Under the pieces are notes generated by a model. The model saw only the letters and a list, made by a program, of their open reading frames with translations. It searched no databases and was not told where the DNA came from. Source: a virus. From it: 63,000 nt of DNA. A program made the position numbers and the translations under genes. The DNA lies in the IMG/VR virus record IMGVR_UViG_3300042938_000809, positions 1-63,000 of that record; one strand, given 5' to 3'. Of this stretch, positions 1 to 63,000 are shown piece after piece; position 1 is the stretch's first letter, and every line of letters starts with the position of its first letter.

Positions 1-760
1 GGTAATCAAGGACTTGAGAGGGATCAACGTTGTCAACTAATTTCTTAATTGCTTGCTTTTTTAATTCTGAAACTCTTACATAAGCACTATTTCCTTCGAT
101 ATTTAACAGTTCAGCAATAGTAATCGCAGAATGTTTATCGCAGTCTAATCCGTAACTTAATCTTAAAACTTCAAACTCACGATGATCTAAATGCCTCTTG
201 AGCAAACCAGTTAAGTAGATATTCATAAGATCTATATTATAACCTTCAGATAAATCTGGAATCTGATATAACATGTTATCCTCGTTATCGTCTTCCATCT
301 GTTCATCTACACTTAAGAATATTGAATTAAAGAACATTGCAACCATTTCATGGCTTTGGCCATTATCTTTACGCATTTCAATTAACTTATGTTCTGGAAG
401 TTTTATGCTGCCTCGATATATGTCTATATCTCTTCTAATTGAGCCTTTAATTCTTTTTGATAGAAATGACTTAATAGTTTTTTCTGGATCATTAGAATCA
501 GTTATTGTTGGCCATTCAATTTTATCAACGGCTAGTATTAAACCTTTAGACCCTGCTTGAATAAGATCTGTAATATCTAAGACTCCTGATGCTTGTGTAG
601 TTGTTGAAAACTTTTTAGCGATATTTTCCACTAAAGGAAGAAACTTAACGATCAATTCATCTCTAGTATATTCGTCCCAGAATTTACCATCGATGCGACC
701 CATTGACTGTTTAATATCTTCCTTATAGCGGATATAATTTTGTATATTATAACTTTTCAT
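1..760 (-). CDS. Phage-encoded sigma-70 family factor (3' end outside window)
   Basis: Reading the minus strand from the ATG at 758-760 gives an open frame of at least 253 codons that runs off the left edge. An N-terminal stretch (about residues 30-105) contains LPLVENIAKKF and DLIQAGSKGLILAVDKI, which match sigma region 2 (core binding and -10 recognition). The last 55 residues contain HREFEVLRLSYGLD followed by a helix-turn-helix and SELKKQAIKKL, the layout of sigma region 4. An acidic linker (about residues 145-155) separates the two. The ATG follows directly on the TAA stop of the upstream KTSC gene, so translation is probably coupled. It would redirect host RNA polymerase to phage promoters. 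Which promoters it reads is inference; the 33-bp elements of this arm and the late genes are both candidates. Confidence 0.78.
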   Translation of the reverse strand, partial: MKSYNIQNYIRYKEDIKQSMGRIDGKFWDEYTRDELIVKFLPLVENIAKKFSTTTQASGVLDITDLIQAGSKGLILAVDKIEWPTITDSNDPEKTIKSFLSKRIKGSIRRDIDIYRGSIKLPEHKLIEMRKDNGQSHEMVAMFFNSIFLSVDEQMEDDNEDNMLYQIPDLSEGYNIDLMNIYLTGLLKRHLDHREFEVLRLSYGLDCDKHSAITIAELLNIEGNSAYVRVSELKKQAIKKLVDNVDPSQVLDY

Positions 761-1171
761 TTATGAAAGGAATATTTTAAGGGTTTCACCGCCATCTTGG
801 TAAGATAACTCTATTTCATTAAAGTCGTCCATTTCTTTATACAAAGTAAATATTCTACCGAAAGGGTATTTATTTTTGCAGTGGTTGATAACTTCAAGAC
901 GATTAACGTGTATAGCACTATTGCCATGCTGGATTAACGGCGCTGATGGAACAGCTTCGTATTTGAATTTACCAATGATGTATTGATTAATAAACTTACC
1001 CTTTGAATCTGAATCTGCAATGCCATTGAATACATGCTTTGGTACTTCTTTATAGATGTATTTACTTTTGTTAACGAACTCCACTTGTAAAGCTTCATTT
1101 TCAACATCATACTTTACTTCATTGATAGCCGTGCTATTTACTTTTACTGTTTCTAAAACGTTTGTTCTCAT
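761..1171 (-). CDS. KTSC-domain protein
   Basis: 136 residues. Residues 10-70 follow the KTSC pattern: VNSTAINEVKYD, then a strand pair ending VEFVNKSKYIYKEVP, then ADSDSKGKFINQYI, the SKG-x-hydrophobic-N signature. KTSC domains are small beta-rich modules common in phage and bacterial proteins; some are fused to lysyl-tRNA synthetase and their biochemical role is not established. Residues 70-136 are not recognised. It overlaps the upstream small gene by 4 bp and its stop abuts the sigma-factor ATG, so it belongs to the same operon. It carries one GTGTATAGCA motif at 908-917. Confidence 0.75.
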   Translation of the reverse strand: MRTNVLETVKVNSTAINEVKYDVENEALQVEFVNKSKYIYKEVPKHVFNGIADSDSKGKFINQYIIGKFKYEAVPSAPLIQHGNSAIHVNRLEVINHCKNKYPFGRIFTLYKEMDDFNEIELSYQDGGETLKIFLS

Positions 1172-1380
1172 AATTGTTCTTCTTTTTTATAAATTTCTAA
1201 TAGTTCTTCGTATGTTTTAAATGCTTTACCATTATACCATTCGCACCAATAAGCAAACCCAATAGCAAATTCATCTGCTATTTGTTCATGTTCAATAGCA
1301 ACTTTATTAACCATTCCTTCATAGTGTTCATCTTCTTCATCATTGATAAACCATTGCTCAAACTTTTCCTTTAGTGTCAT
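1168..1380 (-). CDS. Hypothetical protein, tandem paralogue of the next upstream gene
   Basis: 70 residues, acidic, no membrane segment. It shares three blocks with the product at 1377-1610: the start MTL(K/N)EKF, a central (A/E)D(E/D)FAIGFA-x-WC block, and the end ELLEIYKK. The two genes overlap by 4 bp and lie in the same orientation, so they look like a local duplication. Only one cysteine, in the WC pair, is shared. Function unknown. Confidence 0.7.
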   Translation of the reverse strand: MTLKEKFEQWFINDEEDEHYEGMVNKVAIEHEQIADEFAIGFAYWCEWYNGKAFKTYEELLEIYKKEEQL

Positions 1381-1610
1381 AATGTTTTTTTATAAATTTC
1401 TAATAGTTCTTTTGTTGTAAATTTATTATCATTATCCCAATCCATTGATTCTGCCCAAAAGGATGTATTACCCATTCTAAAGTAATTGTCATCACACCAT
1501 TCTGCAAATCCAATAGCAAAATCATCTGCTATTTCCATTTGTTTATCAATCATTGTCATTTGCCAAATAGGATTGATGAGTACTTCTTTAAACTTTTCAT
1601 TTAGTGTCAT
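1377..1610 (-). CDS. Hypothetical protein, tandem paralogue of 1168-1380
   Basis: 77 residues. The central EIADDFAIGFAEWCDD block and the C-terminal ELLEIYKK tail match the neighbouring paralogue. The middle is longer and aromatic, including an SFWAESMDWDN stretch. It overlaps the upstream HTH gene by 4 bp, which supports translational coupling. Function unknown. Confidence 0.7.
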   Translation of the reverse strand: MTLNEKFKEVLINPIWQMTMIDKQMEIADDFAIGFAEWCDDNYFRMGNTSFWAESMDWDNDNKFTTKELLEIYKKTL

Positions 1611-2230
1611 AAATTTTTGTTTAATAGTTCTTTTTCTTTTTTTAATTCATTACTCATATTTCGATGTATTGTTCTGGTTGTACATCCTAATTCATTAGCT
1701 AACTTAACAACTGTGATTTTTACACCAGCATCGTTAAGATATAACATCATATCATATATATCGTTCTCAGAGACTTTCTTAGTCTTACCAATCATCTGTC
1801 CAACAATAGAAAGCTTCTCACTTAAACTCAATTTACATTTGTCATTGAATATAATCTTTCTAGTCTTATTAAATGGTGGAGTTTCTAGATCCTGAAGAGA
1901 TACATCGTATATCATGCTTTGTAGTAAAGTTTCATTAACATTAAAGGTAACGAATCCGTTATTCTTATTTGCAATAAACTTAGCTAAATTAACAAACTGA
2001 TCTTGATCCATAGAAGTATTAAGATACCATAAAACATATAAATGCCATTTCAAAGACTTATATGTAGGAATCTTGGCTTTACTTCTAAATAGATCATAAC
2101 ATTCATCAGTTCCATTTTCATAGTAGTCACCCCATTCAAACTTTTCAGTTGGTTTATCATTTATAGGAGATTGTTTATATATCACTCTTGTTTTATTTAA
2201 GTATTCTAAGTTTCTTTGATAATGCGACAT
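1607..2230 (-). CDS. Helix-turn-helix DNA-binding protein, probable phage regulator
   Basis: 207 residues. The C-terminal part (about residues 165-195) holds KITVVKLANELGCTTRTIHR, a clear helix-turn-helix, followed by a Lys/Glu-rich tail. Residues 1-150 contain no recognised domain and may form the dimerisation or effector part. The start codon is the ATG at 2228-2230, which lies inside the right arm of a 44-bp inverted repeat (2224-2267) found at two other places in the window. That arrangement suggests autoregulation, with the repeat acting either as operator or as an RNA hairpin hiding the start. Repressor, activator or replication initiator are all possible. Confidence 0.65.
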   Translation of the reverse strand: MSHYQRNLEYLNKTRVIYKQSPINDKPTEKFEWGDYYENGTDECYDLFRSKAKIPTYKSLKWHLYVLWYLNTSMDQDQFVNLAKFIANKNNGFVTFNVNETLLQSMIYDVSLQDLETPPFNKTRKIIFNDKCKLSLSEKLSIVGQMIGKTKKVSENDIYDMMLYLNDAGVKITVVKLANELGCTTRTIHRNMSNELKKEKELLNKNL

Positions 2231-2267
2231 TAGCCTGTTACTTATTATATTAATTAGCTTATGTCAC
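2224..2267 (-). promoter_or_regulatory. 44-bp inverted repeat, copy 1, over the HTH gene start
   Basis: On the minus strand the element begins GTGACATAAGCT and ends AGGCTAATGTCGC. The arms GACATAAGC and GCTAATGTC are inverted copies with one internal mismatch. The ATG of the HTH gene lies inside the second arm, and the stop of the small gene at 2254-2367 lies near the first. Copies at 10235-10278 and 12998-13041 have the same length and the same asymmetric ends. The centre contains TATAATA, which could be a promoter core. Confidence 0.75.
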
Positions 2268-2367
2268 TCTTTTCATATTCAAAAGTACCATATAACGTTT
2301 CATATATTATTTTTCCTTCGGATCTTTCTTCATTCATATCCATTATATATTCCTTTATCTTACTCAT
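2254..2367 (-). CDS. Hypothetical 37-residue protein
   Basis: A short frame from the ATG at 2365-2367 to a TAA at 2254-2256 encodes a charged protein beginning MSKIKEYIMDMNEERSE. Its ATG is one base after the stop of the upstream gene, which favours a coupled real gene. Its last codons (KSDIS) run into the first arm of the 44-bp inverted repeat. No known family recognised. Confidence 0.5.
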   Translation of the reverse strand: MSKIKEYIMDMNEERSEGKIIYETLYGTFEYEKSDIS

Positions 2368-2368
2368 C

Positions 2369-2632
2369 TTAATTATTTTTTGCAAGTTCATCAGTTATTA
2401 TATTTATTTTTTCTGCTACTTCTGCAGCAAGTTCATATTTCTCATCCGCTACATACTTATCTCTAACTATCTTTAGAGCAGTTATCTTATCTATAAGTGC
2501 CTGGCGATCAGACGCATAATAGTAGTGTTTGTCCCATTCTTCTTGCTTCGCCAGTAGTTTTTGAAACACGCTTGATGCAATTTTCTCAATATCTTCATCT
2601 GACATACTATTCATCTGTTTTAAGATCGCCAT
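2369..2632 (-). CDS. Hypothetical helical protein
   Basis: 87 residues, predicted almost entirely helical, with heptad-like spacing around LIDKITALKIVRDKYVADEK. The segment KYELAAEVAEKI resembles the UVR-type helical hairpin seen in UvrB and UvrC, but it is too short to assign. The start overlaps the upstream gene by 26 bp; internal methionines at residues 7 and 10 are alternatives. Confidence 0.6.
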   Translation of the reverse strand: MAILKQMNSMSDEDIEKIASSVFQKLLAKQEEWDKHYYYASDRQALIDKITALKIVRDKYVADEKYELAAEVAEKINIITDELAKNN

Positions 2633-3008
2633 AAAATTCTTGCCATTGTGTTAATAGTATATCGTCTAACTCTTCTAAGATAGAGTCATTGTTAAGACAG
2701 ATGTTTTCTAGTTCAAGTCTATTGTCATAAGAGATATTAAACTCAGCAGAATCATAATCGATAACTTCAGTATTAGTACGATCTAAAAAGTTATCTAAAG
2801 AGCTTCTAACGGCTGCATTGAACTCTTGGAACTTAGCCTCATCAATAAGATAAGCGCTTGGCTGTGGCAACATTTCGTGTATAGCATGCAAAGATTCAGT
2901 TCTTAAACTAGATAGTAAGGTTATTACATCATCTTTAGAAAAGATACTTGGATAAGCGTCTATAGTTTTCGCTATTTGTACATCAAAAAGATCATTAATT
3001 TTTTCCAT
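2607..3008 (-). CDS. Hypothetical acidic protein
   Basis: 133 residues, acidic, no membrane segment or cysteine motif. It starts 31 bp downstream of promoter element 1 (3039-3071), so it is the first gene of the operon that runs towards the sigma factor. It contains one GTGTATAGCA motif at 2877-2886, encoding Ala-Ile-His. No family recognised. Confidence 0.65.
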   Translation of the reverse strand: MEKINDLFDVQIAKTIDAYPSIFSKDDVITLLSSLRTESLHAIHEMLPQPSAYLIDEAKFQEFNAAVRSSLDNFLDRTNTEVIDYDSAEFNISYDNRLELENICLNNDSILEELDDILLTQWQEFYGDLKTDE

Positions 3009-3255
3009 TGTTTTTAGTTGTTTGTTTGTTTATATTAATATTATCAGTTGTTGTTCGTGTTTGTTTTGTAAGACTATTATCGTCTAATTGTTCATTATAT
3101 TCTTCTATAGTGAAGTTTAATTTAACATTATGTTTTCTATCGCAAATTTCATTGCAATATAATGCTTGAGTAAATCCTCTATTTATAATCTTACTGCAGC
3201 AATGACATAGTGTTGCGCCATTACCATTATTAAACTTATGAATCGGTTTCATCAC
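2995..3255 (-). CDS. Small zinc-ribbon-like protein
   Basis: 86 residues. An early CHCC cluster and a later CNEIC with a flanking histidine (residues about 18-40) resemble a treble-clef or zinc-ribbon pair. The C-terminal third is Thr/Asn/Lys rich and low in complexity; this part of the gene overlaps promoter element 1, so its sequence may be constrained by the promoter. It overlaps the following gene by 14 bp and the preceding one by 20 bp. A DNA- or RNA-binding role is inference only. Confidence 0.6.
   Translation of the reverse strand: MMKPIHKFNNGNGATLCHCCSKIINRGFTQALYCNEICDRKHNVKLNFTIEEYNEQLDDNSLTKQTRTTTDNININKQTTKNNGKN
3039..3071 (-). promoter_or_regulatory. 33-bp promoter-like element, copy 1
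   Basis: Minus-strand element with TTACA at the upstream end, CACGAA in the middle and TGATAATA at the downstream end. It lies 31 bp before the start of 2607-3008 and inside the 3' end of the preceding gene. One of 13 copies of identical length. Confidence 0.75.
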
Positions 3256-3439
3256 GTCTACCTATTGCCGCAAAATAAAATTCATCATTATCAAATACTA
3301 TTGCGGGGACACCGTCTTTTGAGTAGTGCCTTCTTAAGTATAATTCTATACTGTCCAATGTATTTTTTACTTCATTAGGGTCTTCTATTGTCATAGACAA
3401 TAACCCTTTAAATGTTAAACTGTAAGTTTCTTCTTTCAT
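3236..3439 (-). CDS. Hypothetical protein
   Basis: 67 residues with a mixed alpha/beta pattern (alternating strands at both ends, helix NTLDSIELYLRRHY in the middle). It overlaps the phosphoesterase gene by 4 bp. No family recognised. Confidence 0.6.
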   Translation of the reverse strand: MKEETYSLTFKGLLSMTIEDPNEVKNTLDSIELYLRRHYSKDGVPAIVFDNDEFYFAAIGRRDETDS

Positions 3440-4113
3440 ATTACTAATATATTACCATTACTACTTAATTTTCCAAATTTTCTATCAGTTACTACTGATC
3501 CATTACTAAAAAATGTATCACATATACTTAACTTCTGCAGTCCAGCATTAATAATGTCGCCGCCATTGTGTATATGACCAAATAAATGATATGCGGGTTG
3601 AACTTCTAATAACTTATTAAGCAAAGACTTATCACCGCAACATTCTAATTGATGATCACGGTTTTCAGACTTGTCTAGAATGCCTTTAGGAGGCCCATGC
3701 GTAACGACAATGTCGGTATTATCGTGTATAGCATCGCGCCAGAATCGGTCAAGTTTATTACGGTCTCTCATAAAAGACCAGTTGCCAAAGTTAGGAGTAT
3801 AAGGAGAACCAAATATTTTAAGACCTTCAATGGTAACATAATCATTTTCTAGGTATATAATACCGTTGTCTTCAAAATCTTTTTTAGTTACTAATTTCTT
3901 TTCAATGCTAGAGTCATGGTTACCAGCTACATATATTTTATACTTAGGCGATAACTCTTTATACCAGTCAATGAATTCTCTAACTTCAGGTTCATTATTG
4001 TATGGATCTCTAGGATTACTGCAATCGCCAGAATGTATTACCATATCAATTGCTATAGGTACTTTTAATAAGTCGTGATACGTATGAGTATCGGAGATGT
4101 GCCATATTTTCAT
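3436..4113 (-). CDS. Calcineurin-like metallophosphoesterase
   Basis: 225 residues, a full-length single-domain member of the family. The ordered metal-binding motifs are visible: DTH at residues 8-10, GDCSN near 30, GNHDSS near 66, VVTHGPP near 138, and GHIHNGG near 180, followed by a NGSVV strand. These bind two metal ions and hydrolyse phosphomono- or diesters. The closest bacterial look-alikes are YfcE/MPPED-type phosphodiesterases, and a role in cyclic-nucleotide or nucleic-acid processing is possible but not shown. It carries one GTGTATAGCA motif (3724-3733). It is part of the operon downstream of promoter element 2. Confidence 0.88.
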   Translation of the reverse strand: MKIWHISDTHTYHDLLKVPIAIDMVIHSGDCSNPRDPYNNEPEVREFIDWYKELSPKYKIYVAGNHDSSIEKKLVTKKDFEDNGIIYLENDYVTIEGLKIFGSPYTPNFGNWSFMRDRNKLDRFWRDAIHDNTDIVVTHGPPKGILDKSENRDHQLECCGDKSLLNKLLEVQPAYHLFGHIHNGGDIINAGLQKLSICDTFFSNGSVVTDRKFGKLSSNGNILVI

Positions 4114-4114
4114 A

Positions 4115-4300
4115 TTATTCTTTTTTATAAAAATCTTTTTCTTCTAAAAATTCCCTGAAGCCTTCAACAATAGTTCTTTCTTGAAATGTAACGCCAATTA
4201 GTAAGGCATAGAATGTATCTATATAATCACCAATTGAAACATCATCATGATCAAATTCTGTTGTGTGTGTTTTTCCGTAACTTTCTATTGTAATTTTCAT
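4115..4300 (-). CDS. Hypothetical protein
   Basis: 61 residues, beginning with two beta strands (MKITIESYGKTHTTEF) and ending in a charged helix. It overlaps the upstream gene by 4 bp and precedes the phosphoesterase by one base. The pattern is common among small phage proteins of unknown function. Confidence 0.6.
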   Translation of the reverse strand: MKITIESYGKTHTTEFDHDDVSIGDYIDTFYALLIGVTFQERTIVEGFREFLEEKDFYKKE

Positions 4301-4491
4301 AATCTATTATCTTTTTCTATTAATTCTAATATATAACTCCATACTTTTTGTTCAAATATATCTCGCTTTTTTAATTGCTCTTGTCTATCTGTATCCATTT
4401 TCCAATATACATCATTATCATTAACTATTCCTGTCATTGATGCTAATTTAGCCCATACTTTATAAGCTGCTGCTTCTTTAATTTCTTGCAT
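4297..4491 (-). CDS. Hypothetical protein
   Basis: 64 residues, helical, with charged and aromatic residues and no cysteine or membrane segment. It overlaps its neighbours on both sides (14 bp upstream, 4 bp downstream), consistent with coupled translation. No family recognised. Confidence 0.6.
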   Translation of the reverse strand: MQEIKEAAAYKVWAKLASMTGIVNDNDVYWKMDTDRQEQLKKRDIFEQKVWSYILELIEKDNRL

Positions 4492-4963
4492 AATTATGTC
4501 TTGTTATTATTTGTTCATTACTATTTCGTACGTTAACTTTTTCAGCTTCGTAATAATTCCAGTAAGCAGTTACACTATCGCCAGGAACTTTGTATTCATC
4601 AGGCATACATTGAGGCATTGGCGTAGCACCGATGTTTAACATACCACCGGGTACATTACTTAGTACATCTTCACACTTTGTTATAGTTAAATGCTTTTTT
4701 CCATAACGTTTAGTATACTCTTCGCCAAGCGCTAACATGTGAAAGTATAACCACGCATAATTGTCAGCGGATTCACGTGCCCATATAGCTGACGGATGAT
4801 TTTTATGGGTTGGCTTGTAAGGTACATTTGCATCATCGCCATCTAATACGTGGTGTGCAGTACATAATAATTGAGCGGATTCGAGGATCATTTTTACAAC
4901 GTGTTTATTGTACATCATTGTAGCCGCTTTGTCAGGGTCTTTGTCTAAATAAAAAATGTTCAT
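4478..4963 (-). CDS. Conserved phage protein of unknown function
   Basis: 161 residues from the ATG at 4961-4963. An upstream in-frame extension exists but crosses promoter element 2 and is rejected. The opening MNIFYLDKDPDKAATMMYNK followed by HVVKMILESAQLL is a pattern I recall from many unrelated phages, always as an uncharacterised protein. Further conserved-looking blocks are HPSAIWARES, NYAWLYFHMLALG and the PMPQCMPDEYK turn. Several histidines and acidic residues could form an active site, but none can be assigned. First gene after promoter element 2. Confidence 0.7.
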   Translation of the reverse strand: MNIFYLDKDPDKAATMMYNKHVVKMILESAQLLCTAHHVLDGDDANVPYKPTHKNHPSAIWARESADNYAWLYFHMLALGEEYTKRYGKKHLTITKCEDVLSNVPGGMLNIGATPMPQCMPDEYKVPGDSVTAYWNYYEAEKVNVRNSNEQIITRHNYARN

Positions 4964-4980
4964 AGTTTGTTTGTTTATTA

Positions 4981-5013
4981 TATTATCAAAGTTAATTCGT
5001 ATCCGGACTGTAA
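4981..5013 (-). promoter_or_regulatory. 33-bp promoter-like element, copy 2
   Basis: Minus-strand element with TTACAG, GGATACGAAT and TTTGATAATA in order. Its downstream end is 17 bp before the ATG at 4963, giving a very short leader. It lies between the tmRNA 3' end and 4478-4963. Confidence 0.8.
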
Positions 5014-5031
5014 GACCGTGTATAGCATTAG

Positions 5032-5345
5032 TGGAGGCGGGGAGATTCGAACTCCCGTCCAAACAACTTTGGTTATTACAATTTATACAGCTTATGGGGT
5101 TAACTAGTCAGTTAACGTTTCCACCACTCTGTTTAATCTAACAGAGAAATCTTTCGATGCTACGCCGCTATAAGCCCTTTGACATCTGCGTTAATCAATG
5201 AATACACTTTGCTCATGTTAGCGTTAACTTGGTCAACATCTAACGAAATTACTTGGTTGTCATTTATTAAATTCACCTTAGTTTACAGTTATCTCTCTGG
5301 CTGATTGTAATAATTAGTGGTTGCCTGTCAAATCCAGTCGCCCCC
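5032..5345 (-). ncRNA. ssrA: tmRNA (transfer-messenger RNA), phage-encoded
   Basis: The 5' end reads GGGGGCGACTGGATTTGACA, the typical tmRNA start. The 3' end has the T arm (GACGGGAGTTCGAATCTCCC) and the acceptor strand CGCCTCC followed by A. The seven-pair acceptor stem includes the G3-U70 wobble that marks alanine identity. A 10-bp P2 stem (TTATTACAAT with ATTGTAATAA) joins the two halves. About 314 nt makes it compact, with only two clear hairpins after the coding part. A frame ending at TAG (5160-5162) gives a tag C-terminus ADVKGLIAA, similar to the usual ALAA proteolysis signal. A competing earlier start, GGT GAA, would give only five codons, so the tag start is uncertain. No own promoter is seen; it follows the GP88 gene. 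Confidence 0.88.
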
Positions 5346-5423
5346 TGTACGGGATTTTTGTCGATCTCTCTGAAGTTACCCCGTGCCTCTTCAGTTCATT
5401 CAAGCGCTACTTGACCTCTTTCT

Positions 5424-6032
5424 TTAATGTATGATTAACCCTACTTTGTTAGTCTTGTTAAACCATTTAGTAGCATATAAATCAATCTCGCTTGTATCTA
5501 CATATCCGAACTTAAGTAGTTCAATACTATTACTGAAGATTCTTGCATGACGATCAACTTCTGTATTGATCATGTGCTTTTGTTTACCAGACATACTATA
5601 AATGATGTCGTAATTTTCAGGTAAAGTTATTTCTTTAAGCAACTCAACCATGTTGGTGTAACTGTAAAACCTAACGTCGGGATTAGCTTTAGCAATTTCA
5701 ATCCACTTTTGTAGATATTCTCTGCTGTAGTAATCGCCGGAGTCGTGAACACGCACATATTGTGGTTTTCGCTTTTGAATTTCCGCATTCATCTCAACTA
5801 TGAAATCTGATGTTTTGGTTAATTCATATCGTCTCTCGAACGCTGGTTTTACATTACTCCATGTATACGCGCTTTTTCTAGCATAACAGAACTTAATACA
5901 TTCGTCAGCCATTGGGCAAGTTAATTTTCCTGTAATTGATTTGTATGCAGGTATTCCGAAGTTGAATACTTTAAGACCTAGTACTTTACTAGTCTTTTTT
6001 AATTTTGAATTCTGTGTTAATAAGTTAGCCAT
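5424..6032 (-). CDS. GP88-family phage protein
   Basis: 202 residues from the ATG at 6030-6032. The longer frame reaching 6140 would cross the promoter element and the tRNA-like gene, so it is rejected. The core KVFNFGIPAYKS, then CPMADECIKFCYARKS, VRVHDSGDYYSREY and RFYSYTNMV match the gene-product-88 family of mycobacteriophages and other phages. The spaced cysteines in CPMADECIKFC suggest a metal or Fe-S site; the biochemical role of the family is not known to me. It is the only protein gene between promoter element 3 and the tmRNA, so the two may share a transcript. Confidence 0.8.
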   Translation of the reverse strand: MANLLTQNSKLKKTSKVLGLKVFNFGIPAYKSITGKLTCPMADECIKFCYARKSAYTWSNVKPAFERRYELTKTSDFIVEMNAEIQKRKPQYVRVHDSGDYYSREYLQKWIEIAKANPDVRFYSYTNMVELLKEITLPENYDIIYSMSGKQKHMINTEVDRHARIFSNSIELLKFGYVDTSEIDLYATKWFNKTNKVGLIIH

Positions 6033-6049
6033 AGTTGTTTTGTTTATTA

Positions 6050-6082
6050 TATTATCAATTATTATTCGTATTCGTTTTGTAA
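6050..6082 (-). promoter_or_regulatory. 33-bp promoter-like element, copy 3
   Basis: Minus-strand element with TTACAAAACGAATACGAAT and TTGATAATA. Its downstream end is 17 bp before the GP88 start. It separates the GP88/tmRNA unit from the tRNA-like genes. Confidence 0.82.
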
Positions 6083-6091
6083 TAGTATTTG

Positions 6092-6163
6092 GGGATCCGG
6101 CAGGAATCGAACCTGCATCGCTCAAGTTATTATGAGTCATGTTGCCATTTTCACTACGTATCC
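6092..6163 (-). tRNA. tRNA-like gene, possibly tRNA-Met(CAT), irregular
   Basis: A clear T arm (GCAGG, TTCGATT, CCTGC) is followed by the acceptor strand CGGATCC. The matching 5' strand GGATACG pairs at six of seven positions. A short D stem GTG/CAT can be drawn, and the sequence CTCATAA looks like the anticodon loop of elongator tRNA-Met. However, the bases flanking that loop do not pair properly; the best alternative is a four-pair stem with an eight-base loop. The discriminator would be C. It may be a decaying tRNA, a tRNA with a non-standard anticodon arm, or a tRNA mimic. Total about 72 nt. Confidence 0.5.
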
Positions 6164-6263
6164 ATTTTGTAGGATATCGCTAAACCTACTATGAATGGCC
6201 TATTCATATTCACCTATTATAGTTGCATTCTAAACGAGAAACTATAGTGTACGATTTTTTTGA

Positions 6264-6412
6264 AGCAAGGGCAGGACTCGAACCTGCACCGCATCCGCAC
6301 TCCTGCGTTGATCAATTTTTTTATTAACGTGAGGATCGCTTAACCTCAGTGCAGTTTTTTTGTGTCTACCTTGAAAGAAACTTTAGATTTCTAACTATTC
6401 CACCACCTTGCT
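6264..6412 (-). tRNA. Expanded tRNA-Leu-like RNA, 149 nt
   Basis: A perfect seven-pair acceptor stem (AGCAAGG with CCTTGCT) encloses a standard T arm (GCAGG TTCGAGT CCTGC) and a leucine-type D arm start, TGGTGGAAT, later resumed by GGTAGACAC. About 25 extra bases forming an AGAAA/TTTCT hairpin sit inside the D loop. In place of a simple anticodon arm there is a longer structured region with GCACT/AGTGC closing two inner hairpins (TGAGG/CCTCA and a CGTT/AACG arm with an A7 loop). No ordinary anticodon loop can be named. The insert is far shorter than a group I intron. It could be a tRNA with insertions, an unspliced precursor, or a tRNA-like RNA with another role. Confidence 0.5.
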
Positions 6413-6436
6413 AACCGACCGGGGTCACCCCAATCC

Positions 6437-6679
6437 CTAATCCAATAATACCATATAAGCATCAGGATTTGCACGTCTAAACCAATTCAATGCTTTGACA
6501 AAGGTTTGATCTTGTTTTCCTATATACACACAACCCATAATGAAGTCATACATACTTAATTCTGCAGGTGTTAAACCTATACTTGCACCACTGAACGGGT
6601 TAGTAACAACGCCGCCGTCAGTGTATAGCATTCCGTTAAACCACTTTGGTAACGGTTGTTCTTTAGTTTCTTTTATCAT
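6437..6679 (-). CDS. Conserved small phage protein
   Basis: 80 residues. The blocks LPKWFNGMLYTDGG, VTNPFSGASIGLTPAELSMY and LNWFRRANPDAYMVLLD form a pattern I recognise from many phage genomes as a conserved uncharacterised protein. No catalytic motif is evident. It lies 3 bp after the stop of 6682-6909, at the end of the operon from promoter element 4. It contains a GTGTATAGCA motif (6621-6630) read in a different frame from most others (Met-Leu-Tyr-Thr). Confidence 0.72.
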   Translation of the reverse strand: MIKETKEQPLPKWFNGMLYTDGGVVTNPFSGASIGLTPAELSMYDFIMGCVYIGKQDQTFVKALNWFRRANPDAYMVLLD

Positions 6680-6681
6680 AA

Positions 6682-6909
6682 TTATAAATCAGCAGTTAGA
6701 CAAATTCTTGTATCATTGTTTTTCCCTTCAAGGGCTAAAGTATTAGCGTTCCATGTTAATATTACGCCTAAATTCTTTGCAATTTCTAATGTTTTACGGT
6801 TTAAATTACCTTGTAATTCTAATCTATTTTTCCATAAAGTTACTACATAAAATTCATCAATATCATCATAAGGCATTGCTGTTAATTTGCATAATTCGTC
6901 TGAAATCAT
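6682..6909 (-). CDS. Hypothetical protein
   Basis: 75 residues, mixed alpha/beta, with one Trp in the FYVVTLWKNR strand and another in ILTWNANTLAL. It overlaps the upstream gene by 4 bp. No family recognised. Confidence 0.62.
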   Translation of the reverse strand: MISDELCKLTAMPYDDIDEFYVVTLWKNRLELQGNLNRKTLEIAKNLGVILTWNANTLALEGKNNDTRICLTADL

Positions 6910-7103
6910 TGTTTGTGTTTTTTAAGGGTTAAGTCGTCTACTGTGTTTGTTATTTCTTTTACCATTTGTTCTAAGTAAGCAACAGTAAATAAACTGCGCT
7001 TGCCTTGCTCTTCTAATTCGTTAATATCATTACTCCAATCTTTAAGTAATACTTGTAATCCTTCTTTTAAGAACCACGCTTCCTGACCATTTAATTTTCT
7101 CAT
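6906..7103 (-). CDS. Hypothetical helical protein
   Basis: 65 residues, predicted helical throughout, basic at the C-terminus. Its ATG is 25 bp downstream of promoter element 4, so it is the first gene of that unit. No family recognised. Confidence 0.65.
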   Translation of the reverse strand: MRKLNGQEAWFLKEGLQVLLKDWSNDINELEEQGKRSLFTVAYLEQMVKEITNTVDDLTLKKHKQ

Positions 7104-7128
7104 AGTTGTTTGTTATTAGTTACATTAA

Positions 7129-7161
7129 TATTATCAATTGTTATTCGTATCCATTCTGTAG
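7129..7161 (-). promoter_or_regulatory. 33-bp promoter-like element, copy 4
   Basis: Minus-strand element with CTACAG (first base changed), GGATACGAAT and TTGATAATA. It overlaps the last codons of 7134-7415 and lies 25 bp before 6906-7103. Confidence 0.78.
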
Positions 7162-7415
7162 AACTGATCTAACACTAGCTTCTCAAGCTTCTCTAATAAT
7201 TCGTCATCAAGATCGTTGTCATCAAAGAGTATAGTTATTTCTTCGTCACGTTCGTATTTACCGCCACGTACAGTTAACGTACCAGTATATTCATCGCCTT
7301 CAATTGTTACTTCGCCGCCAACAAATGTTACTTCTTCAGCGTCTAAAATTACATCAAAATAATAATGGTCTACTGTTCTGCTGGAATGGTGGCTTATGTC
7401 TACTATATCTTTCAT
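7134..7415 (-). CDS. Hypothetical beta-rich acidic protein
   Basis: 93 residues with a run of alternating strands (VTFVGGEVTIEGDEYTGTLT) followed by a very acidic helix. The final codons (YRMDTNNN) lie inside promoter element 4, so part of the C-terminus may reflect promoter constraint. It overlaps the upstream gene by one base. No family recognised. Confidence 0.62.
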   Translation of the reverse strand: MKDIVDISHHSSRTVDHYYFDVILDAEEVTFVGGEVTIEGDEYTGTLTVRGGKYERDEEITILFDDNDLDDELLEKLEKLVLDQFYRMDTNNN

Positions 7416-7651
7416 TATTTTACTACTTTTATAAATTGTCCGTTTTTATCGTATAATATGTTTAATTCTAATTCGTGATCTACTTTGTCGATCATTGCGT
7501 TAATATCTTGGAATTGTAAACCTGCAGAGAATTGTTCCGCTGTTAGTTTAGAACCGGCACAGTGTATAGCATAGTCATACAAGAGTTGCGGGTTGATATT
7601 TTTGTCATTGCGCATTGCAATCCATCTACTTTTTATTGCGTCTTTTACCAT
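7415..7651 (-). CDS. Hypothetical protein
   Basis: 78 residues, helical N-terminal two thirds and a C-terminal strand pair. It carries the GTGTATAGCA motif at 7562-7571 as Ala-Ile-His. Overlaps the upstream small gene by 26 bp. No family recognised. Confidence 0.6.
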   Translation of the reverse strand: MVKDAIKSRWIAMRNDKNINPQLLYDYAIHCAGSKLTAEQFSAGLQFQDINAMIDKVDHELELNILYDKNGQFIKVVK

Positions 7652-7802
7652 AAAATAATTCTATTCTTAAATAATTATTATACACTCTAGTATATGCTTC
7701 AGTCATTTTCTCATTACTACAATACTCTACATTTTGTATTGTATTCCGCATCCACGTATTAAACTTATCAGTTTCTTTAATTGCTAATTGCTCTATAGTC
7801 AT
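7626..7802 (-). CDS. Hypothetical 58-residue protein
   Basis: Starts at the ATG at 7800-7802, which shares bases with the TAA stop of the preceding gene, and ends at a TAG at 7626-7628. The product is helical and charged, beginning MTIEQLAIKETDKFNTWMRN and ending in a basic KRRNKK tail. Coupling by a TAATG junction and the absence of another explanation for this interval support it as a gene. Confidence 0.55.
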   Translation of the reverse strand: MTIEQLAIKETDKFNTWMRNTIQNVEYCSNEKMTEAYTRVYNNYLRIELFYGKRRNKK

Positions 7803-8050
7803 TAGTATTTTTCTTTAATTTCTGTTAATGTTAGGTTATAATGATTCCATAATTTAGTTCTACTAAATGCACTCGCTTTAGCACCGTATGAAGACTTCAT
7901 TTTCGTTTTGATTTGTTTATAGTCATCGCTATTAAACTGCTTGCACTTACCGTCAGTATTTACTGCATTGATACGGTTTGCTCTATTGCGCGCTTTCTTT
8001 TCTTCAAGATATTGACACGCTTCTTTCATATTGTTCGCTATTACTATCAT
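7802..8050 (-). CDS. Hypothetical basic protein
   Basis: 82 residues from the ATG at 8048-8050, which overlaps the TAA stop of the upstream gene. A longer start at 8092 would overlap that gene by 43 bp and is less likely. The product is very basic in its first half (EEKKARNRANRINAV) and could bind nucleic acid. No family recognised. Confidence 0.6.
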   Translation of the reverse strand: MIVIANNMKEACQYLEEKKARNRANRINAVNTDGKCKQFNSDDYKQIKTKMKSSYGAKASAFSRTKLWNHYNLTLTEIKEKY

Positions 8051-8241
8051 TAGTCTTTGATTATATAAGTTAAACCGTTTAAATTGAACCATTCAGAATA
8101 TCCGTCACGATCGTTTTCTGCATCGAACTTGAAACCGAATTTTTGTGGTAGATCACCGACAAGATATGGCGTGTATAGCACACCGTTTAGTTTAATAAAA
8201 TTGTTCTTTAAAAACTTGATTGATTTTTTTTCTTTGTTCAT
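8050..8241 (-). CDS. Hypothetical protein
   Basis: 63 residues, Lys-rich start, then NGVLYTPYLVGDLPQ and an aromatic C-terminal half. The VLYT segment is encoded by a GTGTATAGCA motif (8171-8180). First gene after promoter element 5, 25 bp downstream of it. Confidence 0.62.
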   Translation of the reverse strand: MNKEKKSIKFLKNNFIKLNGVLYTPYLVGDLPQKFGFKFDAENDRDGYSEWFNLNGLTYIIKD

Positions 8242-8266
8242 AGTTGTTTATTGTTGGTTACATTAT

Positions 8267-8299
8267 TATTATCAAATCTAATTCGTATTCGTTCTGTAA
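8267..8299 (-). promoter_or_regulatory. 33-bp promoter-like element, copy 5
   Basis: Minus-strand element TTACAGAACGAATACGAAT then TTTGATAATA. It overlaps the 3' end of 8278-8496 and lies 25 bp before 8050-8241. Confidence 0.82.
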
Positions 8300-8496
8300 G
8301 GGTGTTGAGCTATTAATTCTTTCGCTATTTCATCATGAATTTCTTCGATCATTCTAAGTATGTGGTATGACTCACGTGCTTGGTGATTGTCATTACATCT
8401 TAAGGCATCAGCGAGCACATCCGTATGCTCGTCTCTTAAATGGTCAATAGCCACTTGAATTACATTAGCTTCTCGCTTTGTTATAGTTATAACCAT
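8278..8496 (-). CDS. Hypothetical helical protein
   Basis: 72 residues, starting with a strand MVITITKREA and continuing as two helices rich in His, Asp and Glu (DHLRDEHTDVLADAL, HILRMIEEIHDEI). The last codons (YRTNTN) lie within promoter element 5. No family recognised. Confidence 0.62.
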   Translation of the reverse strand: MVITITKREANVIQVAIDHLRDEHTDVLADALRCNDNHQARESYHILRMIEEIHDEIAKELIAQHPYRTNTN

Positions 8497-8501
8497 AGTG
8501 T

Positions 8502-8747
8502 TTAGTCGTTTAAGTATTCAGTTAAAGCATAGTTAAATGCAGCTTCTAATAAATCAAGTTCACAAATTTCGTCAATTCTTTTATTAACTAATTCACATTC
8601 AAGAGCAGTGAATATAGGCTCGTCACTTCTGTCGATCACTTCAGACGGCTCGTCTTCAAAGTGAAATAATTTATCATTCAATACTAGATTGTCGACGAAA
8701 GACTTCATATCAGCTAAAGACTTAATTTGATTGTTTAAAAACTGCAT
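8502..8747 (-). CDS. Hypothetical acidic protein
   Basis: 81 residues, acidic and helical, with no motif that I can place. Its ATG is 25 bp downstream of promoter element 6, so it opens that unit. Confidence 0.62.
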   Translation of the reverse strand: MQFLNNQIKSLADMKSFVDNLVLNDKLFHFEDEPSEVIDRSDEPIFTALECELVNKRIDEICELDLLEAAFNYALTEYLND

Positions 8748-8772
8748 AGTTAGTTTGTTTTAGTTACATCAA

Positions 8773-8805
8773 TATTATCAAATACAATTCGTATTCGTTT
8801 TGTAA
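8773..8805 (-). promoter_or_regulatory. 33-bp promoter-like element, copy 6
   Basis: Minus-strand element TTACAAAACGAATACGAAT then TTTGATAATA, among the closest to the family consensus. It lies just after the stop of 8811-8972 and 25 bp before 8502-8747. Confidence 0.84.
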
Positions 8806-8810
8806 GAGTA

Positions 8811-8972
8811 TTATATTGCCATAATGTCGGTGCAATCATAGTCCTCCCAGTCTAATACAATTTCTGCTTTTCCGTATTGTTCGCTAACAATATCAATTGC
8901 TGATTGCTCGTCAACCGCATCAATGTATAGCACTCTAGATGCCGTCTCTGTAATTCTAATTTTATATTCCAT
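8811..8972 (-). CDS. DpnD/PcfM-like small protein
   Basis: 53 residues. The pattern of a strand (YKIRITETASRVLYIDA), a helix (EQSAIDIVSEQYG) and a C-terminal strand with VLDWEDYD matches the DpnD/PcfM C-terminal family, small proteins found on mobile elements and phages with no known activity. It carries a near-copy of the 10-bp motif (8923-8932, first base A) encoding Val-Leu-Tyr-Ile. The ATG is one base from the stop of the upstream gene. Confidence 0.62.
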   Translation of the reverse strand: MEYKIRITETASRVLYIDAVDEQSAIDIVSEQYGKAEIVLDWEDYDCTDIMAI

Positions 8973-8973
8973 A

Positions 8974-9147
8974 TTATTGTTGTTTAATTAATTTCGGTTT
9001 CCACAGTCCTATTCTATTAGACGAAAATAACTTTCCGTAGTCTTGTGAGTATCTATAATGAGCAACTTCGTTAAGTGCTTTATAGTTGTATACTTCAATA
9101 TACACACCATTGCCGTAATATTCTAATACTTTATATCCTTCTTTCAT
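8974..9147 (-). CDS. Hypothetical 57-residue protein
   Basis: Starts at the ATG at 9145-9147 and ends at a TAA at 8974-8976, fitting tightly between two other genes. The product is rich in Tyr and aromatic residues (KVLEYYGNGVYIEVYNYKAL) and ends in a basic tail. No family recognised. Confidence 0.58.
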   Translation of the reverse strand: MKEGYKVLEYYGNGVYIEVYNYKALNEVAHYRYSQDYGKLFSSNRIGLWKPKLIKQQ

Positions 9148-9150
9148 AAC

Positions 9151-9375
9151 TTAATCTTTACTTGTTGTTGTACCCTCAAAGAATGAGTGGATTGCTTTAT
9201 CTTCTGCTTCTCTAATAGCCTTGTATTTCTCAACATTAGTTATTTTTTCTAATAACCATTCTTGTATATCTTCTCTACTGTCAGAGTGATATTCTTGGTT
9301 CATCCACTTTGATCGGTACATAGCTTGTATGGTACCATTACGTAATGTTCTTGTGTATTCAACTATATCTTCCAT
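9151..9375 (-). CDS. Hypothetical protein
   Basis: 74 residues, starting MEDIVEYTRTLRNGTIQ and followed by a charged helical part. It lies 3 bp before the next gene and one base after the upstream stop. No family recognised. Confidence 0.6.
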   Translation of the reverse strand: MEDIVEYTRTLRNGTIQAMYRSKWMNQEYHSDSREDIQEWLLEKITNVEKYKAIREAEDKAIHSFFEGTTTSKD

Positions 9376-9376
9376 A

Positions 9377-9484
9377 TTATCGTCTCATAGCGTAACCCGC
9401 CGCTTTGCCCGCTTCACGGAGTTCATAATTAATTCTTAGTAATATTAACTTAATTGCATCGGAAAATCTAATCTTTCTTCTCAT
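9377..9484 (-). CDS. Very small basic protein, 35 residues
   Basis: Begins MRRKIRFSDAIKLILLRI and ends GKAAGYAMRR. Its ATG overlaps the TAA of the upstream gene. The high Arg content and amphipathic helix suggest nucleic-acid or membrane contact, but this is inference. It fills the interval without other coding explanation. Confidence 0.5.
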   Translation of the reverse strand: MRRKIRFSDAIKLILLRINYELREAGKAAGYAMRR

Positions 9485-9651
9485 TATATACTGTTTATTT
9501 GATTAATAGTAAGCGAATTTCTCCACATTTGTATGTATTCTTCTTCTTCAGGGTATTCAACCAAAGAACCTTTGTTATTAGAGTTCATAAATTCTTCGCC
9601 AAACATATAGGCAAAGTACTCTTTTTCAGTCATTCCATAGTAATCTTGCAT
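9484..9651 (-). CDS. Hypothetical acidic protein, 55 residues
   Basis: Runs from the ATG at 9649-9651 to a TAA at 9484-9486. It begins MQDYYGMTEKEYFAYMFGEE and contains a run of glutamates (YPEEEEYIQMW). It is the first gene after promoter element 7, 30 bp downstream. No family recognised. Confidence 0.58.
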   Translation of the reverse strand: MQDYYGMTEKEYFAYMFGEEFMNSNNKGSLVEYPEEEEYIQMWRNSLTINQINSI

Positions 9652-9681
9652 AGTAGAATTAGTTTTTGTTAGTTACATTTA

Positions 9682-9714
9682 TATTATCAAATCACTCTCG
9701 TATTCGTTTTGTAA
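9682..9714 (-). promoter_or_regulatory. 33-bp promoter-like element, copy 7
   Basis: Minus-strand element TTACAAAACGAATACGAG then TTTGATAATA. It would drive five short genes down to 8811. Confidence 0.82.
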
Positions 9715-9769
9715 AGGTATATAGTTTGTTTACTCATTTTTTTAGTAGAACAGGTGCTACCCACTGTAT

Positions 9770-10042
9770 CTAGATGTTCAATTGGTAAGAACAGTAAGCC
9801 CAGATTGCTTGGTTTATACGGTCAAGTTCGCATTCACCACTGAGATATACGTTAACAGCGTTGTAGAACTTAGTTAATTTAGAGTCGGCGTAGCAAAATT
9901 CTCTTTTAAACTCGTCAAGTTCTTCGCCTTGCATGAAATTTAACCCGACGATCTCGTCTTTTACTTTTATAATATAGACATAGCGGTCATCTTGGTTGCA
10001 CCACACGATCTGTTTACTCTCGACTAATTCATATTCGCTCAT
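9770..10042 (-). CDS. Hypothetical protein
   Basis: 90 residues with an N-terminal beta region (IVWCNQDDRYVYIIKVKDEI) and a C-terminal helix pair. Three cysteines are scattered without a metal-site pattern. It is the only gene of the unit behind promoter element 8, starting 24 bp downstream. Confidence 0.62.
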   Translation of the reverse strand: MSEYELVESKQIVWCNQDDRYVYIIKVKDEIVGLNFMQGEELDEFKREFCYADSKLTKFYNAVNVYLSGECELDRINQAIWAYCSYQLNI

Positions 10043-10066
10043 AGTAGTTGTTTTTAGTTACATCAT

Positions 10067-10099
10067 TATTATCAAACTTCATTCGTATTGGTCTTGTAA
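10067..10099 (-). promoter_or_regulatory. 33-bp promoter-like element, copy 8
   Basis: Minus-strand element TTACAAGACCAATACGAAT then TTTGATAATA, 24 bp before 9770-10042. Upstream of it (10100-10234) there is no gene; that stretch holds two GTATAGCA motifs and a TTAGTTTTTAACTAA inverted repeat. Confidence 0.8.
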
Positions 10100-10234
10100 G
10101 AGTGCCCATGGAGAATAGCGTATAGCATTTTCACCGAAAATAACATAAATACTTAGTTTTTAACTAAAAAGTAGGACGGGGTCTACTCTTCCGACATTAT
10201 TTCAGTGCCAGGCCGGTGGTGTATAGCAAAAAGA

Positions 10235-10278
10235 GTGACATTAGCTGCTTATAACTACTAATAGCAGGCTAACGTCGC
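10235..10278 (+). promoter_or_regulatory. 44-bp inverted repeat, copy 2
   Basis: Begins GTGACATTAGCT and ends AGGCTAACGTCGC on the plus strand; the arms GACATTAGC and GCTAACGTC pair with one G-U. It lies between the 27-residue gene and the region upstream of promoter element 8, with no plus-strand gene directly after it. Same length and end sequences as copies 1 and 3. Confidence 0.75.
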
Positions 10279-10291
10279 ACTTTTCTAATCA

Positions 10292-10375
10292 TTATTTTTT
10301 ATTCAACTGGTTTATTTCTGATGCTATCATCCATAAAGGCCATGCTATAATAATACTTGCAATTATTGTTATCAT
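10292..10375 (-). CDS. 27-residue membrane peptide
   Basis: ATG at 10373-10375, TAA at 10292-10294. Almost the whole product is one hydrophobic helix (ITIIASIIIAWPLWMIAS) followed by a basic NQLNKK tail, which would place the tail in the cytoplasm. Similar tiny membrane proteins are common in phage early regions. It is short enough to be chance, but it lies in line with the minus-strand operon from promoter element 9. Confidence 0.42.
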   Translation of the reverse strand: MITIIASIIIAWPLWMIASEINQLNKK

Positions 10376-10402
10376 ATTATTTATTTTTAAGTTGTTTTAT
10401 CA

Positions 10403-10615
10403 TTATTTCATATCCTCATCATATACAAACTTACCAGTTTCGATCCAGTTTAGCACTTCTTCTTTGTATGCGTTTTCTACATGCAATGTTACGTCTGGAT
10501 ACTGGCTGTCGGCTTGATGTATCGTGTATTGTTCACGGCTCCGATCAGAGTTGAACCCTTCAGAGTGTATAGCACCTGTTATCAGGTACCATACAAAGAT
10601 TATTTTTGTTATCAT
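10403..10615 (-). CDS. Hypothetical protein with N-terminal hydrophobic segment
   Basis: 70 residues. The first 18 (MITKIIFVWYLITGAIHS) look like a signal peptide or membrane anchor with a possible cleavage site near residue 16-18. The remainder is soluble and mixed. Its ATG is 3 bp after the stop of 10619-10762. It contains a GTGTATAGCA motif (10565-10574). Confidence 0.58.
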   Translation of the reverse strand: MITKIIFVWYLITGAIHSEGFNSDRSREQYTIHQADSQYPDVTLHVENAYKEEVLNWIETGKFVYDEDMK

Positions 10616-10618
10616 ATA

Positions 10619-10762
10619 CTATCTTTCTTGTTCTAGTATAAATCTGATTAAGTTGCTTAGTTTAAGTTGATCTGAATAGCTCAGGATCATGAATTCAGTT
10701 GTACGTGTGTACTTGTAGCCGTGCTTAGTTGCTAATTTGTAAGCTAGATTTTGTAATTGCAT
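10619..10762 (-). CDS. Hypothetical 47-residue protein
   Basis: Runs from the ATG at 10760-10762 to a TAG at 10619-10621. The product is basic and helical, beginning MQLQNLAYKLATKHGYKYTR. It starts 20 bp after the tRNA 3' end and is the first protein gene behind promoter element 9. No family recognised. Confidence 0.55.
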   Translation of the reverse strand: MQLQNLAYKLATKHGYKYTRTTEFMILSYSDQLKLSNLIRFILEQER

Positions 10763-10781
10763 AGTTATTTATTTAAGTTAG

Positions 10782-10861
10782 TAGTCTGGACAGGATTCGA
10801 ACCTGTAAGGATTTCTCCACGCGAAATCATCACGCTTGTTTACCATTTCCAACACCAAACC
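10782..10861 (-). tRNA. tRNA gene, identity uncertain
   Basis: A seven-pair acceptor stem forms between GGTTTGG and CCAGACT with two G-U pairs. The T arm is ACAGG TTCGAAT CCTGT. The D arm TTGGAAATGGTAAACAA resembles leucine tRNAs. A five-pair anticodon stem GCGTG/CGCGT with loop ATGATTT would give anticodon GAT (Ile), but base 37 would then be T, which is unusual. A short variable hairpin GGA-GAAA-TCC points to a class II tRNA instead. About 80 nt. It lies 16 bp downstream of promoter element 9. Confidence 0.68.
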
Positions 10862-10877
10862 TTTTGTTTTACATTAT

Positions 10878-10910
10878 TATTATCAATTGTACTTCGTATT
10901 CGTTCTGTAA
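10878..10910 (-). promoter_or_regulatory. 33-bp promoter-like element, copy 9
   Basis: Minus-strand element TTACAGAACGAATACGAAG then TTGATAATA, 16 bp before the tRNA. A GTGTATAGCA motif abuts its upstream end (10911-10920). Confidence 0.82.
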
Positions 10911-10943
10911 GTGTATAGCATTTTTGCTTGCGCTTAAAGCGGC

Positions 10944-11297
10944 CTATGTTAGGCTCGCTTCAGCATCTTGAAATTCTTTTGAATTTTCATCAATTTCGAT
11001 CTTTTCAATCTTAGCTAGATGTCTGACATTACTTGGCATATCAGTTGATTGCGACCAGTATTGTCTTTTAATCCAACATGGCATTATACTTAGTTTAGGC
11101 AACATTACTTTTAATACTTCATCATGATTGTAAGTTACTTTCTGATTTTTGTTGTTGATGAAAGTTATTACTTGATTTCGGCCAAGCCAATTCTTTCTGA
11201 CTACAAAGTTAGCTCGTTCTATTGGCGGATATATTAAAGCCAATTCTTCAGTTGATAATTTCGCAATTGCTTGTTGTAATAATTCTTGATTGTTCAT
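10944..11297 (-). CDS. Hypothetical protein
   Basis: 117 residues. A helical start (LLQQAIAKLSTEELALIYPP) is followed by a beta-rich part (VITFINNKNQKVTYNHDEVLKVM) and an acidic tail. Basic and aromatic residues cluster around residues 75-90. No family recognised. The leader from promoter element 10 is about 50 bp, longer than in other units. Confidence 0.62.
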   Translation of the reverse strand: MNNQELLQQAIAKLSTEELALIYPPIERANFVVRKNWLGRNQVITFINNKNQKVTYNHDEVLKVMLPKLSIMPCWIKRQYWSQSTDMPSNVRHLAKIEKIEIDENSKEFQDAEASLT

Positions 11298-11349
11298 AGT
11301 TATTTAATTTAAAGTTATATTATTATTAGTTGTTTGTTATTTACATTAT

Positions 11350-11382
11350 TATTATCAAAGTCTATTCGTATTGTTATTGTAA
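11350..11382 (-). promoter_or_regulatory. 33-bp promoter-like element, copy 10
   Basis: Minus-strand element TTACAATAACAATACGAAT then TTTGATAATA, upstream of 10944-11297. It follows directly on the stop of 11389-11568. Confidence 0.8.
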
Positions 11383-11388
11383 GAACTT

Positions 11389-11568
11389 TTAGACTATTTT
11401 ATATTTTAATAAATTTCTATCTAAAACTTTGTCTACAAATTCTAGATCTTTTGAATTTATATATAAGATATTTTTTGAAGTTCTAATTGTAAATTTTAAT
11501 TTATTTGAATTAATTAATAATTGATAAATTGATTTTTTGAAATTTTGATTGAATTGAAGTTTGATCAT
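11389..11568 (-). CDS. Hypothetical basic protein, 59 residues
   Basis: ATG at 11566-11568, TAA at 11389-11391. The gene is extremely AT rich and encodes a Lys/Asn/Ile-rich product beginning MIKLQFNQNFKKSIYQLLI. Promoter element 11 lies 25 bp upstream, the usual spacing in this arm, which supports it as a real gene. Function unknown. Confidence 0.58.
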   Translation of the reverse strand: MIKLQFNQNFKKSIYQLLINSNKLKFTIRTSKNILYINSKDLEFVDKVLDRNLLKYKIV

Positions 11569-11593
11569 TTGTTGTTGTTTTTAGATTCATATT

Positions 11594-11626
11594 TATTATC
11601 AAATACTCTTCGTGTTCAGACTGTAA
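11594..11626 (-). promoter_or_regulatory. 33-bp promoter-like element, copy 11
   Basis: Minus-strand element TTACAGTCTGAACACGAAG then TTTGATAATA, 25 bp before 11389-11568. Confidence 0.78.
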
Positions 11627-11633
11627 AGATTTT

Positions 11634-11655
11634 TGCTATACGCGTTGCTATACGC
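11634..11655 (+). repeat. Two tandem TGCTATACGC motifs
   Basis: TGCTATACGC at 11634-11643 and 11646-11655, separated by two bases and opposite in orientation to all copies left of 10.92 kb. They lie between a promoter element and a non-coding stretch (11656-11735) that contains GGATCC and GGGTCC-like stem arms around CTGTTACAG. Confidence 0.8.
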
Positions 11656-11735
11656 AGCCACGGCTCCGCCTGCCAATTCCATCTAGTGGAGGAAAAGGAT
11701 CCCTGTTACAGGACCCAGTAGCTGGCCAGTATTAT

Positions 11736-11909
11736 TTAGCTGGCATAGGTTTCGATTATAAACTGTAGCCAGTCGATCTGATTATTATTATCGTTCAGGA
11801 CCCCGTAGCAATCTGCTATCTGATCTTCCAGATCTTCAGATAATTTTAATCTGTTATCTGATTTTAATAAATTTAATAATTCTGTTAATTCTGATTTTTT
11901 AAAATCCAT
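11736..11909 (-). CDS. Hypothetical acidic protein, 57 residues
   Basis: ATG at 11907-11909, TAA at 11736-11738. The first half is Leu/Lys/Asp-rich helix (MDFKKSELTELLNLLK), the second contains QIADCYGVL and an Asn run. It starts 25 bp downstream of promoter element 12. No family recognised. Confidence 0.58.
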   Translation of the reverse strand: MDFKKSELTELLNLLKSDNRLKLSEDLEDQIADCYGVLNDNNNQIDWLQFIIETYAS

Positions 11910-11934
11910 TTTATATATATTTTATATTCAGATA

Positions 11935-11967
11935 TATTATCAGAATCACCCCGTGCTCAGACTGTAG
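11935..11967 (-). promoter_or_regulatory. 33-bp promoter-like element, copy 12
   Basis: Minus-strand element CTACAGTCTGAGCACG then TTCTGATAATA, the most divergent copy (GGG instead of GAA in the middle), 25 bp before 11736-11909. Confidence 0.7.
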
Positions 11968-11972
11968 GGAAA

Positions 11973-12006
11973 TGCTATACGCAAATGCTATACATTTGCT
12001 ATACAC
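11973..12006 (+). repeat. Three clustered TGCTATAC motifs
   Basis: TGCTATACGC at 11973-11982, TGCTATACAT at 11986-11995 and TGCTATACAC at 11997-12006. All are in the same orientation, non-coding, just upstream of promoter element 12 as read on the minus strand. Confidence 0.82.
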
Positions 12007-12041
12007 CTTCGGTGCTTGCGCACCTCCGGTTTATCGTTACG

Positions 12042-12245
12042 TTAGTTCAGAGCAGGATCGAATTCATCTGAGTCAACCCATGCCCAGTACGTAGCTCCTT
12101 GCCGAGTCCTAGACCAGTCACACATACCGTTAATCTCAGCATTAGTGTCTATGCAATGTTGCACATGCTCCTGACCGAATTGCCATCTAGACTCCTCGAT
12201 CATGTCGAGTCTCGTTTGCGGATGTAAATCATTTATTCTTTTCAT
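12042..12245 (-). CDS. Hypothetical protein, 67 residues
   Basis: I start this gene at the internal ATG 12243-12245 (MKRINDLHPQTRLDM) because it forms an ATGA overlap with the stop of the upstream small gene. The longer frame to 12329 would overlap that gene in another phase. The product is rich in Trp and charged residues (TYWAWVDSDEFDPALN at the C-terminus). No family recognised. Confidence 0.6.
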   Translation of the reverse strand: MKRINDLHPQTRLDMIEESRWQFGQEHVQHCIDTNAEINGMCDWSRTRQGATYWAWVDSDEFDPALN

Positions 12246-12355
12246 GCGATATATTCGTTTAATTGTTTCAATTGTTCGTTCGTTAGGCTCGATCTCCAGG
12301 CTTGCACGTATGCTTCGTCTTCTTGACATAATAATTCTAATTCTTCTTCTGACAT
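12242..12355 (-). CDS. Hypothetical acidic protein, 37 residues
   Basis: Runs from the ATG at 12353-12355 to a TGA at 12242-12244. It begins MSEEELELLCQEDEAYVQAW and is predicted helical. It starts 26 bp downstream of promoter element 13, the normal spacing, and overlaps the next gene by 4 bp. It is the first gene of the minus-strand arm. Confidence 0.58.
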   Translation of the reverse strand: MSEEELELLCQEDEAYVQAWRSSLTNEQLKQLNEYIA

Positions 12356-12381
12356 CTTGTAGTATTTATTTGTTACATATA

Positions 12382-12414
12382 TATTATCAAAACCACTTCG
12401 TGTTGGTGTTGTAA
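12382..12414 (-). promoter_or_regulatory. 33-bp promoter-like element, copy 13
   Basis: Minus-strand element TTACAACACCAACACGAAG then TTTTGATAATA. The outermost copy, at the edge of the non-coding junction. Confidence 0.78.
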
Positions 12415-12419
12415 GGAAA

Positions 12420-12441
12420 TGCTATACGCGTTGCTATACAC
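12420..12441 (+). repeat. Two tandem TGCTATAC motifs
   Basis: TGCTATACGC at 12420-12429 and TGCTATACAC at 12432-12441, spaced exactly like the pair at 11634-11655. One more copy lies at 12883-12892. All are in the flipped orientation. Confidence 0.8.
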
Positions 12442-12997
12442 GCTTCGCGTCGCTCCGCTCCGTTATCGTTCGTATCGTGTGGGTTACCTCACAAGTAACA
12501 TACGCACTACGGAATGCCATATAACGCACATTCGTACGCAATAACACGTATCGTAAGCACATACACGGATCATAGTGTCACGTAACGCCCATTAGCTCAC
12601 ATATCATACACATCGCAACGTATCGGCACGTATCGTATAACATGGCAGCCATCACGTACGCACCAAATCATAACATGTACACGACACCAAATCATAACCA
12701 ACACACGACACGTGGCACACGGAAACGCAGCCATGCACGTACACACACACAGGACCCCAGGAAACCCGGAAGCGTAGGCCGTAATCCGTACGGAAAAGGC
12801 AAAACATTTTCCCAAATCCCGAAAAACGCACGGGGGGTGGGGTGAAAAAATCGATTTCCCGTTTGGGGTGCGCGGCGAAAAATGCTATACATAGCCCGTT
12901 GCTTATATTTACGTAACAAAATTTTTTTTTATTTTCCCGTAACGTAAGATATAGTACACGAAACGACGTTGTTTTGTTAATTATATCATACATTATA

Positions 12998-13041
12998 GTG
13001 ACATTAGCTAGTTATATATAATAGTAGTAGGCTAACGTCGC
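12998..13041 (+). promoter_or_regulatory. 44-bp inverted repeat, copy 3, upstream of the plus-strand block
   Basis: Begins GTGACATTAGCT and ends AGGCTAACGTCGC, with TATATAATA in the centre. It ends 51 bp before the ATG at 13093, so it is placed to control transcription or translation of the first late genes. Confidence 0.76.
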
Positions 13042-13092
13042 TATTTTAAATTGTTAATTTACTATGTGATTATAACCTTATAAACAAACTAT

Positions 13093-13338
13093 ATGGCACA
13101 GAAGTTATCGGCTACGGCTAAGAGAGATAAAGCTGCTAGGGATTTAGCTTTTGCTAAGACACCGGCTAGGCGAGCAAAGAAGGCAGACAGCCAAAGAAAG
13201 CATCGAGCTAACCCTAATGCTAAAGGTTTGGATTGGGATCATAAGGATCAAAGATTTGAATCACCTGCGAAGAATAGAGGGAACGATGGCCAAGGTACTA
13301 AATCAGAAGGCAAAGCTAACTATAAAATAACAAGATGA
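13093..13338 (+). CDS. Small basic phage protein, HNH-like remnant
   Basis: 81 residues, very basic. The order KTPARRAKKADSQRKHRANP, GLDWDHKD, NRGNDGQGTK is a pattern I recall from small phage proteins next to virion genes. The DWDHKD portion resembles one half of an HNH nuclease, but a full HNH set is not seen, so DNA binding or packaging is more likely than cleavage. It contains an SPAK motif (13261-13272). First gene of the plus-strand block. Confidence 0.65.
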   Translation: MAQKLSATAKRDKAARDLAFAKTPARRAKKADSQRKHRANPNAKGLDWDHKDQRFESPAKNRGNDGQGTKSEGKANYKITR

Positions 13339-13339
13339 T

Positions 13340-13648
13340 ATGAAAGCAGGTTGCAAATGCGCAGTGAAATCTCCAGCAAAGAAAACAGAAGCCTGGACCC
13401 GCAAAGAGGGTAAGGACCCAAAAGGAGGATTGAATGCTAAAGGAGTGGCAAGTTATAGAGCGGCTAATCCTGGTAGTAAATTACAAACCGCGGTTACTAA
13501 AAAACCATCGGAATTAAAAGCAGGTAGTAAAGATGCAAACCGTAGAAAATCATTCTGCGCTAGAATGTCTGGTATGCCTGGAGCAATGAAAAAGCCAAAT
13601 GGCGAACCAACTAGAAAAAAATTAGCACTAGACAAATGGAACTGTTAA
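13340..13648 (+). CDS. DUF6321-type small basic phage protein
   Basis: 102 residues. The sequence WTRKEGKDPKGGLNAKGVAS, then NPGSKLQTAV, RRKSFCARMSGMPGAMKKP and a C-terminal LALDKWNC match the DUF6321 family as I recall it, found in phages near head genes and of unknown function. It has five cysteines, three near the N-terminus (GCKCAV and one upstream of RMSG). It contains an SPAK motif near the N-terminus. Confidence 0.75.
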   Translation: MKAGCKCAVKSPAKKTEAWTRKEGKDPKGGLNAKGVASYRAANPGSKLQTAVTKKPSELKAGSKDANRRKSFCARMSGMPGAMKKPNGEPTRKKLALDKWNC

Positions 13649-13776
13649 AGAGAAAAGACGGTAGTACCTCAAAAAGAGGATTGTGGGATAATATTAGAGA
13701 AAACAAAGGTTCTGGCAAGAAACCCACTAAAGCCATGCTGAAACAAGAGAAGTTAATTAAAAGCAAAAAGAAATAA
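13636..13776 (+). CDS. Small basic phage protein, 46 residues
   Basis: ATG at 13636-13638 overlaps the end of the preceding gene, and the stop is TAA at 13774-13776. It begins MELLKRKDGSTSKRGLWDNI and is followed by GSGKKPTKAMLKQEK and a Lys tail. This pattern occurs widely in phages as an unassigned protein, often beside DUF6321-type genes as here. Probably virion associated, by context. Confidence 0.65.
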   Translation: MELLKRKDGSTSKRGLWDNIRENKGSGKKPTKAMLKQEKLIKSKKK

Positions 13777-13777
13777 C

Positions 13778-14032
13778 ATGGCACGGATACAAACTTACAA
13801 TATAGATTCTCTTATAGAAGGTTCGGATAAACTTGTAGGCACTGATGGTACTATAGGCTTAGAATTAAATAAAACTAAGAATTTTACATTAGGCGGAATA
13901 AAAGCATACACGTTAGATGAGCCTATATTGACAGGCATATTTGAATACACTGATAACGCTGATGCTATCGCAAATGGGTTAGCAATCGGCGCAGTGTACA
14001 GGACAGCAGACTTGTTAAAAATAGTACATTAA
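13778..14032 (+). CDS. Tail-fibre anchor-like protein
   Basis: 84 residues. The first 45 (MARIQTYNIDS, then KLVGTDG, KTKNFTLGGIKAYTL) match the N-terminus of the 1084-residue tail fibre at 19186-22440 (MARISTYIID, KWIGTAF, TTKNFTARGVASFL). The C-terminus GLAIGAVYRTADLLKIV is a strand motif that I associate with ends of fibre or decoration proteins. It may be a truncated fibre, a separate virion attachment piece, or a decoration protein. Confidence 0.6.
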   Translation: MARIQTYNIDSLIEGSDKLVGTDGTIGLELNKTKNFTLGGIKAYTLDEPILTGIFEYTDNADAIANGLAIGAVYRTADLLKIVH

Positions 14033-14067
14033 TATATTACAATAATTAAACAATTAAATTAAATAAA

Positions 14068-15660
14068 ATGGAATACAATAATCCGAGTGAGATTGTTAAA
14101 GATCTTACCTATGGCGAAGAAGCTAGAGGAAAAATAATGCTAGGCGTTGAGAAATTAACAAACGCAGTGAAGTCCACATTGGGAGCTTCTGGAAAATGCG
14201 TGATATACGAAGACGCGCTAGGTCGGCCGGTGATTACAAAAGACGGAGTTACAGTCGCAGAGTCTGTAGTCTTGATAGATCCTGTCGAAAATATAGGCGC
14301 TACCTTAATAAAAGAGGCCGCCGCTAATACAGTGAGAGACGCGGGAGACGGTACTACTACAGCTACCGTCTTAGCGCACTCATTATTAAAAGAAATAAAC
14401 AACTATAAAGGGTACGATACCGCAAGGGAAATTAAAGGGGGCATCGACAAAGCAACTGCTGCGGTAATGGCTTACTTAGATTCTACAAGCGTTCCTGTTA
14501 AAGGTAAAATGTTGCGAAGTGTTGCTAGTATAAGTTGTAACAATGATAAAGAATTAGGCGAAAAGATAGGCGATGCTTATGAGAGAGTAGGTGCTGACGG
14601 CGTTGTTATGATGGAAGAATCAGAAACAAATGAAACTTATGTAGAGTTTGTAGATGGCGTACAATTTGACTCTGGGTTAAAATCACAGTACTTAGTTACT
14701 GACCGGGATAAAATGACGGCCGTTTTAGATAAGCCATACGTGCTAATTGTTAGTTCACCATTGCCTAACATTAGAAAAATACAAAACGTCCTAGAACACA
14801 TCCAGAAGACGCGTAGGAGCCTATTAATAGTAGCTGAGGTTGATCAGCAGCCATACGCAACATTGCTAGCTAATAAAGTCAAGGGTAATATAAAAGTAAA
14901 CATCGTGGATCCTCCTGGGTTTGGAGCGACAAGATTAGATACATTAGAAGACTTAGCTTTTCTAACAGGAGCTACGTTAATTGACGAAGCAATGGGCGAC
15001 GATCTAGACTTAATAGATATTAATATATTAGGTGAGGCTGTTAAAGCTGTTACGGATAACAAAGTTACTGTTCTACAAATAGACGAAGCGGGTGAAGAAC
15101 TAGCTGTGCGTGTAGAAGATGTTAGAAAGAAGATAAAGAATGAAACAAATTCTTTCCTTAAGAAAAAATTAGAGCAAAGGTTAGCAATGCTTTCTGGTAA
15201 AGTAGGCATTATTAAAGTAGGAGCTGATTCTAAGGTTGAGCTTAAAGAAAAGAAAGATAGAGTAGAAGATGCAATATACGCAACTAAAGCGGCATTGAAA
15301 GAAGGAATTGTTGCCGGTGGAGGTGTTGCTTTATTAGATGCGGCATTAAATATAAAACCAGAAAAAGACACTACGTTTAGTGACGGAGAAACACTATTAT
15401 TAAACGCTATAAAAGCTCCATTTTTTACAATATTAGATAACGGAGGCGTTGCTAAACCAGACGCTGAAACATTGATGTATAAAGAAGTTGGGAAAGGGAT
15501 TGATGTTACATGCGAATGCCATGTTGACATGATTACCAGAGGCATAATAGATCCGGTTTTGGTAACAAAATCGGCGCTCAAAAATGCGGTGAGTGTTGTA
15601 ACTACTATAGTTTCAGCAGATTGTGTAATCAGTAATATGAGGATCAATGCAAGCAATTAG
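14068..15660 (+). CDS. groL: Phage GroEL-like chaperonin (Hsp60)
   Basis: 530 residues, close to the bacterial 540-550. ATPase signatures are intact: KDGVTVA, RDAGDGTTTATVLA, VEDAIYATKAALKEG followed by IVAGGGVALLD. The apical domain (about residues 190-375) keeps the LLIVAEVDQQPYATLL and DPPGFGATRLDTLEDLA elements. The Gly-Met-rich C-terminal tail of host GroEL is absent, the product ending RINASN. It would refold phage proteins, probably the capsid or fibres, in the host cytoplasm. It overlaps the GroES-like gene by 14 bp. Confidence 0.93.
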   Translation: MEYNNPSEIVKDLTYGEEARGKIMLGVEKLTNAVKSTLGASGKCVIYEDALGRPVITKDGVTVAESVVLIDPVENIGATLIKEAAANTVRDAGDGTTTATVLAHSLLKEINNYKGYDTAREIKGGIDKATAAVMAYLDSTSVPVKGKMLRSVASISCNNDKELGEKIGDAYERVGADGVVMMEESETNETYVEFVDGVQFDSGLKSQYLVTDRDKMTAVLDKPYVLIVSSPLPNIRKIQNVLEHIQKTRRSLLIVAEVDQQPYATLLANKVKGNIKVNIVDPPGFGATRLDTLEDLAFLTGATLIDEAMGDDLDLIDINILGEAVKAVTDNKVTVLQIDEAGEELAVRVEDVRKKIKNETNSFLKKKLEQRLAMLSGKVGIIKVGADSKVELKEKKDRVEDAIYATKAALKEGIVAGGGVALLDAALNIKPEKDTTFSDGETLLLNAIKAPFFTILDNGGVAKPDAETLMYKEVGKGIDVTCECHVDMITRGIIDPVLVTKSALKNAVSVVTTIVSADCVISNMRINASN

Positions 15661-15907
15661 TCACTACTTAATAATAGATAATATAAAAGAAGCGCCAAAG
15701 ACAATTGGAGGCTTAGAAATAATGGATTCTCAAAATAACGAATTACGTTATTTAAAAGGAGAGATAGTTAGTATAGGCGATTTAGTTCCCGATGTACTCA
15801 AAGTTGGCGACTTAATAAGATATGACAAACATGCGGGTCATAGTATCCCAGTTGATGATAAATTATTGTATGTAATAAAAGTAGGGGATATAGTATGTAA
15901 GCTATGA
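15647..15907 (+). CDS. groS: GroES-like co-chaperonin
   Basis: 86 residues, cpn10 length. Residues 15-30 (EAPKTIGGLEIMDSQN) correspond to the mobile loop with its Gly-Gly-hydrophobic tip that docks on GroEL. Then come KGEIVSIGD, LKVGDLIRYDKHAGHSI and LLYVIKVGDIV, the usual cpn10 strand order. Identity is low compared with host GroES, as in T4 gp31. It is translated from inside the end of the GroEL gene, so both partners are made together. Confidence 0.85.
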   Translation: MQAISHYLIIDNIKEAPKTIGGLEIMDSQNNELRYLKGEIVSIGDLVPDVLKVGDLIRYDKHAGHSIPVDDKLLYVIKVGDIVCKL

Positions 15908-16344
15908 AACTAAACGCCCAACTCTTAAAAGATATGAATTTATTTAAGTATTATAGGCTTGTCAGAAGATGGGCCTGTAAAACTTATGATTTAACGGATG
16001 CTGATTTAGAATTACTTATTTATTTAGATTGCAAATTACGATTTACACGTAATGATTTCATTAATGGTGTATATACCTACTCATGGGATAAAAACCGGTG
16101 GGAGCGCTTAAGAAAAGACGGGTGGATAGATGTATGGCGGGAACGCAATAGAACTACCATAAAATACAGTATATATAAAACGTCTTTTAAATGTCAACAA
16201 TTAATAAGTAGGATATATAGGATCCTGCTAGCAGAAGAGGATCTGCCAACATCCTATAGGAGCAAATTTTTTAACAACAAGTCATATACGGACAAAGTCT
16301 TTAATAAAGCTATTGACGATATGATAAAAGACAAAGACAGGTAA
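15904..16344 (+). CDS. Winged-helix-like small phage protein
   Basis: 146 residues. Residues 25-110 have a helix-turn-helix plus wing layout: DLTDADLELLIYLDC, RLRKDGWIDVWRER, then TTIKYSIYKTS. This resembles MarR-type winged helices that sense or bind DNA. The pattern also occurs in uncharacterised phage proteins near head genes. It overlaps the GroES gene by 4 bp. A regulator or a structural protein are both possible. Confidence 0.55.
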   Translation: MKLNAQLLKDMNLFKYYRLVRRWACKTYDLTDADLELLIYLDCKLRFTRNDFINGVYTYSWDKNRWERLRKDGWIDVWRERNRTTIKYSIYKTSFKCQQLISRIYRILLAEEDLPTSYRSKFFNNKSYTDKVFNKAIDDMIKDKDR

Positions 16345-16355
16345 AACCAATAATT

Positions 16356-17033
16356 ATGGCAATTAAAAAGAAAGTTACAGAAAAAGCTACTGGAGAAAAG
16401 TATGCTTCAAAATCCGCAAAAGCAAAACACGAGAAAAAAGAGTCAAAAGCGGAAATGAAGAAAGAGTACGGGTACGTAAAGTCCCCTGCTAAGATGGGTA
16501 GTTCAGAGGCTATTAGTAAAGCAAGATCTACTCAAGTTAATGCTGACAAAAAAAGAAAAACCAACGAGGCAACAAAAAGTTATAACGACGCTAAAGCTAC
16601 GCTTCGCTCTACAGATAAAAAACTTGATCAACCAGGCGGTAGATACGGAACAGCTAGGCAAGCAGCTGCAAGACGTGTTTCATCAATGGAAGCATCAGAC
16701 CCAAAAACATATAAAAGTATTAAAGGGTTACCGGCTCCTGGCGCAAAAGCAACGACTAAGCCGGCTACTAAGCCAGCAGAAAAACCAAAAGCAAATAGTT
16801 ACGAAACTGCTAATAAAGGCGGAGCTATGGACAAACTTGTTAAAGCAAGAAATTCCGCAGCAAAAGGCAGCCGCGAATATGCTGCGGCTCAAAACCAAAT
16901 CAATGCAGCGATGGGATCAAAAGTTAGACATGCTGCTAAAAAAATTGAATCGGTTAGTGTGTTAAAACCTGTTGAAGTCAAAAAAGCTGAAATAACAGTT
17001 TCTACCCCGGCTAAGATGAAAAAAAAGTGTTAA
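16356..17033 (+). CDS. Lys/Ala-rich basic protein with SPAKM motifs
   Basis: 225 residues, very rich in Lys and Ala, low complexity, likely disordered or helical. It has KSPAKMGSS near residue 43 and TPAKMKKKC at the extreme C-terminus. A proline/lysine hinge with TKPATKPAEKP lies near residues 132-145. Such proteins usually bind DNA inside the capsid. The SPAK motif recurs in most neighbours. No enzyme motif. Confidence 0.6.
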   Translation: MAIKKKVTEKATGEKYASKSAKAKHEKKESKAEMKKEYGYVKSPAKMGSSEAISKARSTQVNADKKRKTNEATKSYNDAKATLRSTDKKLDQPGGRYGTARQAAARRVSSMEASDPKTYKSIKGLPAPGAKATTKPATKPAEKPKANSYETANKGGAMDKLVKARNSAAKGSREYAAAQNQINAAMGSKVRHAAKKIESVSVLKPVEVKKAEITVSTPAKMKKKC

Positions 17034-17052
17034 TAAACAAAATATAAAAAAT

Positions 17053-17226
17053 ATGGCATCAGTACCAATTACAACAAGATTATTCAAAGGCGGTAAAAAA
17101 ACTGGCGGGAAAAAATTAAATCCAGGAGGATCACCTGTGGTTGCCCCTGACGGTAACCGTCCAATCAAAACTTATGCCGGAGATAAGTTATTTAAAAACG
17201 CTCCGAACTCCCCACTAAATAAATAA
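17053..17226 (+). CDS. Small basic protein, 57 residues
   Basis: ATG at 17053-17055, TAA at 17224-17226. It begins MASVPITTRLFKGGKKTGGK, continues with LNPGGSPVVAPDGNRPIKTY and ends NSPLNK, with SPV and SPL variants of the local motif. It is closely followed by the next small gene. Probably a minor virion protein, by context. Confidence 0.58.
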   Translation: MASVPITTRLFKGGKKTGGKKLNPGGSPVVAPDGNRPIKTYAGDKLFKNAPNSPLNK

Positions 17227-17227
17227 C

Positions 17228-17380
17228 ATGAGTTACTTAATTCCTGTTACTAGTAAGTTGAAGAAAGGCAGTCCTAAAAGTTCAACAAAAAAACCAGTTA
17301 AATCACCGGCTAAGTTAGCTCCGCTTTTAGCGGCGGTTGCTCCTATGATTGCCGGGAAATTAATGGAAAAAGCAGAATAG
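17228..17380 (+). CDS. Small SPAK-motif protein, 50 residues
   Basis: ATG at 17228-17230, TAG at 17378-17380. A basic N-terminus (KKGSPKSSTKKPVKSPAKL) is followed by a hydrophobic stretch APLLAAVAPMIAGKLM that could sit in a membrane or capsid pocket. It follows the previous gene with a one-base gap. A minor virion protein is the likely role. Confidence 0.55.
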   Translation: MSYLIPVTSKLKKGSPKSSTKKPVKSPAKLAPLLAAVAPMIAGKLMEKAE

Positions 17381-17382
17381 TT

Positions 17383-17748
17383 ATGGCCTTCAAAATGAAA
17401 ACTAAAGATTCTTTGTTTGGAATTGATCCAAGCACGTCTACTATTAATAATCCTGTATTTAGTAAAAAACTAGACAAAGGCATAGGCGCTGAGGCAAATA
17501 GAGATGGTACTATTTTTGTTAATGAAGACTTGAGTGATTCTAAAAAAGAAGAGGCGGTAGAGCATGAGGACTTGCATTTAAAGCAAATGGCTCAAGGTAA
17601 ATTATCGTATACGAATGATACCGTAACTTGGAAAAAAGATACGAAATCTCCGGCTAGGGTATATACAAGGCTTATGATGATGGAAGGTGCTAAAAACCTA
17701 CCCTGGGAAAAAGAAATATATGATAAAACAAAAAAACAGAAAAAATGA
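17383..17748 (+). CDS. Putative small metallopeptidase with HExxH
   Basis: 121 residues. The helix AVEHEDLHLKQM carries HEDLH, an HExxH zinc motif, at about residues 61-65, and LPWEKEIYDK near the C-terminus could supply the third ligand. The front part (NRDGTIFVNEDLSDSKKEEA) matches a pattern I recall from small phage proteins with the same HExxH. It also contains SPAR (residues 89-92). In this position it could process virion proteins carrying the SPAK motif, which is a hypothesis. Confidence 0.55.
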   Translation: MAFKMKTKDSLFGIDPSTSTINNPVFSKKLDKGIGAEANRDGTIFVNEDLSDSKKEEAVEHEDLHLKQMAQGKLSYTNDTVTWKKDTKSPARVYTRLMMMEGAKNLPWEKEIYDKTKKQKK

Positions 17749-18035
17749 AATCACTACCAATAACTCATAAGGCTTTAAACTCGCCTGCTAAGGTAAGCAT
17801 GGAATTTCTTGTAGAGAACGATAGCCAGACACACAAACAATTCCAAGACATTGGAGGCGACTACGCTAAAGGCCGAAAAGAAGGTTTAAAAATGACCGAA
17901 AAAAAAGGGCCTCAACGTAAGGAACCAGAGCCCGCGAAAACATCCCCGCAAGACGCAAAAGCAAAAGCAGAAGCAGAAGCAGCGGCAGCTAAAGCCTCAG
18001 GCACAACAGAAATTAAAGCGGCCCCGGCCCCATAA
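17745..18035 (+). CDS. SPAK-motif protein with disordered tail
   Basis: 96 residues. LNSPAKVSMEFLVE lies near the N-terminus. The second half is Lys/Glu/Ala/Pro-rich (repeated AEAEAAAAK) and probably disordered. It overlaps the metallopeptidase-like gene by 4 bp. No family recognised. Confidence 0.55.
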   Translation: MKSLPITHKALNSPAKVSMEFLVENDSQTHKQFQDIGGDYAKGRKEGLKMTEKKGPQRKEPEPAKTSPQDAKAKAEAEAAAAKASGTTEIKAAPAP

Positions 18036-18048
18036 AAAATAAAAAAAT

Positions 18049-19161
18049 ATGAAAAATATGAATAGAGGATTCAAAATGACATCCCCGTTGAAATTTGAAA
18101 AAGGCGGACCTGGCGATAAGAACGCCTCGGAAAAGGCAAATACAACTACTACGAAGAGACCTGGCCAATATGGAGGTATAGAAGGTACTATTGTTAGCAA
18201 AACCACTATAAAAGAAGGAGCAAAAGGATCAACAGTGGCACTAGAACCGGCGAAAAAATGGAAAAAAGAAAAAACTACAGCAAGAAACCTAGAGGCATAT
18301 AAAAAGATGACTCCAGAACAGAAAGCAATTGCTGACAAAAAAGAAAGAGCAAAAAACAAAGTTAAAAAAGCAGACTTTGAAAAAGCAAACCCCGCTAAAA
18401 CTACAACGACCGCCTCAGCATCAAGCAGATCAACAGAAGACGCTTTTGAGCCAACAAAGGAAGAAGCAAAACCCGGCGATAGAATTGATAATTTTACACC
18501 CGAAGAAAGAAGAATGCAAGGTAGAGAGGGCAAAATTTCAAAAAGACAGGAAAAAGAGGAAGGAGCACAAAACACTAGACGTACAGCTAGATTTGCAAAG
18601 CAAGAGGCTAAAAACCAGAACATGAGTGGTAAAGACGCTAGACAAGTTAAAAAAGATATTAAGTCCGGAAAAACCAATGCAAATGTTACTGCAGCTTTAG
18701 GAGGCGAGGAAAATGCAAAATTAGCTCGTTCTGAATATGAAAAATCTAAGTGGCAAGGACCGGTTAGCAAAGCAGGCAAAAAATTGTCGTTAGAAAACCC
18801 TGATCAAGCTGCGGCCGTTAAAGGGCAAGGAGCCAAAGGGCAAAGTAGTAATGCTGTCTCAGGAGCTAGCACTGGTACTGAGTATACAGAAGGTTCTCTA
18901 CTACAAGGAAAAAAAGAAGGTGGTGACAAAAAAATAACTGAAGCTACAAAAAATCTAGAGGTTGCAGTGCCAGGCAAAAAATCTGTAAGTGTTTCAGAAT
19001 CTAAAGAAACTACTACTACAGAAAAACCAAAATATGATTTTTCAGCTGAAGGTAATAAAATACCAGAGAGCTTTAAAGATACTAAAGCACCCGCTAAAAT
19101 GAGATCAAGCGCCTTGAAATTTGTAATGAAAGGATTTGGATCAAAATTAGGCAAAAAATAA
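18049..19161 (+). CDS. Long Lys-rich putative virion protein
   Basis: 370 residues, highly charged and low in hydrophobic residues. It begins MKNMNRGFKMTSPLKFEKGG and ends KAPAKMRSSALKFVMKGFGS, so the local SPLK/APAKM motif occurs near both ends. The middle is a Lys/Glu/Gln/Thr-rich chain without cysteine. It may be a DNA-condensing internal protein or a scaffold-like filler. It is directly followed by the tail fibre gene. Confidence 0.55.
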   Translation: MKNMNRGFKMTSPLKFEKGGPGDKNASEKANTTTTKRPGQYGGIEGTIVSKTTIKEGAKGSTVALEPAKKWKKEKTTARNLEAYKKMTPEQKAIADKKERAKNKVKKADFEKANPAKTTTTASASSRSTEDAFEPTKEEAKPGDRIDNFTPEERRMQGREGKISKRQEKEEGAQNTRRTARFAKQEAKNQNMSGKDARQVKKDIKSGKTNANVTAALGGEENAKLARSEYEKSKWQGPVSKAGKKLSLENPDQAAAVKGQGAKGQSSNAVSGASTGTEYTEGSLLQGKKEGGDKKITEATKNLEVAVPGKKSVSVSESKETTTTEKPKYDFSAEGNKIPESFKDTKAPAKMRSSALKFVMKGFGSKLGKK

Positions 19162-19185
19162 TATTATAAGGAAAACACGTAACTA

Positions 19186-22100
19186 ATGGCTAGAATAAGT
19201 ACATACATTATAGATCAGCCAGTCGATGCGGATGACAAATGGATCGGCACCGCGTTTGGCTTAGGAACTACAAAAAACTTTACAGCACGTGGGGTTGCTA
19301 GTTTCTTAAACACTTCTAGTTCAATAGCAGGTCAAACAAATTTCTTTTTTCAAACTAACTTAAACCCTGGTAGACTTAAAGGGTCGATAAGTTTCTTAAA
19401 CGGAGGCGGAGTAAATACTCCGTTTTCTAGTTTAATATCTATAAAGGTTAGTAAGTATTCTTATTCAGATAATCTAATAGCGGAATATTTACAAACTATG
19501 GTTGGGTCGAATATAATTATTTCCCAAACGGATGATATAAATAAATTTGGGGTTTATAAACTAAATAACTTAACACAAGATCCAGTTGAACTAGATTTTT
19601 TGGATGCTTCATTAGAGTTGGTAATATCCAACGGAGCATTACTTTTTGATAAGTTTTACACATTTATGCCGTATTCGTCAGGAGTCACAGACTTATCATA
19701 TACTCCTGGTATTCTAAATGGGATCGTTAATAGCAGTACTGGTACAGATGCAGTAATACCTCTAGCAGGACTTGTTAACGCTGGATTATTTTCAGCTGCA
19801 GAGAAGTCTAAGTTAGATGGACTTGAACTACAAAACCTACAAAAGGTTGTAAATATAGGAAATAGTATTTCTAACTACGGAGGTATCGGAAATGCAAGCA
19901 TACAGTCTACAAACTTTTCAAATAATAGAACCTTATATTTAAATAATAATAGTCATCCAACTATAAAGTTAGAGGATAACCTAGACGGTAATCACTACAC
20001 GGTAATTGATATAGACACGTTGAATTTAAGCGGTGTGTCTTATCCTTGGAGTAGCATTGTTGAAGGTTCTCAGAATCTTCAGGATGTAACTGATGAGGGA
20101 GCAATTACTACGAATAGCATTCAACTTATTGATTCTGCTGAGGTGTTATTTGGAACTGGTGGAGGTATATTACTAGATAACGCATCAAGACTTAGAGAGG
20201 GTACTATTGATGCTGGATTAGGTGGTTCAAAAGGGATCGCTCAAATATGCGGTATTGGGTATGAGTTGAAATGGGAAGCAGGTAGGCTTTATGTGATGAA
20301 TGGAAATGGAAATGGGATTAGAGGGTCATTGTATAATTTCAACATTGTACCTACTGTAGATGATGATAATACAAAAGCCTACTATATAGGATCGTTGTGG
20401 TCATTAGATAATGGAGATGTTTATGAATGTTTAGATGCTACAACAGGTGCGGCAGTTTGGGATTTAAAGAATACAGGTAGTACTCCAAACCTTCAACAGG
20501 TTACAGATGAGGGAGCAACTACTGATAATACTATAACTATAAATCCAACAGTAAGTACAAACGGATTAAATATAAATACCACTTGGATTGATGGAGAACC
20601 AAGTTCAAAAGGAATAAATATAATTTCAGCAGGAGAAAATACAGGTATATATATAAATAATTCAATAAATGGAAACGCAATTTATGCATTAGGTAATAAT
20701 AATGATGTAACCGCTTATATTAATGGCGGTGATACTGGACTTAACCTAACTAACATTGGAAGTACAGGGATAGCCGTGAGTGGAGGTTCTTCAGAGTCTA
20801 TTAATGTATATAACGCTAATGGAGACGTAGGTTTAAGAGTGTATCAAAATCTTGGTGATGCTATTCTACTTAATTTAAGTTCTACTTCTAGTGGTATTAC
20901 AATTAATAGTGGTTTGTCATCGGTAGGTAATACTATTGTTATAAATAAAAACGGAGTTGAAAAGTTAGTAGTAAATCAAGCAGGGGAATTAACTGCCCAA
21001 AAACTAATAAAAGATGGAGGATTTGACTTTCAGTTTTTAAAGGCAGACGGTTCGGTTGATAATAATACATATCTTACTTCTGCTGACTTACCATCTACAC
21101 TAGACCTATACGCTACAACATCACCTGATCCTATTATAGCTGGTTATACAGCATTAGTTAGAAATATAGCTGACGCAAGATATAATACTGACGCAGCCGA
21201 TGTTCTAACTCCATTAGTTGACGGAACTATAGCATCACCTACGTTTTGCGGGGCGGTAATTAGTGACCCTAGTGTTCTATTAGGTAATCCTGGGGTATTT
21301 AACTTTACAGTAATTGGTAATATAAGAAGAGTAAGCGGTTCTACATCTAGTGGAGCTGATTTTTTCTATAGTATTTATAAAAGAGATTTAGCTGGAACAG
21401 AAGTATTTATAGCTGACGGAGCTAAAGTTCCTGTGCCTGCTAACGGTGGATTATATATTGAGTATATATCTACAGCGTTATGGAATAATGGAATTTTCTT
21501 AAGTACAGACAGGATAGTCCTAAAGTTTTACGGAATCCAAACAGGTGGAGGAACTGGAGCTTATTATGAATTTCTATTTGGAGGAGCTGATCCAGTAAGA
21601 GGGACGGCGGCCATATCTTCTGCAATAATACCTAACATTTACTTAAAGGATTTAGCCGATGTTGAGAAAACTCCCGCTTTAGATAATGAGATACTATATT
21701 GGAATGACTCTGCGTCTTTATGGGAGCACTCAGAAGCTGTTGATTTAATTCCAGACGCAACAACTACTCAAAGAGGGTTAATGTCAACAGGAACACAGAC
21801 ATTCGCTGGAGATAAAACATTTACAGGAACAACTGCTGGAATAAGTAAATCAATGGTAGGATTATCTAATGTAGATAATACCACTGACTTACTTAAGCCT
21901 ATTTCTACTGCTACACAAAACGCTTTAGATTTAAAATCTAACGATAACGACGTGGTTCATTTAACAGGAGCGGAAACAATAGCAGGGATAAAAACTTTTA
22001 GTTCTTCGCCTATTGCCCCAACTTCGGCAACAGGAACAAATAACACGGAATTAGCGACAAACGAATTTGTAACAAATGCTATAAATACAGCTACCCCAGG

Positions 22101-22440
22101 AACTGGGTATACAGTATACAATATATTGATAACCAAATCGGAAAATATAACAACCCAAACGACGGGAACGTCTGGAGGCGTTCCTTATGTTCAAAACGGT
22201 AGAAATGTAATGATAAACAACGGAGCGACAGCAATAACGATAGACGTTACAAACGCGGTTACTGACTTTATCGCTAGTTATACTAAAATCGGAAACGCAA
22301 ACATAACATTTATTGGGACAGGAATAACATTTGTAAATTCTTTTAGTGGCGTTGTATTAAACGGGCTTTCGGGTAGTACCGCGTTGTTAGTAAAAAACGG
22401 GTCAAATGTATATTTGTCAATTAATAATATAATAACATAA
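19186..22440 (+). CDS. Tail fibre protein
   Basis: 1084 residues. The N-terminus matches the small anchor-like protein at 13778-14032 and probably attaches to the virion. Two repeats begin NLQDVTDEGA (about residue 295) and NLQQVTDEGA (about residue 435), typical of trimeric fibre shafts. A region rich in Gly, Asn, Thr and Ile suggests a beta-helix (residues 440-620). Later parts contain GTQTFAGDKTFTG and GAETIAGIKTF, another fibre repeat type. Its stop and the ATG of the next adhesin gene overlap. Confidence 0.8.
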   Translation: MARISTYIIDQPVDADDKWIGTAFGLGTTKNFTARGVASFLNTSSSIAGQTNFFFQTNLNPGRLKGSISFLNGGGVNTPFSSLISIKVSKYSYSDNLIAEYLQTMVGSNIIISQTDDINKFGVYKLNNLTQDPVELDFLDASLELVISNGALLFDKFYTFMPYSSGVTDLSYTPGILNGIVNSSTGTDAVIPLAGLVNAGLFSAAEKSKLDGLELQNLQKVVNIGNSISNYGGIGNASIQSTNFSNNRTLYLNNNSHPTIKLEDNLDGNHYTVIDIDTLNLSGVSYPWSSIVEGSQNLQDVTDEGAITTNSIQLIDSAEVLFGTGGGILLDNASRLREGTIDAGLGGSKGIAQICGIGYELKWEAGRLYVMNGNGNGIRGSLYNFNIVPTVDDDNTKAYYIGSLWSLDNGDVYECLDATTGAAVWDLKNTGSTPNLQQVTDEGATTDNTITINPTVSTNGLNINTTWIDGEPSSKGINIISAGENTGIYINNSINGNAIYALGNNNDVTAYINGGDTGLNLTNIGSTGIAVSGGSSESINVYNANGDVGLRVYQNLGDAILLNLSSTSSGITINSGLSSVGNTIVINKNGVEKLVVNQAGELTAQKLIKDGGFDFQFLKADGSVDNNTYLTSADLPSTLDLYATTSPDPIIAGYTALVRNIADARYNTDAADVLTPLVDGTIASPTFCGAVISDPSVLLGNPGVFNFTVIGNIRRVSGSTSSGADFFYSIYKRDLAGTEVFIADGAKVPVPANGGLYIEYISTALWNNGIFLSTDRIVLKFYGIQTGGGTGAYYEFLFGGADPVRGTAAISSAIIPNIYLKDLADVEKTPALDNEILYWNDSASLWEHSEAVDLIPDATTTQRGLMSTGTQTFAGDKTFTGTTAGISKSMVGLSNVDNTTDLLKPISTATQNALDLKSNDNDVVHLTGAETIAGIKTFSSSPIAPTSATGTNNTELATNEFVTNAINTATPGTGYTVYNILITKSENITTQTTGTSGGVPYVQNGRNVMINNGATAITIDVTNAVTDFIASYTKIGNANITFIGTGITFVNSFSGVVLNGLSGSTALLVKNGSNVYLSINNIIT

Positions 22441-24290
22441 TGAACCCAGCAATTCTTTATTTATCGGGCGTAGAAGTTAAAGCCAAATACAATCCAACCC
22501 CTGTTATTATAGGCGGTCAAATATGGGATTTAAAAAATTTAAGTACATTTACTTATAGGGACGGTGCGGCAATTCCTAGGACAGGGGCATGGGTAGGAGC
22601 AACGACAGGAATTTGGAGGTATTATAATAATGATTCAAACAACGGTCAAATTTATGGAAAACTTTATAATTGGTATGCAATGGCGGGCATTTACGATTCC
22701 GCTTCGTTGTCAAATCCATTATTAAGAAAAAATATCGCACCCGAAGGTTGGAGGGTAGCGACGGAGTCCGATTGGAATAGATTATCTTATTACAACGGTA
22801 GAGACGCGGTTTCGGGCGGACTATTAAAAGAGTTTGGGACTACAAATTGGACAGCCCCGAACACAGGTGCGGTTTCTTCGCCAAATTTATTTAAGGCATT
22901 GCCAGGGGGTTTTAAATCAGGCGCAGACGGAACGTTTAACGGAATAAATACCACCGGGACTTGGTGGGCTTATGACTCAAATGTCGTGCCGGGTAGAAAT
23001 GTTGTTTATAACGACGACGCTTTATTAAAAACAGCGTTAAGCGCAAATATAGGGCGTTCAATTAGATTAATTAAAGAAGACCAAACAATACCCGATTTTA
23101 CAGTAAATTCTATAAGCAATTTAACCGAAAGTACGGCAACTAGTGGCGGAACATTTGGAAATTTATCATTAACCCCAAGTTTGTCGGATAAGGGTATTTG
23201 TTGGAGTTTATTTAATTTTCCAAATAAAGTTAACGATTCTTTTATTTCCGCAGGTAGTGGAACAACGCCAAATCCTTACAGTTCAAATATAACGGGGTTA
23301 ATACCAGGACGGACTTATTATGTAAGGGCTTACGCTGTTCCGTCAGACGGTTCGGAAACTTTGTATTCTACAAATACAGTCACTTTTACAGCGCAATACA
23401 GTTATATTTTAGACACTTACGGAACGTCCGTACATCATGCTTTTTCGTTACGAAAATTAAAATCTACTTATAGCGGTTTTTGTTTCCGGGGGGCTAGAAC
23501 AATAGGGGGGATTACTGTAGAGGTGAACGTCGGTTTTGATTCAAATTTCACAATTTCACTAGATAGCCCAATTACTACTATATCGGGAGCAGGTTCGACT
23601 AGCGCGACAACGTTAGGACAATTTGCGGGTTCTTTAGGATATACAAATCCTGATGCAATTCCGCAATTACAAACGGTTTCCGTTGTAACGTGGTATGACC
23701 AAAGCGGAAATAATAAAAATGTTACAAATGCTGTATTAGGAGGGCGCCCATTTATAGTGTTTTTAGGCGATTTACTTGGTATTAACAGTTACAATAGAGT
23801 AGCGCTTAGGTTTGTGAAAAATTCTAGTCAGAGTTTAACTAGAACTGACACGACAGCAAACATAAATAACATGTCAAGTTATTTTACAGGTGGTATAGCT
23901 CCATTAGCTACTGCTAGTCAAGTTGGTTACTCATTGAGTAATACAACAGCAAATAGATTTTTCTTTCCAAACTATACTGGAACAAATATAACTGCGGGAT
24001 ACAATACTTTAGGACAAGCAATAATATTGAATACAGGGTTTACATCAGATAGAAAATTATACGAGTTAATTTCACCAACGCCAGGAAGTACTACACTTAC
24101 AGAGGCTTGGACAAATGGTGTATCTAAAGGAACTGTAGCAACAGCTAATGCGGCAACTACTAGTATACAAATAGGAACTGCTGGAGCAGCATATTTTGAT
24201 GGATTTATTAATGAGGTTATAGGTTGGCAAACAAATGCAAACAGGGTAGAAAAAGAAACAAATATTAACGCATATTGGCAAGTATATTAA
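22440..24290 (+). CDS. Adhesin with FISUMP-like and concanavalin-like domains
   Basis: 616 residues. Residues about 15-215 resemble the Fibrobacter succinogenes major paralogous (FISUMP) domain: WDLKNLSTFTYRDG, YGKLYNWYAMAG, PEGWRVATESDWNRLS, ALPGGFKS and NIGRSIRLIKED. Residues about 216-320 look like a fibronectin-type repeat (TYYVRAYAV). From about 325, SVHHAFSLRKLKSTYSG and VVTWYDQSGN resemble the front of arabinofuranosidase-B-like lectin folds, and FDGFINEVIGW resembles a LamG ending. Likely the receptor-binding component at the fibre tip. Confidence 0.7.
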   Translation: MNPAILYLSGVEVKAKYNPTPVIIGGQIWDLKNLSTFTYRDGAAIPRTGAWVGATTGIWRYYNNDSNNGQIYGKLYNWYAMAGIYDSASLSNPLLRKNIAPEGWRVATESDWNRLSYYNGRDAVSGGLLKEFGTTNWTAPNTGAVSSPNLFKALPGGFKSGADGTFNGINTTGTWWAYDSNVVPGRNVVYNDDALLKTALSANIGRSIRLIKEDQTIPDFTVNSISNLTESTATSGGTFGNLSLTPSLSDKGICWSLFNFPNKVNDSFISAGSGTTPNPYSSNITGLIPGRTYYVRAYAVPSDGSETLYSTNTVTFTAQYSYILDTYGTSVHHAFSLRKLKSTYSGFCFRGARTIGGITVEVNVGFDSNFTISLDSPITTISGAGSTSATTLGQFAGSLGYTNPDAIPQLQTVSVVTWYDQSGNNKNVTNAVLGGRPFIVFLGDLLGINSYNRVALRFVKNSSQSLTRTDTTANINNMSSYFTGGIAPLATASQVGYSLSNTTANRFFFPNYTGTNITAGYNTLGQAIILNTGFTSDRKLYELISPTPGSTTLTEAWTNGVSKGTVATANAATTSIQIGTAGAAYFDGFINEVIGWQTNANRVEKETNINAYWQVY

Positions 24291-24291
24291 G

Positions 24292-24648
24292 ATGATAACA
24301 ATTAACACAAACAGAGAGATCGAAATTAGAAATATCACCTACGAGGTGATGTTTAGCAAGATAGTTAGTCTATCAATTCAAAAGATTGAACAGGATAGAA
24401 ATGGTGTAACAGCTACTGGATTTTATTATTATACAGACGACGAGGGTATGGTTGTAAAACTAAAAGACAATAAGACTTATATGTCTTGGGAACAAATAGA
24501 GGAGGCTGAATTCAACGGTATACCGCCAATGACAGATGTGAACTATAAAGAAGCAAACTTTGAGAGGTTAATGACGTTTACTATTCTTAAACTAACTCAA
24601 GAGTCTGGTCAAAACTTTGGTATTAATATTGAAGACTGGGATATATAA
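24292..24648 (+). CDS. Hypothetical protein, possible fibre-associated
   Basis: 118 residues. A beta-rich first half (EIRNITYEVMFSKIVSLSIQKIEQ) is followed by a helix and an acidic end. It directly follows the adhesin gene and precedes the lysis cassette, so a fibre chaperone or tail accessory role is possible. No family recognised. Confidence 0.55.
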   Translation: MITINTNREIEIRNITYEVMFSKIVSLSIQKIEQDRNGVTATGFYYYTDDEGMVVKLKDNKTYMSWEQIEEAEFNGIPPMTDVNYKEANFERLMTFTILKLTQESGQNFGINIEDWDI

Positions 24649-24673
24649 TAATAAATTAAAACAATTAATCATT

Positions 24674-24859
24674 ATGAGCACTAAGGAAAAGTTAGATATT
24701 GTATTGAATAAATGGATTAGTAGGAAATTGTCCGTTTTTATAGTCGCATGCTTCGGGTTATATTCTGGTTATTTAGAATCAGCAGACTGGGTTATAATAA
24801 GCACAGCTTACATAGGAATTCAAGGGGTTACTGACATTGTTAACAAATTAAAGAGATGA
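24674..24859 (+). CDS. Holin-like membrane protein
   Basis: 61 residues from the ATG at 24674-24676 (MSTKEKLDIVLNKWISRK); an upstream in-frame extension overlaps the previous gene and lacks support. Two hydrophobic stretches (LSVFIVACFGLYSGYL and WVIISTAYIGIQGVTDIV) fit a class II holin, with a basic C-terminus. It lies directly before another small membrane protein and the endolysin. Overlaps the next gene by 4 bp. Confidence 0.62.
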   Translation: MSTKEKLDIVLNKWISRKLSVFIVACFGLYSGYLESADWVIISTAYIGIQGVTDIVNKLKR

Positions 24860-25056
24860 TAGATCAGGGATCAATAAAACTATATTGTTTGAATGCTTTA
24901 ACAATTTATTTAAGCTTTACAAATTTGGAAACAACATTAAAAATAGTATTATTATTAATATCAATAATATATACTAGCATGAAAATATACGATTGGGTAC
25001 TAACTAAATTAAATAAAAAAGATGGTAATAACAGTAAAGAGACTTTACAAGACTGA
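24856..25056 (+). CDS. Small membrane protein, second holin or antiholin
   Basis: 66 residues with two hydrophobic segments (residues about 9-22 and 28-47) and a hydrophilic, Lys/Asn-rich tail. The tail is encoded across the start of the endolysin gene, a 35-bp overlap. Holin/antiholin pairing with the preceding gene is inference from position. Confidence 0.55.
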   Translation: MIDQGSIKLYCLNALTIYLSFTNLETTLKIVLLLISIIYTSMKIYDWVLTKLNKKDGNNSKETLQD

Positions 25057-25408
25057 GAATTCAACAATAGGAGAATTATTAATAGATGGCGTATTCGAAT
25101 GTTTTACTTTGGAAGACAAAGAGAGACCTGTAAAAATTAAAGGAGAAACTGCAATACCTAAAGGCACATACAAAGTAATTATAAATCAGTCTAACAGATT
25201 TAAAAGATTACTGCCTTTGCTAATTGATGTACCAAACTTTGAAGGAGTGAGAATCCATAGTGGTAATTCTAATCATGATACAGAGGGATGCATACTAGTT
25301 GGCCAAACTAGGAATAAAAACTACATAGGTCAATCAAGAAAAGCTTTCGAAAAATTATTCAAAAAAATGCAAGCTGCTAAGAATATAACACTAACAATTA
25401 TATCGTAA
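25022..25408 (+). CDS. DUF5675-type peptidoglycan hydrolase (endolysin candidate)
   Basis: 128 residues. The core ERPVKIKGETAIPKGTYKV, followed by VPNFEGVRIHSGN and HDTEGCILVG, matches DUF5675, a family with an L,D-transpeptidase-like catalytic His and Cys (His79 and Cys90 here). It is widespread as the cell-wall enzyme of phages infecting Bacteroidota. It lacks a signal peptide, so export would depend on the holin. It is flanked by holin-like and spanin-like genes. Confidence 0.75.
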   Translation: MVITVKRLYKTENSTIGELLIDGVFECFTLEDKERPVKIKGETAIPKGTYKVIINQSNRFKRLLPLLIDVPNFEGVRIHSGNSNHDTEGCILVGQTRNKNYIGQSRKAFEKLFKKMQAAKNITLTIIS

Positions 25409-25935
25409 TGGCAAAGCATAATAGAAATTTTATAGTCTTTTGGATATTAGTATTAATATCATGTATTATTGTATCTACCACATCTTCTTGTGCATCTAGG
25501 AAAGTTAGCGTAGAAAAACTTAATGCTAAAAGTGATAGCATCGTAAATACAGAAGTTAAAGTTGTAACTATAGAAAACAAAATAAAAACGGATTCTACAA
25601 ATATAACTACAAATATAGATAGTAGTGAAATTACTATAACACCTATTGATTCTAGTAAAACAATTATCGTTGATGGTAAAAGTTATAAAAATGTTGTTTT
25701 GAATATTAAAAGAAGTAAAACTAATAGGTTATACACTAACAATAAAAAAGAGGTACAGGAAAAGCAAAAAGATTCTGCTGCTGCTACAGAAACAAAAGTA
25801 AAAAAACAAACAACTAATAAGAATAAAACAGTAGATAAAAAAGCAAACTATTGGTACTTACTCTATTGGTTAATATTAATATCAATATTATATTTATTAT
25901 GGCGAAACAAACTGTGGTTACTAAAAAGGTTGTGA
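25408..25935 (+). CDS. Single-gene spanin candidate (lipoprotein with C-terminal membrane helix)
   Basis: 175 residues. A signal sequence (FIVFWILVLISCIIV) leads to TTSSC at Cys28, a lipobox-like site that would be lipidated in the outer membrane. A long periplasmic Thr/Lys/Ser-rich region follows. A hydrophobic helix (YWYLLYWLILISILYLLW) near the C-terminus would anchor in the inner membrane. This two-ended layout is that of u-spanins, which fuse the two membranes in the last step of lysis. The start overlaps the endolysin stop. Confidence 0.65.
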   Translation: MAKHNRNFIVFWILVLISCIIVSTTSSCASRKVSVEKLNAKSDSIVNTEVKVVTIENKIKTDSTNITTNIDSSEITITPIDSSKTIIVDGKSYKNVVLNIKRSKTNRLYTNNKKEVQEKQKDSAAATETKVKKQTTNKNKTVDKKANYWYLLYWLILISILYLLWRNKLWLLKRL

Positions 25936-26030
25936 AAAATATTTCAAGACCTGGTGTTCATGCAAAAAGTAAAACATCAAAATTAAAGTCTTCAAAGTTA
26001 TATAAAAAAGCTTACGCGGGACAAGGCTAA
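25899..26030 (+). CDS. Small basic conserved protein, 43 residues
   Basis: ATG at 25899-25901, TAA at 26028-26030, overlapping the spanin end. It contains SRPGVHAKSKTSKLKSSKLY, a pattern that I recall from many phages as an uncharacterised small basic protein. It has no cysteine or membrane segment. A virion or DNA-binding role is likely but unproven. Confidence 0.6.
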   Translation: MAKQTVVTKKVVKNISRPGVHAKSKTSKLKSSKLYKKAYAGQG

Positions 26031-26081
26031 TAAGTAGCTTTATACAAGTATTCTTAAGATACCTTATAAACAAGTGATTTA

Positions 26082-26091
26082 TATAAATAAT
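26082..26091 (+). promoter_or_regulatory. TATAAATAAT, possible late promoter core
   Basis: The decamer lies 22 bp before the ATG at 26114, after the end of the lysis cassette. The same word precedes 35652 and 46234. It resembles the TATAAATA late promoter of T4, but the genome is AT rich and the match could be chance. Confidence 0.3.
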
Positions 26092-26113
26092 AACAATCAA
26101 ATCAAATAAAAAA

Positions 26114-26383
26114 ATGAAAAAAACAGAAAACACAATTGTAGAACAAATTACATTAACTGCTGAAGAGCTTGCTCAATTACAAGGATTAGTAAAAGATTTT
26201 AATTCCCTTCAAGCTAAATGCGGCGAGATCGAAATTCAAAAGCATCAACTTTTACATAAAGTTGACGAAGTTATGCAAACATTAGATATTATGCAAGCTG
26301 GATTAAAAGAGACTTATGGCGATGTAGTAATTGATATAAATACTGGCATTTGCAGACCACAAAGCGATGAAATTAGTTCGTAA
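26114..26383 (+). CDS. Conserved small coiled-coil phage protein
   Basis: 89 residues. A heptad-patterned helix (LTAEELAQLQGLVKDFNSLQ) runs through the middle and is followed by YGDVVIDINTGIC. This shape recurs in phage genomes next to packaging genes; the function is unknown to me. Overlaps the next gene by 17 bp. Confidence 0.65.
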   Translation: MKKTENTIVEQITLTAEELAQLQGLVKDFNSLQAKCGEIEIQKHQLLHKVDEVMQTLDIMQAGLKETYGDVVIDINTGICRPQSDEISS

Positions 26384-26585
26384 AATAAGTATAGGCAAGG
26401 ATTATAAGACCGACGCTATGCACTACTCTGTTGGGCAGGAAGTATACGGCGGTCATATAATCAGCAATATAATAGAAGAAGAAGATAAGTACTCTATATA
26501 TATTAAAAAGAATGAAGAGGTAGTGCCGTGGAAAGACTTTAATAAAAATATGGCTATATCTGTAGAATATAATTTAGATTACTAA
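26367..26585 (+). CDS. Hypothetical protein
   Basis: 72 residues, mostly beta strands (YSVGQEVYGGHIISNIIEE, KYSIYIKKNEEVVPW). A small barrel or SH3-like fold is possible. Its stop overlaps the next ATG by one base. No family recognised. Confidence 0.58.
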   Translation: MKLVRKISIGKDYKTDAMHYSVGQEVYGGHIISNIIEEEDKYSIYIKKNEEVVPWKDFNKNMAISVEYNLDY

Positions 26586-27181
26586 TGCGAAGTGTTTTTA
26601 GTTTTATAGTAGAGCCTATAGCTAATAGGTACACTAACGTTAAAGAAACAGAGAATGGTAAACTAATACTAAACACAGAACTACAAAATTATCAATACGT
26701 AAGTAGGCATGGTGTAGTTAAAGGTTTACCTTTAGCAATAGATACTCCTATAAAAGAAGGAGATGAGGTAATTGTGCACCACAATGTATTTAGAAGGTTT
26801 CACGATATCAAAGGAATAGAAAAAAATAGTAAAGCATATTATGATGAGTCTACCTATTTTGTAGATGAAAATCAAATATTCTTATATAAACATAATGGTA
26901 AATGGATTGCGCCTAAGGGTTATTGTTTTATAAAACCACTAAAGTCAAAGAATATATTTACTACAGATCATGAAAGACCATTAGTCGGTATATTAAAATA
27001 TGCCGATGAAAGTCTTTTAAAAAATAATATAGAAGCAGGTTCGCTAGTAGGTTTTTTACCTGGTAGTGAATATGAATTTATAGTAGAAGGGCAGAGGTTA
27101 TACCGAGTACCCACCAATTTAATTTCAATAAAATATGAATGTAAAGGAGACGAAGAAGAATATAATCCTAGCTGGACATAA
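26585..27181 (+). CDS. Protein with two GroES-like (cpn10) folds
   Basis: 198 residues. Each half follows the cpn10 order. In the first half: SFIVEPIANRYTN, a loop, HGVVKGLPLAID, IKEGDEVIVHHNVFR and the closing strand FLYKHNGKWI. In the second: GYCFIKPLKSKN, RPLVGILKYADES, IEAGSLVGFLPGSEYEF and RLYRVPTNLISI. A mobile-loop tip like that of GroES is not obvious. It could be a second co-chaperonin for the phage GroEL or a GroES-derived structural or packaging factor. It lies just before the terminase genes. Confidence 0.55.
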   Translation: MRSVFSFIVEPIANRYTNVKETENGKLILNTELQNYQYVSRHGVVKGLPLAIDTPIKEGDEVIVHHNVFRRFHDIKGIEKNSKAYYDESTYFVDENQIFLYKHNGKWIAPKGYCFIKPLKSKNIFTTDHERPLVGILKYADESLLKNNIEAGSLVGFLPGSEYEFIVEGQRLYRVPTNLISIKYECKGDEEEYNPSWT

Positions 27182-27413
27182 AGCCGTACTTGAGTTAATC
27201 AAGGTTGCTGAAGAAGCTATCTTAAACAACGGAGAGGACGATCTATCTGCTGATAAATTAAAAAATGCAGCAGCCACAAAAAAACTAGCTATTTTCGATG
27301 CGTTCGAAATACTCAGTAGGATCGAAGAAGAAGACAATATTCTTGAGGATCGACCGAAAGAAGAAGTTGAGAAAGTTGCATTCAAAGGCTTTGCAGAAAG
27401 GAGATCTAAATAA
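27135..27413 (+). CDS. Putative small terminase subunit
   Basis: 92 residues, helical, immediately upstream of the large terminase (one-base overlap) and overlapping the previous gene by 47 bp. The order KNIILAGHKAVLELIKVAEE, then DKLKNAAATKKLAIFDAFEI is typical of the short helical proteins preceding TerL in many Bacteroidota phages. Assignment rests on position and size; no DNA-binding motif is obvious. Confidence 0.6.
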   Translation: MNVKETKKNIILAGHKAVLELIKVAEEAILNNGEDDLSADKLKNAAATKKLAIFDAFEILSRIEEEDNILEDRPKEEVEKVAFKGFAERRSK

Positions 27414-29623
27414 TGTACGAGCAAAGTTTAGTTAAGTCAATTGAACCTATTAAACTTACAACCATATCTAGGTTGAACAAAGCTAAGAAGTGGGAGTATG
27501 GATATAATAAGGAACACGATATTGTAGTAATAAGTAAAACTGGCCAGATAGGCGATATATACGAGATACAGAATCTTAAAATAGCTTTACCTAAAACTCC
27601 AGCCAAGATTGACAATATAAATAACAAATGGACAGTATCTGATTATCCAAAAGAACTAAAAAGCATTAAGAGCGTTTTTGATTGGAGAGAATACCCTGAA
27701 GCATTTAAAGAAAAGTGGGAAGGTTATATTGATGAGGAGTTTAAACGTAGGGAGGAAGGTCATTGGTTTGTTAATAAAGGAATAAACACATATATAACTG
27801 GTACACATTATATGTACCTACAATGGTCAAAAATTGACGTTGGACCACCTGAATTTAGAGAAGCAAATAGATTGTTTTTTATATTTTGGGAGGCTTGCAA
27901 AGCAGATAATAGATGTTACGGTATGTGCTATTTAAAGAATAGACGTTCCGGATTTTCATTTATGGCTTCAGGCGAAACGGTAAACCTAGCTACAATAACC
28001 GGTGATGGACGATTTGGTATATTATCAAAGTCAGGGGCGGATGCTAAAAAAATGTTTACAGATAAGGTTGTACCCATATCATTAAACTATCCGTTCTTTT
28101 TCAAGCCAATACAAGATGGTATGGATAGACCGAAAACGGAACTTGCGTATCGTATACCTGCTTCTCGTTTAACAAGAAAGTCTATACAATCTAAAGATAA
28201 GACAGAAGTACTTGAAGGTCTTGATACAACTATTGACTGGAAAAACACAGGAGATAATGCTTATGACGGTGAAAAACTACAGTTGTTAGTTCATGATGAG
28301 TCCGCTAAATGGTTAAGACCAGATAACATTTTGAATAACTGGAGGGTAACCAAAACTTGTTTAAGGTTAGGTAGTAGAATTATTGGTAAGTGTATGATGG
28401 GATCAACATCAAACGCATTAGACAAAGGCGGTGAAAACTACAAAAGTTTATATTATAATTCTGACGTAACAAAAAGAAATAGGAACGGTCAAACTAGATC
28501 AGGTTTATATGCTTTATTTATTCCAATGGAATGGAACTATGAGGGTTTTATCGACCAATATGGTCACCCTGTATTTGACACGCCTAAGAAAGATGTTTTA
28601 AGCCCTCAGGGGGATATAATCGACATCGGGGTTATAGAACATTGGAACAATGAAGTTGATGGCTTAAAAGGAGACCAGGACGCTTTAAATGAATTATACA
28701 GACAATTTCCAAGAACCGAAGAACACGCGTTTAGGGATGAGACAAAAAGCAGTATATTTAATTTAGCAAAAATATACGAGCAAATAGATTACAATAGCGA
28801 TTTACGTTTTAGCAATGTAATTACGCGTGGGAGTTTCTCTTGGGCTAATGGTATTAAAGACTCTAAAGTAGTTTTTAATCCAAATGAGAATGGTAGGTTT
28901 CTAATAACCTGGGTGCCATCTGCTAATTTACAAAATAGTCAGATTGTACGTAATGGGTTTAAGTTTCCGGGAAATGAACATATAGGTGCTTTTGGTTGTG
29001 ATAGTTATGATATATCCGGAACAACTGATGGGCAAGGTTCAAAAGGAGCTTTGCACGGATTAACAAAATTTTCTATGGAAGATGCACCGCCAAACACATT
29101 TTTCCTACAATACGTTGCTCGCCCTCAAACAGCGGAAACATTTTTTGAAGAAGTGCTAATGGCCTGTGTATTTTACGGCATGCCAATTTTAGCAGAAAAC
29201 AATAAACCTAGATTATTATATTATTTTAAAAGAAGAGGATACCGTGGCTATTCAATAAATAGACCCGATAAATTATGGACTAAATTGTCTGTAACTGAAA
29301 AAGAAATTGGGGGTATACCTAATTCAAGTGAAGATATTAAACAAGCTCATGCCGCTGCTATAGAAAGTTATATACAAAAATATGTTGGTATAAAAGAAGA
29401 TGGCGAGTTTGGCAGTATGTATTTTAATGAAACTTTAAATGATTGGTCAAGATTTGATATAAGTAATAGAACTAAATATGACGCAACAATAAGCTCGGGG
29501 CTAGCTATAATGGCTTGCAATAAAAATATGTATCACCCTTCAGCAGAAGTACAAAGGCAAAAATTGAATTTAACAATCGCTAGGTATACTAATAGCGGTT
29601 CAACATCACAAATAGTAAAATAA
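27413..29623 (+). CDS. Terminase large subunit
   Basis: 736 residues. The ATPase half has a variant Walker A in LKNRRSGFS (about residues 174-182) and a Walker B LLVHDE (291-296). The nuclease half starts near GAFGCDSYD, with a candidate metal-binding Asp at about 530. The protein translocates DNA into the procapsid and cuts concatemers. Length and the KNRR-x-G-x-S form match terminases of large Bacteroidota phages. The stop is one base before the portal ATG. Confidence 0.85.
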   Translation: MYEQSLVKSIEPIKLTTISRLNKAKKWEYGYNKEHDIVVISKTGQIGDIYEIQNLKIALPKTPAKIDNINNKWTVSDYPKELKSIKSVFDWREYPEAFKEKWEGYIDEEFKRREEGHWFVNKGINTYITGTHYMYLQWSKIDVGPPEFREANRLFFIFWEACKADNRCYGMCYLKNRRSGFSFMASGETVNLATITGDGRFGILSKSGADAKKMFTDKVVPISLNYPFFFKPIQDGMDRPKTELAYRIPASRLTRKSIQSKDKTEVLEGLDTTIDWKNTGDNAYDGEKLQLLVHDESAKWLRPDNILNNWRVTKTCLRLGSRIIGKCMMGSTSNALDKGGENYKSLYYNSDVTKRNRNGQTRSGLYALFIPMEWNYEGFIDQYGHPVFDTPKKDVLSPQGDIIDIGVIEHWNNEVDGLKGDQDALNELYRQFPRTEEHAFRDETKSSIFNLAKIYEQIDYNSDLRFSNVITRGSFSWANGIKDSKVVFNPNENGRFLITWVPSANLQNSQIVRNGFKFPGNEHIGAFGCDSYDISGTTDGQGSKGALHGLTKFSMEDAPPNTFFLQYVARPQTAETFFEEVLMACVFYGMPILAENNKPRLLYYFKRRGYRGYSINRPDKLWTKLSVTEKEIGGIPNSSEDIKQAHAAAIESYIQKYVGIKEDGEFGSMYFNETLNDWSRFDISNRTKYDATISSGLAIMACNKNMYHPSAEVQRQKLNLTIARYTNSGSTSQIVK

Positions 29624-29624
29624 T

Positions 29625-32051
29625 ATGGCTGAGTCAGTTATAAAAAGTTTTTTTCCGAGCCAAGTAGCTAGCGATAAAGAGAAAATGTCGCAAGAGTATG
29701 GGTTAAAAGTAGGTAGAGCTATTCAAGATGAATGGTTTAAAACCAATTCAGGCACTACCAGGTTCAAAAATAACCAAGCCGCGTTTCACAGATTAAGACT
29801 GTACGCAAGAGGAGAGCAGTCAATACAAAAATATAAAGATGAATTGTCTATTAATGGTGATTTATCTTATCTTAATTTAGATTGGAAGCCAGTCCCTATT
29901 ATCCCTAAATTTGTAGATATAGTAGTGAATGGTATTGCAGATAGAGGCTTTGATATAAAAGCATATTCGCAAGACCCTTATGGAGTTAATAAACGCACAG
30001 AGTTTATGGAGTCTATAATAAGGGATATGCAAACACAAGAATTAAACAGGTTTGCAGAAGAAAAGTTTGGCGTTAATTTATTTGAAAACCCGCCTGAACA
30101 ATTACCTGAGTCTAAAGAAGAGTTGGATATATACATGCAACTAACATACAAGCAAGGTGTAGAAATAGCGGAAGAAGTAGCTATCAATACTATATTAGAC
30201 GGTAATAGATACGACTTGACGAAAAGAAGAATCATATATGACATTACAACATTAGGAATAGGTTGTGCAAAAAATACTTATAATAAGGCTCAAGGTATTA
30301 AAGTGGAATATGTGGATCCAGCTAATTTAGTATACTCATATACGGAGTCTCCATACTTTGATGATATATACTATGTTGGCGAGATTAAGTCTGTTCCAAT
30401 AAATGAATTGAAATTACAATTCCCAGAATTAACGAATGAAGACTTAGAATCTATATCTCAACAGGGTTACCAAAATAACACTTTTTTTGATACAGTAAGA
30501 AATTCACAAGACAATGCTGATTCTAATACAATACAACTATTGTATTTTAATTATAAGACTTACATGAATGAAGTCTATAAGGTTAAAGAAACTGCCACAG
30601 GAGCTTCAAAAATAATAGTTAGAGATGATCAATTTGACCCACCGATAGATGAGCTAGAAGCTAAATACGGTAAGATGTCTAGATCGCTTGAAGTATTATA
30701 TGAAGGCGTATTAGTATTAGGCACACCAAGATTACTCAAATGGGAGATAGCTAAAAACATGATGCGCCCAAAGAGTGATTATACTAAAGTTAAAATGAAC
30801 TATAGTATAGTTGCACCTAGAATGTATAAAGGTAGAATAGAATCGTTAGTTGGTAGAATTACCGGCTTTGCGGATATGATACAACTAACACATTTGAAAT
30901 TACAACAAGTTTTATCTAGAATGGTGCCAGATGGTGTATATCTAGACGCTGATGGACTTTCAGAAGTTGATTTGGGTAATGGCACAAGTTATAATCCACA
31001 GGAAGCATTAAATATGTATTTCCAAACAGGATCTGTAATAGGTAGGTCATTTACGCAAGAAGGAGATATGAATCCTGGCAAGATACCAATTCAAGAGTTG
31101 AATACGGGCAATGCTGGTGGTAAAATGCAAAGCTTAATAGGCACATATAATTATTACTTAGGTATGATCAGGGATGTGACGGGATTAAACGAAGCAAGAG
31201 ACGGTTCAACACCGGATGCTAATGCCTTAGTAGGGGTACAAAAAATGGCGGCTGCTAATTCAAATACCGCAACTAGACATATATTACAAAGTGGTTTATT
31301 TATTACCGCTGAGATGGCTGAAATGCTTTCGTTAAGAATTTCAGATGTATTAGAATACGGGCCGTCAAAAGAAGCATTCGTACAAAAGATAGGAGGACAC
31401 AATGTTGGTATCCTGGAAGAACTAAAAGATTTACATCTTCATGATTTTGGTATATTCATAGAATTAGTTCCTGACGATGAGGAAAGGCAAATGCTAGAAA
31501 ATAATATACAGGTATCACTCGCCCAAAAGAATATAGATATAGAAGACGCTATTGATATTAGAGAAGTAAAGAATCTAAAGTTAGCAAACCAACTATTAAA
31601 AATAAAAAGGAAAAAGAAGGTAGAAAGAGACCAAGCTATGCAGCAAGAGAATATGCAGGCACAAGCTGAAGCTAATATGCAAACTCAACAACAAGCAGCA
31701 CAACTAGAAATACAGAAAGAACAACAATTAATTTCGCAGAAAATACAGTTAGAACAAACTAAAGCAGAATTAGAGTTAAGACGTATGGAAAGAGAAATTG
31801 CTGCTAAAAGAGAATTGATGCAGTTAGAATTTGAATTAAGCATGCAATTAAAGGGCGTTGAAGCTGATGCTTACAAAGCAAAAGAAGGTTTTAAAGAAGA
31901 CCGCAAAGACGATAGAACAAAAATACAAGCTACACAGCAAAGTAAATTAATTGAACAACGTCAAGGGGCTGTTGGACCACAAGATTTTGAATCGTCAGGT
32001 AATGACATAATGGACGGTGGATTTGGTTTAAATTCTTTCGACCCTAAGTAA
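29625..32051 (+). CDS. Portal protein
   Basis: 808 residues. Position between terminase and capsid genes, size, and the pattern RLYARGEQSIQKYKDELSIN, then PKFVDIVVNGIADRGFDIKA and a central DGVYLDADGLSEV region support the portal call. The last 120 residues are a Gln/Glu/Lys-rich coiled coil (QAEANMQTQQQAAQLEIQKE). This is the ring through which DNA enters and leaves the head. Confidence 0.8.
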   Translation: MAESVIKSFFPSQVASDKEKMSQEYGLKVGRAIQDEWFKTNSGTTRFKNNQAAFHRLRLYARGEQSIQKYKDELSINGDLSYLNLDWKPVPIIPKFVDIVVNGIADRGFDIKAYSQDPYGVNKRTEFMESIIRDMQTQELNRFAEEKFGVNLFENPPEQLPESKEELDIYMQLTYKQGVEIAEEVAINTILDGNRYDLTKRRIIYDITTLGIGCAKNTYNKAQGIKVEYVDPANLVYSYTESPYFDDIYYVGEIKSVPINELKLQFPELTNEDLESISQQGYQNNTFFDTVRNSQDNADSNTIQLLYFNYKTYMNEVYKVKETATGASKIIVRDDQFDPPIDELEAKYGKMSRSLEVLYEGVLVLGTPRLLKWEIAKNMMRPKSDYTKVKMNYSIVAPRMYKGRIESLVGRITGFADMIQLTHLKLQQVLSRMVPDGVYLDADGLSEVDLGNGTSYNPQEALNMYFQTGSVIGRSFTQEGDMNPGKIPIQELNTGNAGGKMQSLIGTYNYYLGMIRDVTGLNEARDGSTPDANALVGVQKMAAANSNTATRHILQSGLFITAEMAEMLSLRISDVLEYGPSKEAFVQKIGGHNVGILEELKDLHLHDFGIFIELVPDDEERQMLENNIQVSLAQKNIDIEDAIDIREVKNLKLANQLLKIKRKKKVERDQAMQQENMQAQAEANMQTQQQAAQLEIQKEQQLISQKIQLEQTKAELELRRMEREIAAKRELMQLEFELSMQLKGVEADAYKAKEGFKEDRKDDRTKIQATQQSKLIEQRQGAVGPQDFESSGNDIMDGGFGLNSFDPK

Positions 32052-32085
32052 TAATACTATTAACACAATTATATAATATTTTATC

Positions 32086-33267
32086 ATGAAAATAGAAGAA
32101 CAAGAAGTTGCCCAAGACTTGGAAATTAGTCCGGTAATACAAGAAGACGGAGTTATAAAAGTAAATTTAGGTAAACTTAACAAAAAGAACAAAGATGCCG
32201 TTCAAGAGCAAAGCGCAGATGAGGTTCCTGTTCTCACAGAACCCGAAGGTGGCGGAGAAATTCAGGAAGCACACAACGAAGAGCCAATTGTCAAAGTTAC
32301 CGGACAAGAAAGCCCCGTTCAAAATGAAGAAAGTGTACTAGAAGAAATAACTGAAGAAGAAGTACAGGAAATTGTAAACACCGTAGAGGTTGATGTGGCG
32401 GAAGCAATAGAAGCCGAGTCTAAAGGAATACCATTACCAGATAATATTCAGAAAGTTGTTGATTTTATTAACGAAACTGGTGGAAGTTTAGAAGATTACG
32501 TAAGACTTAATGCGGATTACGCATCGTTAAATGAGGACCAACTATTAAAAGAGTACTATCAATCAACACGTCCAGATTTAGACGCTGAAGAAATTGAATT
32601 CTTATTAGAGGATAAATTTCAATGGGAAGAAGAATATGATGACGACAAAGATATAAAAAGAAAAAAATTAGCTAGAAAAGAAGAACTACTAAGGGCAAAA
32701 AAGCATTTAGAAGGTTTAAAGTCTAGATATTACGAAGAAATTAAAGCTGGATCTAAATTAAACCCTGAGCAACAAAAAGCTGTTGAGTTTTTTAATAGAT
32801 ACACTAAAGAAAATGAAGAGGATTTAAAAGTAGGCGAAAGACAAAAGTCTATATTCCTTAATAAAACCAAAGAGGTTTTTTCTAATGAGTTCAAAGGTTT
32901 TGAATATGCAGTTGGAGAAAAAAAATACAGGTTTAATGTTAAGAATGTAGATGAGGTTAAAAATACCCAAAGCGACATAAATAATTTTGTTAAGAAGTTT
33001 CTTAATGAAAAACATGAAATGTTTGACGCAAAAGGGTATCACAAATCACTTTTTACTGCAATGAATCCCGACGCAGTTGCGAACCATTTCTATGAGCAAG
33101 GCAAAGCCGATGCAATTAGAGAAAGTATTGCCAAAGCTAAAAACGTTGATATGGATGCAAGGGGTGTTCATGAAGGCGTTACAAATAACTCTGGCTGGTC
33201 TGTAAGGTCCGTTAATGGTGTCGATGCTTCTGAATTTAAAATAAGGATAAAAAATAACAAAATTTAA
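32086..33267 (+). CDS. Scaffold-like acidic protein
   Basis: 393 residues. The first 120 are very acidic and Glu/Val rich; the middle (about residues 120-250) is helical and charged (EEIEFLLEDKFQWEEEYDDD). Placement between portal and major capsid protein is the usual site of the scaffolding gene. No protease motif was found, so a self-cleaving scaffold is not indicated. The leader contains TATATAATATTTTATC. Confidence 0.65.
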   Translation: MKIEEQEVAQDLEISPVIQEDGVIKVNLGKLNKKNKDAVQEQSADEVPVLTEPEGGGEIQEAHNEEPIVKVTGQESPVQNEESVLEEITEEEVQEIVNTVEVDVAEAIEAESKGIPLPDNIQKVVDFINETGGSLEDYVRLNADYASLNEDQLLKEYYQSTRPDLDAEEIEFLLEDKFQWEEEYDDDKDIKRKKLARKEELLRAKKHLEGLKSRYYEEIKAGSKLNPEQQKAVEFFNRYTKENEEDLKVGERQKSIFLNKTKEVFSNEFKGFEYAVGEKKYRFNVKNVDEVKNTQSDINNFVKKFLNEKHEMFDAKGYHKSLFTAMNPDAVANHFYEQGKADAIRESIAKAKNVDMDARGVHEGVTNNSGWSVRSVNGVDASEFKIRIKNNKI

Positions 33268-33278
33268 AACAACTCATT

Positions 33279-34682
33279 ATGGCAGGTACATTTGCAACCG
33301 CACCGAGTACGCTAGCTAACCTAGCGCATTTAACTCCACGTCCAGTAAAAGGACTTTTTGGGGACAACTATCTTAGCTTATCAGCTATGAATTTTACACA
33401 ACAATTTTTACCAGACGTTTACGAAAAAGAAGTAGAGCGTTATGGTAATCGTACAATCTCAGGTTTCTTGCGTATGGCTGGAGCTGAATTGCCCTTGGCA
33501 TCAGATCAAGCGGTATGGTCAGAACAAGGAAGATTGCACATCGCTTACGAGGGATTAGTAACTCCTACTGGAGGGGCTACTATTACTTTGCCGTCAGGAC
33601 ATTTGCTTGGGGCTGGTATGACAATCGTTGTATCTAAAGGGCCTGTTACTGTAAAAGCTAACGTAATTAGCGTAACAACTACATTAGCGAACATCGTTTG
33701 TTATGGATCTAGCGCAACATTACCACCCGGTCTTACCGATACTACAGATGTTAAACTTTTCGTATTTGGTTCTGAATATGCAAAAGGATCTTCTTTAGCA
33801 GGTAACTCTATCGATGCATCCTTCTCAACATTCTCTAACCAACCAATTATCTTAAGAGATAAATATAGAGTTAGCGGTTCTGACGTTGCTCAAATTGGAT
33901 GGGTAGAAGTAACTACTGAAGCTGGTGGATCTGGATACTTATGGTATTTAAAATCAGAGCATGAAGCTAGAATCCGTTTCGAGGATCAATTAGAAATGTC
34001 TATGATTGAGGCTGAAGTTTCTACTGCTGGTATTACTAATGCTGCAGGTAAAACCTTAAAAGGTACTCAAGGTTTATTTGACGCTATCTCTACTAGAGGT
34101 TTGGTATTCAACGATCCTGACTTTGGCGCTGCTGGTGGTGCTGGTCTTGTTGACTTTGATACTATCCTACAAGAGCTTGACAAACAAGGAGCTATTGAAG
34201 AAAATATGATGTTCTTGAACCGTGCCACTGCACTACAGATTGACAATATGCTTGCTGGTCAAAATACTTACGGCGCTGGTGGTACATCTTATGGTGTATT
34301 TGATAACTCTCAAGATATGGCTTTGAACTTAGGTTTCTCTGGATTCAGAAGAGGTTCTTATGACTTCTACAAAACTGACTGGAAATACTTAAACGATTCA
34401 ACGACTCGTGGTAATATTAATGATGTGTCAGGTGTAATCACCCCTGCTGGAACATCTACAGTTTACGACCAACAATTAGGTCAAAACATTTCACGTCCTT
34501 TCTTACACATCCGTTACAGAGCTTCTGAAGCAGATGATAGACGTTTGAAATCTTGGGTTACTGGTTCTGTTGGAGGTAACTTCACAAATGATACGGACGA
34601 AATGAATGTTCACTTCTTATCTGAAAGAACAATCTGCGTTCAAGCTGCAAATAACTTTGTAATGTTGAAAAAAACAACATAA
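33279..34682 (+). CDS. Major capsid protein
   Basis: 467 residues, HK97-type length. It follows the scaffold-like gene and is bounded by a terminator, as expected of a very highly expressed gene. The sequence is well balanced in composition, with Gly-rich turns, and has no cysteine-rich or enzyme motif. Segments such as FLRMAGAELPLASDQ and HEARIRFEDQLEMSMIEAEV fit the E-loop and spine-helix regions of capsid proteins, though this is by pattern only. Confidence 0.8.
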   Translation: MAGTFATAPSTLANLAHLTPRPVKGLFGDNYLSLSAMNFTQQFLPDVYEKEVERYGNRTISGFLRMAGAELPLASDQAVWSEQGRLHIAYEGLVTPTGGATITLPSGHLLGAGMTIVVSKGPVTVKANVISVTTTLANIVCYGSSATLPPGLTDTTDVKLFVFGSEYAKGSSLAGNSIDASFSTFSNQPIILRDKYRVSGSDVAQIGWVEVTTEAGGSGYLWYLKSEHEARIRFEDQLEMSMIEAEVSTAGITNAAGKTLKGTQGLFDAISTRGLVFNDPDFGAAGGAGLVDFDTILQELDKQGAIEENMMFLNRATALQIDNMLAGQNTYGAGGTSYGVFDNSQDMALNLGFSGFRRGSYDFYKTDWKYLNDSTTRGNINDVSGVITPAGTSTVYDQQLGQNISRPFLHIRYRASEADDRRLKSWVTGSVGGNFTNDTDEMNVHFLSERTICVQAANNFVMLKKTT

Positions 34683-34707
34683 TATTAGCAGTAAACTAAT
34701 GTAAGGA

Positions 34708-34740
34708 TTGCCCTCGTTGAATTTACGGGGGCGGTTTTTA
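34708..34740 (+). terminator. Intrinsic terminator after the capsid gene
   Basis: Stem GCCCTCG (34710-34716) pairs with CGGGGGC (34726-34732), nine-base loop, followed by GGTTTTT. It lies 25 bp after the capsid stop and could set off abundant capsid mRNA from the downstream genes. Confidence 0.8.
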
Positions 34741-34772
34741 CTTTTTAAACAATTATTAAATTTTATTATATT

Positions 34773-35585
34773 ATGGCAAAAGCTAGAACACAAGAAGAAG
34801 ATGTAGTTATTGAAACAATCGAAACTACAAAAAAACAAAAGTCTGCTCCTAAATGGGTAGTAAAAGATAGGTTATACCAACTAACAGGTGAAAAACAACC
34901 TTTAGTTTTTACAATATCAGGAAAACACACAACTTCATCACCACTTTTATACTACGATGAAGAAACCGGTTACCAAAAAGAAATTAGATATGCAACCAAC
35001 CAACCAAGTGTATTTGCTGAAGAACAAAAAGGCGAAGCTACTTTAGGGAGAATTGTATTCAGAGACGGCGTACTTAAAGTGCCAAAAGAACAACAAAATC
35101 TACAAAAGCTATTAAGCTTATATCACCCATTAAAAAATTTAGTTTACGAAGAGTATGATGCTGAACAAGAATCAGAAGATGACTTAGATTGGATTAACTT
35201 AGAGATTGAGGCATTGATTTGTGCGAAGGGACTTGATATTGAACATGCCGAAGCTGTGTTAAGATCAGAATTCGGAAGTAAGGTTGGTGAATTAACATCA
35301 AACGAACTTAAAAGAGATTTATTAGTATTCGCTAAAAGAAACCCAATTTTATTTTTACAATTAGCTAATGATGATAATGTTTCACTAAGGAATGTAGGTA
35401 TTAAAGCAACTGAAATGGGGCTATTGCAGCTTTCAGAAGATCAAAGAACATTTACATACGGCGAAACAAAAAGAAAATTAATGACTGTTCCGTTTGACGA
35501 ACACCCATATTCAGCATTAGCTGCTTGGTTTAAAACAGATGAAGGAATGGAAGTTTACAAAAATATAGAAAAACGACTTAAATAG
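34773..35585 (+). CDS. Conserved head/neck region protein
   Basis: 270 residues. A basic N-terminus, a beta-rich first half (PLVFTISGKHTTSSPLLYYD) and a helical second half (KRDLLVFAKRNPILFLQLAN). The order of genes after the capsid and the pattern match uncharacterised structural proteins of related phages as I recall them. Possibly a head-completion protein; no domain name is secure. Confidence 0.6.
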   Translation: MAKARTQEEDVVIETIETTKKQKSAPKWVVKDRLYQLTGEKQPLVFTISGKHTTSSPLLYYDEETGYQKEIRYATNQPSVFAEEQKGEATLGRIVFRDGVLKVPKEQQNLQKLLSLYHPLKNLVYEEYDAEQESEDDLDWINLEIEALICAKGLDIEHAEAVLRSEFGSKVGELTSNELKRDLLVFAKRNPILFLQLANDDNVSLRNVGIKATEMGLLQLSEDQRTFTYGETKRKLMTVPFDEHPYSALAAWFKTDEGMEVYKNIEKRLK

Positions 35586-35594
35586 TCACCATTT

Positions 35595-35635
35595 TATAGT
35601 AATAGGTCGCTGTAATGGTGGCCTATTTTACTATA
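35595..35635 (+). terminator. Hairpin, possible terminator
   Basis: AATAGGTC (35601-35608) pairs with GGCCTATT (35620-35627), extended outside by TATAGT and ACTATA. No strong T run follows, so it may be an RNA-processing or stability hairpin. It overlaps the TATAAATAAT word at 35632-35641. Confidence 0.5.
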
Positions 35636-35651
35636 AATAATAAAAAAAATT

Positions 35652-36377
35652 ATGGCTGTAAGTATAGATACCGTTTACCAAAGAGTATTAGGTATACTCA
35701 ATAAAGAACAAAGAGGATATGTAACACCTCAAGAGTTTAATTTATTTGCCAATCAGGCACAATTAGATATATTCGAACAATATTTTTATGATATAAATCA
35801 GTTTGGCAGAGTTGCTGGAAATAGCACAGAGTATTCTGATATGCTAACGCTGCTAAACGAAAAAATAAATATATTTGAGACTGATGCAACTATGCCTTAC
35901 ATCAGTAGCTATTTTGAATTCCCATCAAATCTGTACCGCCTTGGTACAGTTATATATACAAATGTTACAACAAACGCTTTTGGCGTTGTGCTAACTGAAA
36001 ATATAGAAATAGAAAGAGTTAATAAAAATGAATTTTTATATATAAATTCTTCTCCATTAACCAAACCAACAAATTTACGTCCTATATATGTAGCAGATAC
36101 TAACGGTATAAAAGCATACGGAGATACAGTGCTAATAGACGACGTTAGTTGTAACTATATTAAGAAGCCTGTTAAAGTACAATGGGGCTACCAAATGATT
36201 TATGGTGAAGCCTTATACAATAGCAATACATCACAAGACTTTGAGTTACATCCATCAGATGAAACAGAACTTGTTATGAAAATATTAGCTTTATCTGGGT
36301 TAGTTACTAAAGACCCCGATATTTATTCTACAGCAACCGAAGGCGTAATTACAACTATACAACAAGAAAAATCATAA
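35652..36377 (+). CDS. Putative head-tail connector protein
   Basis: 241 residues. It begins MAVSIDTVYQRVLGILNKEQ and RGYVTPQEFNLFANQAQLDI, the helical opening common in connector proteins of short-tailed Bacteroidota phages, followed by a beta-rich middle (SSYFEFPSNLYRLGTVIYTN). Two connector or ring-like genes lie in tandem here; this is the first. Fold assignment is inference from position and pattern. Confidence 0.62.
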   Translation: MAVSIDTVYQRVLGILNKEQRGYVTPQEFNLFANQAQLDIFEQYFYDINQFGRVAGNSTEYSDMLTLLNEKINIFETDATMPYISSYFEFPSNLYRLGTVIYTNVTTNAFGVVLTENIEIERVNKNEFLYINSSPLTKPTNLRPIYVADTNGIKAYGDTVLIDDVSCNYIKKPVKVQWGYQMIYGEALYNSNTSQDFELHPSDETELVMKILALSGLVTKDPDIYSTATEGVITTIQQEKS

Positions 36378-36380
36378 TAA

Positions 36381-37280
36381 ATGGCACTGATAAACGAAAC
36401 TAATGAGCAGTATTACCTAGGTCCTGACGGAATATGGAATAGTCTTGATGAAAACTACGGTGGTTATCAATTTATTCCTATAAAGGATGTAATAAATAAT
36501 TTTGTTATATCGTATGTTGGAGAGGATAAGATAATCAGTAAGATCAAACGGACCGATGTTGCTTTCCACGCCCAGCGAGGTATACAAGAATTAAGTTTTG
36601 ATACATTACCTTCCGTACAGAGTCAAGAAATAGAAGTATCTCCACAATTGTACATGGTGCTACCACAAGACTATGTAAACTACGTTAAACTAACATGGAC
36701 TGACGCTAGCGGAATAGAGAGAGTAATATATCCTGCTATAAAAACAAGTGATCCTAAGCCTATTCTACAGGACAGCCAATTCCAATATACATTCGATAAT
36801 GACGGCCAAATATTATACGCGGCTGAATCTGAGACATTGAAAAAATTTGTTGCGGCTAGTAGCGAGCTAACTCGTGATTCTTTCAGAGAAGACGGACTAA
36901 TAACGCACGATTACGGTAGAAGGTACGGGACAACTCCGGAAAACATGCAGAATAACGGGGTATTTTACATTGATCAAATTAAAGGGTTAATACATTTTAG
37001 TTCCGATTTAGTTGGTAGAATTATAACCATAAAGTACATTAGCGATGGATTAGCTACAGATAAAGGAATGGGAGTGCACAAGTTTGCAGAGGAGGCTTTG
37101 TATAAATATATAGCTCACGCAATATTAGCTACCCGTATTAATACCCCAGAATATGTAGTAGGTAGATTTAAAAAAGAATACCACACCGCGCGTAGAAATG
37201 CTAAAATAAGATTATCAAATATTAAAATAGAAGAAATTACACAGGTAATGCGTAATAAATCAAAACATATAAAACACTAG
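36381..37280 (+). CDS. Putative tail ring/nozzle adaptor protein
   Basis: 299 residues. Following a short N-terminus, the segment IKRTDVAFHAQRGIQELSFD, then EVSPQLYMVLPQDYVNYVKL, is an arrangement that I associate with tail-adaptor proteins in related phages. The C-terminal region is basic and helical (HTARRNAKIRLSNIKIEEI). It lies directly before the giant tail protein gene. Confidence 0.6.
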   Translation: MALINETNEQYYLGPDGIWNSLDENYGGYQFIPIKDVINNFVISYVGEDKIISKIKRTDVAFHAQRGIQELSFDTLPSVQSQEIEVSPQLYMVLPQDYVNYVKLTWTDASGIERVIYPAIKTSDPKPILQDSQFQYTFDNDGQILYAAESETLKKFVAASSELTRDSFREDGLITHDYGRRYGTTPENMQNNGVFYIDQIKGLIHFSSDLVGRIITIKYISDGLATDKGMGVHKFAEEALYKYIAHAILATRINTPEYVVGRFKKEYHTARRNAKIRLSNIKIEEITQVMRNKSKHIKH

Positions 37281-37283
37281 AGT

Positions 37284-40200
37284 ATGCCAGAATTATTGCA
37301 TGTTTTTTCGGCTGGAAAAATGAACAAGGACTTTGACGAGCGATTAGTTCCAAACGGCGAATATAGAGACGCTTTAAATTTAGAAATAACTGATTCAGAT
37401 GGCGCCAACGTAGGTACATTGCAAAATATGCGCGGCAATATAGAATTAACAAATAAATATTACAATCCGTCAACCGGGGTATTTACACCTTGGTCGACTA
37501 GTTATATTAATGCACTAGCAAACCCTATATGTATTGGTAAGATAATTGACAATACTACCGAAAAAATATATTGGCTTATAGCTTCTGAGAGTGTTAGCGC
37601 TATAGCCGAGTATGACCAAGCAAAAGATTTAATTACCCCTATATTAGTAGATACCCAAAATATATTAAAATTTAGCAAAGACTACTTAATTACCGGCATA
37701 AATATAATTGAGGGGGTTATGTATTTTACAGACTACCAAACAGAGCCAAAGTCTTTAAATATAAATATGTTTAAAGCGTTAAACACTCCTGACTTTCAAA
37801 CGCATACTCAAATATACGGTAGACCATTTGTTGAAAGCGATATAACTGTAATAAAAAAATCTCCATTAACTGCTCCTGCATTGACTGTGGCGGCTTCCTC
37901 TGCTGGAAGTAACCAACCTGGAACAGGAGTTGACCCTGTGTTAACAATATATAATGTAGTTAACCAAGAGAACTTCACTTATATCCCAAATTCCGCGACT
38001 ATAGAGTCATCTCAAGTTTATGTATCAATGCCAACATTCGCAGAGGTAGAAAACGGTACTCCTCAATTTCCATTAATTCCTGGTATAACAGGCATAGTTA
38101 CATTTAATGTAAATATAGAGCCAGTAGCATGGGTGATTGGTAGCATTGTGAATTTAAAAGGTAGTGCCGTAAATGATTTTAATGAGCAGTTTGAATACCA
38201 AGCTAGGTTTCTAGTTACAAATAGGTTTGGGACAACAGTAACAGCCAAAATACTATCTATATCAGAAAATATTAAAAAGTTTAGTTCTCCTATAACATGG
38301 GAATGTGTGTTAGAGGAAAAACAGCCTATGTTTGAATTTAGTTTCCCTAGGTTTTCTTATAGATGGAAATATAAAGACAATTCATTTTCATGTTTGGCCC
38401 CTTTTACAGAGATTGCATTTGTAGGCGGTAAGTTTAAGTATGTTTCTGTAGATGGGTATAATACAGGCATGGTGAATAATCTTAGACTAATAAAGTTAGA
38501 AAATATTGAATGGGGCGATGAGTCAGTTGTAGAGATTGAAATACTATATAAAAACTCAGAAGGCGCTCCAATATATAAAGTAGACTCCTTAAAAGACAGA
38601 ACGGTAAATACGTTTATAGTGGAGTCTGAGGTACTTGGCGCAACTCTAGATTCTTTACAACTGCTAAGACCATGGGACAACGTGCCTAGGAAAGCTAAAG
38701 CTCAGGAGATTGTTGGCAATAGACTAATGTTTGGTAATTATTATCAAAACTACAACGTTAGCACCTCTGGCGTTAATCTATCGTTATCAGAAAGTAGATT
38801 GCCTCACCCAGGAACCGTTAATGAAGCTTTACCAGATGAACCGCCGTATTACGGTAGTATAGACGATCCGTTCCCGTCTATAAAATCAATTAGGACATAT
38901 CAGGCCGGTATAGTTTATAGAGACGTATACGGGAGAGAAACTCCTGTTTTTACAAATAAAACGGCGTCATTTGCTGTTCCTAAAGACTCAGCTAAATTTC
39001 AGAACCGATTATCAATTAGATCTTTGAATGCGCCCCCACCCTGGGCTACGCATTTTAAATATTTTATAAAAGAGACGTCATCTGGGTATTATAATATCGC
39101 TTTGGACAGGTTTTATTTTGCAGAAGACGGAAATGTTTGGTTATCATTTCCTTCCTCTGAAAGAAATAAATTAACAGAAGAAACCTACATAACTATAAAA
39201 AAGCAACACGATAATAGTATAAGTGTATCGGAAGCGGCTAGGTACAAAGTTTTATCTATAGTTAGCGAGGCCCCGGAATTTATATCTACATTTTATAAAA
39301 ACGAAACGTTTTTTACATGTGGCCCAACGTCCGGTTTCCAAACAGGGTTTTTAACAATAAATTTTAATGGGCCTAGCAGTTCGCAAAATAATAAGTTTTA
39401 TACTGGTATTGACTCAAGTAAGTATATTGTAATATCCTCAGGCGGGAATAGTACCGGTAGATACCAAGTAGCATCAGGGGGCCCAACAGGGGCTAACGCT
39501 GCTTACTCAATAACATTAAAAAAGCCATTATCTGAAGACGCCGCATGGCTCGGTACAACTTCTTCTTATACCGGTGCCGTTAATATTGATATATATTCAT
39601 TGCAGCCTGAAAGACTACCTGAGTTTGACGGTAGGTTTTTTGTAAAAATAAATAGAGACTCCGCTTTTGATACCAATATAGTAAACTCCTTTAGAGCACT
39701 TAAAAAAAATTACGCTATTACTAGTGAAATTATAAAAAAAGCTAATAGAGCAGGATTTTCTCCTGGTAATAGTGGTGATTGGGGTGTATATTTCCAAAAC
39801 GACGGAGGACATTGCAACGGTTGGTGGGGCATGTACGACCGTGATTTTAGGCCTAATCAAAAAGGTGGCGCCGCTTGGAATGATCTTTTTGGTATGCCTT
39901 TAGTTGGCTCATCGTACGCATCTATAATGAAATGCGGCATGGGAAACAGGGATTCTTGGGAAGGTTATGGAGCTGAATTTGTAAACACCCAAGCGCAAGC
40001 AGGCGCTTTCTTAAGGCTAGTTAGTAATAACGGAGAAGTATCAAGTGTACCGTACAAAATAGTTAGATCTGCACACGGCGGATCCGTTAGGGGTTATAGA
40101 GACCCTGGTAAAAGCAGTTGTCAATGGAGTAGACAAAATGAAATAGGTGGAAATTATATGCATACACTATCTATGGAGCTAGACCGTCCAATTGACGACT

Positions 40201-43148
40201 CGTGGGCTACTTCCTTAGATAACATTTCGGGTTATCAGATAGTTAGAGAAATTATAAACGATGGTAACAAAATAATATCTTCAAGTAATCCAGCGGTATT
40301 TGAAACTGAACCAATAGAAACTGTTGACTTAGATCTGTATTATTCTGCTTCGAACAATTTCCCAATTGCTGAACACTCAGACGAAAAAATACTATCGTGG
40401 CATAATTGTTATTCTTATGGCTCAGGTGTTGAGTCAAATAGAATAAGAGATGACTTCAATGCGCCTACAATGGACAAAGGTCCGGTAGTTTCAACTGTAC
40501 TTAATGTACCTTACGCGGAAGAAATTAAGCTTAATGGGATAATTTATTCTGGGATATTTAATTCTATTTCAGGGGTAAATAATTTAAACCAATTTGTACA
40601 AGCTGACACTATAACTAAAAATCTAAATCCTTATTACGGCAGCATACAAGCATTGCTAGCAAGAGATACTGACCTTATAACTTTTTGTGAGGACAAAATA
40701 TTAAACATATTAGCAAATAAAGATGCTTTATATAATGCTGATGGCAATCAGCAATTAATTGGTTCCAATTCTGTATTAGGGCAAACAACTCCATACGTTG
40801 GTGAATTTGGCATATCTAAAAACCCGGAATCTTTAGCTAGTTATGGGTTTAGAACATACTTTACAGATAGAGCAAGGGGGACTGTGCTTAGGTTATCCAG
40901 GGACGGTTTAGAGCCTATCGGAGACAAAGGCATGACAACTTTCTTCTTTGACAATTTACCAGTTAACAAAAATTTAATAGGTGTTTTTGACGACAGTAAA
41001 GGTACTTATACACTTACATTAGATAACTTAACTCCAGCTTGGCAAAAGCTTCTCGCTAAAGGAGAGTTTGATAGAACAAATCCTGATTGTGCAGAATGGG
41101 AACCTGCGGCTGAAGACCTAACTCTTAATACTACCGTTGTGTTCAAAGAGAATGCAGATGGCTGGACTAGTAGAATGTCTTTTATACCGGAGAATGGTGT
41201 GTCTTTAAACTCTATATTCTATACCTTCAAAAATGGTAGGATATGGAGACATAATGATAGTGCTGTTCCTTATAATAATTTTTATAATGTTCAGTATGAT
41301 TCTTCTGTCAACGTACTAATTAATGATGAGTTTGCCTCTGTAAAAGGGTTCAAAACATTAAACTACACAGGATCAGAATCTCGGGAATATGTTTATACAA
41401 TAGCTGGCAGCGCTAGAAAATATTCTATAGCAGAAATACAAGCCAATAATTTAATGCCAATTGATTTTACTACAAATAAAGGGTGGTATGCAAATTACAT
41501 TGTAACTGACTTACAAGAAGGTAAAATAAAAGAATTTATAAAAAAAGAAGGTAAATACTTTAATTACATAAAAGGATTATCTACATTCTTCAATACAAAC
41601 TGCGACAACAATGTTAGTTCATCTGAATTTGCCGTACAAGGAATTGGCAGTGCTTCTTTAATAACAGGCGATACTATTAAAACTGAATACAATGTTAATG
41701 TATTTGCTAGCTCTAGCTGTTTCCAATATATTGTTCCACCAACTCTTGTCCCGCAATCTTTTATCGGTCTTGAGGATCAAGTAGGGGTGTATAGCATAGG
41801 GCAAACAAATGAATGTTCTTCAGGTATAATAATACAACTTGTTAATAACAATACTAATAATGGTACGTTAAGTGCTATTAATCCTAATGGGTCATTTACA
41901 TTTACCCCAAACCCAAATTACAATGGGCCAGCCGGGTCATTCACTGTAACCGCATGCTGCGGTAACTTATGTAGCGAACCAACGGTGGTGACTTTACACA
42001 TTGATCCAGTTGCTGACAATCCTTATTTTACAACCACACACCCTACTTTAACAGGTTTAGGCGTTGGTGATTGTTGGGAATATCCTGTAATAGGAATAGC
42101 TTCTGTTGATTACGCTAGTACAGATTTAATTATACAGACACCTGTTGTTGGATTGCCAGCGTGGATGAGCCAACCGCAACCGCTCAATGATGGCAGCGGT
42201 GATTGGTATATACCTCAAAGTTGTGTACCCCCAGATCAAGCGGCCGGGACTATTGATTTTACACTAGTTGTAGAGGATCCAATAGGGAATACTGGCGAAC
42301 AACAAGTTACAGGCGATACTTTAGTTGAAGCTTTATTAGCTTTAGAGTTTATAGGTTCATCAACAAGCATTATTGCAACAGCACAAACATGGACTAACCC
42401 GGACGATCCAACTGAAGTTGTAGTCCAAAGACCTAGGGACGTTAATTCTGGGCATGGTTGCAATAGAGGTTGCTATAGAGTAGTCGCTAATAAACAAATT
42501 AACGGCGGATTAGTAATCGGTAGAATTTGGAATAGCAATGGCGGTAAAAAAGGCACTGCAACAGTCCCAGGTACGCCTGGGTCAGGAGAATATTATAACA
42601 CATTTACGTTAAGCCCACTGGGAATACCAAATAGTCCATCGCAAGATCCTATTGCTTGGGCAGGAACGCCTGCCGCTTTAGCTCAAGGTAATTTAGATAG
42701 TTTAGGCAATCCTATAAATTATATGTATAAAAATAGCGAACCTGAATGGGGAACTGATCCTGCAAACAGCAAACAAAGATATGTAACTACATTGCACATG
42801 CCTGCAACTGGAGGGAATAATGGGCAAGGTGGTAACAGATATAGTTATTTAAAAATTACTCAAGCAGATGCGGATAATATAGTTGCAAACTATGCGGACC
42901 CAGCTAATCCTAGCCACATAACATTTACGATTGAACCAGATACTTATAGCCCCGACGGAGTAATAAACACACATGGTACTTCTGTATGGTTCCAAATATT
43001 TAAAGCGGGATCAACAGCTGGTTATGCTGGCGGTTCAGAAGTATTTAGTAATGGTCTATTAACAAATTGTTCATACAATTATGTTTGTGATCCAGCCGCG
43101 TTCCCTAAGATAAAAATAGATGTTCTAACAGGAAGTATAATACCTTAA
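37284..43148 (+). CDS. Giant tail (nozzle/stabilisation) protein with C-terminal adhesin modules
   Basis: 1954 residues. The N-terminus (GKMNKDFDERLVPNGEYRDA, then NLEITDSDGANVGTLQNMRG) is a widespread opening of tail nozzle or stabilisation proteins. The bulk is beta rich. From about residue 1490, IGLEDQVGVYSIGQ and GSFTFTPNPNYNGPAGSFTV form Ig/cadherin-like repeats. The last 220 residues (from about LEFIGSSTSIIATAQ) resemble the C-terminus of the next protein, including GHGCNRGCYRVVAN and a DTYSPDG segment. It probably builds the tail body and carries surface-binding domains. Confidence 0.62.
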   Translation: MPELLHVFSAGKMNKDFDERLVPNGEYRDALNLEITDSDGANVGTLQNMRGNIELTNKYYNPSTGVFTPWSTSYINALANPICIGKIIDNTTEKIYWLIASESVSAIAEYDQAKDLITPILVDTQNILKFSKDYLITGINIIEGVMYFTDYQTEPKSLNINMFKALNTPDFQTHTQIYGRPFVESDITVIKKSPLTAPALTVAASSAGSNQPGTGVDPVLTIYNVVNQENFTYIPNSATIESSQVYVSMPTFAEVENGTPQFPLIPGITGIVTFNVNIEPVAWVIGSIVNLKGSAVNDFNEQFEYQARFLVTNRFGTTVTAKILSISENIKKFSSPITWECVLEEKQPMFEFSFPRFSYRWKYKDNSFSCLAPFTEIAFVGGKFKYVSVDGYNTGMVNNLRLIKLENIEWGDESVVEIEILYKNSEGAPIYKVDSLKDRTVNTFIVESEVLGATLDSLQLLRPWDNVPRKAKAQEIVGNRLMFGNYYQNYNVSTSGVNLSLSESRLPHPGTVNEALPDEPPYYGSIDDPFPSIKSIRTYQAGIVYRDVYGRETPVFTNKTASFAVPKDSAKFQNRLSIRSLNAPPPWATHFKYFIKETSSGYYNIALDRFYFAEDGNVWLSFPSSERNKLTEETYITIKKQHDNSISVSEAARYKVLSIVSEAPEFISTFYKNETFFTCGPTSGFQTGFLTINFNGPSSSQNNKFYTGIDSSKYIVISSGGNSTGRYQVASGGPTGANAAYSITLKKPLSEDAAWLGTTSSYTGAVNIDIYSLQPERLPEFDGRFFVKINRDSAFDTNIVNSFRALKKNYAITSEIIKKANRAGFSPGNSGDWGVYFQNDGGHCNGWWGMYDRDFRPNQKGGAAWNDLFGMPLVGSSYASIMKCGMGNRDSWEGYGAEFVNTQAQAGAFLRLVSNNGEVSSVPYKIVRSAHGGSVRGYRDPGKSSCQWSRQNEIGGNYMHTLSMELDRPIDDSWATSLDNISGYQIVREIINDGNKIISSSNPAVFETEPIETVDLDLYYSASNNFPIAEHSDEKILSWHNCYSYGSGVESNRIRDDFNAPTMDKGPVVSTVLNVPYAEEIKLNGIIYSGIFNSISGVNNLNQFVQADTITKNLNPYYGSIQALLARDTDLITFCEDKILNILANKDALYNADGNQQLIGSNSVLGQTTPYVGEFGISKNPESLASYGFRTYFTDRARGTVLRLSRDGLEPIGDKGMTTFFFDNLPVNKNLIGVFDDSKGTYTLTLDNLTPAWQKLLAKGEFDRTNPDCAEWEPAAEDLTLNTTVVFKENADGWTSRMSFIPENGVSLNSIFYTFKNGRIWRHNDSAVPYNNFYNVQYDSSVNVLINDEFASVKGFKTLNYTGSESREYVYTIAGSARKYSIAEIQANNLMPIDFTTNKGWYANYIVTDLQEGKIKEFIKKEGKYFNYIKGLSTFFNTNCDNNVSSSEFAVQGIGSASLITGDTIKTEYNVNVFASSSCFQYIVPPTLVPQSFIGLEDQVGVYSIGQTNECSSGIIIQLVNNNTNNGTLSAINPNGSFTFTPNPNYNGPAGSFTVTACCGNLCSEPTVVTLHIDPVADNPYFTTTHPTLTGLGVGDCWEYPVIGIASVDYASTDLIIQTPVVGLPAWMSQPQPLNDGSGDWYIPQSCVPPDQAAGTIDFTLVVEDPIGNTGEQQVTGDTLVEALLALEFIGSSTSIIATAQTWTNPDDPTEVVVQRPRDVNSGHGCNRGCYRVVANKQINGGLVIGRIWNSNGGKKGTATVPGTPGSGEYYNTFTLSPLGIPNSPSQDPIAWAGTPAALAQGNLDSLGNPINYMYKNSEPEWGTDPANSKQRYVTTLHMPATGGNNGQGGNRYSYLKITQADADNIVANYADPANPSHITFTIEPDTYSPDGVINTHGTSVWFQIFKAGSTAGYAGGSEVFSNGLLTNCSYNYVCDPAAFPKIKIDVLTGSIIP

Positions 43149-43165
43149 TAATAAAAAACAAATAT

Positions 43166-46100
43166 ATGGTCACAGTTTTTGACAATTTTACTATAAGTAA
43201 GACTGGCTTTCCAGAATCGGTCGGCAATAATGTAGTAACTGATAACCCTCAAGCAATACTATTAATAACACCTAATACTGGATACTCTGTGTTAGCTGAA
43301 AACTTTAATATTACTTTGCCCCTGCCTAGTAATGTAACTAGTGTTAGTTTTATACAGGCCGGCAATTTGGTGGAATGTATAGTTACTTTTAATAATCCTT
43401 TTATAATGCCTGCTAGTGATGTTGAAATTGGGTTATGTTTAACGGGGCTAGCTCGTGCTGTGGAGTACAGTGTTGCAGGATTAATAAACGTTACTAAAAC
43501 GAACGCTACATCCAGCCCTGCAAATCTTAGCTTTAATATATCTGAAAACTTTAACCATGTTTCTGTGGCAAAAACTGTAACACTGACAGCCACCAGTGGT
43601 TTTTATTTTCCGGTTGAACCTACGTTAATTCAGACTACTGGAGACACTTCTATATTTTCTATAGCTGACTCTAAAGTTTTTGATATTGCAGGAAGATTGT
43701 TATCAAAAACATTTACAATAAGTTGTACTATGCCTAACTACAACTCCTTAAATAACATATTCCAAGCTGTTGCTGAGGGAATACAAATATTTACGCCTGT
43801 TCCATCAATAACGGCTTATAGTATTAGATCTACTGTTTTCCCATTAAATGGAGAAACAAGAGACCTATTAATATATGGTGGTTATTCGGGCAATTGGACA
43901 TTGACTACTACATTACCTATACTACAAACAGGACCACCGGATCCTATAACAGGTATAATACCTTACGGCACTAGTGCGTCTGGACAAGTAGGCCCTACTG
44001 GATTTTCTACAATATCCATACAAGTACCTAGCGTAACAGCTAGTGCATCTTATTCAATAGCGCTAAGTGGCGATTTAATTAACCCTTTCCCGCAATCTAA
44101 TCCTATAATACTGAACCAATATGGGAATGTAACTATAACGTATATAATAAACAATTCCGCTTTCTTTACTAATAATGGGAATAAGACTAATTCAGGACCA
44201 TCTTTTACTGTCCCAATAAACGGAGCCGATGGAGAATTAAATAATTTTAATTGGGATATAACCCCCTCAAATGGATATGGCTTGATGCTGATTAATCAGC
44301 CTAGCGTTCCAGGATTTGATCCTATTGGAGGCACCCCTTCTAGTGCAAATAATATTATCAATATAAGTAATATAGTAGCCGCACAAGTATCAAGTAGTTT
44401 AATAACAGTTAACGTCACAGGGAGCGTTGGAATATATGGGACAGCGTCCATAGACACAACGTTAGATTTAGGAGGTATTATAGCATATATAGATACTAAT
44501 GGCGCGTCTAATGTGGCTGCAACTACCGCTACATCAGGCGGTAGTGTATTATTACCAGGTGGTAGCGGAATAATTGGCATAAAAGGTTTGTGTTATAGCA
44601 CTTCACCATTACCGACCATCGCTGATTCAATAATGCCTGCTGGTACTGGTTTTGGAACATTTACTTCAAACTTGACCGGGCTTGATGGCTCTACGCTTTA
44701 TTACACAAGAGCTTATGCCTATGACTCAACTGGCACTAATGTTTTCTATGGCCCTGAAAAAACGTTTACTACGCTACCTGAATTAGAAGCATTACCTACA
44801 ACTTTCGTAACAAATGAAGATACTAACTTTACAATACAATTATTAAGCATGTCAGTTGGCCCCCCACCAGACTTCGTGATAACATCTTTACCTGATCCAT
44901 TGCAGGGAGATATATATGACCCGGGTACAGGTTTAAAAATAGCGACTGTGCCATATACACTAGTTAACTCTGGATCAACAGTATTATTTGATCCCGCGCT
45001 AGATTACTTTGGCAATGTTGACCCATTTAATTTCAAGCTATATCAAAATCCAGATGATAGTAATATAGCCGCGGTTACAGGTATAGTACTAGCCGTTAAT
45101 GATTCTCCTATATTTATGCAATCAGCTCCGTTATACGACGGAATACCTGGTGGAACATATACGTACGTAGGATATGTAACTGACCCAGATACTCCAGATG
45201 CTCAATTAGTTGTAACTTTTGTACCAACAATATTGACGCCGTCTTTACCTTCAGGATGGACATTTGCACAAACCCCCGGTACTAATCAATTCACGCTTAC
45301 AGGGCCTGTTCCTTCCGGGGCAACTTACAGTATAACATTGCAAGTATCTGATGGAACACTTGTAACTCAACAACAAGTAGAAGTTAATGCGGTATTCGCT
45401 ACATTATCCAGTATGGAGTTTAAATTAGAATTTATAAAGGCTCAAATACCAGCAGGCGGATTTGGACAATCGCCAAAAACAACTAGTCCTATAGTATTAA
45501 GTTCACAGCCAAACTATGGTGTTAGTGGTGGTTTTAATAATAATCATACTTGTAATAGAGCACAATTTAATTTAGTTGCAGGAGTATATGCAAACGTAAG
45601 TGGCGGTCAATGGCAATGGACAGATTTAGGAAAAGGTAGTTTAAACAATGTTGTGCCGGGCTCAAGTGATACTTACAATGTTTATGATTTCGTAATTCCA
45701 ATATTAGCCTCGAATCCATATATCCAAACTGGTGTAACCAATATATTAACCCCCCCATATTGTCCAACATCGGCATGTAATTATATAAACAATTCTGCAC
45801 TACAAGTAGATTTAGGTAACTTACTTAGTAAAGATTTTGTAAATGGCACTCCATCTACATATTACAATTCTACAACCGCAACTATAGCCAATGGAACTGA
45901 TAGAGGCAGTTATTTTGATATATCAACAGCAGAAGCAACTGCATTAGCAATTGCATCAAATTGGGGAGGTTCTGGTAATGTTAATAGAGGAGTAGTTAAA
46001 TTTAAACTAATACCTAACTCTTATTCTTCTATTACAGCTGGGTTAGCAAACTATCATTCTGATTCAAGTTGGTTAAAAGTATTTAAGAAAAACTCTGCTG

Positions 46101-46210
46101 GAACTAATCAAGAAGAAGTTTTAGTTGGCGGTAAAAGTTTCTTATTAACTGCTTCTGTAGTAATAACAGTTGATATATTAAATAATGATGTATCAGTAGG
46201 TACTACATAA
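43166..46210 (+). CDS. Large adhesin-like protein, paralogous C-terminus
   Basis: 1014 residues, beta rich, Thr/Ser/Asn rich. A fibronectin-like part includes GLCYSTSPLPTIADS and YYTRAYAYDSTGTNVFYG. A cadherin-like stretch begins near residue 540 (TNEDTNFTIQLLS, DYFGNVDPFNFKLY). The last 210 residues parallel those of the preceding giant protein: HTCNRAQFNLVAG, then IPNSY-type and SDSSWLKVFKK segments. Likely a tail spike or a second receptor-binding protein. Confidence 0.6.
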   Translation: MVTVFDNFTISKTGFPESVGNNVVTDNPQAILLITPNTGYSVLAENFNITLPLPSNVTSVSFIQAGNLVECIVTFNNPFIMPASDVEIGLCLTGLARAVEYSVAGLINVTKTNATSSPANLSFNISENFNHVSVAKTVTLTATSGFYFPVEPTLIQTTGDTSIFSIADSKVFDIAGRLLSKTFTISCTMPNYNSLNNIFQAVAEGIQIFTPVPSITAYSIRSTVFPLNGETRDLLIYGGYSGNWTLTTTLPILQTGPPDPITGIIPYGTSASGQVGPTGFSTISIQVPSVTASASYSIALSGDLINPFPQSNPIILNQYGNVTITYIINNSAFFTNNGNKTNSGPSFTVPINGADGELNNFNWDITPSNGYGLMLINQPSVPGFDPIGGTPSSANNIINISNIVAAQVSSSLITVNVTGSVGIYGTASIDTTLDLGGIIAYIDTNGASNVAATTATSGGSVLLPGGSGIIGIKGLCYSTSPLPTIADSIMPAGTGFGTFTSNLTGLDGSTLYYTRAYAYDSTGTNVFYGPEKTFTTLPELEALPTTFVTNEDTNFTIQLLSMSVGPPPDFVITSLPDPLQGDIYDPGTGLKIATVPYTLVNSGSTVLFDPALDYFGNVDPFNFKLYQNPDDSNIAAVTGIVLAVNDSPIFMQSAPLYDGIPGGTYTYVGYVTDPDTPDAQLVVTFVPTILTPSLPSGWTFAQTPGTNQFTLTGPVPSGATYSITLQVSDGTLVTQQQVEVNAVFATLSSMEFKLEFIKAQIPAGGFGQSPKTTSPIVLSSQPNYGVSGGFNNNHTCNRAQFNLVAGVYANVSGGQWQWTDLGKGSLNNVVPGSSDTYNVYDFVIPILASNPYIQTGVTNILTPPYCPTSACNYINNSALQVDLGNLLSKDFVNGTPSTYYNSTTATIANGTDRGSYFDISTAEATALAIASNWGGSGNVNRGVVKFKLIPNSYSSITAGLANYHSDSSWLKVFKKNSAGTNQEEVLVGGKSFLLTASVVITVDILNNDVSVGTT

Positions 46211-46220
46211 TATAAATAAT
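46211..46220 (+). promoter_or_regulatory. TATAAATAAT, possible late promoter core
   Basis: Third copy of this decamer outside coding sequence in the plus-strand block, 13 bp before the ATG at 46234. The second is at 35632-35641, 10 bp before 35652. Confidence 0.28.
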
Positions 46221-46233
46221 ATAAAAAATAGAC

Positions 46234-46560
46234 ATGGATTCAATAACACTAAATTTCCCCAATCCAATAAATGTATCTGTACAGGTTGGGGATACCGCTT
46301 ATTACAACGACGATATAAATGGTGATGTACTGAACTTAATAGGTACCATTACAGCGGTATCAATGTACTCCTTTGATGTAGATATATTACCTTCCGCTCC
46401 TCGCCCAACCACTTCTAGCTTCATATTGTTTAGCAAAACTAATGATACTAATGTAAGTGCAGTTGTTGGGTATTATGCAGAAGTACAACTTAGAAATGAT
46501 TCTACTAAAGCAATAGAAATGTACTCGATTGCTTCTGAAGTATTTGAGAGTAGTAAATAG
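46234..46560 (+). CDS. Hypothetical small virion-region protein
   Basis: 108 residues, beta rich (VSVQVGDTAYYNDDINGDVL, TITAVSMYSFDVDI), acidic, no cysteine. A small tail-associated beta-sandwich is plausible. No family recognised. Confidence 0.55.
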   Translation: MDSITLNFPNPINVSVQVGDTAYYNDDINGDVLNLIGTITAVSMYSFDVDILPSAPRPTTSSFILFSKTNDTNVSAVVGYYAEVQLRNDSTKAIEMYSIASEVFESSK

Positions 46561-46607
46561 CGCGTAATTATAACAATAATAGTAATAACAAGATAATAAA
46601 TAGATAT

Positions 46608-47210
46608 ATGGTAGGATTAGCAAGTGCAATTGGCACTGGAGTGCAAGGACTAATGGGTATTGCCGGTGGTATAATCGGTAGTAAAAAAAGAAAGAAAGAG
46701 CAAAGAGCTGCGCAGGCAGAATACAACCAAAATAAAGCTAGGTTTAATAATCTAGATACATCTAATATATATGCTAACCAGCAAAATATGTATGAAGACT
46801 CTACTGTTAACCTTAAGGAAGCAGAGTTCACTAAGCAACAACAAATGCAAAGCCAGTCTAATATAATGGGTGGTATGAACCAAGCAGCTGGCGGAAGTGG
46901 AATTGCAGCAATGGCTCAAGCTTTAGCTAATCAGTCTTCAGCAGATGCTCAAAGTGCTAGTGTATCAATTGGTAATCAAGAAGCTGCTAACCAAAGCAAT
47001 TTCCAAGCAGCTGCAACAAACATACAATCACAAAAGCTAGCGGGTGAAGAATCATCACGTGAGCAAGAACTAAATAAAACTTCCACATTGTTAGGTATGT
47101 CGCAAAGCAGGTTAGGTGCTGCTAATGCAGCCAGAGCAGCTGCAACATCATCTATTATGGGGGGAATTGGAACATTGGCCGGTGGAGCTGAGAAATTTTT
47201 TGGTAAATAA
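46608..47210 (+). CDS. Putative internal virion protein
   Basis: 200 residues. A glycine-rich hydrophobic start (LASAIGTGVQGLMGIAGGII) is followed by a basic stretch (SKKRKKEQRAAQAEY) and a long Gln/Asn/Ala/Ser-rich helix. This is the composition of ejection proteins that enter the cell with phage DNA. It is followed by two more such genes. Confidence 0.6.
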   Translation: MVGLASAIGTGVQGLMGIAGGIIGSKKRKKEQRAAQAEYNQNKARFNNLDTSNIYANQQNMYEDSTVNLKEAEFTKQQQMQSQSNIMGGMNQAAGGSGIAAMAQALANQSSADAQSASVSIGNQEAANQSNFQAAATNIQSQKLAGEESSREQELNKTSTLLGMSQSRLGAANAARAAATSSIMGGIGTLAGGAEKFFGK

Positions 47211-47223
47211 ATAAAGTTTAATA

Positions 47224-48300
47224 ATGGAAGAAATAGAAGAAAAACCAGTAGCTCAAGAAGAAACAACGGACCAATCTACAACACAATTGCCAGAAGATGA
47301 CAACGCGAGCACTGCTGAGTACATCGAGAAACTAAATACAGGAGGGGCTAAGTTAGGCATGCCCCCAGGATCTAAAGCCAAAATAAATTCTTATTTAATA
47401 GGATTAAGACGGAAGTATGCTGACGCAGCTTCAAGATTAAGAATACTTAACTCTAACTCTCCTGAATACCAAGAGCACGTAGCTACCATGAATAGCGTTA
47501 ACCAAGCTATGGTAACTTTAGCGGACCAAGTCGATTCTTTTAAAGAGAATCAAGTTGGGTATATTCAGGATTTTGATAACAATGCATTGTCAAAAGCGGA
47601 CGAAATAGAGGGTAAAGCATCTGCTATTAGTAAACTATATAGAGGAGCATTAGATTTAGAAATAAACGAAGACGGCACATTAAACTTTGGAATGGACGGG
47701 AAATATGCACCCTACTCAGCAATAGCTAAACACGCAGTTAAGGACTTCAAGACCGCTGATAAGATATTGAAGTTAACAAATGATATGTACGAAACGAAGG
47801 AGCCAATGGGTTCTGCCCGTAAAAACTTAGTATTAAACCAAGTTAAAGGATTGATACAAGAAGGAGGCAGGGAGAGTGTAATATCCATGATTAATGACGG
47901 GTTAATTCCAGGTTTTGAAAATGTTAAAATACCTCAAGAATTATATAAGAGAGAAAATTATGGTAAGTTAGAACAATTCTTTTTAGACAAAGTTACTAAC
48001 GGACTTGCTGCTGCGGCTGAAGCTGGATATAGCGATAAGTTAGTTAAAGAAACCGGTAGCCATAGTAGAAGTTTAGATTATCAAGAACAACAAAGACAAG
48101 CCGCATACAATTTCAAAGTTAAACATCCTAATCCTAATAAGCGATCAGGTGGTAGCAGCGGAGGCAGTGGCAAAGGAAGTACGGATAAAATGTCATTAGC
48201 CGAAAGAAAAGCAGCAACTCAATTTGAATTGGCATTTGCAAAAGCTAAGAAAGGACAAAAAGTTAAAGGACCAGACGGAAAATACTACGAAAAAAAATAA
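47224..48300 (+). CDS. Putative internal virion (ejection) protein
   Basis: 358 residues. Acidic N-terminus, then a long helical body (KINSYLIGLRRKYADAASRL), and a Gly/Ser-rich linker (RSGGSSGGSGKGS) followed by a basic C-terminal helix. The shape matches the middle ejection protein of short-tailed phages. Its stop is 3 bp before the giant gene. Confidence 0.58.
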   Translation: MEEIEEKPVAQEETTDQSTTQLPEDDNASTAEYIEKLNTGGAKLGMPPGSKAKINSYLIGLRRKYADAASRLRILNSNSPEYQEHVATMNSVNQAMVTLADQVDSFKENQVGYIQDFDNNALSKADEIEGKASAISKLYRGALDLEINEDGTLNFGMDGKYAPYSAIAKHAVKDFKTADKILKLTNDMYETKEPMGSARKNLVLNQVKGLIQEGGRESVISMINDGLIPGFENVKIPQELYKRENYGKLEQFFLDKVTNGLAAAAEAGYSDKLVKETGSHSRSLDYQEQQRQAAYNFKVKHPNPNKRSGGSSGGSGKGSTDKMSLAERKAATQFELAFAKAKKGQKVKGPDGKYYEKK

Positions 48301-48303
48301 TAT

Positions 48304-51300
48304 ATGAGTAATTGGACACCACCAGAAGATGCAGTTGAAGTGAAATCATGGGCTCCACCAACAGGTGCAGTAGAGGTAAAACCAAAAAGCGTCTTGTCTG
48401 CTGAAAAAAAAGTAGCTCAAGATATAGCTAGAAATACAGCTAAAAGAAAATCACAAGGATTATCTACATATTACTCTCCAGAAAAAGTAGCTTTAAAAGT
48501 AAAGTTAGAAAATCAATCAAGAGAAAAACAAAGAGCAATTGAAGCAGGCGTTCCTGAGGTTACTCAAGAAGAACAAGAAGCTTACAAAAGGTATTCTAGT
48601 AATAACGCTGTAACTAAAGAAGATGTAGATGAAGTTAGAAATAAAGCTTTAGAAGAAAAAAGTTTTAAAACTATAGGTGATAAAAGAAGAGCAGAAAGCT
48701 TGACTTCTGTTGGAGCTGCTATTGAGAATTGGTGGGAAGGCGATGCAGATAAAGAATATGTTGCTTTTGAAGATGAAAGAAAACAGGTATTAAAAGAAGC
48801 TAAGAGAGAAGGTAAGAAATATACCGGTGCCCAAATTGAAAACTTAACTGAAAGAAAGTTCAACCAAAGACAATATAAAAAGTTAATAAACAAAAAAGCT
48901 GAACAGTATCTAAAAGATATAAGCGGTGAAGAACAAGACTTATTAGAATCCAAAGGATTAAAAGAAGTAACAATTGAAACTAAAGCATTTAACAAAAGAG
49001 CCGCTGTAAATAAAAAATTAGAGACCGATATAACTAATTATTCAAAAGCTTATGATACCCAGCTAAAAGAAATTAAAGCTTACGGCAAAGAACCTAAACT
49101 TAATTCTCAAGAAGAGGTAAACTCTTATAATGAAAAGGTGCAAAACTTAAATAGGATAGCTAAAGAACTAACGCCTATTTATTCAACATACAAGTCTAAC
49201 CTAACTGAATACGACAAGTCTAGTAAGAAATTAGGTACCGCAGAAGAGGAATACGATCTAGCTAAAAGACACTATGGCGTTGGCTGGAACCTTTTGAAAA
49301 CAGCGGATGCCTTTGAAAACTTCTTTATTGGCGCAGCTGGTTTAGCCGGAATGGCAGGTGACTTAGCTACATACGTTCCAAGAAAAGTAGCTGACTTAGT
49401 TACAGGTGATGACGAAACCGGGTTTATGACAAGCGGCACCGAGTGGTTATACAAAAGAGCCGCTCAGCGTGAAGAAGAACAAAACAAATTTTATGCAAAA
49501 GACCGAGAGGTAGAAGGCGTAGAAACATTCTTTGAAAAAGGATGGGATCTGGTAGCAACACAAATTCCAAATATAGTCTTATTTGCTGTAAGTGGCGGAA
49601 CAGGTAACGTAGCGAAAGCAGGAGCTACTGAAGTCGCTGGATCAGTGGCTAAGGCTGCTGTTGATGATATTGCTATTGTTGCAGGCAAGAAAGCCGTTGG
49701 TAGTGGTGCAAAATATTTAGAACAGTTTGCTAATACTCGTATTGGTAAAACAGTTGTTGATGCGGCTACATTAAAAGGTTTCGCATCAAAAGCAATTGCA
49801 GGTAGTTCTGCTGGTACTAAATATCTAGATCTAAATTACGAAAAAGAACGAGGCAATATTGATTATAACCCACTGCAAATGATGGGGGCATCGTTATTAT
49901 ATGGCTACGCTGAAGGTGTTGGTGAAAATGTTACAATGGATATATTCAAGGGCGCAACTAGGCCATTAAAAGCTTTAGCTGAAGATGGCGCAAAGAAAGC
50001 ATTCCTGGATACATTGAAAAAAGAAACCGTTGTGTCTTGGTTCGGCCAAAGAGGTAGAGACATGCTAAATGAAAATATCTCTGAGCAAGTTACTAATCTA
50101 GCACAAAACGGTATAGATAAATTTATGCTTGGCAAAAATGTTGGTATGTTAGATAATACTGGCACAGTGTTTAAAGATACTACTATGTTAACCGCATTAA
50201 TGATCGGTAGTCCAGCTATAGCGGGTCAAGTAATAAGACCTTTTATACCTGTGTCCGATCAATCTAAAATGAAGTCTAATAGTTCTGAAATGGCTAGGTT
50301 GATTTCAAAAATGAATGGAGCAAGTGAAATTACTCAAAAAGCATACCAAGATAAAGTAGAGGCTCTGACAAAAGAGAACTCTGAAATGACTAAAAAAACA
50401 ATAGATAGAATTGGCGGTATTCCAAATGGCACGTACAATACTATATTAGAATTAGATAAAGGAAGAAGAGATATACAGGTAAGAGCTCATGACATACTTA
50501 ATAGTAATGAAAGTGAACAAGACAAAGCCAACTCTTTAAATATATTAAAAGAGGAGTACGACGCTAAGGATAATGAGTTAGCTGTTATACAAGATAATAT
50601 AAAGTTAGTAGATAATATTAGTTCAGATTTTGACGCTGAAACTAAAGAAGATATTTACAATTCACTTGTAGAAAGAAAGGAACTTGAACAGTCTATTAAG
50701 ACTATGGATCCTATGCAAAAGCAAGATGCTTTGGAAAAAATCAAGGAGATTGACGACACATTTAAAGCGTATAAGATTAGAAGCATCGTTGAAAAAGAAA
50801 TTGTAAAAGACTTTAACAAGACATTAAAAGCAAAAGAGCAACTTGGACTTGATAAACTATTCATACCAGATATTAGTACCTCAAACAGCGCTATGGAATG
50901 GTTACAAGCTAATACAAGTCTAACTGAGGCCCAAATTGAAGAACAGTCTGGTAAATACGGGTTTTTTGTTCCAACTAGTCTAATGATAGACCCTGCAACC
51001 GGTGAAGCTTTTACAGACGGTAGAACAGCTCTTATTGTAAACAAAGAAGAGTCTGGTCTAGACGGCGTAATAACAACCGGCCAGCACGAGATGTTACACG
51101 CTTTAATTTACAATGCTGTAAAAGGTAATCCCGAATTTGCGAAAAAGATAGGTAGTGATCTATATAACTTCTTAGAAACTACTTTAGCAAAAGATGTATT
51201 AGAAGGTTCTGAATTTAAAGAAAGATATGACAGTTATAAAGATGACTTTGTAAGTGAAAAAGAATCTTTGAATAAAGCTCGCAAAGCTAAAATAGAGAGT

Positions 51301-54300
51301 GCTAAAAAAGACATTGCTAATGCTAGTGAAGCTACTATCGCTAAATTCACAAAAACAATAAATACATTTTACGATAATAAAATAAATTTAGCAGAAGCAG
51401 ACTTTTTAGAAGAAACGTTAACGTTGTTATCTGAAGCTATATCAAAAGGCGATATAAAATATAATGAAACTTTTTTCACAAAGTTAGGTGATTTAATTAG
51501 AAGAGTTTTCCAAAACTACGGTTTAAAAGTAAATTTTTCTACAGGGCAAGATGTATTCAACTTTGTAAGAGACTATAATAAAAGTTTTGAGAAAGGTAAA
51601 TTTACAGACGCTTTTAAAGCTTTAGCTGTTAAAGGCGAGTATAAACCAACTAGCAATAAGAATGCTAAAGTAGGAACTGAAAGTATCAAAGCGTCAAAAT
51701 CTTTAGAACTAAAGAACCAATTAAAAGCGTTAGAAGAAGAATACGACGATGGTCTTGGCGAAATGCAGGAAGAGGAATACTTACCAACTAAAGCAAATCT
51801 TGAATTAAAATTAAAAGCCGCGTTAAAAGCAGAAGCATCTAGCGGTGTAGTTGAAAAGCCAAAGAAAGAAGAGACAGAAGAAGATGAAGTAAAGGCAATC
51901 ATAAGAAATGAAAAAGGAACTATAGCTTCTGATAAAGTACAAAAAATATATGATGAAAAAGGCGTACAAGGAGCCAATGAAATTATAAAATTATTTAAAC
52001 CTATAACGGCAAAAATAGTTCAGAAACGTAGAGATGCTCCTGGCTTTAATGAAGAAGAGCTTACTAAAGAAATAGAACTTGGAGCAGGTGGATTATTTGA
52101 TTTAATTAGAAAATTTGAAGCTAGCAAAGGCGTTCCTTTAGCGGCTTATATTAATAAAAATCTACCTTTAAGGGCAATTACTGCATCTAGAAGGGTATTA
52201 GACAAAGAGTTTACCAGTGATGTTGAAACAGAAGTCAATGTAAAAGCAACTGAAACTGCGGATCAAAATATGACCGATAGGGTTGCTGAAAAACCAAAAT
52301 ATAAAGATGCATTAGAATCTAATCTTTTTGAACCAGAAGTACTAGAAACAGCAACAAAAAAGATAATAACTATAGTTAGGACTTTGCGTTCTAAAATAGA
52401 CGAACCAGTTACCTTAAACCGTACTGTAACTCCGTTTATAGCTGAGATTAGGGATGAGGTTGGTAAGCAACTTGATATTGATATAAAAACAATGTTAGGT
52501 GGCAAGAAAGATGGTGTACTTAGAAAAGAACTTTTAAGAACTAAACGTTATATTCTAGAAAACATGACCACCACATGGTTAATGGGTAAAGACGGGCAAG
52601 GCGGAATACCTCAAGCAATACAAAAACGTATTGATGGCAAATGGGTTAATTTCCCTGATTGGGTCGGGCAAAAAATAGATAGAGAAGCAATGTCTACCGA
52701 TTTAGCTGGAAGAACTTCTGGTGCAGAATTGGTTAGAAGATTGCCTAATGTATTTAACAATGTACCTAACGAGGATTTTTTAGCGCAAATAATCGGTCCT
52801 GATGGCAATCCAATCAGGGGTAGAAAAGAATCGGTTTCTAAAGCTATGGCTGAAGAATCAGCTATGGATATTATTAAAAATGATCTTGAAAACGACGGTC
52901 CAATATCTCAAGCTATCATAGCTAACCAAGAAAGGATTGGCGCTAAAATAACAGAATCTTTTGGAACAGAATTCGCTAGACAAGCTGAAAGAGGTAATAT
53001 AAAAAATTCTGAAAGACTTAAAAAAGGGTTTAAAGTATCTATTTCAAGATTAACAGACTCAATAATAGACGCTAAGGGTGATGTTGGATTGCAATCTATT
53101 GCTATTAAAAAATGGTTAGCATCTGACGGTAGGTCTATAAGAACCAAATCCTGGGCAATTTCAGGAAAATCTAAAGAGTTTACAACAAATGCTGCTTTGA
53201 TGCAGAAGATATTAATACCAGCGTTTAAAAGCTCATTAACAACTCCGTTTGTAATAGATAATGAAAATTACTTTCATTTAGTTGATGTTGAAAATGGCCA
53301 GACTATATATTACGGTGATGAACCTGTAAAATTATGGATGCAGATATCTGAAATAAAAGCTAACTGGGAAGACAATAAAGAAAAAGTTAGTCTGGAATCT
53401 AAATATGCTTATAGTCAAATAATAGAATTAGTAAATTGGGCTAAAAATAAAAAATTAGGTATTGAAGACTTTAAAGCTTATTTGTTTTTATTAAGTCAAG
53501 ACCAAAGAGGGCTTGTACGTAAGTTAGGTTCTCCTGGATTAGGGTTTATTGGTAAAATTGAAAACCCATACCTAGAACACAATCCTCCGCGATTTGATAT
53601 AATGGAGAGCATAGTTGATTTGTATACTGATTCAAACGGGATGACTGAGGAAAAATTAAAAGATATAATCTCAAAATCAAATGTTAACCTAATCCCCGGT
53701 AAATTAAATAAATTATTACCTAAGTATAAAAAAGGCGATAATAGAATGGAGGACCCTAAAGTTTTGCTATACATATCCAAAGCTCTTGAGTCTGGCCAAT
53801 TGATCACAGGTATCGAGTCTGAGTATGGTTCAATAGAAAGATTTGAAGCGCTGGTAAAAGAAGCAAAAACACCTACTGAATTACAAGAGGACACAGACGG
53901 TACAGCTAGAATTAAATCCAGTAAAAAATTAAGTGAAGACTTTAATAAAATAATAGAGGTGAACACCGGGATGGAAAACTTTAAAGTGTTTTCTGACATC
54001 GTTGCAAAAAGAAGAGGTGCTGGTATTGGAAAATATAGATTTTTCCTACCGCCATCAGCCGAAGATTTTACAGGTTTATTATATGACTTTTTAGGAAAAG
54101 GTAAAGCGGGAGAAGAACAGTTTGCATTCTTTAAAAAGAACTTAATAGACCCATACGTAAAAGGTACTGCCTTAATTGATTCAGCTAGACAATCTATAAA
54201 AAGAGATTACAAAGCATTGTTAGCGGCTTTCCCCGAGGTTAGAAAGAAATTAGGCAAAAAAATACCAAGTGGAGATTTTACTTATGACCAAGCAATTAGA

Positions 54301-56130
54301 GTTTCTATATGGGAAGATGCTGGACTAGAAGTTCCTGGATTGTCAAGAAGAGACACTGTTAAACTTAATGAGTTAGTAGCTAACGATCCTGAATTAAGTA
54401 CATTCAAAGCTAACCTAATTGTTACAGGAAGACAAGGCAATGGCTGGGTTGCTCCTGCAGAGTTTTGGGATGCCAACACAATAATATCTGACTTACACAA
54501 TATAACAGAAAAAGTAGGTAGAAAAAAATTCTTAGAAGAGTTTATTGAGAATGTTAATGAAATATTCTCTAAAGATAATTTGAATAAGATAGAAGCTATA
54601 TACGGATCTAATTTTAGAGAATCATTAGAAGACTCTATATACAGAATGTCTAATGGTACAAACAGAACATCTGGATCTAATAGATTAACTAACCAATGGA
54701 ATAACTGGGTTAATAATTCTACGGGGGCTATAATGTTCTTCAATACTAGATCTGCATTATTACAGGTAATATCAGGTATAAACTTTATTAACTGGAGTGA
54801 TAATAATCCAGCATCAGCAGCGTTGGCATTTGCTAATCAAAAACAATATTGGAAAGACTTTGCCTATATATTCAACTCTGACAAAATGAAAGAGAGAAGA
54901 TCAGGGCTTAAAGAGGATGTGAGCGCAGCTGAAATCGCAAACGCGGCTGAGGGTAGTAAAAATAAAGTTGGCGCAGTATTATCTTATTTATTGAAGATAG
55001 GTTTTACACCTACTCAAATAGCGGATAGTTTTGCAATATCAGCTGGTGGATCAACGTTTTATAGAAATAGAGTAAAGACTTATATTAAAAACGGTTTATC
55101 AGAAACTGAAGCAGAAGCTGAAGCATGGAAAGACTTTTCTAAAACAGCAGATGAAAACCAACAGTCTAGTGATCCTATGTTGATCTCTCAACAACAGACT
55201 AGCTCTATAGGTAGATTAATACTAGCTTTCCAGAATACGCCTATGCAGTATAACCGTTTAATGAAAAAAGCAGCTAGAGACCTTATCAATAGAAGAGGTA
55301 ATCCAAGCGAGCACATTTCAAAGATATTATATTACGGAGCGGTTCAAAGTTTTATTTTCAATGCTTTACAATCTGCATTGTTCGCGGTTGCTTTTACTGG
55401 AGGAGATGACGAAGAGAAAGATAAAGAAATAAACAAAAAGTCTGCAGACATAATTGATGGCATGATAGATGGTATCATAAGAGGCTCTGGATTAGGTGGG
55501 GCTATCGTTGTAACATTAAAGAATGCAATACAGAAATATCAAGAAGAGTCTGAGAAAGGATTTAAAGGAGACAATGCAAAAGTTTTATTACAATTACTCA
55601 ACATATCCCCCGCAATCGGTTCTAAAGCTAGCAAGATATATGGATCAATGCAAACAGCTATCTTTGAAAAAGATGTTATAAAAGAAATGGGGTGGAGTGT
55701 TACAAGAGATGGCAAATTAAATGTCAGTCCAGTATATGAAGCAACAGGAGCTCTTGTGGAAGGTACAACGAATATACCAATGAGTAGGCTAGTTTCTAAA
55801 GTTGAGAACATGTCGGAAGCCTTAGACTCTAGGAATGCAACTTGGCAAAGAGTAGCTTCTGCATTAGGATGGAAACCTTACGCTATAGGAGTGCATAACG
55901 AAGAACAAGACTTAATAAAAGCCGGTGCTAAAGTTAGGAAAAAAGCAGAGGGTGTAGAAAAAGCAAAAATAACTAGATTAGAAAACAAACTTAAAGAGCT
56001 TGATATGTTATCTAATATGACTACAGAAGAATATGATAATTATCTCAATATAAAGAAACTTGAGAGAAGATTAAAATATTTAGATAAGAAAATCAAGGAT
56101 GAAGAAACAAGGAAGATGTTAGGTAAATAA
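48304..56130 (+). CDS. Giant ejection protein with HExxH peptidase-like motif
   Basis: 2608 residues, the largest gene here. The N-terminus repeats W-x-PP-x-x-AVEVK (residues 4-14 and 16-26), a tag seen in phage internal proteins. Hydrophobic stretches near 335-370, 420-465 and 2345-2400 suit membrane crossing. Residues 928-932 form HEMLH, with a glutamate-rich helix EETLTLLSEAI about 110 residues later, a possible zinc peptidase. The region around 2140-2330 (ALLQVISGINFINW, LAFQNTPMQYNRLM) resembles the conserved tail of phage polyvalent proteins. It is probably ejected with DNA; no polymerase motif was found. Confidence 0.65.
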   Translation: MSNWTPPEDAVEVKSWAPPTGAVEVKPKSVLSAEKKVAQDIARNTAKRKSQGLSTYYSPEKVALKVKLENQSREKQRAIEAGVPEVTQEEQEAYKRYSSNNAVTKEDVDEVRNKALEEKSFKTIGDKRRAESLTSVGAAIENWWEGDADKEYVAFEDERKQVLKEAKREGKKYTGAQIENLTERKFNQRQYKKLINKKAEQYLKDISGEEQDLLESKGLKEVTIETKAFNKRAAVNKKLETDITNYSKAYDTQLKEIKAYGKEPKLNSQEEVNSYNEKVQNLNRIAKELTPIYSTYKSNLTEYDKSSKKLGTAEEEYDLAKRHYGVGWNLLKTADAFENFFIGAAGLAGMAGDLATYVPRKVADLVTGDDETGFMTSGTEWLYKRAAQREEEQNKFYAKDREVEGVETFFEKGWDLVATQIPNIVLFAVSGGTGNVAKAGATEVAGSVAKAAVDDIAIVAGKKAVGSGAKYLEQFANTRIGKTVVDAATLKGFASKAIAGSSAGTKYLDLNYEKERGNIDYNPLQMMGASLLYGYAEGVGENVTMDIFKGATRPLKALAEDGAKKAFLDTLKKETVVSWFGQRGRDMLNENISEQVTNLAQNGIDKFMLGKNVGMLDNTGTVFKDTTMLTALMIGSPAIAGQVIRPFIPVSDQSKMKSNSSEMARLISKMNGASEITQKAYQDKVEALTKENSEMTKKTIDRIGGIPNGTYNTILELDKGRRDIQVRAHDILNSNESEQDKANSLNILKEEYDAKDNELAVIQDNIKLVDNISSDFDAETKEDIYNSLVERKELEQSIKTMDPMQKQDALEKIKEIDDTFKAYKIRSIVEKEIVKDFNKTLKAKEQLGLDKLFIPDISTSNSAMEWLQANTSLTEAQIEEQSGKYGFFVPTSLMIDPATGEAFTDGRTALIVNKEESGLDGVITTGQHEMLHALIYNAVKGNPEFAKKIGSDLYNFLETTLAKDVLEGSEFKERYDSYKDDFVSEKESLNKARKAKIESAKKDIANASEATIAKFTKTINTFYDNKINLAEADFLEETLTLLSEAISKGDIKYNETFFTKLGDLIRRVFQNYGLKVNFSTGQDVFNFVRDYNKSFEKGKFTDAFKALAVKGEYKPTSNKNAKVGTESIKASKSLELKNQLKALEEEYDDGLGEMQEEEYLPTKANLELKLKAALKAEASSGVVEKPKKEETEEDEVKAIIRNEKGTIASDKVQKIYDEKGVQGANEIIKLFKPITAKIVQKRRDAPGFNEEELTKEIELGAGGLFDLIRKFEASKGVPLAAYINKNLPLRAITASRRVLDKEFTSDVETEVNVKATETADQNMTDRVAEKPKYKDALESNLFEPEVLETATKKIITIVRTLRSKIDEPVTLNRTVTPFIAEIRDEVGKQLDIDIKTMLGGKKDGVLRKELLRTKRYILENMTTTWLMGKDGQGGIPQAIQKRIDGKWVNFPDWVGQKIDREAMSTDLAGRTSGAELVRRLPNVFNNVPNEDFLAQIIGPDGNPIRGRKESVSKAMAEESAMDIIKNDLENDGPISQAIIANQERIGAKITESFGTEFARQAERGNIKNSERLKKGFKVSISRLTDSIIDAKGDVGLQSIAIKKWLASDGRSIRTKSWAISGKSKEFTTNAALMQKILIPAFKSSLTTPFVIDNENYFHLVDVENGQTIYYGDEPVKLWMQISEIKANWEDNKEKVSLESKYAYSQIIELVNWAKNKKLGIEDFKAYLFLLSQDQRGLVRKLGSPGLGFIGKIENPYLEHNPPRFDIMESIVDLYTDSNGMTEEKLKDIISKSNVNLIPGKLNKLLPKYKKGDNRMEDPKVLLYISKALESGQLITGIESEYGSIERFEALVKEAKTPTELQEDTDGTARIKSSKKLSEDFNKIIEVNTGMENFKVFSDIVAKRRGAGIGKYRFFLPPSAEDFTGLLYDFLGKGKAGEEQFAFFKKNLIDPYVKGTALIDSARQSIKRDYKALLAAFPEVRKKLGKKIPSGDFTYDQAIRVSIWEDAGLEVPGLSRRDTVKLNELVANDPELSTFKANLIVTGRQGNGWVAPAEFWDANTIISDLHNITEKVGRKKFLEEFIENVNEIFSKDNLNKIEAIYGSNFRESLEDSIYRMSNGTNRTSGSNRLTNQWNNWVNNSTGAIMFFNTRSALLQVISGINFINWSDNNPASAALAFANQKQYWKDFAYIFNSDKMKERRSGLKEDVSAAEIANAAEGSKNKVGAVLSYLLKIGFTPTQIADSFAISAGGSTFYRNRVKTYIKNGLSETEAEAEAWKDFSKTADENQQSSDPMLISQQQTSSIGRLILAFQNTPMQYNRLMKKAARDLINRRGNPSEHISKILYYGAVQSFIFNALQSALFAVAFTGGDDEEKDKEINKKSADIIDGMIDGIIRGSGLGGAIVVTLKNAIQKYQEESEKGFKGDNAKVLLQLLNISPAIGSKASKIYGSMQTAIFEKDVIKEMGWSVTRDGKLNVSPVYEATGALVEGTTNIPMSRLVSKVENMSEALDSRNATWQRVASALGWKPYAIGVHNEEQDLIKAGAKVRKKAEGVEKAKITRLENKLKELDMLSNMTTEEYDNYLNIKKLERRLKYLDKKIKDEETRKMLGK

Positions 56131-56166
56131 AAAAAACCGCGTAGCAATTAAGTTACGCGGTTTTTT
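56131..56166. terminator. Bidirectional terminator between convergent blocks
   Basis: CCGCGTA (56137-56143) pairs with TACGCGG (56154-56160), with an A run before and a T run after, so it works from both strands. It separates the plus-strand block from the minus-strand metabolic arm. A second small hairpin (TTCATTG/CAATGAA near 56188-56206) follows the NrdA stop. Confidence 0.85.
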
Positions 56167-56210
56167 ATTATGTTCAATATTGTAGGCTGTTCATTGACAA
56201 TGAACGAAAA

Positions 56211-57953
56211 TTATCCGTCACAGGATAAACAGCCTTCATCCATTGCTTTGGCAGCTATATCACCACGTAAAACAGATTCAGTCCTCATATAGTATAAAGT
56301 CTTGACTCCTTTTTTCCATGCATCCATGTGCACCTTATTAAGCCATTTAGGGGTTGCTTCACTTGGAAAAGCTAAATTCAAACTAACTGCTTGGTCAATA
56401 TACTGCTGTCTCAAGCCTGCTTGATTAACTAATTCAAGTTGATTAATTTCTTTAAACGTTTTAAAAACCTCTTTAGCTGAAACTCCGTGAGAACAGAATA
56501 TATCCTCAAGTTCATCAACGCCCTGGACCGACCCACCGTCTGCCAATATTTTATTCCAAATTTCATCTGTGTTTAATTTATGTTTCTTTAATAACTTAAC
56601 TAACGTAGGATTTTTCCTGATGAATGTTCCTTTCGCGCTCTGCTCAGTGAATACGTTTGCAGCCCACGGTTCAATCCCTGCTGACACGTTTCCAGAAAGT
56701 TTGCTATTGCTAACAGTAGGAGCAAGGGCCCGCAAATGAGTGTTGCGCATACCAGTGCCGACACACCATAAAGGCTCACCGTAAACCTCAGCCAAAGCGC
56801 GACTAGCGCGTTCACTTTCAATTTTGATTTGTGAAAAGATTTTTCTTGTTTCGTATTGCGACAACAGTCCTTCGAACGGCAACCCTTTTTCTTGCAGGTA
56901 TGTATGCCAGCCAAGGACTCCAAGACCAAGTGCTCTTCCTTTCGTCGCTGAACGGACCGAATTTTCAAATCCGCGTAAGCCTTTTGCTCTTTGTATAAAT
57001 TCCTCCATGACTCCATCAAGGAACCATACTGAGTCATAAATGAGATTAGTGTCTTTCCACTCTTCATATTTTGCTAAATTTAATGATGATAAACAACACA
57101 CAAAACTATGTGTTTCGTCTGTATGTAATGTTATTTCACTACATATATTAGTCATGTGAACTTTTAATCCGTTGGTTTTATATGCCTGCGGATTTGCCTT
57201 ATTAACATTTCCTTTAAACATGATATACGGTTCGCCAGTCGCTTTTCGTTTTCTAAGAAGTTTACTCCATCTATCTCTAGCTTTAGCATCTCCTTGTTCA
57301 AGTTTTCGCATAAACTTATCACCAACAACTGCGCATTGATGTAAATTAAGCGATTGTCTATTGACATCTCCTTTGGGTTCGCGGATTTCAATCCATTCCT
57401 CAAAATCATTGTGTTCAATGTTGATGTTAACTGATGCTGCTCCTCTCCTAACAGAACCTTGATTTGTTGCAAGGATTGTTGAATCATAGATTTTACAAAA
57501 TGGCACGACTCCGTCTGATGTTCCATTACCTGTTATTTTAGCGCCAGCGGGTCTGATCTGATTAATACCGATACCAACTCCACCGCCGTGCTTAGCGAGT
57601 AGCATCATCTCTAAATTTTTTGTACCGATGTCTTGAATACTATCTGCAACATCAATTCCAAAACAACTAATAGGCAACCCTCGATCTGTGCCTGTGTTAG
57701 ACAACACTGGGGAGGCTAAACATAGCCAGCCATTCCAAATGTATTCAAAAAACTTTTCAGCTAGTTCTGGCTTGTATAAACGCCTTGCTACGGTTTTGGC
57801 TACACGCATGTAAGCGTCTTTTGGTGTCTCGTCAAATATTAAATAACCACCTGTTATTGTTTTCTTATATACATCTGTATCTCCCCATATAGGATAGTCT
57901 ACTCCTTTAACCCATTCATTATTCCACATCAATTTATTATTTTTAATTACCAA
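56211..57953 (-). CDS. nrdA: Ribonucleoside-diphosphate reductase large subunit
   Basis: 580 residues. Class I catalytic parts are present: ISCFGI (first active-site Cys), NICSEITL with Asn, Cys and Glu, VCCLSSLNLA (second Cys), the radical-path pair LYYMRTES, and a C-terminal CLSC for re-reduction. The N-terminal ATP cone that gives overall activity control in E. coli NrdA is missing, so feedback inhibition by dATP is probably lost. With NrdB it makes deoxynucleotides for phage replication. It overlaps the NrdB stop by 7 bp. Confidence 0.93.
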   Translation of the reverse strand: MVIKNNKLMWNNEWVKGVDYPIWGDTDVYKKTITGGYLIFDETPKDAYMRVAKTVARRLYKPELAEKFFEYIWNGWLCLASPVLSNTGTDRGLPISCFGIDVADSIQDIGTKNLEMMLLAKHGGGVGIGINQIRPAGAKITGNGTSDGVVPFCKIYDSTILATNQGSVRRGAASVNINIEHNDFEEWIEIREPKGDVNRQSLNLHQCAVVGDKFMRKLEQGDAKARDRWSKLLRKRKATGEPYIMFKGNVNKANPQAYKTNGLKVHMTNICSEITLHTDETHSFVCCLSSLNLAKYEEWKDTNLIYDSVWFLDGVMEEFIQRAKGLRGFENSVRSATKGRALGLGVLGWHTYLQEKGLPFEGLLSQYETRKIFSQIKIESERASRALAEVYGEPLWCVGTGMRNTHLRALAPTVSNSKLSGNVSAGIEPWAANVFTEQSAKGTFIRKNPTLVKLLKKHKLNTDEIWNKILADGGSVQGVDELEDIFCSHGVSAKEVFKTFKEINQLELVNQAGLRQQYIDQAVSLNLAFPSEATPKWLNKVHMDAWKKGVKTLYYMRTESVLRGDIAAKAMDEGCLSCDG

Positions 57954-58915
57954 ATATTTTCATAATCCTCGCCTTCACCTGCTTTGCTATAATCCGTAGA
58001 TCTTATTGCGAAGAAATCCGTGTGCGTATGCCCTCCGGTTAAATGGTAAAACCAATCTAAGTTTGCCGCAGCTTCTTTATTAAACGGGAAATAAGATCCA
58101 AGATCTATATAACCTAATTCAACTAGTTTTTCATTTGTACGTTTTTTTATAAACTGTATTAAATCATAAGACTTAATACCCTCAATCTCTCCTCCTTCAA
58201 ACATCTTATCAATATACTTAATTTCGAGAGCAACCATTGTTTCAGCAGCTTTTATTATATCTTCTCTACATAAATGTAATAATTGATCATTTTCTCTGCA
58301 CATATCGCGGAATAACTTACAACCCATTTTGCTGTGTAACGATTCATCACGTACACTCCATTTCATTTGTTGCCCAATACCCTTTAATAGATTCCTCATC
58401 TGAAAAGAATACAATACAGCAAATGCAGAATAAAGACTAACCCCTTCAGCGAAAGCGCTAAAAACAGCAAGAGACTTGCCAATCCCAGTATGTGATCTGC
58501 CTTCATAACCAACCAGATTGTTAAATCTTTCAGCTGTTGCAGGCTCGTGTAAAAAAGCTTTGTAATCTTCAAGTCCAAGTGTTTCATTTAAGTAGCTATA
58601 AGCAACAGCGTGAATAGTTTCTTGTGATCCAAACATCATTGCCATTTGTTGTATCTCATGTTTAGGAAACCAACCAACAACTTTCTGTGTCCAATAATCT
58701 GAAACTGCGCATTCTGTTTGAGCAAAACCTAGTAGAATATTTCCTACCAGGTTCTTTTCTTTTTCATTTAATTTTTCATTCCAATCTTTTAAATCTCCTG
58801 ACATACTAATCTCAGTATGCAACCAAAAGGCCTGCGCTTGTTTAAGCCAACCCTCTGTATAATAATCGGGATATTCAAATGGTTTGTATTCTATTCTTTT
58901 ATCAAATAATCCCAT
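57947..58915 (-). CDS. nrdB: Ribonucleoside-diphosphate reductase small subunit
   Basis: 322 residues, full length. Iron ligands and the radical Tyr are visible: ECAVSDYW, then QETIHAVAY with Glu, His and the tyrosine four residues on, FAEGVSLYS, and RDESLHSK with Glu and His. It holds the diiron-tyrosyl cofactor that starts catalysis in NrdA. Upstream of NrdA in transcription order, with overlapping ends. Confidence 0.93.
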   Translation of the reverse strand: MGLFDKRIEYKPFEYPDYYTEGWLKQAQAFWLHTEISMSGDLKDWNEKLNEKEKNLVGNILLGFAQTECAVSDYWTQKVVGWFPKHEIQQMAMMFGSQETIHAVAYSYLNETLGLEDYKAFLHEPATAERFNNLVGYEGRSHTGIGKSLAVFSAFAEGVSLYSAFAVLYSFQMRNLLKGIGQQMKWSVRDESLHSKMGCKLFRDMCRENDQLLHLCREDIIKAAETMVALEIKYIDKMFEGGEIEGIKSYDLIQFIKKRTNEKLVELGYIDLGSYFPFNKEAAANLDWFYHLTGGHTHTDFFAIRSTDYSKAGEGEDYENIW

Positions 58916-58921
58916 ATATTT

Positions 58922-59068
58922 TTATTTATCTATTTCAAAAGCAATATCTACGAATGGCAAGTATAACACGTGTGTTGAATACGTTTCTTCTTCATAAGTT
59001 CTAATGCCAAATAGTATTCCTGGATATAATCCAATTGTTAAACTCCAATACTTTTCTTCTTTTTCCAT
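58922..59068 (-). CDS. Hypothetical 48-residue protein
   Basis: ATG at 59066-59068, TAA at 58922-58924, 6 bp before NrdB. It begins MEKEEKYWSLTIGLYPGILF and is rich in aromatic and branched residues, forming strands. Its tight placement before nrdB suggests a co-expressed accessory protein, perhaps linked to deoxynucleotide synthesis. No family recognised. Confidence 0.58.
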   Translation of the reverse strand: MEKEEKYWSLTIGLYPGILFGIRTYEEETYSTHVLYLPFVDIAFEIDK

Positions 59069-59085
59069 AATGTTTTATTTAATTA

Positions 59086-59253
59086 TTAATTATCTATTTT
59101 ATATTTTTCACGCATTTTTAATACATCTTGGTATTTAACTTTGCCTTTTACATTGAAAGACCATTTGACCCACTTGTCAAATTGTGCTTCAGCATATTTC
59201 TTCCAGGCTAACCTTCTCGATTCTCCAGGATTAACTGAACTGTCTTGTCGCAT
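59086..59253 (-). CDS. Hypothetical basic 55-residue protein
   Basis: ATG at 59251-59253 inside the end of the nuclease gene (46-bp overlap in another frame), TAA at 59086-59088. It begins MRQDSSVNPGESRRLAWKKY and is rich in Trp, Lys and Arg (FDKWVKWSFNVKGKVKY). The whole interval after the nuclease stop stays open in this frame and encodes a well-balanced basic protein. A DNA-binding accessory to the nuclease is a guess. Confidence 0.5.
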   Translation of the reverse strand: MRQDSSVNPGESRRLAWKKYAEAQFDKWVKWSFNVKGKVKYQDVLKMREKYKIDN

Positions 59254-59654
59254 TCTGCTTGATTTTGTGGTTTATATAATGTTCTATGATCATTGTTTTG
59301 CATCATCCATTGTTTAAATAATTTCCATCGCAATGGAAAAGAATCGTTAGCTCTACCTTTTGTTTCAATTATAAAATCTTTACCAATGAAGTCTGGCGTA
59401 TATTTTAGGTTAAGTATTTTTTTGTCGCCACGGTTCTCAAAGCCTCCTTTACCATTGGATTGTCTCTCAAAACTTTTGTTCGGAAATTGAAAACTAGGGA
59501 CAAGTTCAAAAGTATGGGATTCATATTGTGCTTTTATATCGTGTTCTTTTAATACTTTGTACATATACTTTTCAAGACCTGAAGCAAAGGTAATGCCATC
59601 ATACATTACCTTTTTTGCTACTACAGGACCTTTCTTTCTGCTAATCTTTTTCAT
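59208..59654 (-). CDS. PD-(D/E)xK phage endonuclease
   Basis: 148 residues. YTPDFIGKDFIIETKG carries the PD...E-x-K core at about residues 86-100, preceded by an N-terminal acidic helix with GLEKYMYKVLKEH. This matches small phage nucleases of the DUF1064 or T7 endonuclease I-like kind, which cut branched or junction DNA. It lies in the replication cluster and would help resolve replication or packaging intermediates. Exact substrate not determined. Confidence 0.78.
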   Translation of the reverse strand: MKKISRKKGPVVAKKVMYDGITFASGLEKYMYKVLKEHDIKAQYESHTFELVPSFQFPNKSFERQSNGKGGFENRGDKKILNLKYTPDFIGKDFIIETKGRANDSFPLRWKLFKQWMMQNNDHRTLYKPQNQAECDKTVQLILENREG

Positions 59655-59947
59655 TAATTGTAATTACCATATTTGTCTTTTTTGACATCAACTAATGTGT
59701 AATTAACTTCAGCGCGTTTAATCATTGCTTCTTGTTCAAGATCGGTTAATTCTTCTTTTAAACGTTGCATGTATAGCACAGCATCCATTAACTCTTCTTG
59801 TAAATGATTAGCCCACGCAAACAAGTCTGACTTATCATCTCGCAATGTTTTGCCGTATTTTGCAAAGCCAACATCTGATCTACTTACAAATTTAGCCACG
59901 ACTGATTCAACTACTGGATCTCTAAATTGGATTGTTACTTCTTTCAT
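59654..59947 (-). CDS. MazG-related nucleotide pyrophosphohydrolase-like protein
   Basis: 97 residues. The pattern GFAKYGKTLRD, then LFAWANHLQEELMDAVLYMQ, matches short helical proteins related to MazG and dUTPase, with the EELMDA acidic helix a likely metal site. The full ExxE...ExxD set is not all evident, so activity is unproven. Its ATG overlaps the stop of the next gene. It carries a GTATAGCA motif (59769-59778). Confidence 0.6.
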   Translation of the reverse strand: MKEVTIQFRDPVVESVVAKFVSRSDVGFAKYGKTLRDDKSDLFAWANHLQEELMDAVLYMQRLKEELTDLEQEAMIKRAEVNYTLVDVKKDKYGNYN

Positions 59948-60825
59948 TATAGTGTTGTTGTATTTAATTGATTAGTGCCTGTTACATTTAATTGATTAAT
60001 ACCTGTTGAGCCTGTGTGATTAGTACCTACCCAAGGGCCGTCTTTAACAAATGTACCATTTCGCATTGAACCCTTACGATCTTTAATTACATTATAAGCT
60101 AATAAAACACAGTCTTCAACTTTTAATCCTTCTAATGCAGCTAGATTTGTTAATACAACCATACAATCGCCAATAGCATCTATGAATTCAACTTGATCTT
60201 TTTTCAATATTGCTTTTCCTAATTCTCCAAACTCTTCTGATAATTTAAGAAATTGAGTTTTAACATCTCCATCTTTATATATACCTTTTTCATCTGCCCA
60301 TAACCTAATTAAATCGTACACGTTAGGGACTTCTGTTTTTGTTTTTGCTTTCGGTTCTATTAACGTTTTAGCAAATTCTTCTAATGCTTTATTATATACG
60401 TATGTTCTACCTGGATTGAACATTGATACGTTTGCATTCTTTACAATCCATTCTACTATTGCGGGAGTTAATGTATAACTGCCAAAGCCTGTTTTAAATT
60501 GTATTCCTAAGTTGTCAAACAAGTTACCCTTCAGTTTATTAATTGGACATGGAAACGTTGTTGTCTGTTCTGTTACATTTAATACCATTTTATTTTTTTG
60601 TTTATCGATTAAATTTTTATATGATTGTCTGTCTATCTTATAGCCGTAGATAAGTTGAAGTTCTAATTCTCGCGCTGATATATAATCTATATCATTACTT
60701 GAATCTAGAACTTCGTATTCTCCGGTATGGTATCCTTGTTGGATTGTTAATCTATCTTTAAGATTACGTGTTACTCCAATTTTTTTACCAAATATATGAT
60801 ATAAATAATAAATTGTTTTTGTCAT
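59947..60825 (-). CDS. Fusion of GIY-YIG-like and MazG pyrophosphohydrolase domains
   Basis: 292 residues. The first 75 (YYLYHIFGKKIGVTRNLKDR and SARELELQLIYGYKID) resemble a GIY-YIG nuclease, though the canonical tyrosines are partly altered. Residues about 168-255 are a MazG domain: SEEFGELGKAILKKD, then EFIDAIGDCMVVLTN, with the paired acidic helices that bind Mg and hydrolyse nucleoside triphosphates. The C-terminus is Asn/Thr/Gly low-complexity (TGSTGINQLNVTGTNQLN). MazG enzymes act on dNTPs or ppGpp; in this cluster a dNTP role is likely. Confidence 0.68.
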   Translation of the reverse strand: MTKTIYYLYHIFGKKIGVTRNLKDRLTIQQGYHTGEYEVLDSSNDIDYISARELELQLIYGYKIDRQSYKNLIDKQKNKMVLNVTEQTTTFPCPINKLKGNLFDNLGIQFKTGFGSYTLTPAIVEWIVKNANVSMFNPGRTYVYNKALEEFAKTLIEPKAKTKTEVPNVYDLIRLWADEKGIYKDGDVKTQFLKLSEEFGELGKAILKKDQVEFIDAIGDCMVVLTNLAALEGLKVEDCVLLAYNVIKDRKGSMRNGTFVKDGPWVGTNHTGSTGINQLNVTGTNQLNTTTL

Positions 60826-60833
60826 AGTGTTAC

Positions 60834-61601
60834 TTATATAGCTACTGTCGCTGTTATTACTGGACCATGTTTGTATGCAATTAATTCTAATAGATTACCA
60901 TCTAACTTATATTTAGGCAATTCAAAGTTATCTTGCTTTAAGTACTCATGAACAGCCTCTAATTGGTTATTGTATATGTGCGCATCTACTATCTGTATAT
61001 CCAAAACATTAGCATCTAATCCTGTGTAGTCAGCTACATATAATAGTATTCTAGTAAACAAAGCAACATCATAAGGTATACCTAAGAATAGATCGCCAGA
61101 TCTTTGCACAACAAACATATTAAGTTTGCCTTTGTCTACAAAAAATTGAAAATACAAATAACAAGGAGGCAAAGCCATCTGATCTTGCTGAGCTGGATTC
61201 CACAATGATATGATATGCCTACGGCTATCTGGATCAGTCCTTAATGATTTTATTACGTTTTGCATTTGATCTATATTTTGATTGTTAAAATTGCGCATTT
61301 GATGCCCATACACAGGACCAAGATCTCCATTCTCATCTGCCCAAGCATCCCATATTTTTACTCCAGCATCTTTAAACATTTTAATATTTGTTTGTCCAGT
61401 CATAAACCATTCAAACTCCGTATTAAATATTTTTTGTGACATTTTTCTACCTGTTATTATAGGAAAGTATTTTGAAACATTGATGCTTAAGGACGCATTG
61501 AAAATAGAACTGCAGCCTACTTTAGTACGATCTAATCTATGAGTACCTTTTGTTAAACATTCCCATAATAATTCTTTATATTGTGATTCATAATTTGCCA
61601 T
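60834..61601 (-). CDS. Thymidylate synthase family enzyme, possible dCMP (hydroxy)methylase
   Basis: 255 residues, compared with 264 in E. coli ThyA, to which it aligns without gaps over the core. Catalytic Cys147 lies in ALPPCYLYF; RSGDLFLG, DPDSRR and DAHIY follow. The loop reads GIPYDVA, with Asp178 where ThyA has Asn177, and Tyr148 replaces the His after the catalytic Cys. In phage T4 dCMP hydroxymethylase an Asp at this position selects cytosine. It may therefore methylate or hydroxymethylate dCMP rather than dUMP. This is inference from one loop. The gene lies directly before the GIY-YIG/MazG gene. Confidence 0.75.
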   Translation of the reverse strand: MANYESQYKELLWECLTKGTHRLDRTKVGCSSIFNASLSINVSKYFPIITGRKMSQKIFNTEFEWFMTGQTNIKMFKDAGVKIWDAWADENGDLGPVYGHQMRNFNNQNIDQMQNVIKSLRTDPDSRRHIISLWNPAQQDQMALPPCYLYFQFFVDKGKLNMFVVQRSGDLFLGIPYDVALFTRILLYVADYTGLDANVLDIQIVDAHIYNNQLEAVHEYLKQDNFELPKYKLDGNLLELIAYKHGPVITATVAI

Positions 61602-61602
61602 A

Positions 61603-61941
61603 CTAAAATAGTTTTAAGTCTTCGTTAATTGGTTTTTCTTTTTTAGTTTGTTTTTCAACAACTTTTTTTTCTTCTTTTATTTCATTCTTGGTGTACTTAT
61701 TGTAGTAATAACAATAGTATTTATATATCTGTTTCCATATCTCCACTTTGCCATAAGCTTCAGGACTGGTTCGGTTTCTTCCATTGATATTTATCATTAC
61801 ATACCATTCAGTATTACTCTTTGCAAATGGTCCAATGTATATACCATTTCTTATGCCCCACTCTCTAGCGTCGCATTCACTTAGTTTGCATGAGTAATTA
61901 CCCATGTCAACACCACCTTTCTTTTTAGTTCCACTACCCAT
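61603..61941 (-). CDS. Hypothetical protein in the replication cluster
   Basis: 112 residues. The region YSCKLSECDAREWGIRNGIY has two cysteines, and a Tyr/Lys-rich stretch (KQIYKYYCYYYNKYTKNEIK) precedes a basic tail ending EDLKLF. The ending could be an interaction tail resembling beta-clamp or SSB-like contact motifs, but that is speculative. An alternative start is Met13 (MGNYSC). Adjacent to the helicase stop. Confidence 0.52.
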   Translation of the reverse strand: MGSGTKKKGGVDMGNYSCKLSECDAREWGIRNGIYIGPFAKSNTEWYVMININGRNRTSPEAYGKVEIWKQIYKYYCYYYNKYTKNEIKEEKKVVEKQTKKEKPINEDLKLF

Positions 61942-63000
61942 TTATTCCCAAGGCATTTTATCATTCTCACTAACTGCTGGAACATGAGGCAGGAAACAAC
62001 CTGAGGCTGGTTCCCATTTAAAATGACATTCAGCACCATTCTCACCTAGGTTTTGAAACTTACATTTTAATACTTTCACTTTGACAGTCTTGTCTTCATA
62101 GTTTCTATGAACTAGTAACCCATGATAAGAAGCATCATACCATTCACCCCCTCCTTTAATATTGTACATGGTAGGTTCTTCAATATTGCCTTTTGAATCT
62201 TTGTACATTTTAGTGGGGTGAGCTACAACCATAACTAATACATCGTATTTTTTAGCAAAGATTTCAATCTTACTTAAGTATTCCAATGTATACACATTAA
62301 CGTCCCCTGATGAATCATTGTCCCTAACCTTGTTAAATGGATCTATAACAAGACATTTGATACCTTTACGTTTAACTAATTCAGCACCTTTTCTTAATAC
62401 AGAATCCAATGTATAACGTTCCATGTCAATAAAGAAATAATTATCATTGACATGATCCGCTATTTGATCCCATTTTTCAGTTTTAATATCTTCAACTCCT
62501 GGCATGCCTTGCCATGTTTTTCTCATCAGTTTGTGAGCATGCAAATATGTGGGTGTATTCTCAGGAGAAGCATAAGCAGTCTTCCAACCGTAGTTAGCAT
62601 TGTAACCTATAACCATTTGGTCAACAAAGTCAGACTTTCCAGAACTAGGTATACCAGTAACAGTGATGAACTGACCCGTATAAGTAGAGAAAATACTATC
62701 GAAATTCTCAAGCCCAACTTGGAATCCAGGTTTAAACCCATTGCGCACAAAATCCGTGACTTCATCTTCTATGTCTCTAAAGGTTGTTACATTTTCTAAC
62801 GGCACAGGTTTAGCTCTACTAATTCTATTAGATAAAGCTTCCTTGCCGTATTTAATTAAGTATTCATTAGCATCCTTACAATCATCGAAAGTTGCAATAT
62901 AACAAGTTTCTGATCCTAATCTCCTAACTAACTCAGACTGCAAGGCTTGCCCGGCAGCGTCTGAATCAACTGCTATTATTATCTTTTGTTTGTCTTCAAA
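61942..63000 (-). CDS. Primase-helicase (TOPRIM/DnaB-like), 5' end outside window
   Basis: The frame stays open from the right edge through a TOPRIM motif (IIIAVDSDAAGQALQSEL) and a linker to a RecA/DnaB helicase domain with Walker A GIPSSGKSD and Walker B CLVIDPFNK, followed by VVAHPTKM and a C-terminal GGGEWYDASYHGL. This is the T7 gp4 or Twinkle layout, unwinding DNA and possibly priming. At least 353 residues are in the window; the N-terminal zinc and primase parts are not visible. The apparent ORF start near 62943 is a TTG codon inside the protein. Confidence 0.85.
   Translation of the reverse strand, partial: FEDKQKIIIAVDSDAAGQALQSELVRRLGSETCYIATFDDCKDANEYLIKYGKEALSNRISRAKPVPLENVTTFRDIEDEVTDFVRNGFKPGFQVGLENFDSIFSTYTGQFITVTGIPSSGKSDFVDQMVIGYNANYGWKTAYASPENTPTYLHAHKLMRKTWQGMPGVEDIKTEKWDQIADHVNDNYFFIDMERYTLDSVLRKGAELVKRKGIKCLVIDPFNKVRDNDSSGDVNVYTLEYLSKIEIFAKKYDVLVMVVAHPTKMYKDSKGNIEEPTMYNIKGGGEWYDASYHGLLVHRNYEDKTVKVKVLKCKFQNLGENGAECHFKWEPASGCFLPHVPAVSENDKMPWE

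Follow-up and report, generated by a model that had tools for sequence, protein, structure and literature searches.

The DNA analyzed here, hereinafter the window, is a virus record of 63,000 nt (IMGVR_UViG_3300042938_000809:1-63000) that belongs to a phage presumed to infect Bacteroidota. Its plus-strand block consists of structural genes. The capsid-type gene (33279-34679) has relatives in several isolates, namely Maribacter phage Panino, Manatee Spring phage, the Flavobacterium elemo phages and Cellulophaga phi38:1, as well as in many uncultured viral contigs. The left arm, on the minus strand, comprises small genes, a tmRNA, a tRNA-Ile, a pyrimidine-dimer glycosylase-like gene and a metallophosphoesterase, and its final gene in the direction of transcription codes for a sigma factor (760-2). 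The right arm carries the genes for RNR, thymidylate synthase, MazG and a primase/helicase. Within the left arm, the region 6091-6430 holds a tRNA whose anticodon call is unusual, next to tRNA-like sequence that carries long inserts. One of the structural proteins (37284-43148) matches the C-terminal domain of the crAss muzzle protein (Pfam PF25729), which hints at a kinship of the tail with that of crAss-like phages. Membership in the crAss-like phages themselves was rejected, as the crAss-type polymerase motif DFDxD was found neither in the large ORFs of the window that were scanned nor in the giant virion protein described below. Contigs of the same phage lineage (L509, L510, L512) occur within Bacteroidota MAGs (Sphingobacteriales WC_5, IN_BCD_1) and offer weak hints to the host.

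Table 1. Putative promoter elements and associated features in the window
Feature	Coordinates	Strand	Remarks
Phage sigma-70-family factor, regions 2 and 4	2..760	-	Last residue(s) cut by contig end; proposed element reader
Promoter element (putative)	3039..3071	-	Last copy before the sigma operon
Promoter element (putative)	4981..5013	-	Before pyrimidine-dimer glycosylase-like gene 4478-4963
Promoter element (putative)	6050..6082	-	Before GP88-family gene ending at 5424
Promoter element (putative)	7129..7161	-	
Promoter element (putative)	8267..8299	-	
Promoter element (putative)	8773..8805	-	
Promoter element (putative)	9682..9714	-	
Promoter element (putative)	10067..10099	-	
tRNA-Ile gene	10781..10861	-	Directly downstream of element 10878
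Promoter element (putative)	10878..10910	-	16 bp upstream of tRNA-Ile 5' end
Promoter element (putative)	11350..11382	-	Start codon 52 nt away
Promoter element (putative)	11594..11626	-	
Promoter element (putative)	11935..11967	-	Weakest copy
Promoter element (putative)	12382..12414	-	First after divergent region; 37-aa ORF starts ~26 nt downstream
Sigma-domain-2-like fold (predicted)	51925..52275	+	Inside giant virion protein 48304-56130 (2608 aa)

The left arm is punctuated by 13 copies of a conserved element (Table 1), whose positions, minus-strand orientation and uniform length had been given in a preliminary description and were all recovered. The register of that description needs correction in one respect: the gap before TTGATAATA is of six bases and not five, the window copies reading TTACA-N6-ANACGAA-N6-TTGATAATA. 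A pattern with the five-base gap recovered none of the 13 window sites and gave only single matches in viral contigs. Searches with TTACA-N6-ANACGAA-N6-TTGATAAT, allowing up to three mismatches, recovered 12 sites and nothing else in the window, where 0.07 would be expected by chance, and none of 100 shuffled sequences reached 12 sites. The copy missed by this pattern, at 11935, has a matrix score of 30, as against 37-45 for the other copies, and the next best matrix site in the window, which lies within a tRNA (6140), scores 17. When distances are measured from the end of the 33-mer, 11 of the 12 copies facing protein-coding genes lie 17-30 nt from the start codon and the twelfth, at 11350, lies 52 nt from it; the copy that faces the tRNA is 16 nt from the tRNA 5' end. 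The matrix scan also agrees with the earlier statement that neither the plus-strand block nor the right minus-strand arm contains a copy. Since related genomes often possess a further copy 2-3 kb past the sigma gene, a stretch missing from this 63-kb fragment, the contig ends account in part for its restriction to the left arm.

Pattern scans of viral contigs with the correct register recovered at least 118 stretches with the element, many of them with several copies in one direction. Related genomes were also searched, as the preliminary description had proposed: of 50 uncultured phage records (40 of them selected by presence of the element, and 49 with the window capsid gene), 43 contain it, and a reversed control pattern occurs in none. 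The 368 distinct sites among the matches listed yield a consensus of about 43 bp, TTACA-N8-ATACGA-N7-TTGATAATATAAATGTAAC, in which the blocks TTACA, ATACGA, TTGATAATA and TAAATGTAAC succeed each other and are followed by an A-rich leader. Hence, the 33 bp first assigned to the element hold for a rigid 33-mer in the window, whereas the real element is longer, with positions 34-43 (TAAATGTAAC) conserved in the relatives. Its spacing is strikingly constant: TACA precedes GATAATA by exactly 25 bp in 167 cases, no other offset accounting for more than 10; ACGA precedes it by 13 bp in 157 cases, GTAAC follows it by 12 bp in 85 cases, and GATAATA is itself nearly invariant. Position 26 of the element is T, C or A depending on the lineage. 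The outer parts of the element form an inverted repeat (TTACA...TGTAA). Within a genome the copies nearly always point the same way and lie on the non-structural strand; in the related records the start codon that follows is most often 24-27 nt away. A search for further elements preceding a tRNA recovered none beyond the copy at 10878. No description of this element was found in the freely accessible literature searched.

These features indicate that the element is in all likelihood a promoter. GATAATA, which lies 24-27 nt ahead of start codons and 16 nt ahead of the tRNA, corresponds to the -10-like box of a sigma-70-family promoter with a predicted start site downstream of it. The position, the strand bias and this box support the earlier proposal of a promoter-like element marking one expression class, and the copy next to the tRNA favours a promoter over a translation signal. 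The genes that it would control are probably early: past the divergent region the array comes first, ahead of the sigma and replication genes, so that the early class suggested in the preliminary description is plausible, its basis being gene order.

The element differs markedly from the promoters of the phylum presumed to contain the host. The Bacteroidota sigmaA promoter combines a -7 box (TAnnTTTG) with a -33 box (TTG/TTTG) located about 17-23 bp upstream. Short A-rich leaders devoid of a Shine-Dalgarno sequence are common to both, but neither box is present in the element consensus, in agreement with the mismatch noted earlier, and three or four other blocks at fixed spacing are found instead. 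It is also unlike the alternative motifs of F. psychrophilum, i.e. sigma54 -24/-12, TAnnTTGY and the ECF CGT motif (PMC9723704). Panino, the elemo phages and phi38:1 share with the window the related capsid gene, GroEL and other genes but lack both the element and the sigma factor, and Panino carries host-type promoters (TTTG-N-TAnnTTTG; 12 versus 2 expected). In the element-bearing genomes such promoters are at chance level, with few of them intergenic. As the element nearly always occurs together with a viral sigma factor, these viruses seem to have swapped the host promoter code for one of their own. A scan of 84,980 prokaryotic species genomes detected multiple copies of the element only on two contigs, both with phage genes of this lineage, which makes it unlikely that it represents a host regulon or a host promoter borrowed by the phage. 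Single matches in Bacteroidota chromosome contigs (L502, L507, L508) were judged by eye to be probable coincidental matches to sequence coding for a peptide such as LQSEYEAYLIIG, and were set aside.

The product of the sigma gene is a candidate for the reader of the element. This protein of 253 aa contains regions 2 and 4 in the order typical of the sigma-70 family. Profile searches against the PDB recovered SigA/RpoD (E 4e-9), Foldseek matched sigma factors over its full length, and Pfam detected region 2 in 28 of 31 homologs and region 4 in 17 of 31. Its -10-reading residues differ from those of E. coli sigma70 in an alignment made by eye. The gene is present in 39 of the 50 records, and all 39 carry the element. 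Because the element guided the choice of 40 of the 50, the co-occurrence tells us something mainly about sigma, which played no part in the selection; it is correlative and may only reflect common descent, with both marking one clade. The element occurs without sigma in four records, of which three are contigs of 53-58 kb that are maybe fragments, and the fourth lacks the capsid gene and has one element only. Element and sigma are both missing from four isolated relatives, and the phage collection searched contained no isolate with this sigma. In 15 of 15 genomes examined most or all of the array is upstream of the sigma gene, with an extra element past the gene in about half of them, and in one genome (G017) an element occurs 8 bp before it. 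These sequence relationships point to a reader that would be the phage sigma, or a factor carried in the virion, rather than the host holoenzyme alone; the chances that the phage sigma itself reads the element appear about even. In usual sigma-70 promoters the -35 and -10 boxes are separated by about 17 bp, give or take 1. Here TTACAA and GATAAT are separated by an unvarying gap of about 20 bp, and this rigidity could suggest another kind of reader.

The element is most likely a lineage-specific early-type promoter served by the host core polymerase and the phage sigma, with presumed early timing and presumed sigma dependence. The full reading, namely early promoters of a Bacteroidota podovirus lineage used by the host core polymerase together with the phage sigma, is one that we hold with as much doubt as confidence. 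The phage sigma would confer a new specificity on the host core RNA polymerase, which would contact three to four blocks (TTACA, ATACGA, TTGATAATA and often TGTAAC) over about four helical turns, with TTGATAATA acting as the -10 region and TGTAAC lying near the start site. Transcription would begin just past the element, generating short A-rich leaders or directly the tRNA. The array would drive small genes, probably for host takeover, and its last copies would drive the operon holding the sigma gene, resulting in positive feedback. Because the sigma gene itself sits in the element-driven block, something else would have to set off the initial round of transcription, unless sigma is carried in the virion or the element is leaky. 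This arrangement is reminiscent of the promoters of SPO1 gp28 and T4 gp55, in that a phage sigma-70-family factor could redirect the host core and the element contains a -10-like AT-rich box. However, those factors serve middle or late genes, whereas here the candidate sites and the sigma gene share a block presumed to be early, and the motif is longer and stricter.

Alternatively, the host holoenzyme might read the element as an early promoter, either alone or aided by another early activator from the phage, and the phage sigma might serve later genes as an early product that activates replication or late genes, as in a cascade of the SPO1/T4 type. The array comes first after the divergent region, and the sigma gene is near its 3' end, the usual site of an early-made regulator; moreover, the late-strand motif ACGTAATA, with 20 intergenic copies on the late strand versus 3 on the early strand in the related genomes, could be a target of the phage sigma. 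Yet ACGTAATA failed as a promoter model upon refinement, and the dissimilarity of the element from both the TAnnTTTG/TTTG boxes and the F. psychrophilum motifs (PMC9723704), as well as the lack of a multi-copy class of it among the bacterial genomes, render this alternative unlikely.

Another potential reader is encoded by the gene for the giant virion protein, present in 26 of 26 relatives searched, which occupies the position of the structural gp101 of phi38:1 and whose product is weakly similar to gp101. A segment of 117 aa in this protein (pLDDT 80) is predicted to adopt a sigma-domain-2-like fold. Foldseek searches of the PDB with it recovered sigma factors (domain 2) as nearly all top matches, with a probability of up to 0.99 and E-values of 0.1-1 that are not significant; VIA-align gave its highest Z-score, 9.6, to E. 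coli sigma70; and the best PDB matches of its profile were mostly sigma region 2, at sub-significant levels. The sigma matches to the modelled segment cover domain 2 only, and Pfam found no sigma region over the whole giant protein, missing the region-2-like part too. Of 32 related records, 16 have the domain at the corresponding position; iterated search found it in 11 of 15 genomes and yielded nothing convincing in the isolates lacking the element. Domain and element do not strictly go together: three genomes with many elements (G017, G018, G023) have a degenerate or undetectable version. If ejected with the DNA, the predicted fold might recruit the host core to the elements, with the free sigma taking over later, and would thereby supply the missing first-round trigger; RNA polymerases fused to giant virion proteins do exist (PMC10770324). 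Against this stand the absence of a visible region 4 in the modelled segment, the insignificant Foldseek E-values in a situation where helical folds yield chance matches, and the several element-rich genomes without a proper domain. Accordingly modest is the probability we attach to it: as a rival account it appears rather improbable, and hardly less so is the model in which the ejected domain would redirect the host core at once and the free sigma would sustain the circuit. If true, bringing sigma in along with the DNA would add a new means by which viruses start their own transcription; no case of an injected sigma factor was found in the freely accessible literature searched. The systems closest to such a scheme are those with virion RNA polymerases (N4, the crAss-like phi14:2 and Thermus P23-45), which likewise combine dedicated early promoters unlike those of the host with a giant virion-type protein bearing a transcription-related domain. 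The difference is that no RNA polymerase was found here, but a sigma-like fold instead.

The hardly varying spacing of the element could also be explained by an unrecognised phage RNA polymerase reading it, long elements with fixed spacing being typical of phage-encoded enzymes. A search for the T7-type polymerase domain PF00940 recognised the T7 control and nothing in 15 genomes, on which ground a T7-type promoter was rejected. The absence of DFDxD from the scanned ORFs and the giant protein further speaks against this possibility, as does the conserved C-terminal part of the latter, the largest unassigned protein, which matched nothing, polymerases included, when compared directly with PDB sequences. 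We consider a phage polymerase quite improbable. Still less probable is that the element is no promoter but a leader RNA, a translation signal or a protein-binding repeat (partition, packaging), for although it is close to start codons, bears the outer inverted repeat and is often abutted by a second repeat, GTATAGCA, it precedes a tRNA in one case, is nearly unidirectional and upstream of genes, and couples a -10-like box to an A-rich leader.

Transcription start is little known in the non-crAss phages of Bacteroidota. The present results spell out the promoter grammar precisely, with hundreds of sites, and name a candidate for the specificity factor, all within a phage lineage of wide distribution. 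In the reading with host core and phage sigma, the orthogonal promoter/sigma pair could serve a phylum that is poor in genetic tools.

Certain other repeated sequences accompany these genes. The late-strand motif ACGTAATA is often followed by ATAA and often lies 20-70 nt before starts (e.g. 19167 in G017 and 33094 in G034). It is a candidate for a piece of a late promoter; a de novo search for late promoters gave a weak AT-rich model only. An imperfect hairpin, GACATTAGC...GCTAACGTC, occurs twice in the window, in the left arm (10235-10290) and in the divergent region (13000-13045), and perhaps these are bidirectional terminators. The second repeat, in the form TGCTATAC(A/G)C, is about 2- to 8-fold enriched in all but one or two of the element-bearing genomes and not enriched in the isolated relatives. 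In the GTATAGCA orientation, 43 of 78 copies are situated 3-39 nt upstream of TTACA, and the window has copies of GTATAGCA/TGCTATAC between 909 and 12890 (e.g. at 5019, 10912, 11634, 11646, 11973, 12420 and 12432), which possibly form the site of an accessory protein.

Follow-up and report, generated by a model that had tools for sequence, protein, structure and literature searches.

A phage thymidylate synthase homologue with active-site residues of cytosine-nucleotide enzymes probably makes 5-methyl-dCMP

To our knowledge, DNA with complete 5-methylcytosine is classically the property of one phage group, that of Xp12. In Xp12 DNA, 5-methylcytosine replaces all cytosine (PMC7653180), and the DNA of its relative AXL1 is enzyme-resistant (PMC9206674). 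The MetaGPA metagenomic screen examined sewage and sea water for phage DNA with modified cytosine, and positions 147 and 177 of thymidylate synthase (TS) ranked as the top two in differential conservation between the TS of modified and unmodified contigs (PMC8670742). The TS of modified contigs mostly had Asp at 177, and the text does not name the residue that replaces His147 (PMC8670742). An engineered ThyA with Asn177Asp switches to dCMP and yields 5mdCMP (cited in PMC8670742). Among hydroxymethylating enzymes, Asp occupies the 177 position in both T4 gp42 and the CMP hydroxymethylase MilA (PMC5175136), and a hydroxymethylation signature has been proposed that consists of an acidic residue at Cys-3 and a Ser or Thr two residues before the active-site Tyr (Tyr94) (PMC6400193; T4 structure paper).

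The window (the whole 63,000-nucleotide stretch of viral DNA analyzed here) encodes a 255-aa ThyA-family protein, whose Pfam match to PF00303 spans its full length (Table 1) and which is about 38-40% identical to E. coli ThyA in pairwise comparison. In the alignment, Asn177 of E. coli ThyA corresponds to Asp178 of the window TS, within 'RSGDLFLGIPYDV', and His147 corresponds to Tyr148, in the motif 'ALPPCYLYF'. The window TS and its close relatives thus have neither the Asn177 nor the His147 of dUMP-specific ThyA, and the window enzyme has instead the Asp of dCMP-using TS homologues. The catalytic Cys is retained as Cys147, as are (in ThyA numbering, used below for positions 147 and 177) the Glu58 equivalent, Trp80, Trp83, Tyr94, Arg126/127, Arg166, Ser167, Asp169, His207, and Tyr209; the C terminus reads ...TATVAI. 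An earlier note on this DNA had reported the ThyA homologue, the Asp in its PYDV loop, and the Tyr beside the catalytic Cys. Its coordinates and residue numbers were correct, the alignment confirmed both substitutions, and we found the Asp in all near relatives and the Tyr kept in them as well.

Table 1. Features of the TS gene cluster in the window
Feature	Coordinates	Strand	Basis
ThyA-family enzyme, predicted dCMP 5-methyltransferase, 255 aa	60834..61601	-	PF00303 1.4e-75; residue alignment
Codon of Asp178, base-recognition residue	61068..61070	-	sequence and alignment
Codons of catalytic Cys147 and Tyr148 (Tyr148, 61158-61160)	61158..61163	-	sequence and alignment
112-aa protein, directly upstream of TS, conserved in clade	61603..61941	-	homologues directly upstream in related loci
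Primase-helicase, cut by window end, transcribed in TS direction	61942..63000	-	PHROG 239, 8.5e-60
Fusion of a GIY-YIG-superfamily-like N-domain (about 1-75) and a MazG NTP-pyrophosphatase (about 165-250); proposed dCTP pyrophosphatase	59947..60825	-	
97-aa helical protein (WxNHxQEELMDA), conserved next gene	59654..59947	-	near 32/42 clade loci
DUF1064 / phage endonuclease I-like nuclease, TS gene cluster	59208..59654	-	
Ribonucleotide reductase small subunit, deoxynucleotide supply	57947..58915	-	PF00268 2.3e-55
Ribonucleotide reductase large subunit, deoxynucleotide supply	56211..57953	-	PF02867 8.2e-93

We scanned IMG/VR with the window TS and recovered 20 relatives, which are 65-97% identical to it and without exception carry 'PPCYLYF' and '[IV]PYDV'; the remaining members of the clade, down to about 53% identity, also kept the Asp177/Tyr147 pair, so its presence in the window TS is not a matter of chance. 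The same query matched 0 relatives in a collection of genome contigs. We also searched with a DNA pattern that encodes the loop with Asp177; of the 61 contigs retrieved, 60 were long enough to read, and the residue after the catalytic Cys was Tyr in 54, Thr in 4, Phe in 1, Asn in 1, and His in none. With a control DNA pattern for Asn177, we obtained 109 usable enzymes, and His147 was present in every one. In the sampled viral TS, His147 and Asp177 were therefore perfectly anticorrelated (His147 absent in 60/60 Asp177 and present in 109/109 Asn177 enzymes); the sequences behind these association counts are related rather than phylogenetically independent, and a Fisher value for the residue table is no true probability.

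We built TS trees without the two key columns (147 and 177). The window TS fell in a clade with UFBoot 100, all members of which have the Tyr/Asp pair, and in the first tree the sister of this clade was a second Asp177 group ('LPCCYT', support 96). The Xp12-like TS (Pro147/Asp177) and the T4/'Thr147' group were placed apart from the window clade. Xp12, represented by its relatives DLP4 and AXL1, and the window TS belonged to separate clades, each with UFBoot 100, and we rejected a close kinship of the two. Pairwise identity to the window TS was 31.5% for the homologue in Salmonella phage S144, 27.6% for DLP4, and 24.5% for T4 gp42 (E 7e-13). A close kinship with T4 gp42 was likewise rejected at this identity, which compares with 38% to E. 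coli ThyA; the likeness to T4 gp42 that had been drawn earlier holds for the Asp177 residue, but the two enzymes lie in separate clades. As far as tested, its residues would make the window TS a dCMP enzyme, but by descent it belongs to neither the T4 nor the Xp12 family. We dropped a claim of several independent origins of Asp177, since the first tree splits all Asp from all Asn enzymes by a single branch; in a wider tree, the neighbor of the S144-type TS was an Asn enzyme, and the branch concerned was not listed with support of at least 80.

The window TS resembles the Xp12-type enzymes (Bradleyvirinae: Xp12, AXL1, DLP4) in the Asp177 of a 'G[LI]PYDV' loop, a residue other than His at 147, an adjoining NTP-pyrophosphatase (NTP-PPase) gene, and the expected product, 5mdCMP. 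However, it has Tyr where they have Pro147, and Xp12-type loci also carry a dCMP deaminase and usually DHFR, whereas the window clade is without both. With T4 gp42, it shares the ThyA fold, the Asp, and a non-His residue after the Cys, but the hydroxymethylation signature of T4 gp42 (Asp at Cys-3 plus the Ser) is absent from the window TS, and T4 gp42 has no ThyA C-terminal tail, which the window TS keeps. The fold, the catalytic Cys/Glu/Tyr, Trp80/Trp83, and the C-terminal Ile are common to the window TS and E. coli ThyA; the differences are Asp for Asn177, Tyr for His147, and Gly for Cys168. MilA has Ala176/Lys133 for ribose, whereas in the alignment to ThyA the window TS has the Ser and Arg of deoxyribose-using enzymes.

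We next turn to the genes around TS. We searched contigs over their full length with the Pfam models of NTP-PPases (PF03819 and PF01503). A match to either lay within 1.5 kb of TS in 19/20 records with Asp177 and in 0/30 with Asn177; within 3 kb, 3/30 Asn177 records had one, two of the matches being weak. By phmmer, an NTP-PPase was found within 4 kb at 40/42 loci of the clade, at 11/12 of the other loci with Asp177, at 6/6 of the Xp12-like or Manatee type, and at 0/101 with Asn177. The totals, 57/60 versus 0/101, are biased towards Asp177 because the queries were drawn from that side. The types of NTP-PPase vary, from the fusion protein of the window clade to short MazG or PRA-PH-like proteins elsewhere, which fits repeated recruitment of a pyrophosphatase to one task. 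In two other phages (L211:2423-4229 and L216:1374-3708), an Asp177/Thr147 TS is flanked by a thymidylate-kinase-like gene on one side and a dCMP deaminase on the other, an arrangement that is a further candidate for a modified-pyrimidine cassette.

Two MazG-like genes had been noted beside the window TS, and one of them is supported as such. The fusion protein matched PRA-PH (2.9e-4) and MazG (1.3e-3) in Pfam and a MazG-like family in PHROG (1.2e-35), and its predicted structure matched MazG folds with Z about 10. It has the all-alpha domain and the EExxE and ExxD motifs of MazG, as 'EEFGE' and 'EFIDAIGD', and in a 33-sequence alignment K..G.T.....R...E and EExGE were invariant. The adjacent 97-aa protein is not supported as a second MazG: it had no credible Pfam match and no PDB match and was modelled as two helices. 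The 112-aa protein upstream of TS had no match in Pfam or PHROG. A cyanophage MazG prefers dGTP and dCTP (PMC6850273), and the MazG domain of the window also resembles the MazG of many phages without a known link to modified cytosine.

A cultured phage offers a point of comparison. The DNA of Salmonella phage S144, prepared from three hosts, was digested only by SspI and PacI, which have AT-only sites; its authors proposed that the DNA may carry a cytosine modification, did not find the responsible gene, and annotated ORF43 as a thymidylate synthase (PMC7432712). We observed that ORF43 of S144 (Loughboroughvirus) contains 'MALPPCYHGF' and 'GLPHDIL', that is, the Tyr/Asp pair, and has a hydrophobic end. 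Its immediate neighbor, ORF44, encodes an NTP-PPase (PF01503 1.5e-7; the pair lies at L220:3408-4885, MT663719). The Tyr/Asp pair is common to Loughboroughvirus relatives and Rosemountvirus BP63. ORF43 thus shares with the window TS 'MALPPCY', Asp177, and a directly adjoining NTP-PPase, but the NTP-PPase of S144 is a stand-alone protein encoded upstream, whereas that of the window clade is the GIY-YIG-like fusion encoded downstream. On the strength of the residue pair, we name ORF43 as a candidate gene for this published but unexplained modification, the base of which the digestion pattern does not identify.

Because the window TS carries the active-site residues of cytosine-nucleotide enzymes, we reasoned that the phage probably makes 5-methyl-dCMP. 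Its substrate would be dCMP rather than dUMP, with Asp178 recognizing the N3/4-amino side of cytosine. Cys147 would attack C6, and methylene-tetrahydrofolate would donate a one-carbon unit, to be reduced to methyl in the manner of ThyA. The adjoining MazG domain would most likely convert dCTP to dCMP, both clearing the competing nucleotide and feeding TS. Host kinases could then raise the product to 5-methyl-dCTP for polymerization into phage DNA, where 5-methylcytosine may conceal the DNA from host restriction enzymes. We consider it reasonably likely that a ThyA-fold dCMP methylase and MazG removal of dCTP together give this phage 5-methylcytosine DNA as an anti-restriction measure. The original suggestion of a dCMP-using TS and modified cytosine is strengthened by the invariant pair, the anticorrelation with His147, the positions singled out in PMC8670742, the NTP-PPase clustering, and S144.

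Which base would result was left as 5-methyl- or 5-hydroxymethylcytosine in the earlier note, and the active site narrows this to the former. ThyA enzymology indicates that Trp and the C-terminal residue favor hydride transfer. The window TS has Trp80, Trp83, and a hydrophobic Val-Ala-Ile C terminus, as in ThyA; it has Leu at Cys-3 and 'GPVY' at the second site (Pro two before the Tyr, with Val adjoining), and Cys-3 is likewise non-acidic in the Xp12-like TS, which are expected methylators. Since the T4 hydroxymethylation signature is absent and the ThyA features for methylation are retained, 5-methyl-dCMP is the favored product. Alternatively, water rather than hydride could end the reaction, making the enzyme a dCMP hydroxymethylase and the base 5-hydroxymethylcytosine as in T4. 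Asp177 would suit such an enzyme, being common to T4 gp42 and MilA, and the S144 digestion data cannot separate 5mC from 5hmC. However, neither the Leu nor the Val of the window TS agrees with the signature of PMC6400193, the Trp pair and the tail (which T4 gp42 is without) are ThyA-like, and no glycosyltransferase was recognized among the subset of window genes searched. We therefore regard hydroxymethylation as unlikely.

The methylase reading was also set against the gene content of the clade. In 13 clade contigs including the window, all of which may be fragments, we found no C5 DNA methylase (PF00145), which removes one other source of 5mC. The same 13 contigs showed no T4-type dNMP kinase (PF21448) and no thymidylate kinase (PF02223), so phosphorylation of 5mdCMP would fall to the host, and replacement of cytosine may accordingly be partial. 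They also had no ThyX (PF02511), no dCMP deaminase (PF00383), and no family A DNA polymerase (PF00476, the only polymerase family searched); replication in the clade may depend on the host polymerase or on one of another family. Exactly one TS was present per contig in 11/11 clade contigs tested.

A second alternative is that the enzyme is a thymidylate synthase that uses dUMP in spite of its Asp177 and only supplies dTMP. The window TS is overall nearer to ThyA than to T4 gp42, and a neighboring ribonucleotide reductase and MazG are frequent in phages for general nucleotide supply, both of which would be in keeping with such a role. Nevertheless, the same Asn177Asp change turns engineered ThyA to dCMP, and a dUMP enzyme leaves unexplained the loss of His147 in every Asp177 TS, the clustering with NTP-PPase, and the apparent cytosine modification of S144 DNA, for which its authors found no gene. 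We judge this explanation improbable. Slightly less probable still is a roundabout thymidylate route in which 5-methyl-dCMP is made but mainly deaminated to dTMP instead of serving base replacement: a reference title (number 87 in PMC11946847) speaks of 'new thymidylate biosynthesis' in Xp12 infection and a dCMP deaminase adjoins TS in Xp12-like phages, but that enzyme was missing from the 13 clade contigs and the DNA is modified in those Asp177 phages for which DNA data exist (Xp12, AXL1, S144).

The N-terminal domain of the fusion protein, which is joined to MazG throughout the clade, matched the T5orf172 model in 21/24 members and the MUG113 model in 20/24, with a best value of 3.6e-5 and most matches under the curated cut-offs; we take both models to belong to the GIY-YIG group. 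In the predicted structure of the whole protein, the order of its elements fits the bb-a-b-a(-a) core of GIY-YIG, and Arg25 and Glu53 are invariant in the alignment; against PDB, its sequence gave chance matches only. We speculate that the domain could be a nuclease against unmodified DNA. T4 endonuclease II attacks cytosine-containing DNA. The title of a reference in PMC11404850 describes that enzyme as a GIY-YIG nuclease. The window phage may belong to a distinct and widespread lineage with its own Tyr147/Asp177 dCMP methylase and a fused nuclease-pyrophosphatase, in which MazG would remove dCTP and the GIY-YIG domain would cleave the unmodified cytosine-containing DNA of the host. We hold this fuller picture to be doubtful; if true, one fusion protein would do the jobs that T4 splits between dCTPase and endonuclease II.

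The two-residue signature and its NTP-PPase neighbor point to at least one further clade of putative cytosine-modifying enzymes previously annotated as plain thymidylate synthase. The enzymology thereby becomes testable in the laboratory, and modification of phage DNA could become predictable from sequence, which is relevant to restriction, Type IV defense, and phage use.

Finally, we made several observations on the remainder of the window. Its ribonucleotide reductase is of the two-subunit kind (56211-58915), and that of a relative is B12-type (class II-like; L012:10778-12646). The phage encodes a GroEL-like chaperonin (14068-15660, + strand) and a GroES-like co-chaperonin (26585-27181, + strand). 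A sigma-factor-like protein (PHROG 351) is cut at the window edge (2-760, - strand), and the largest gene by far is a single ORF of 2608 aa (48304-56130, + strand).
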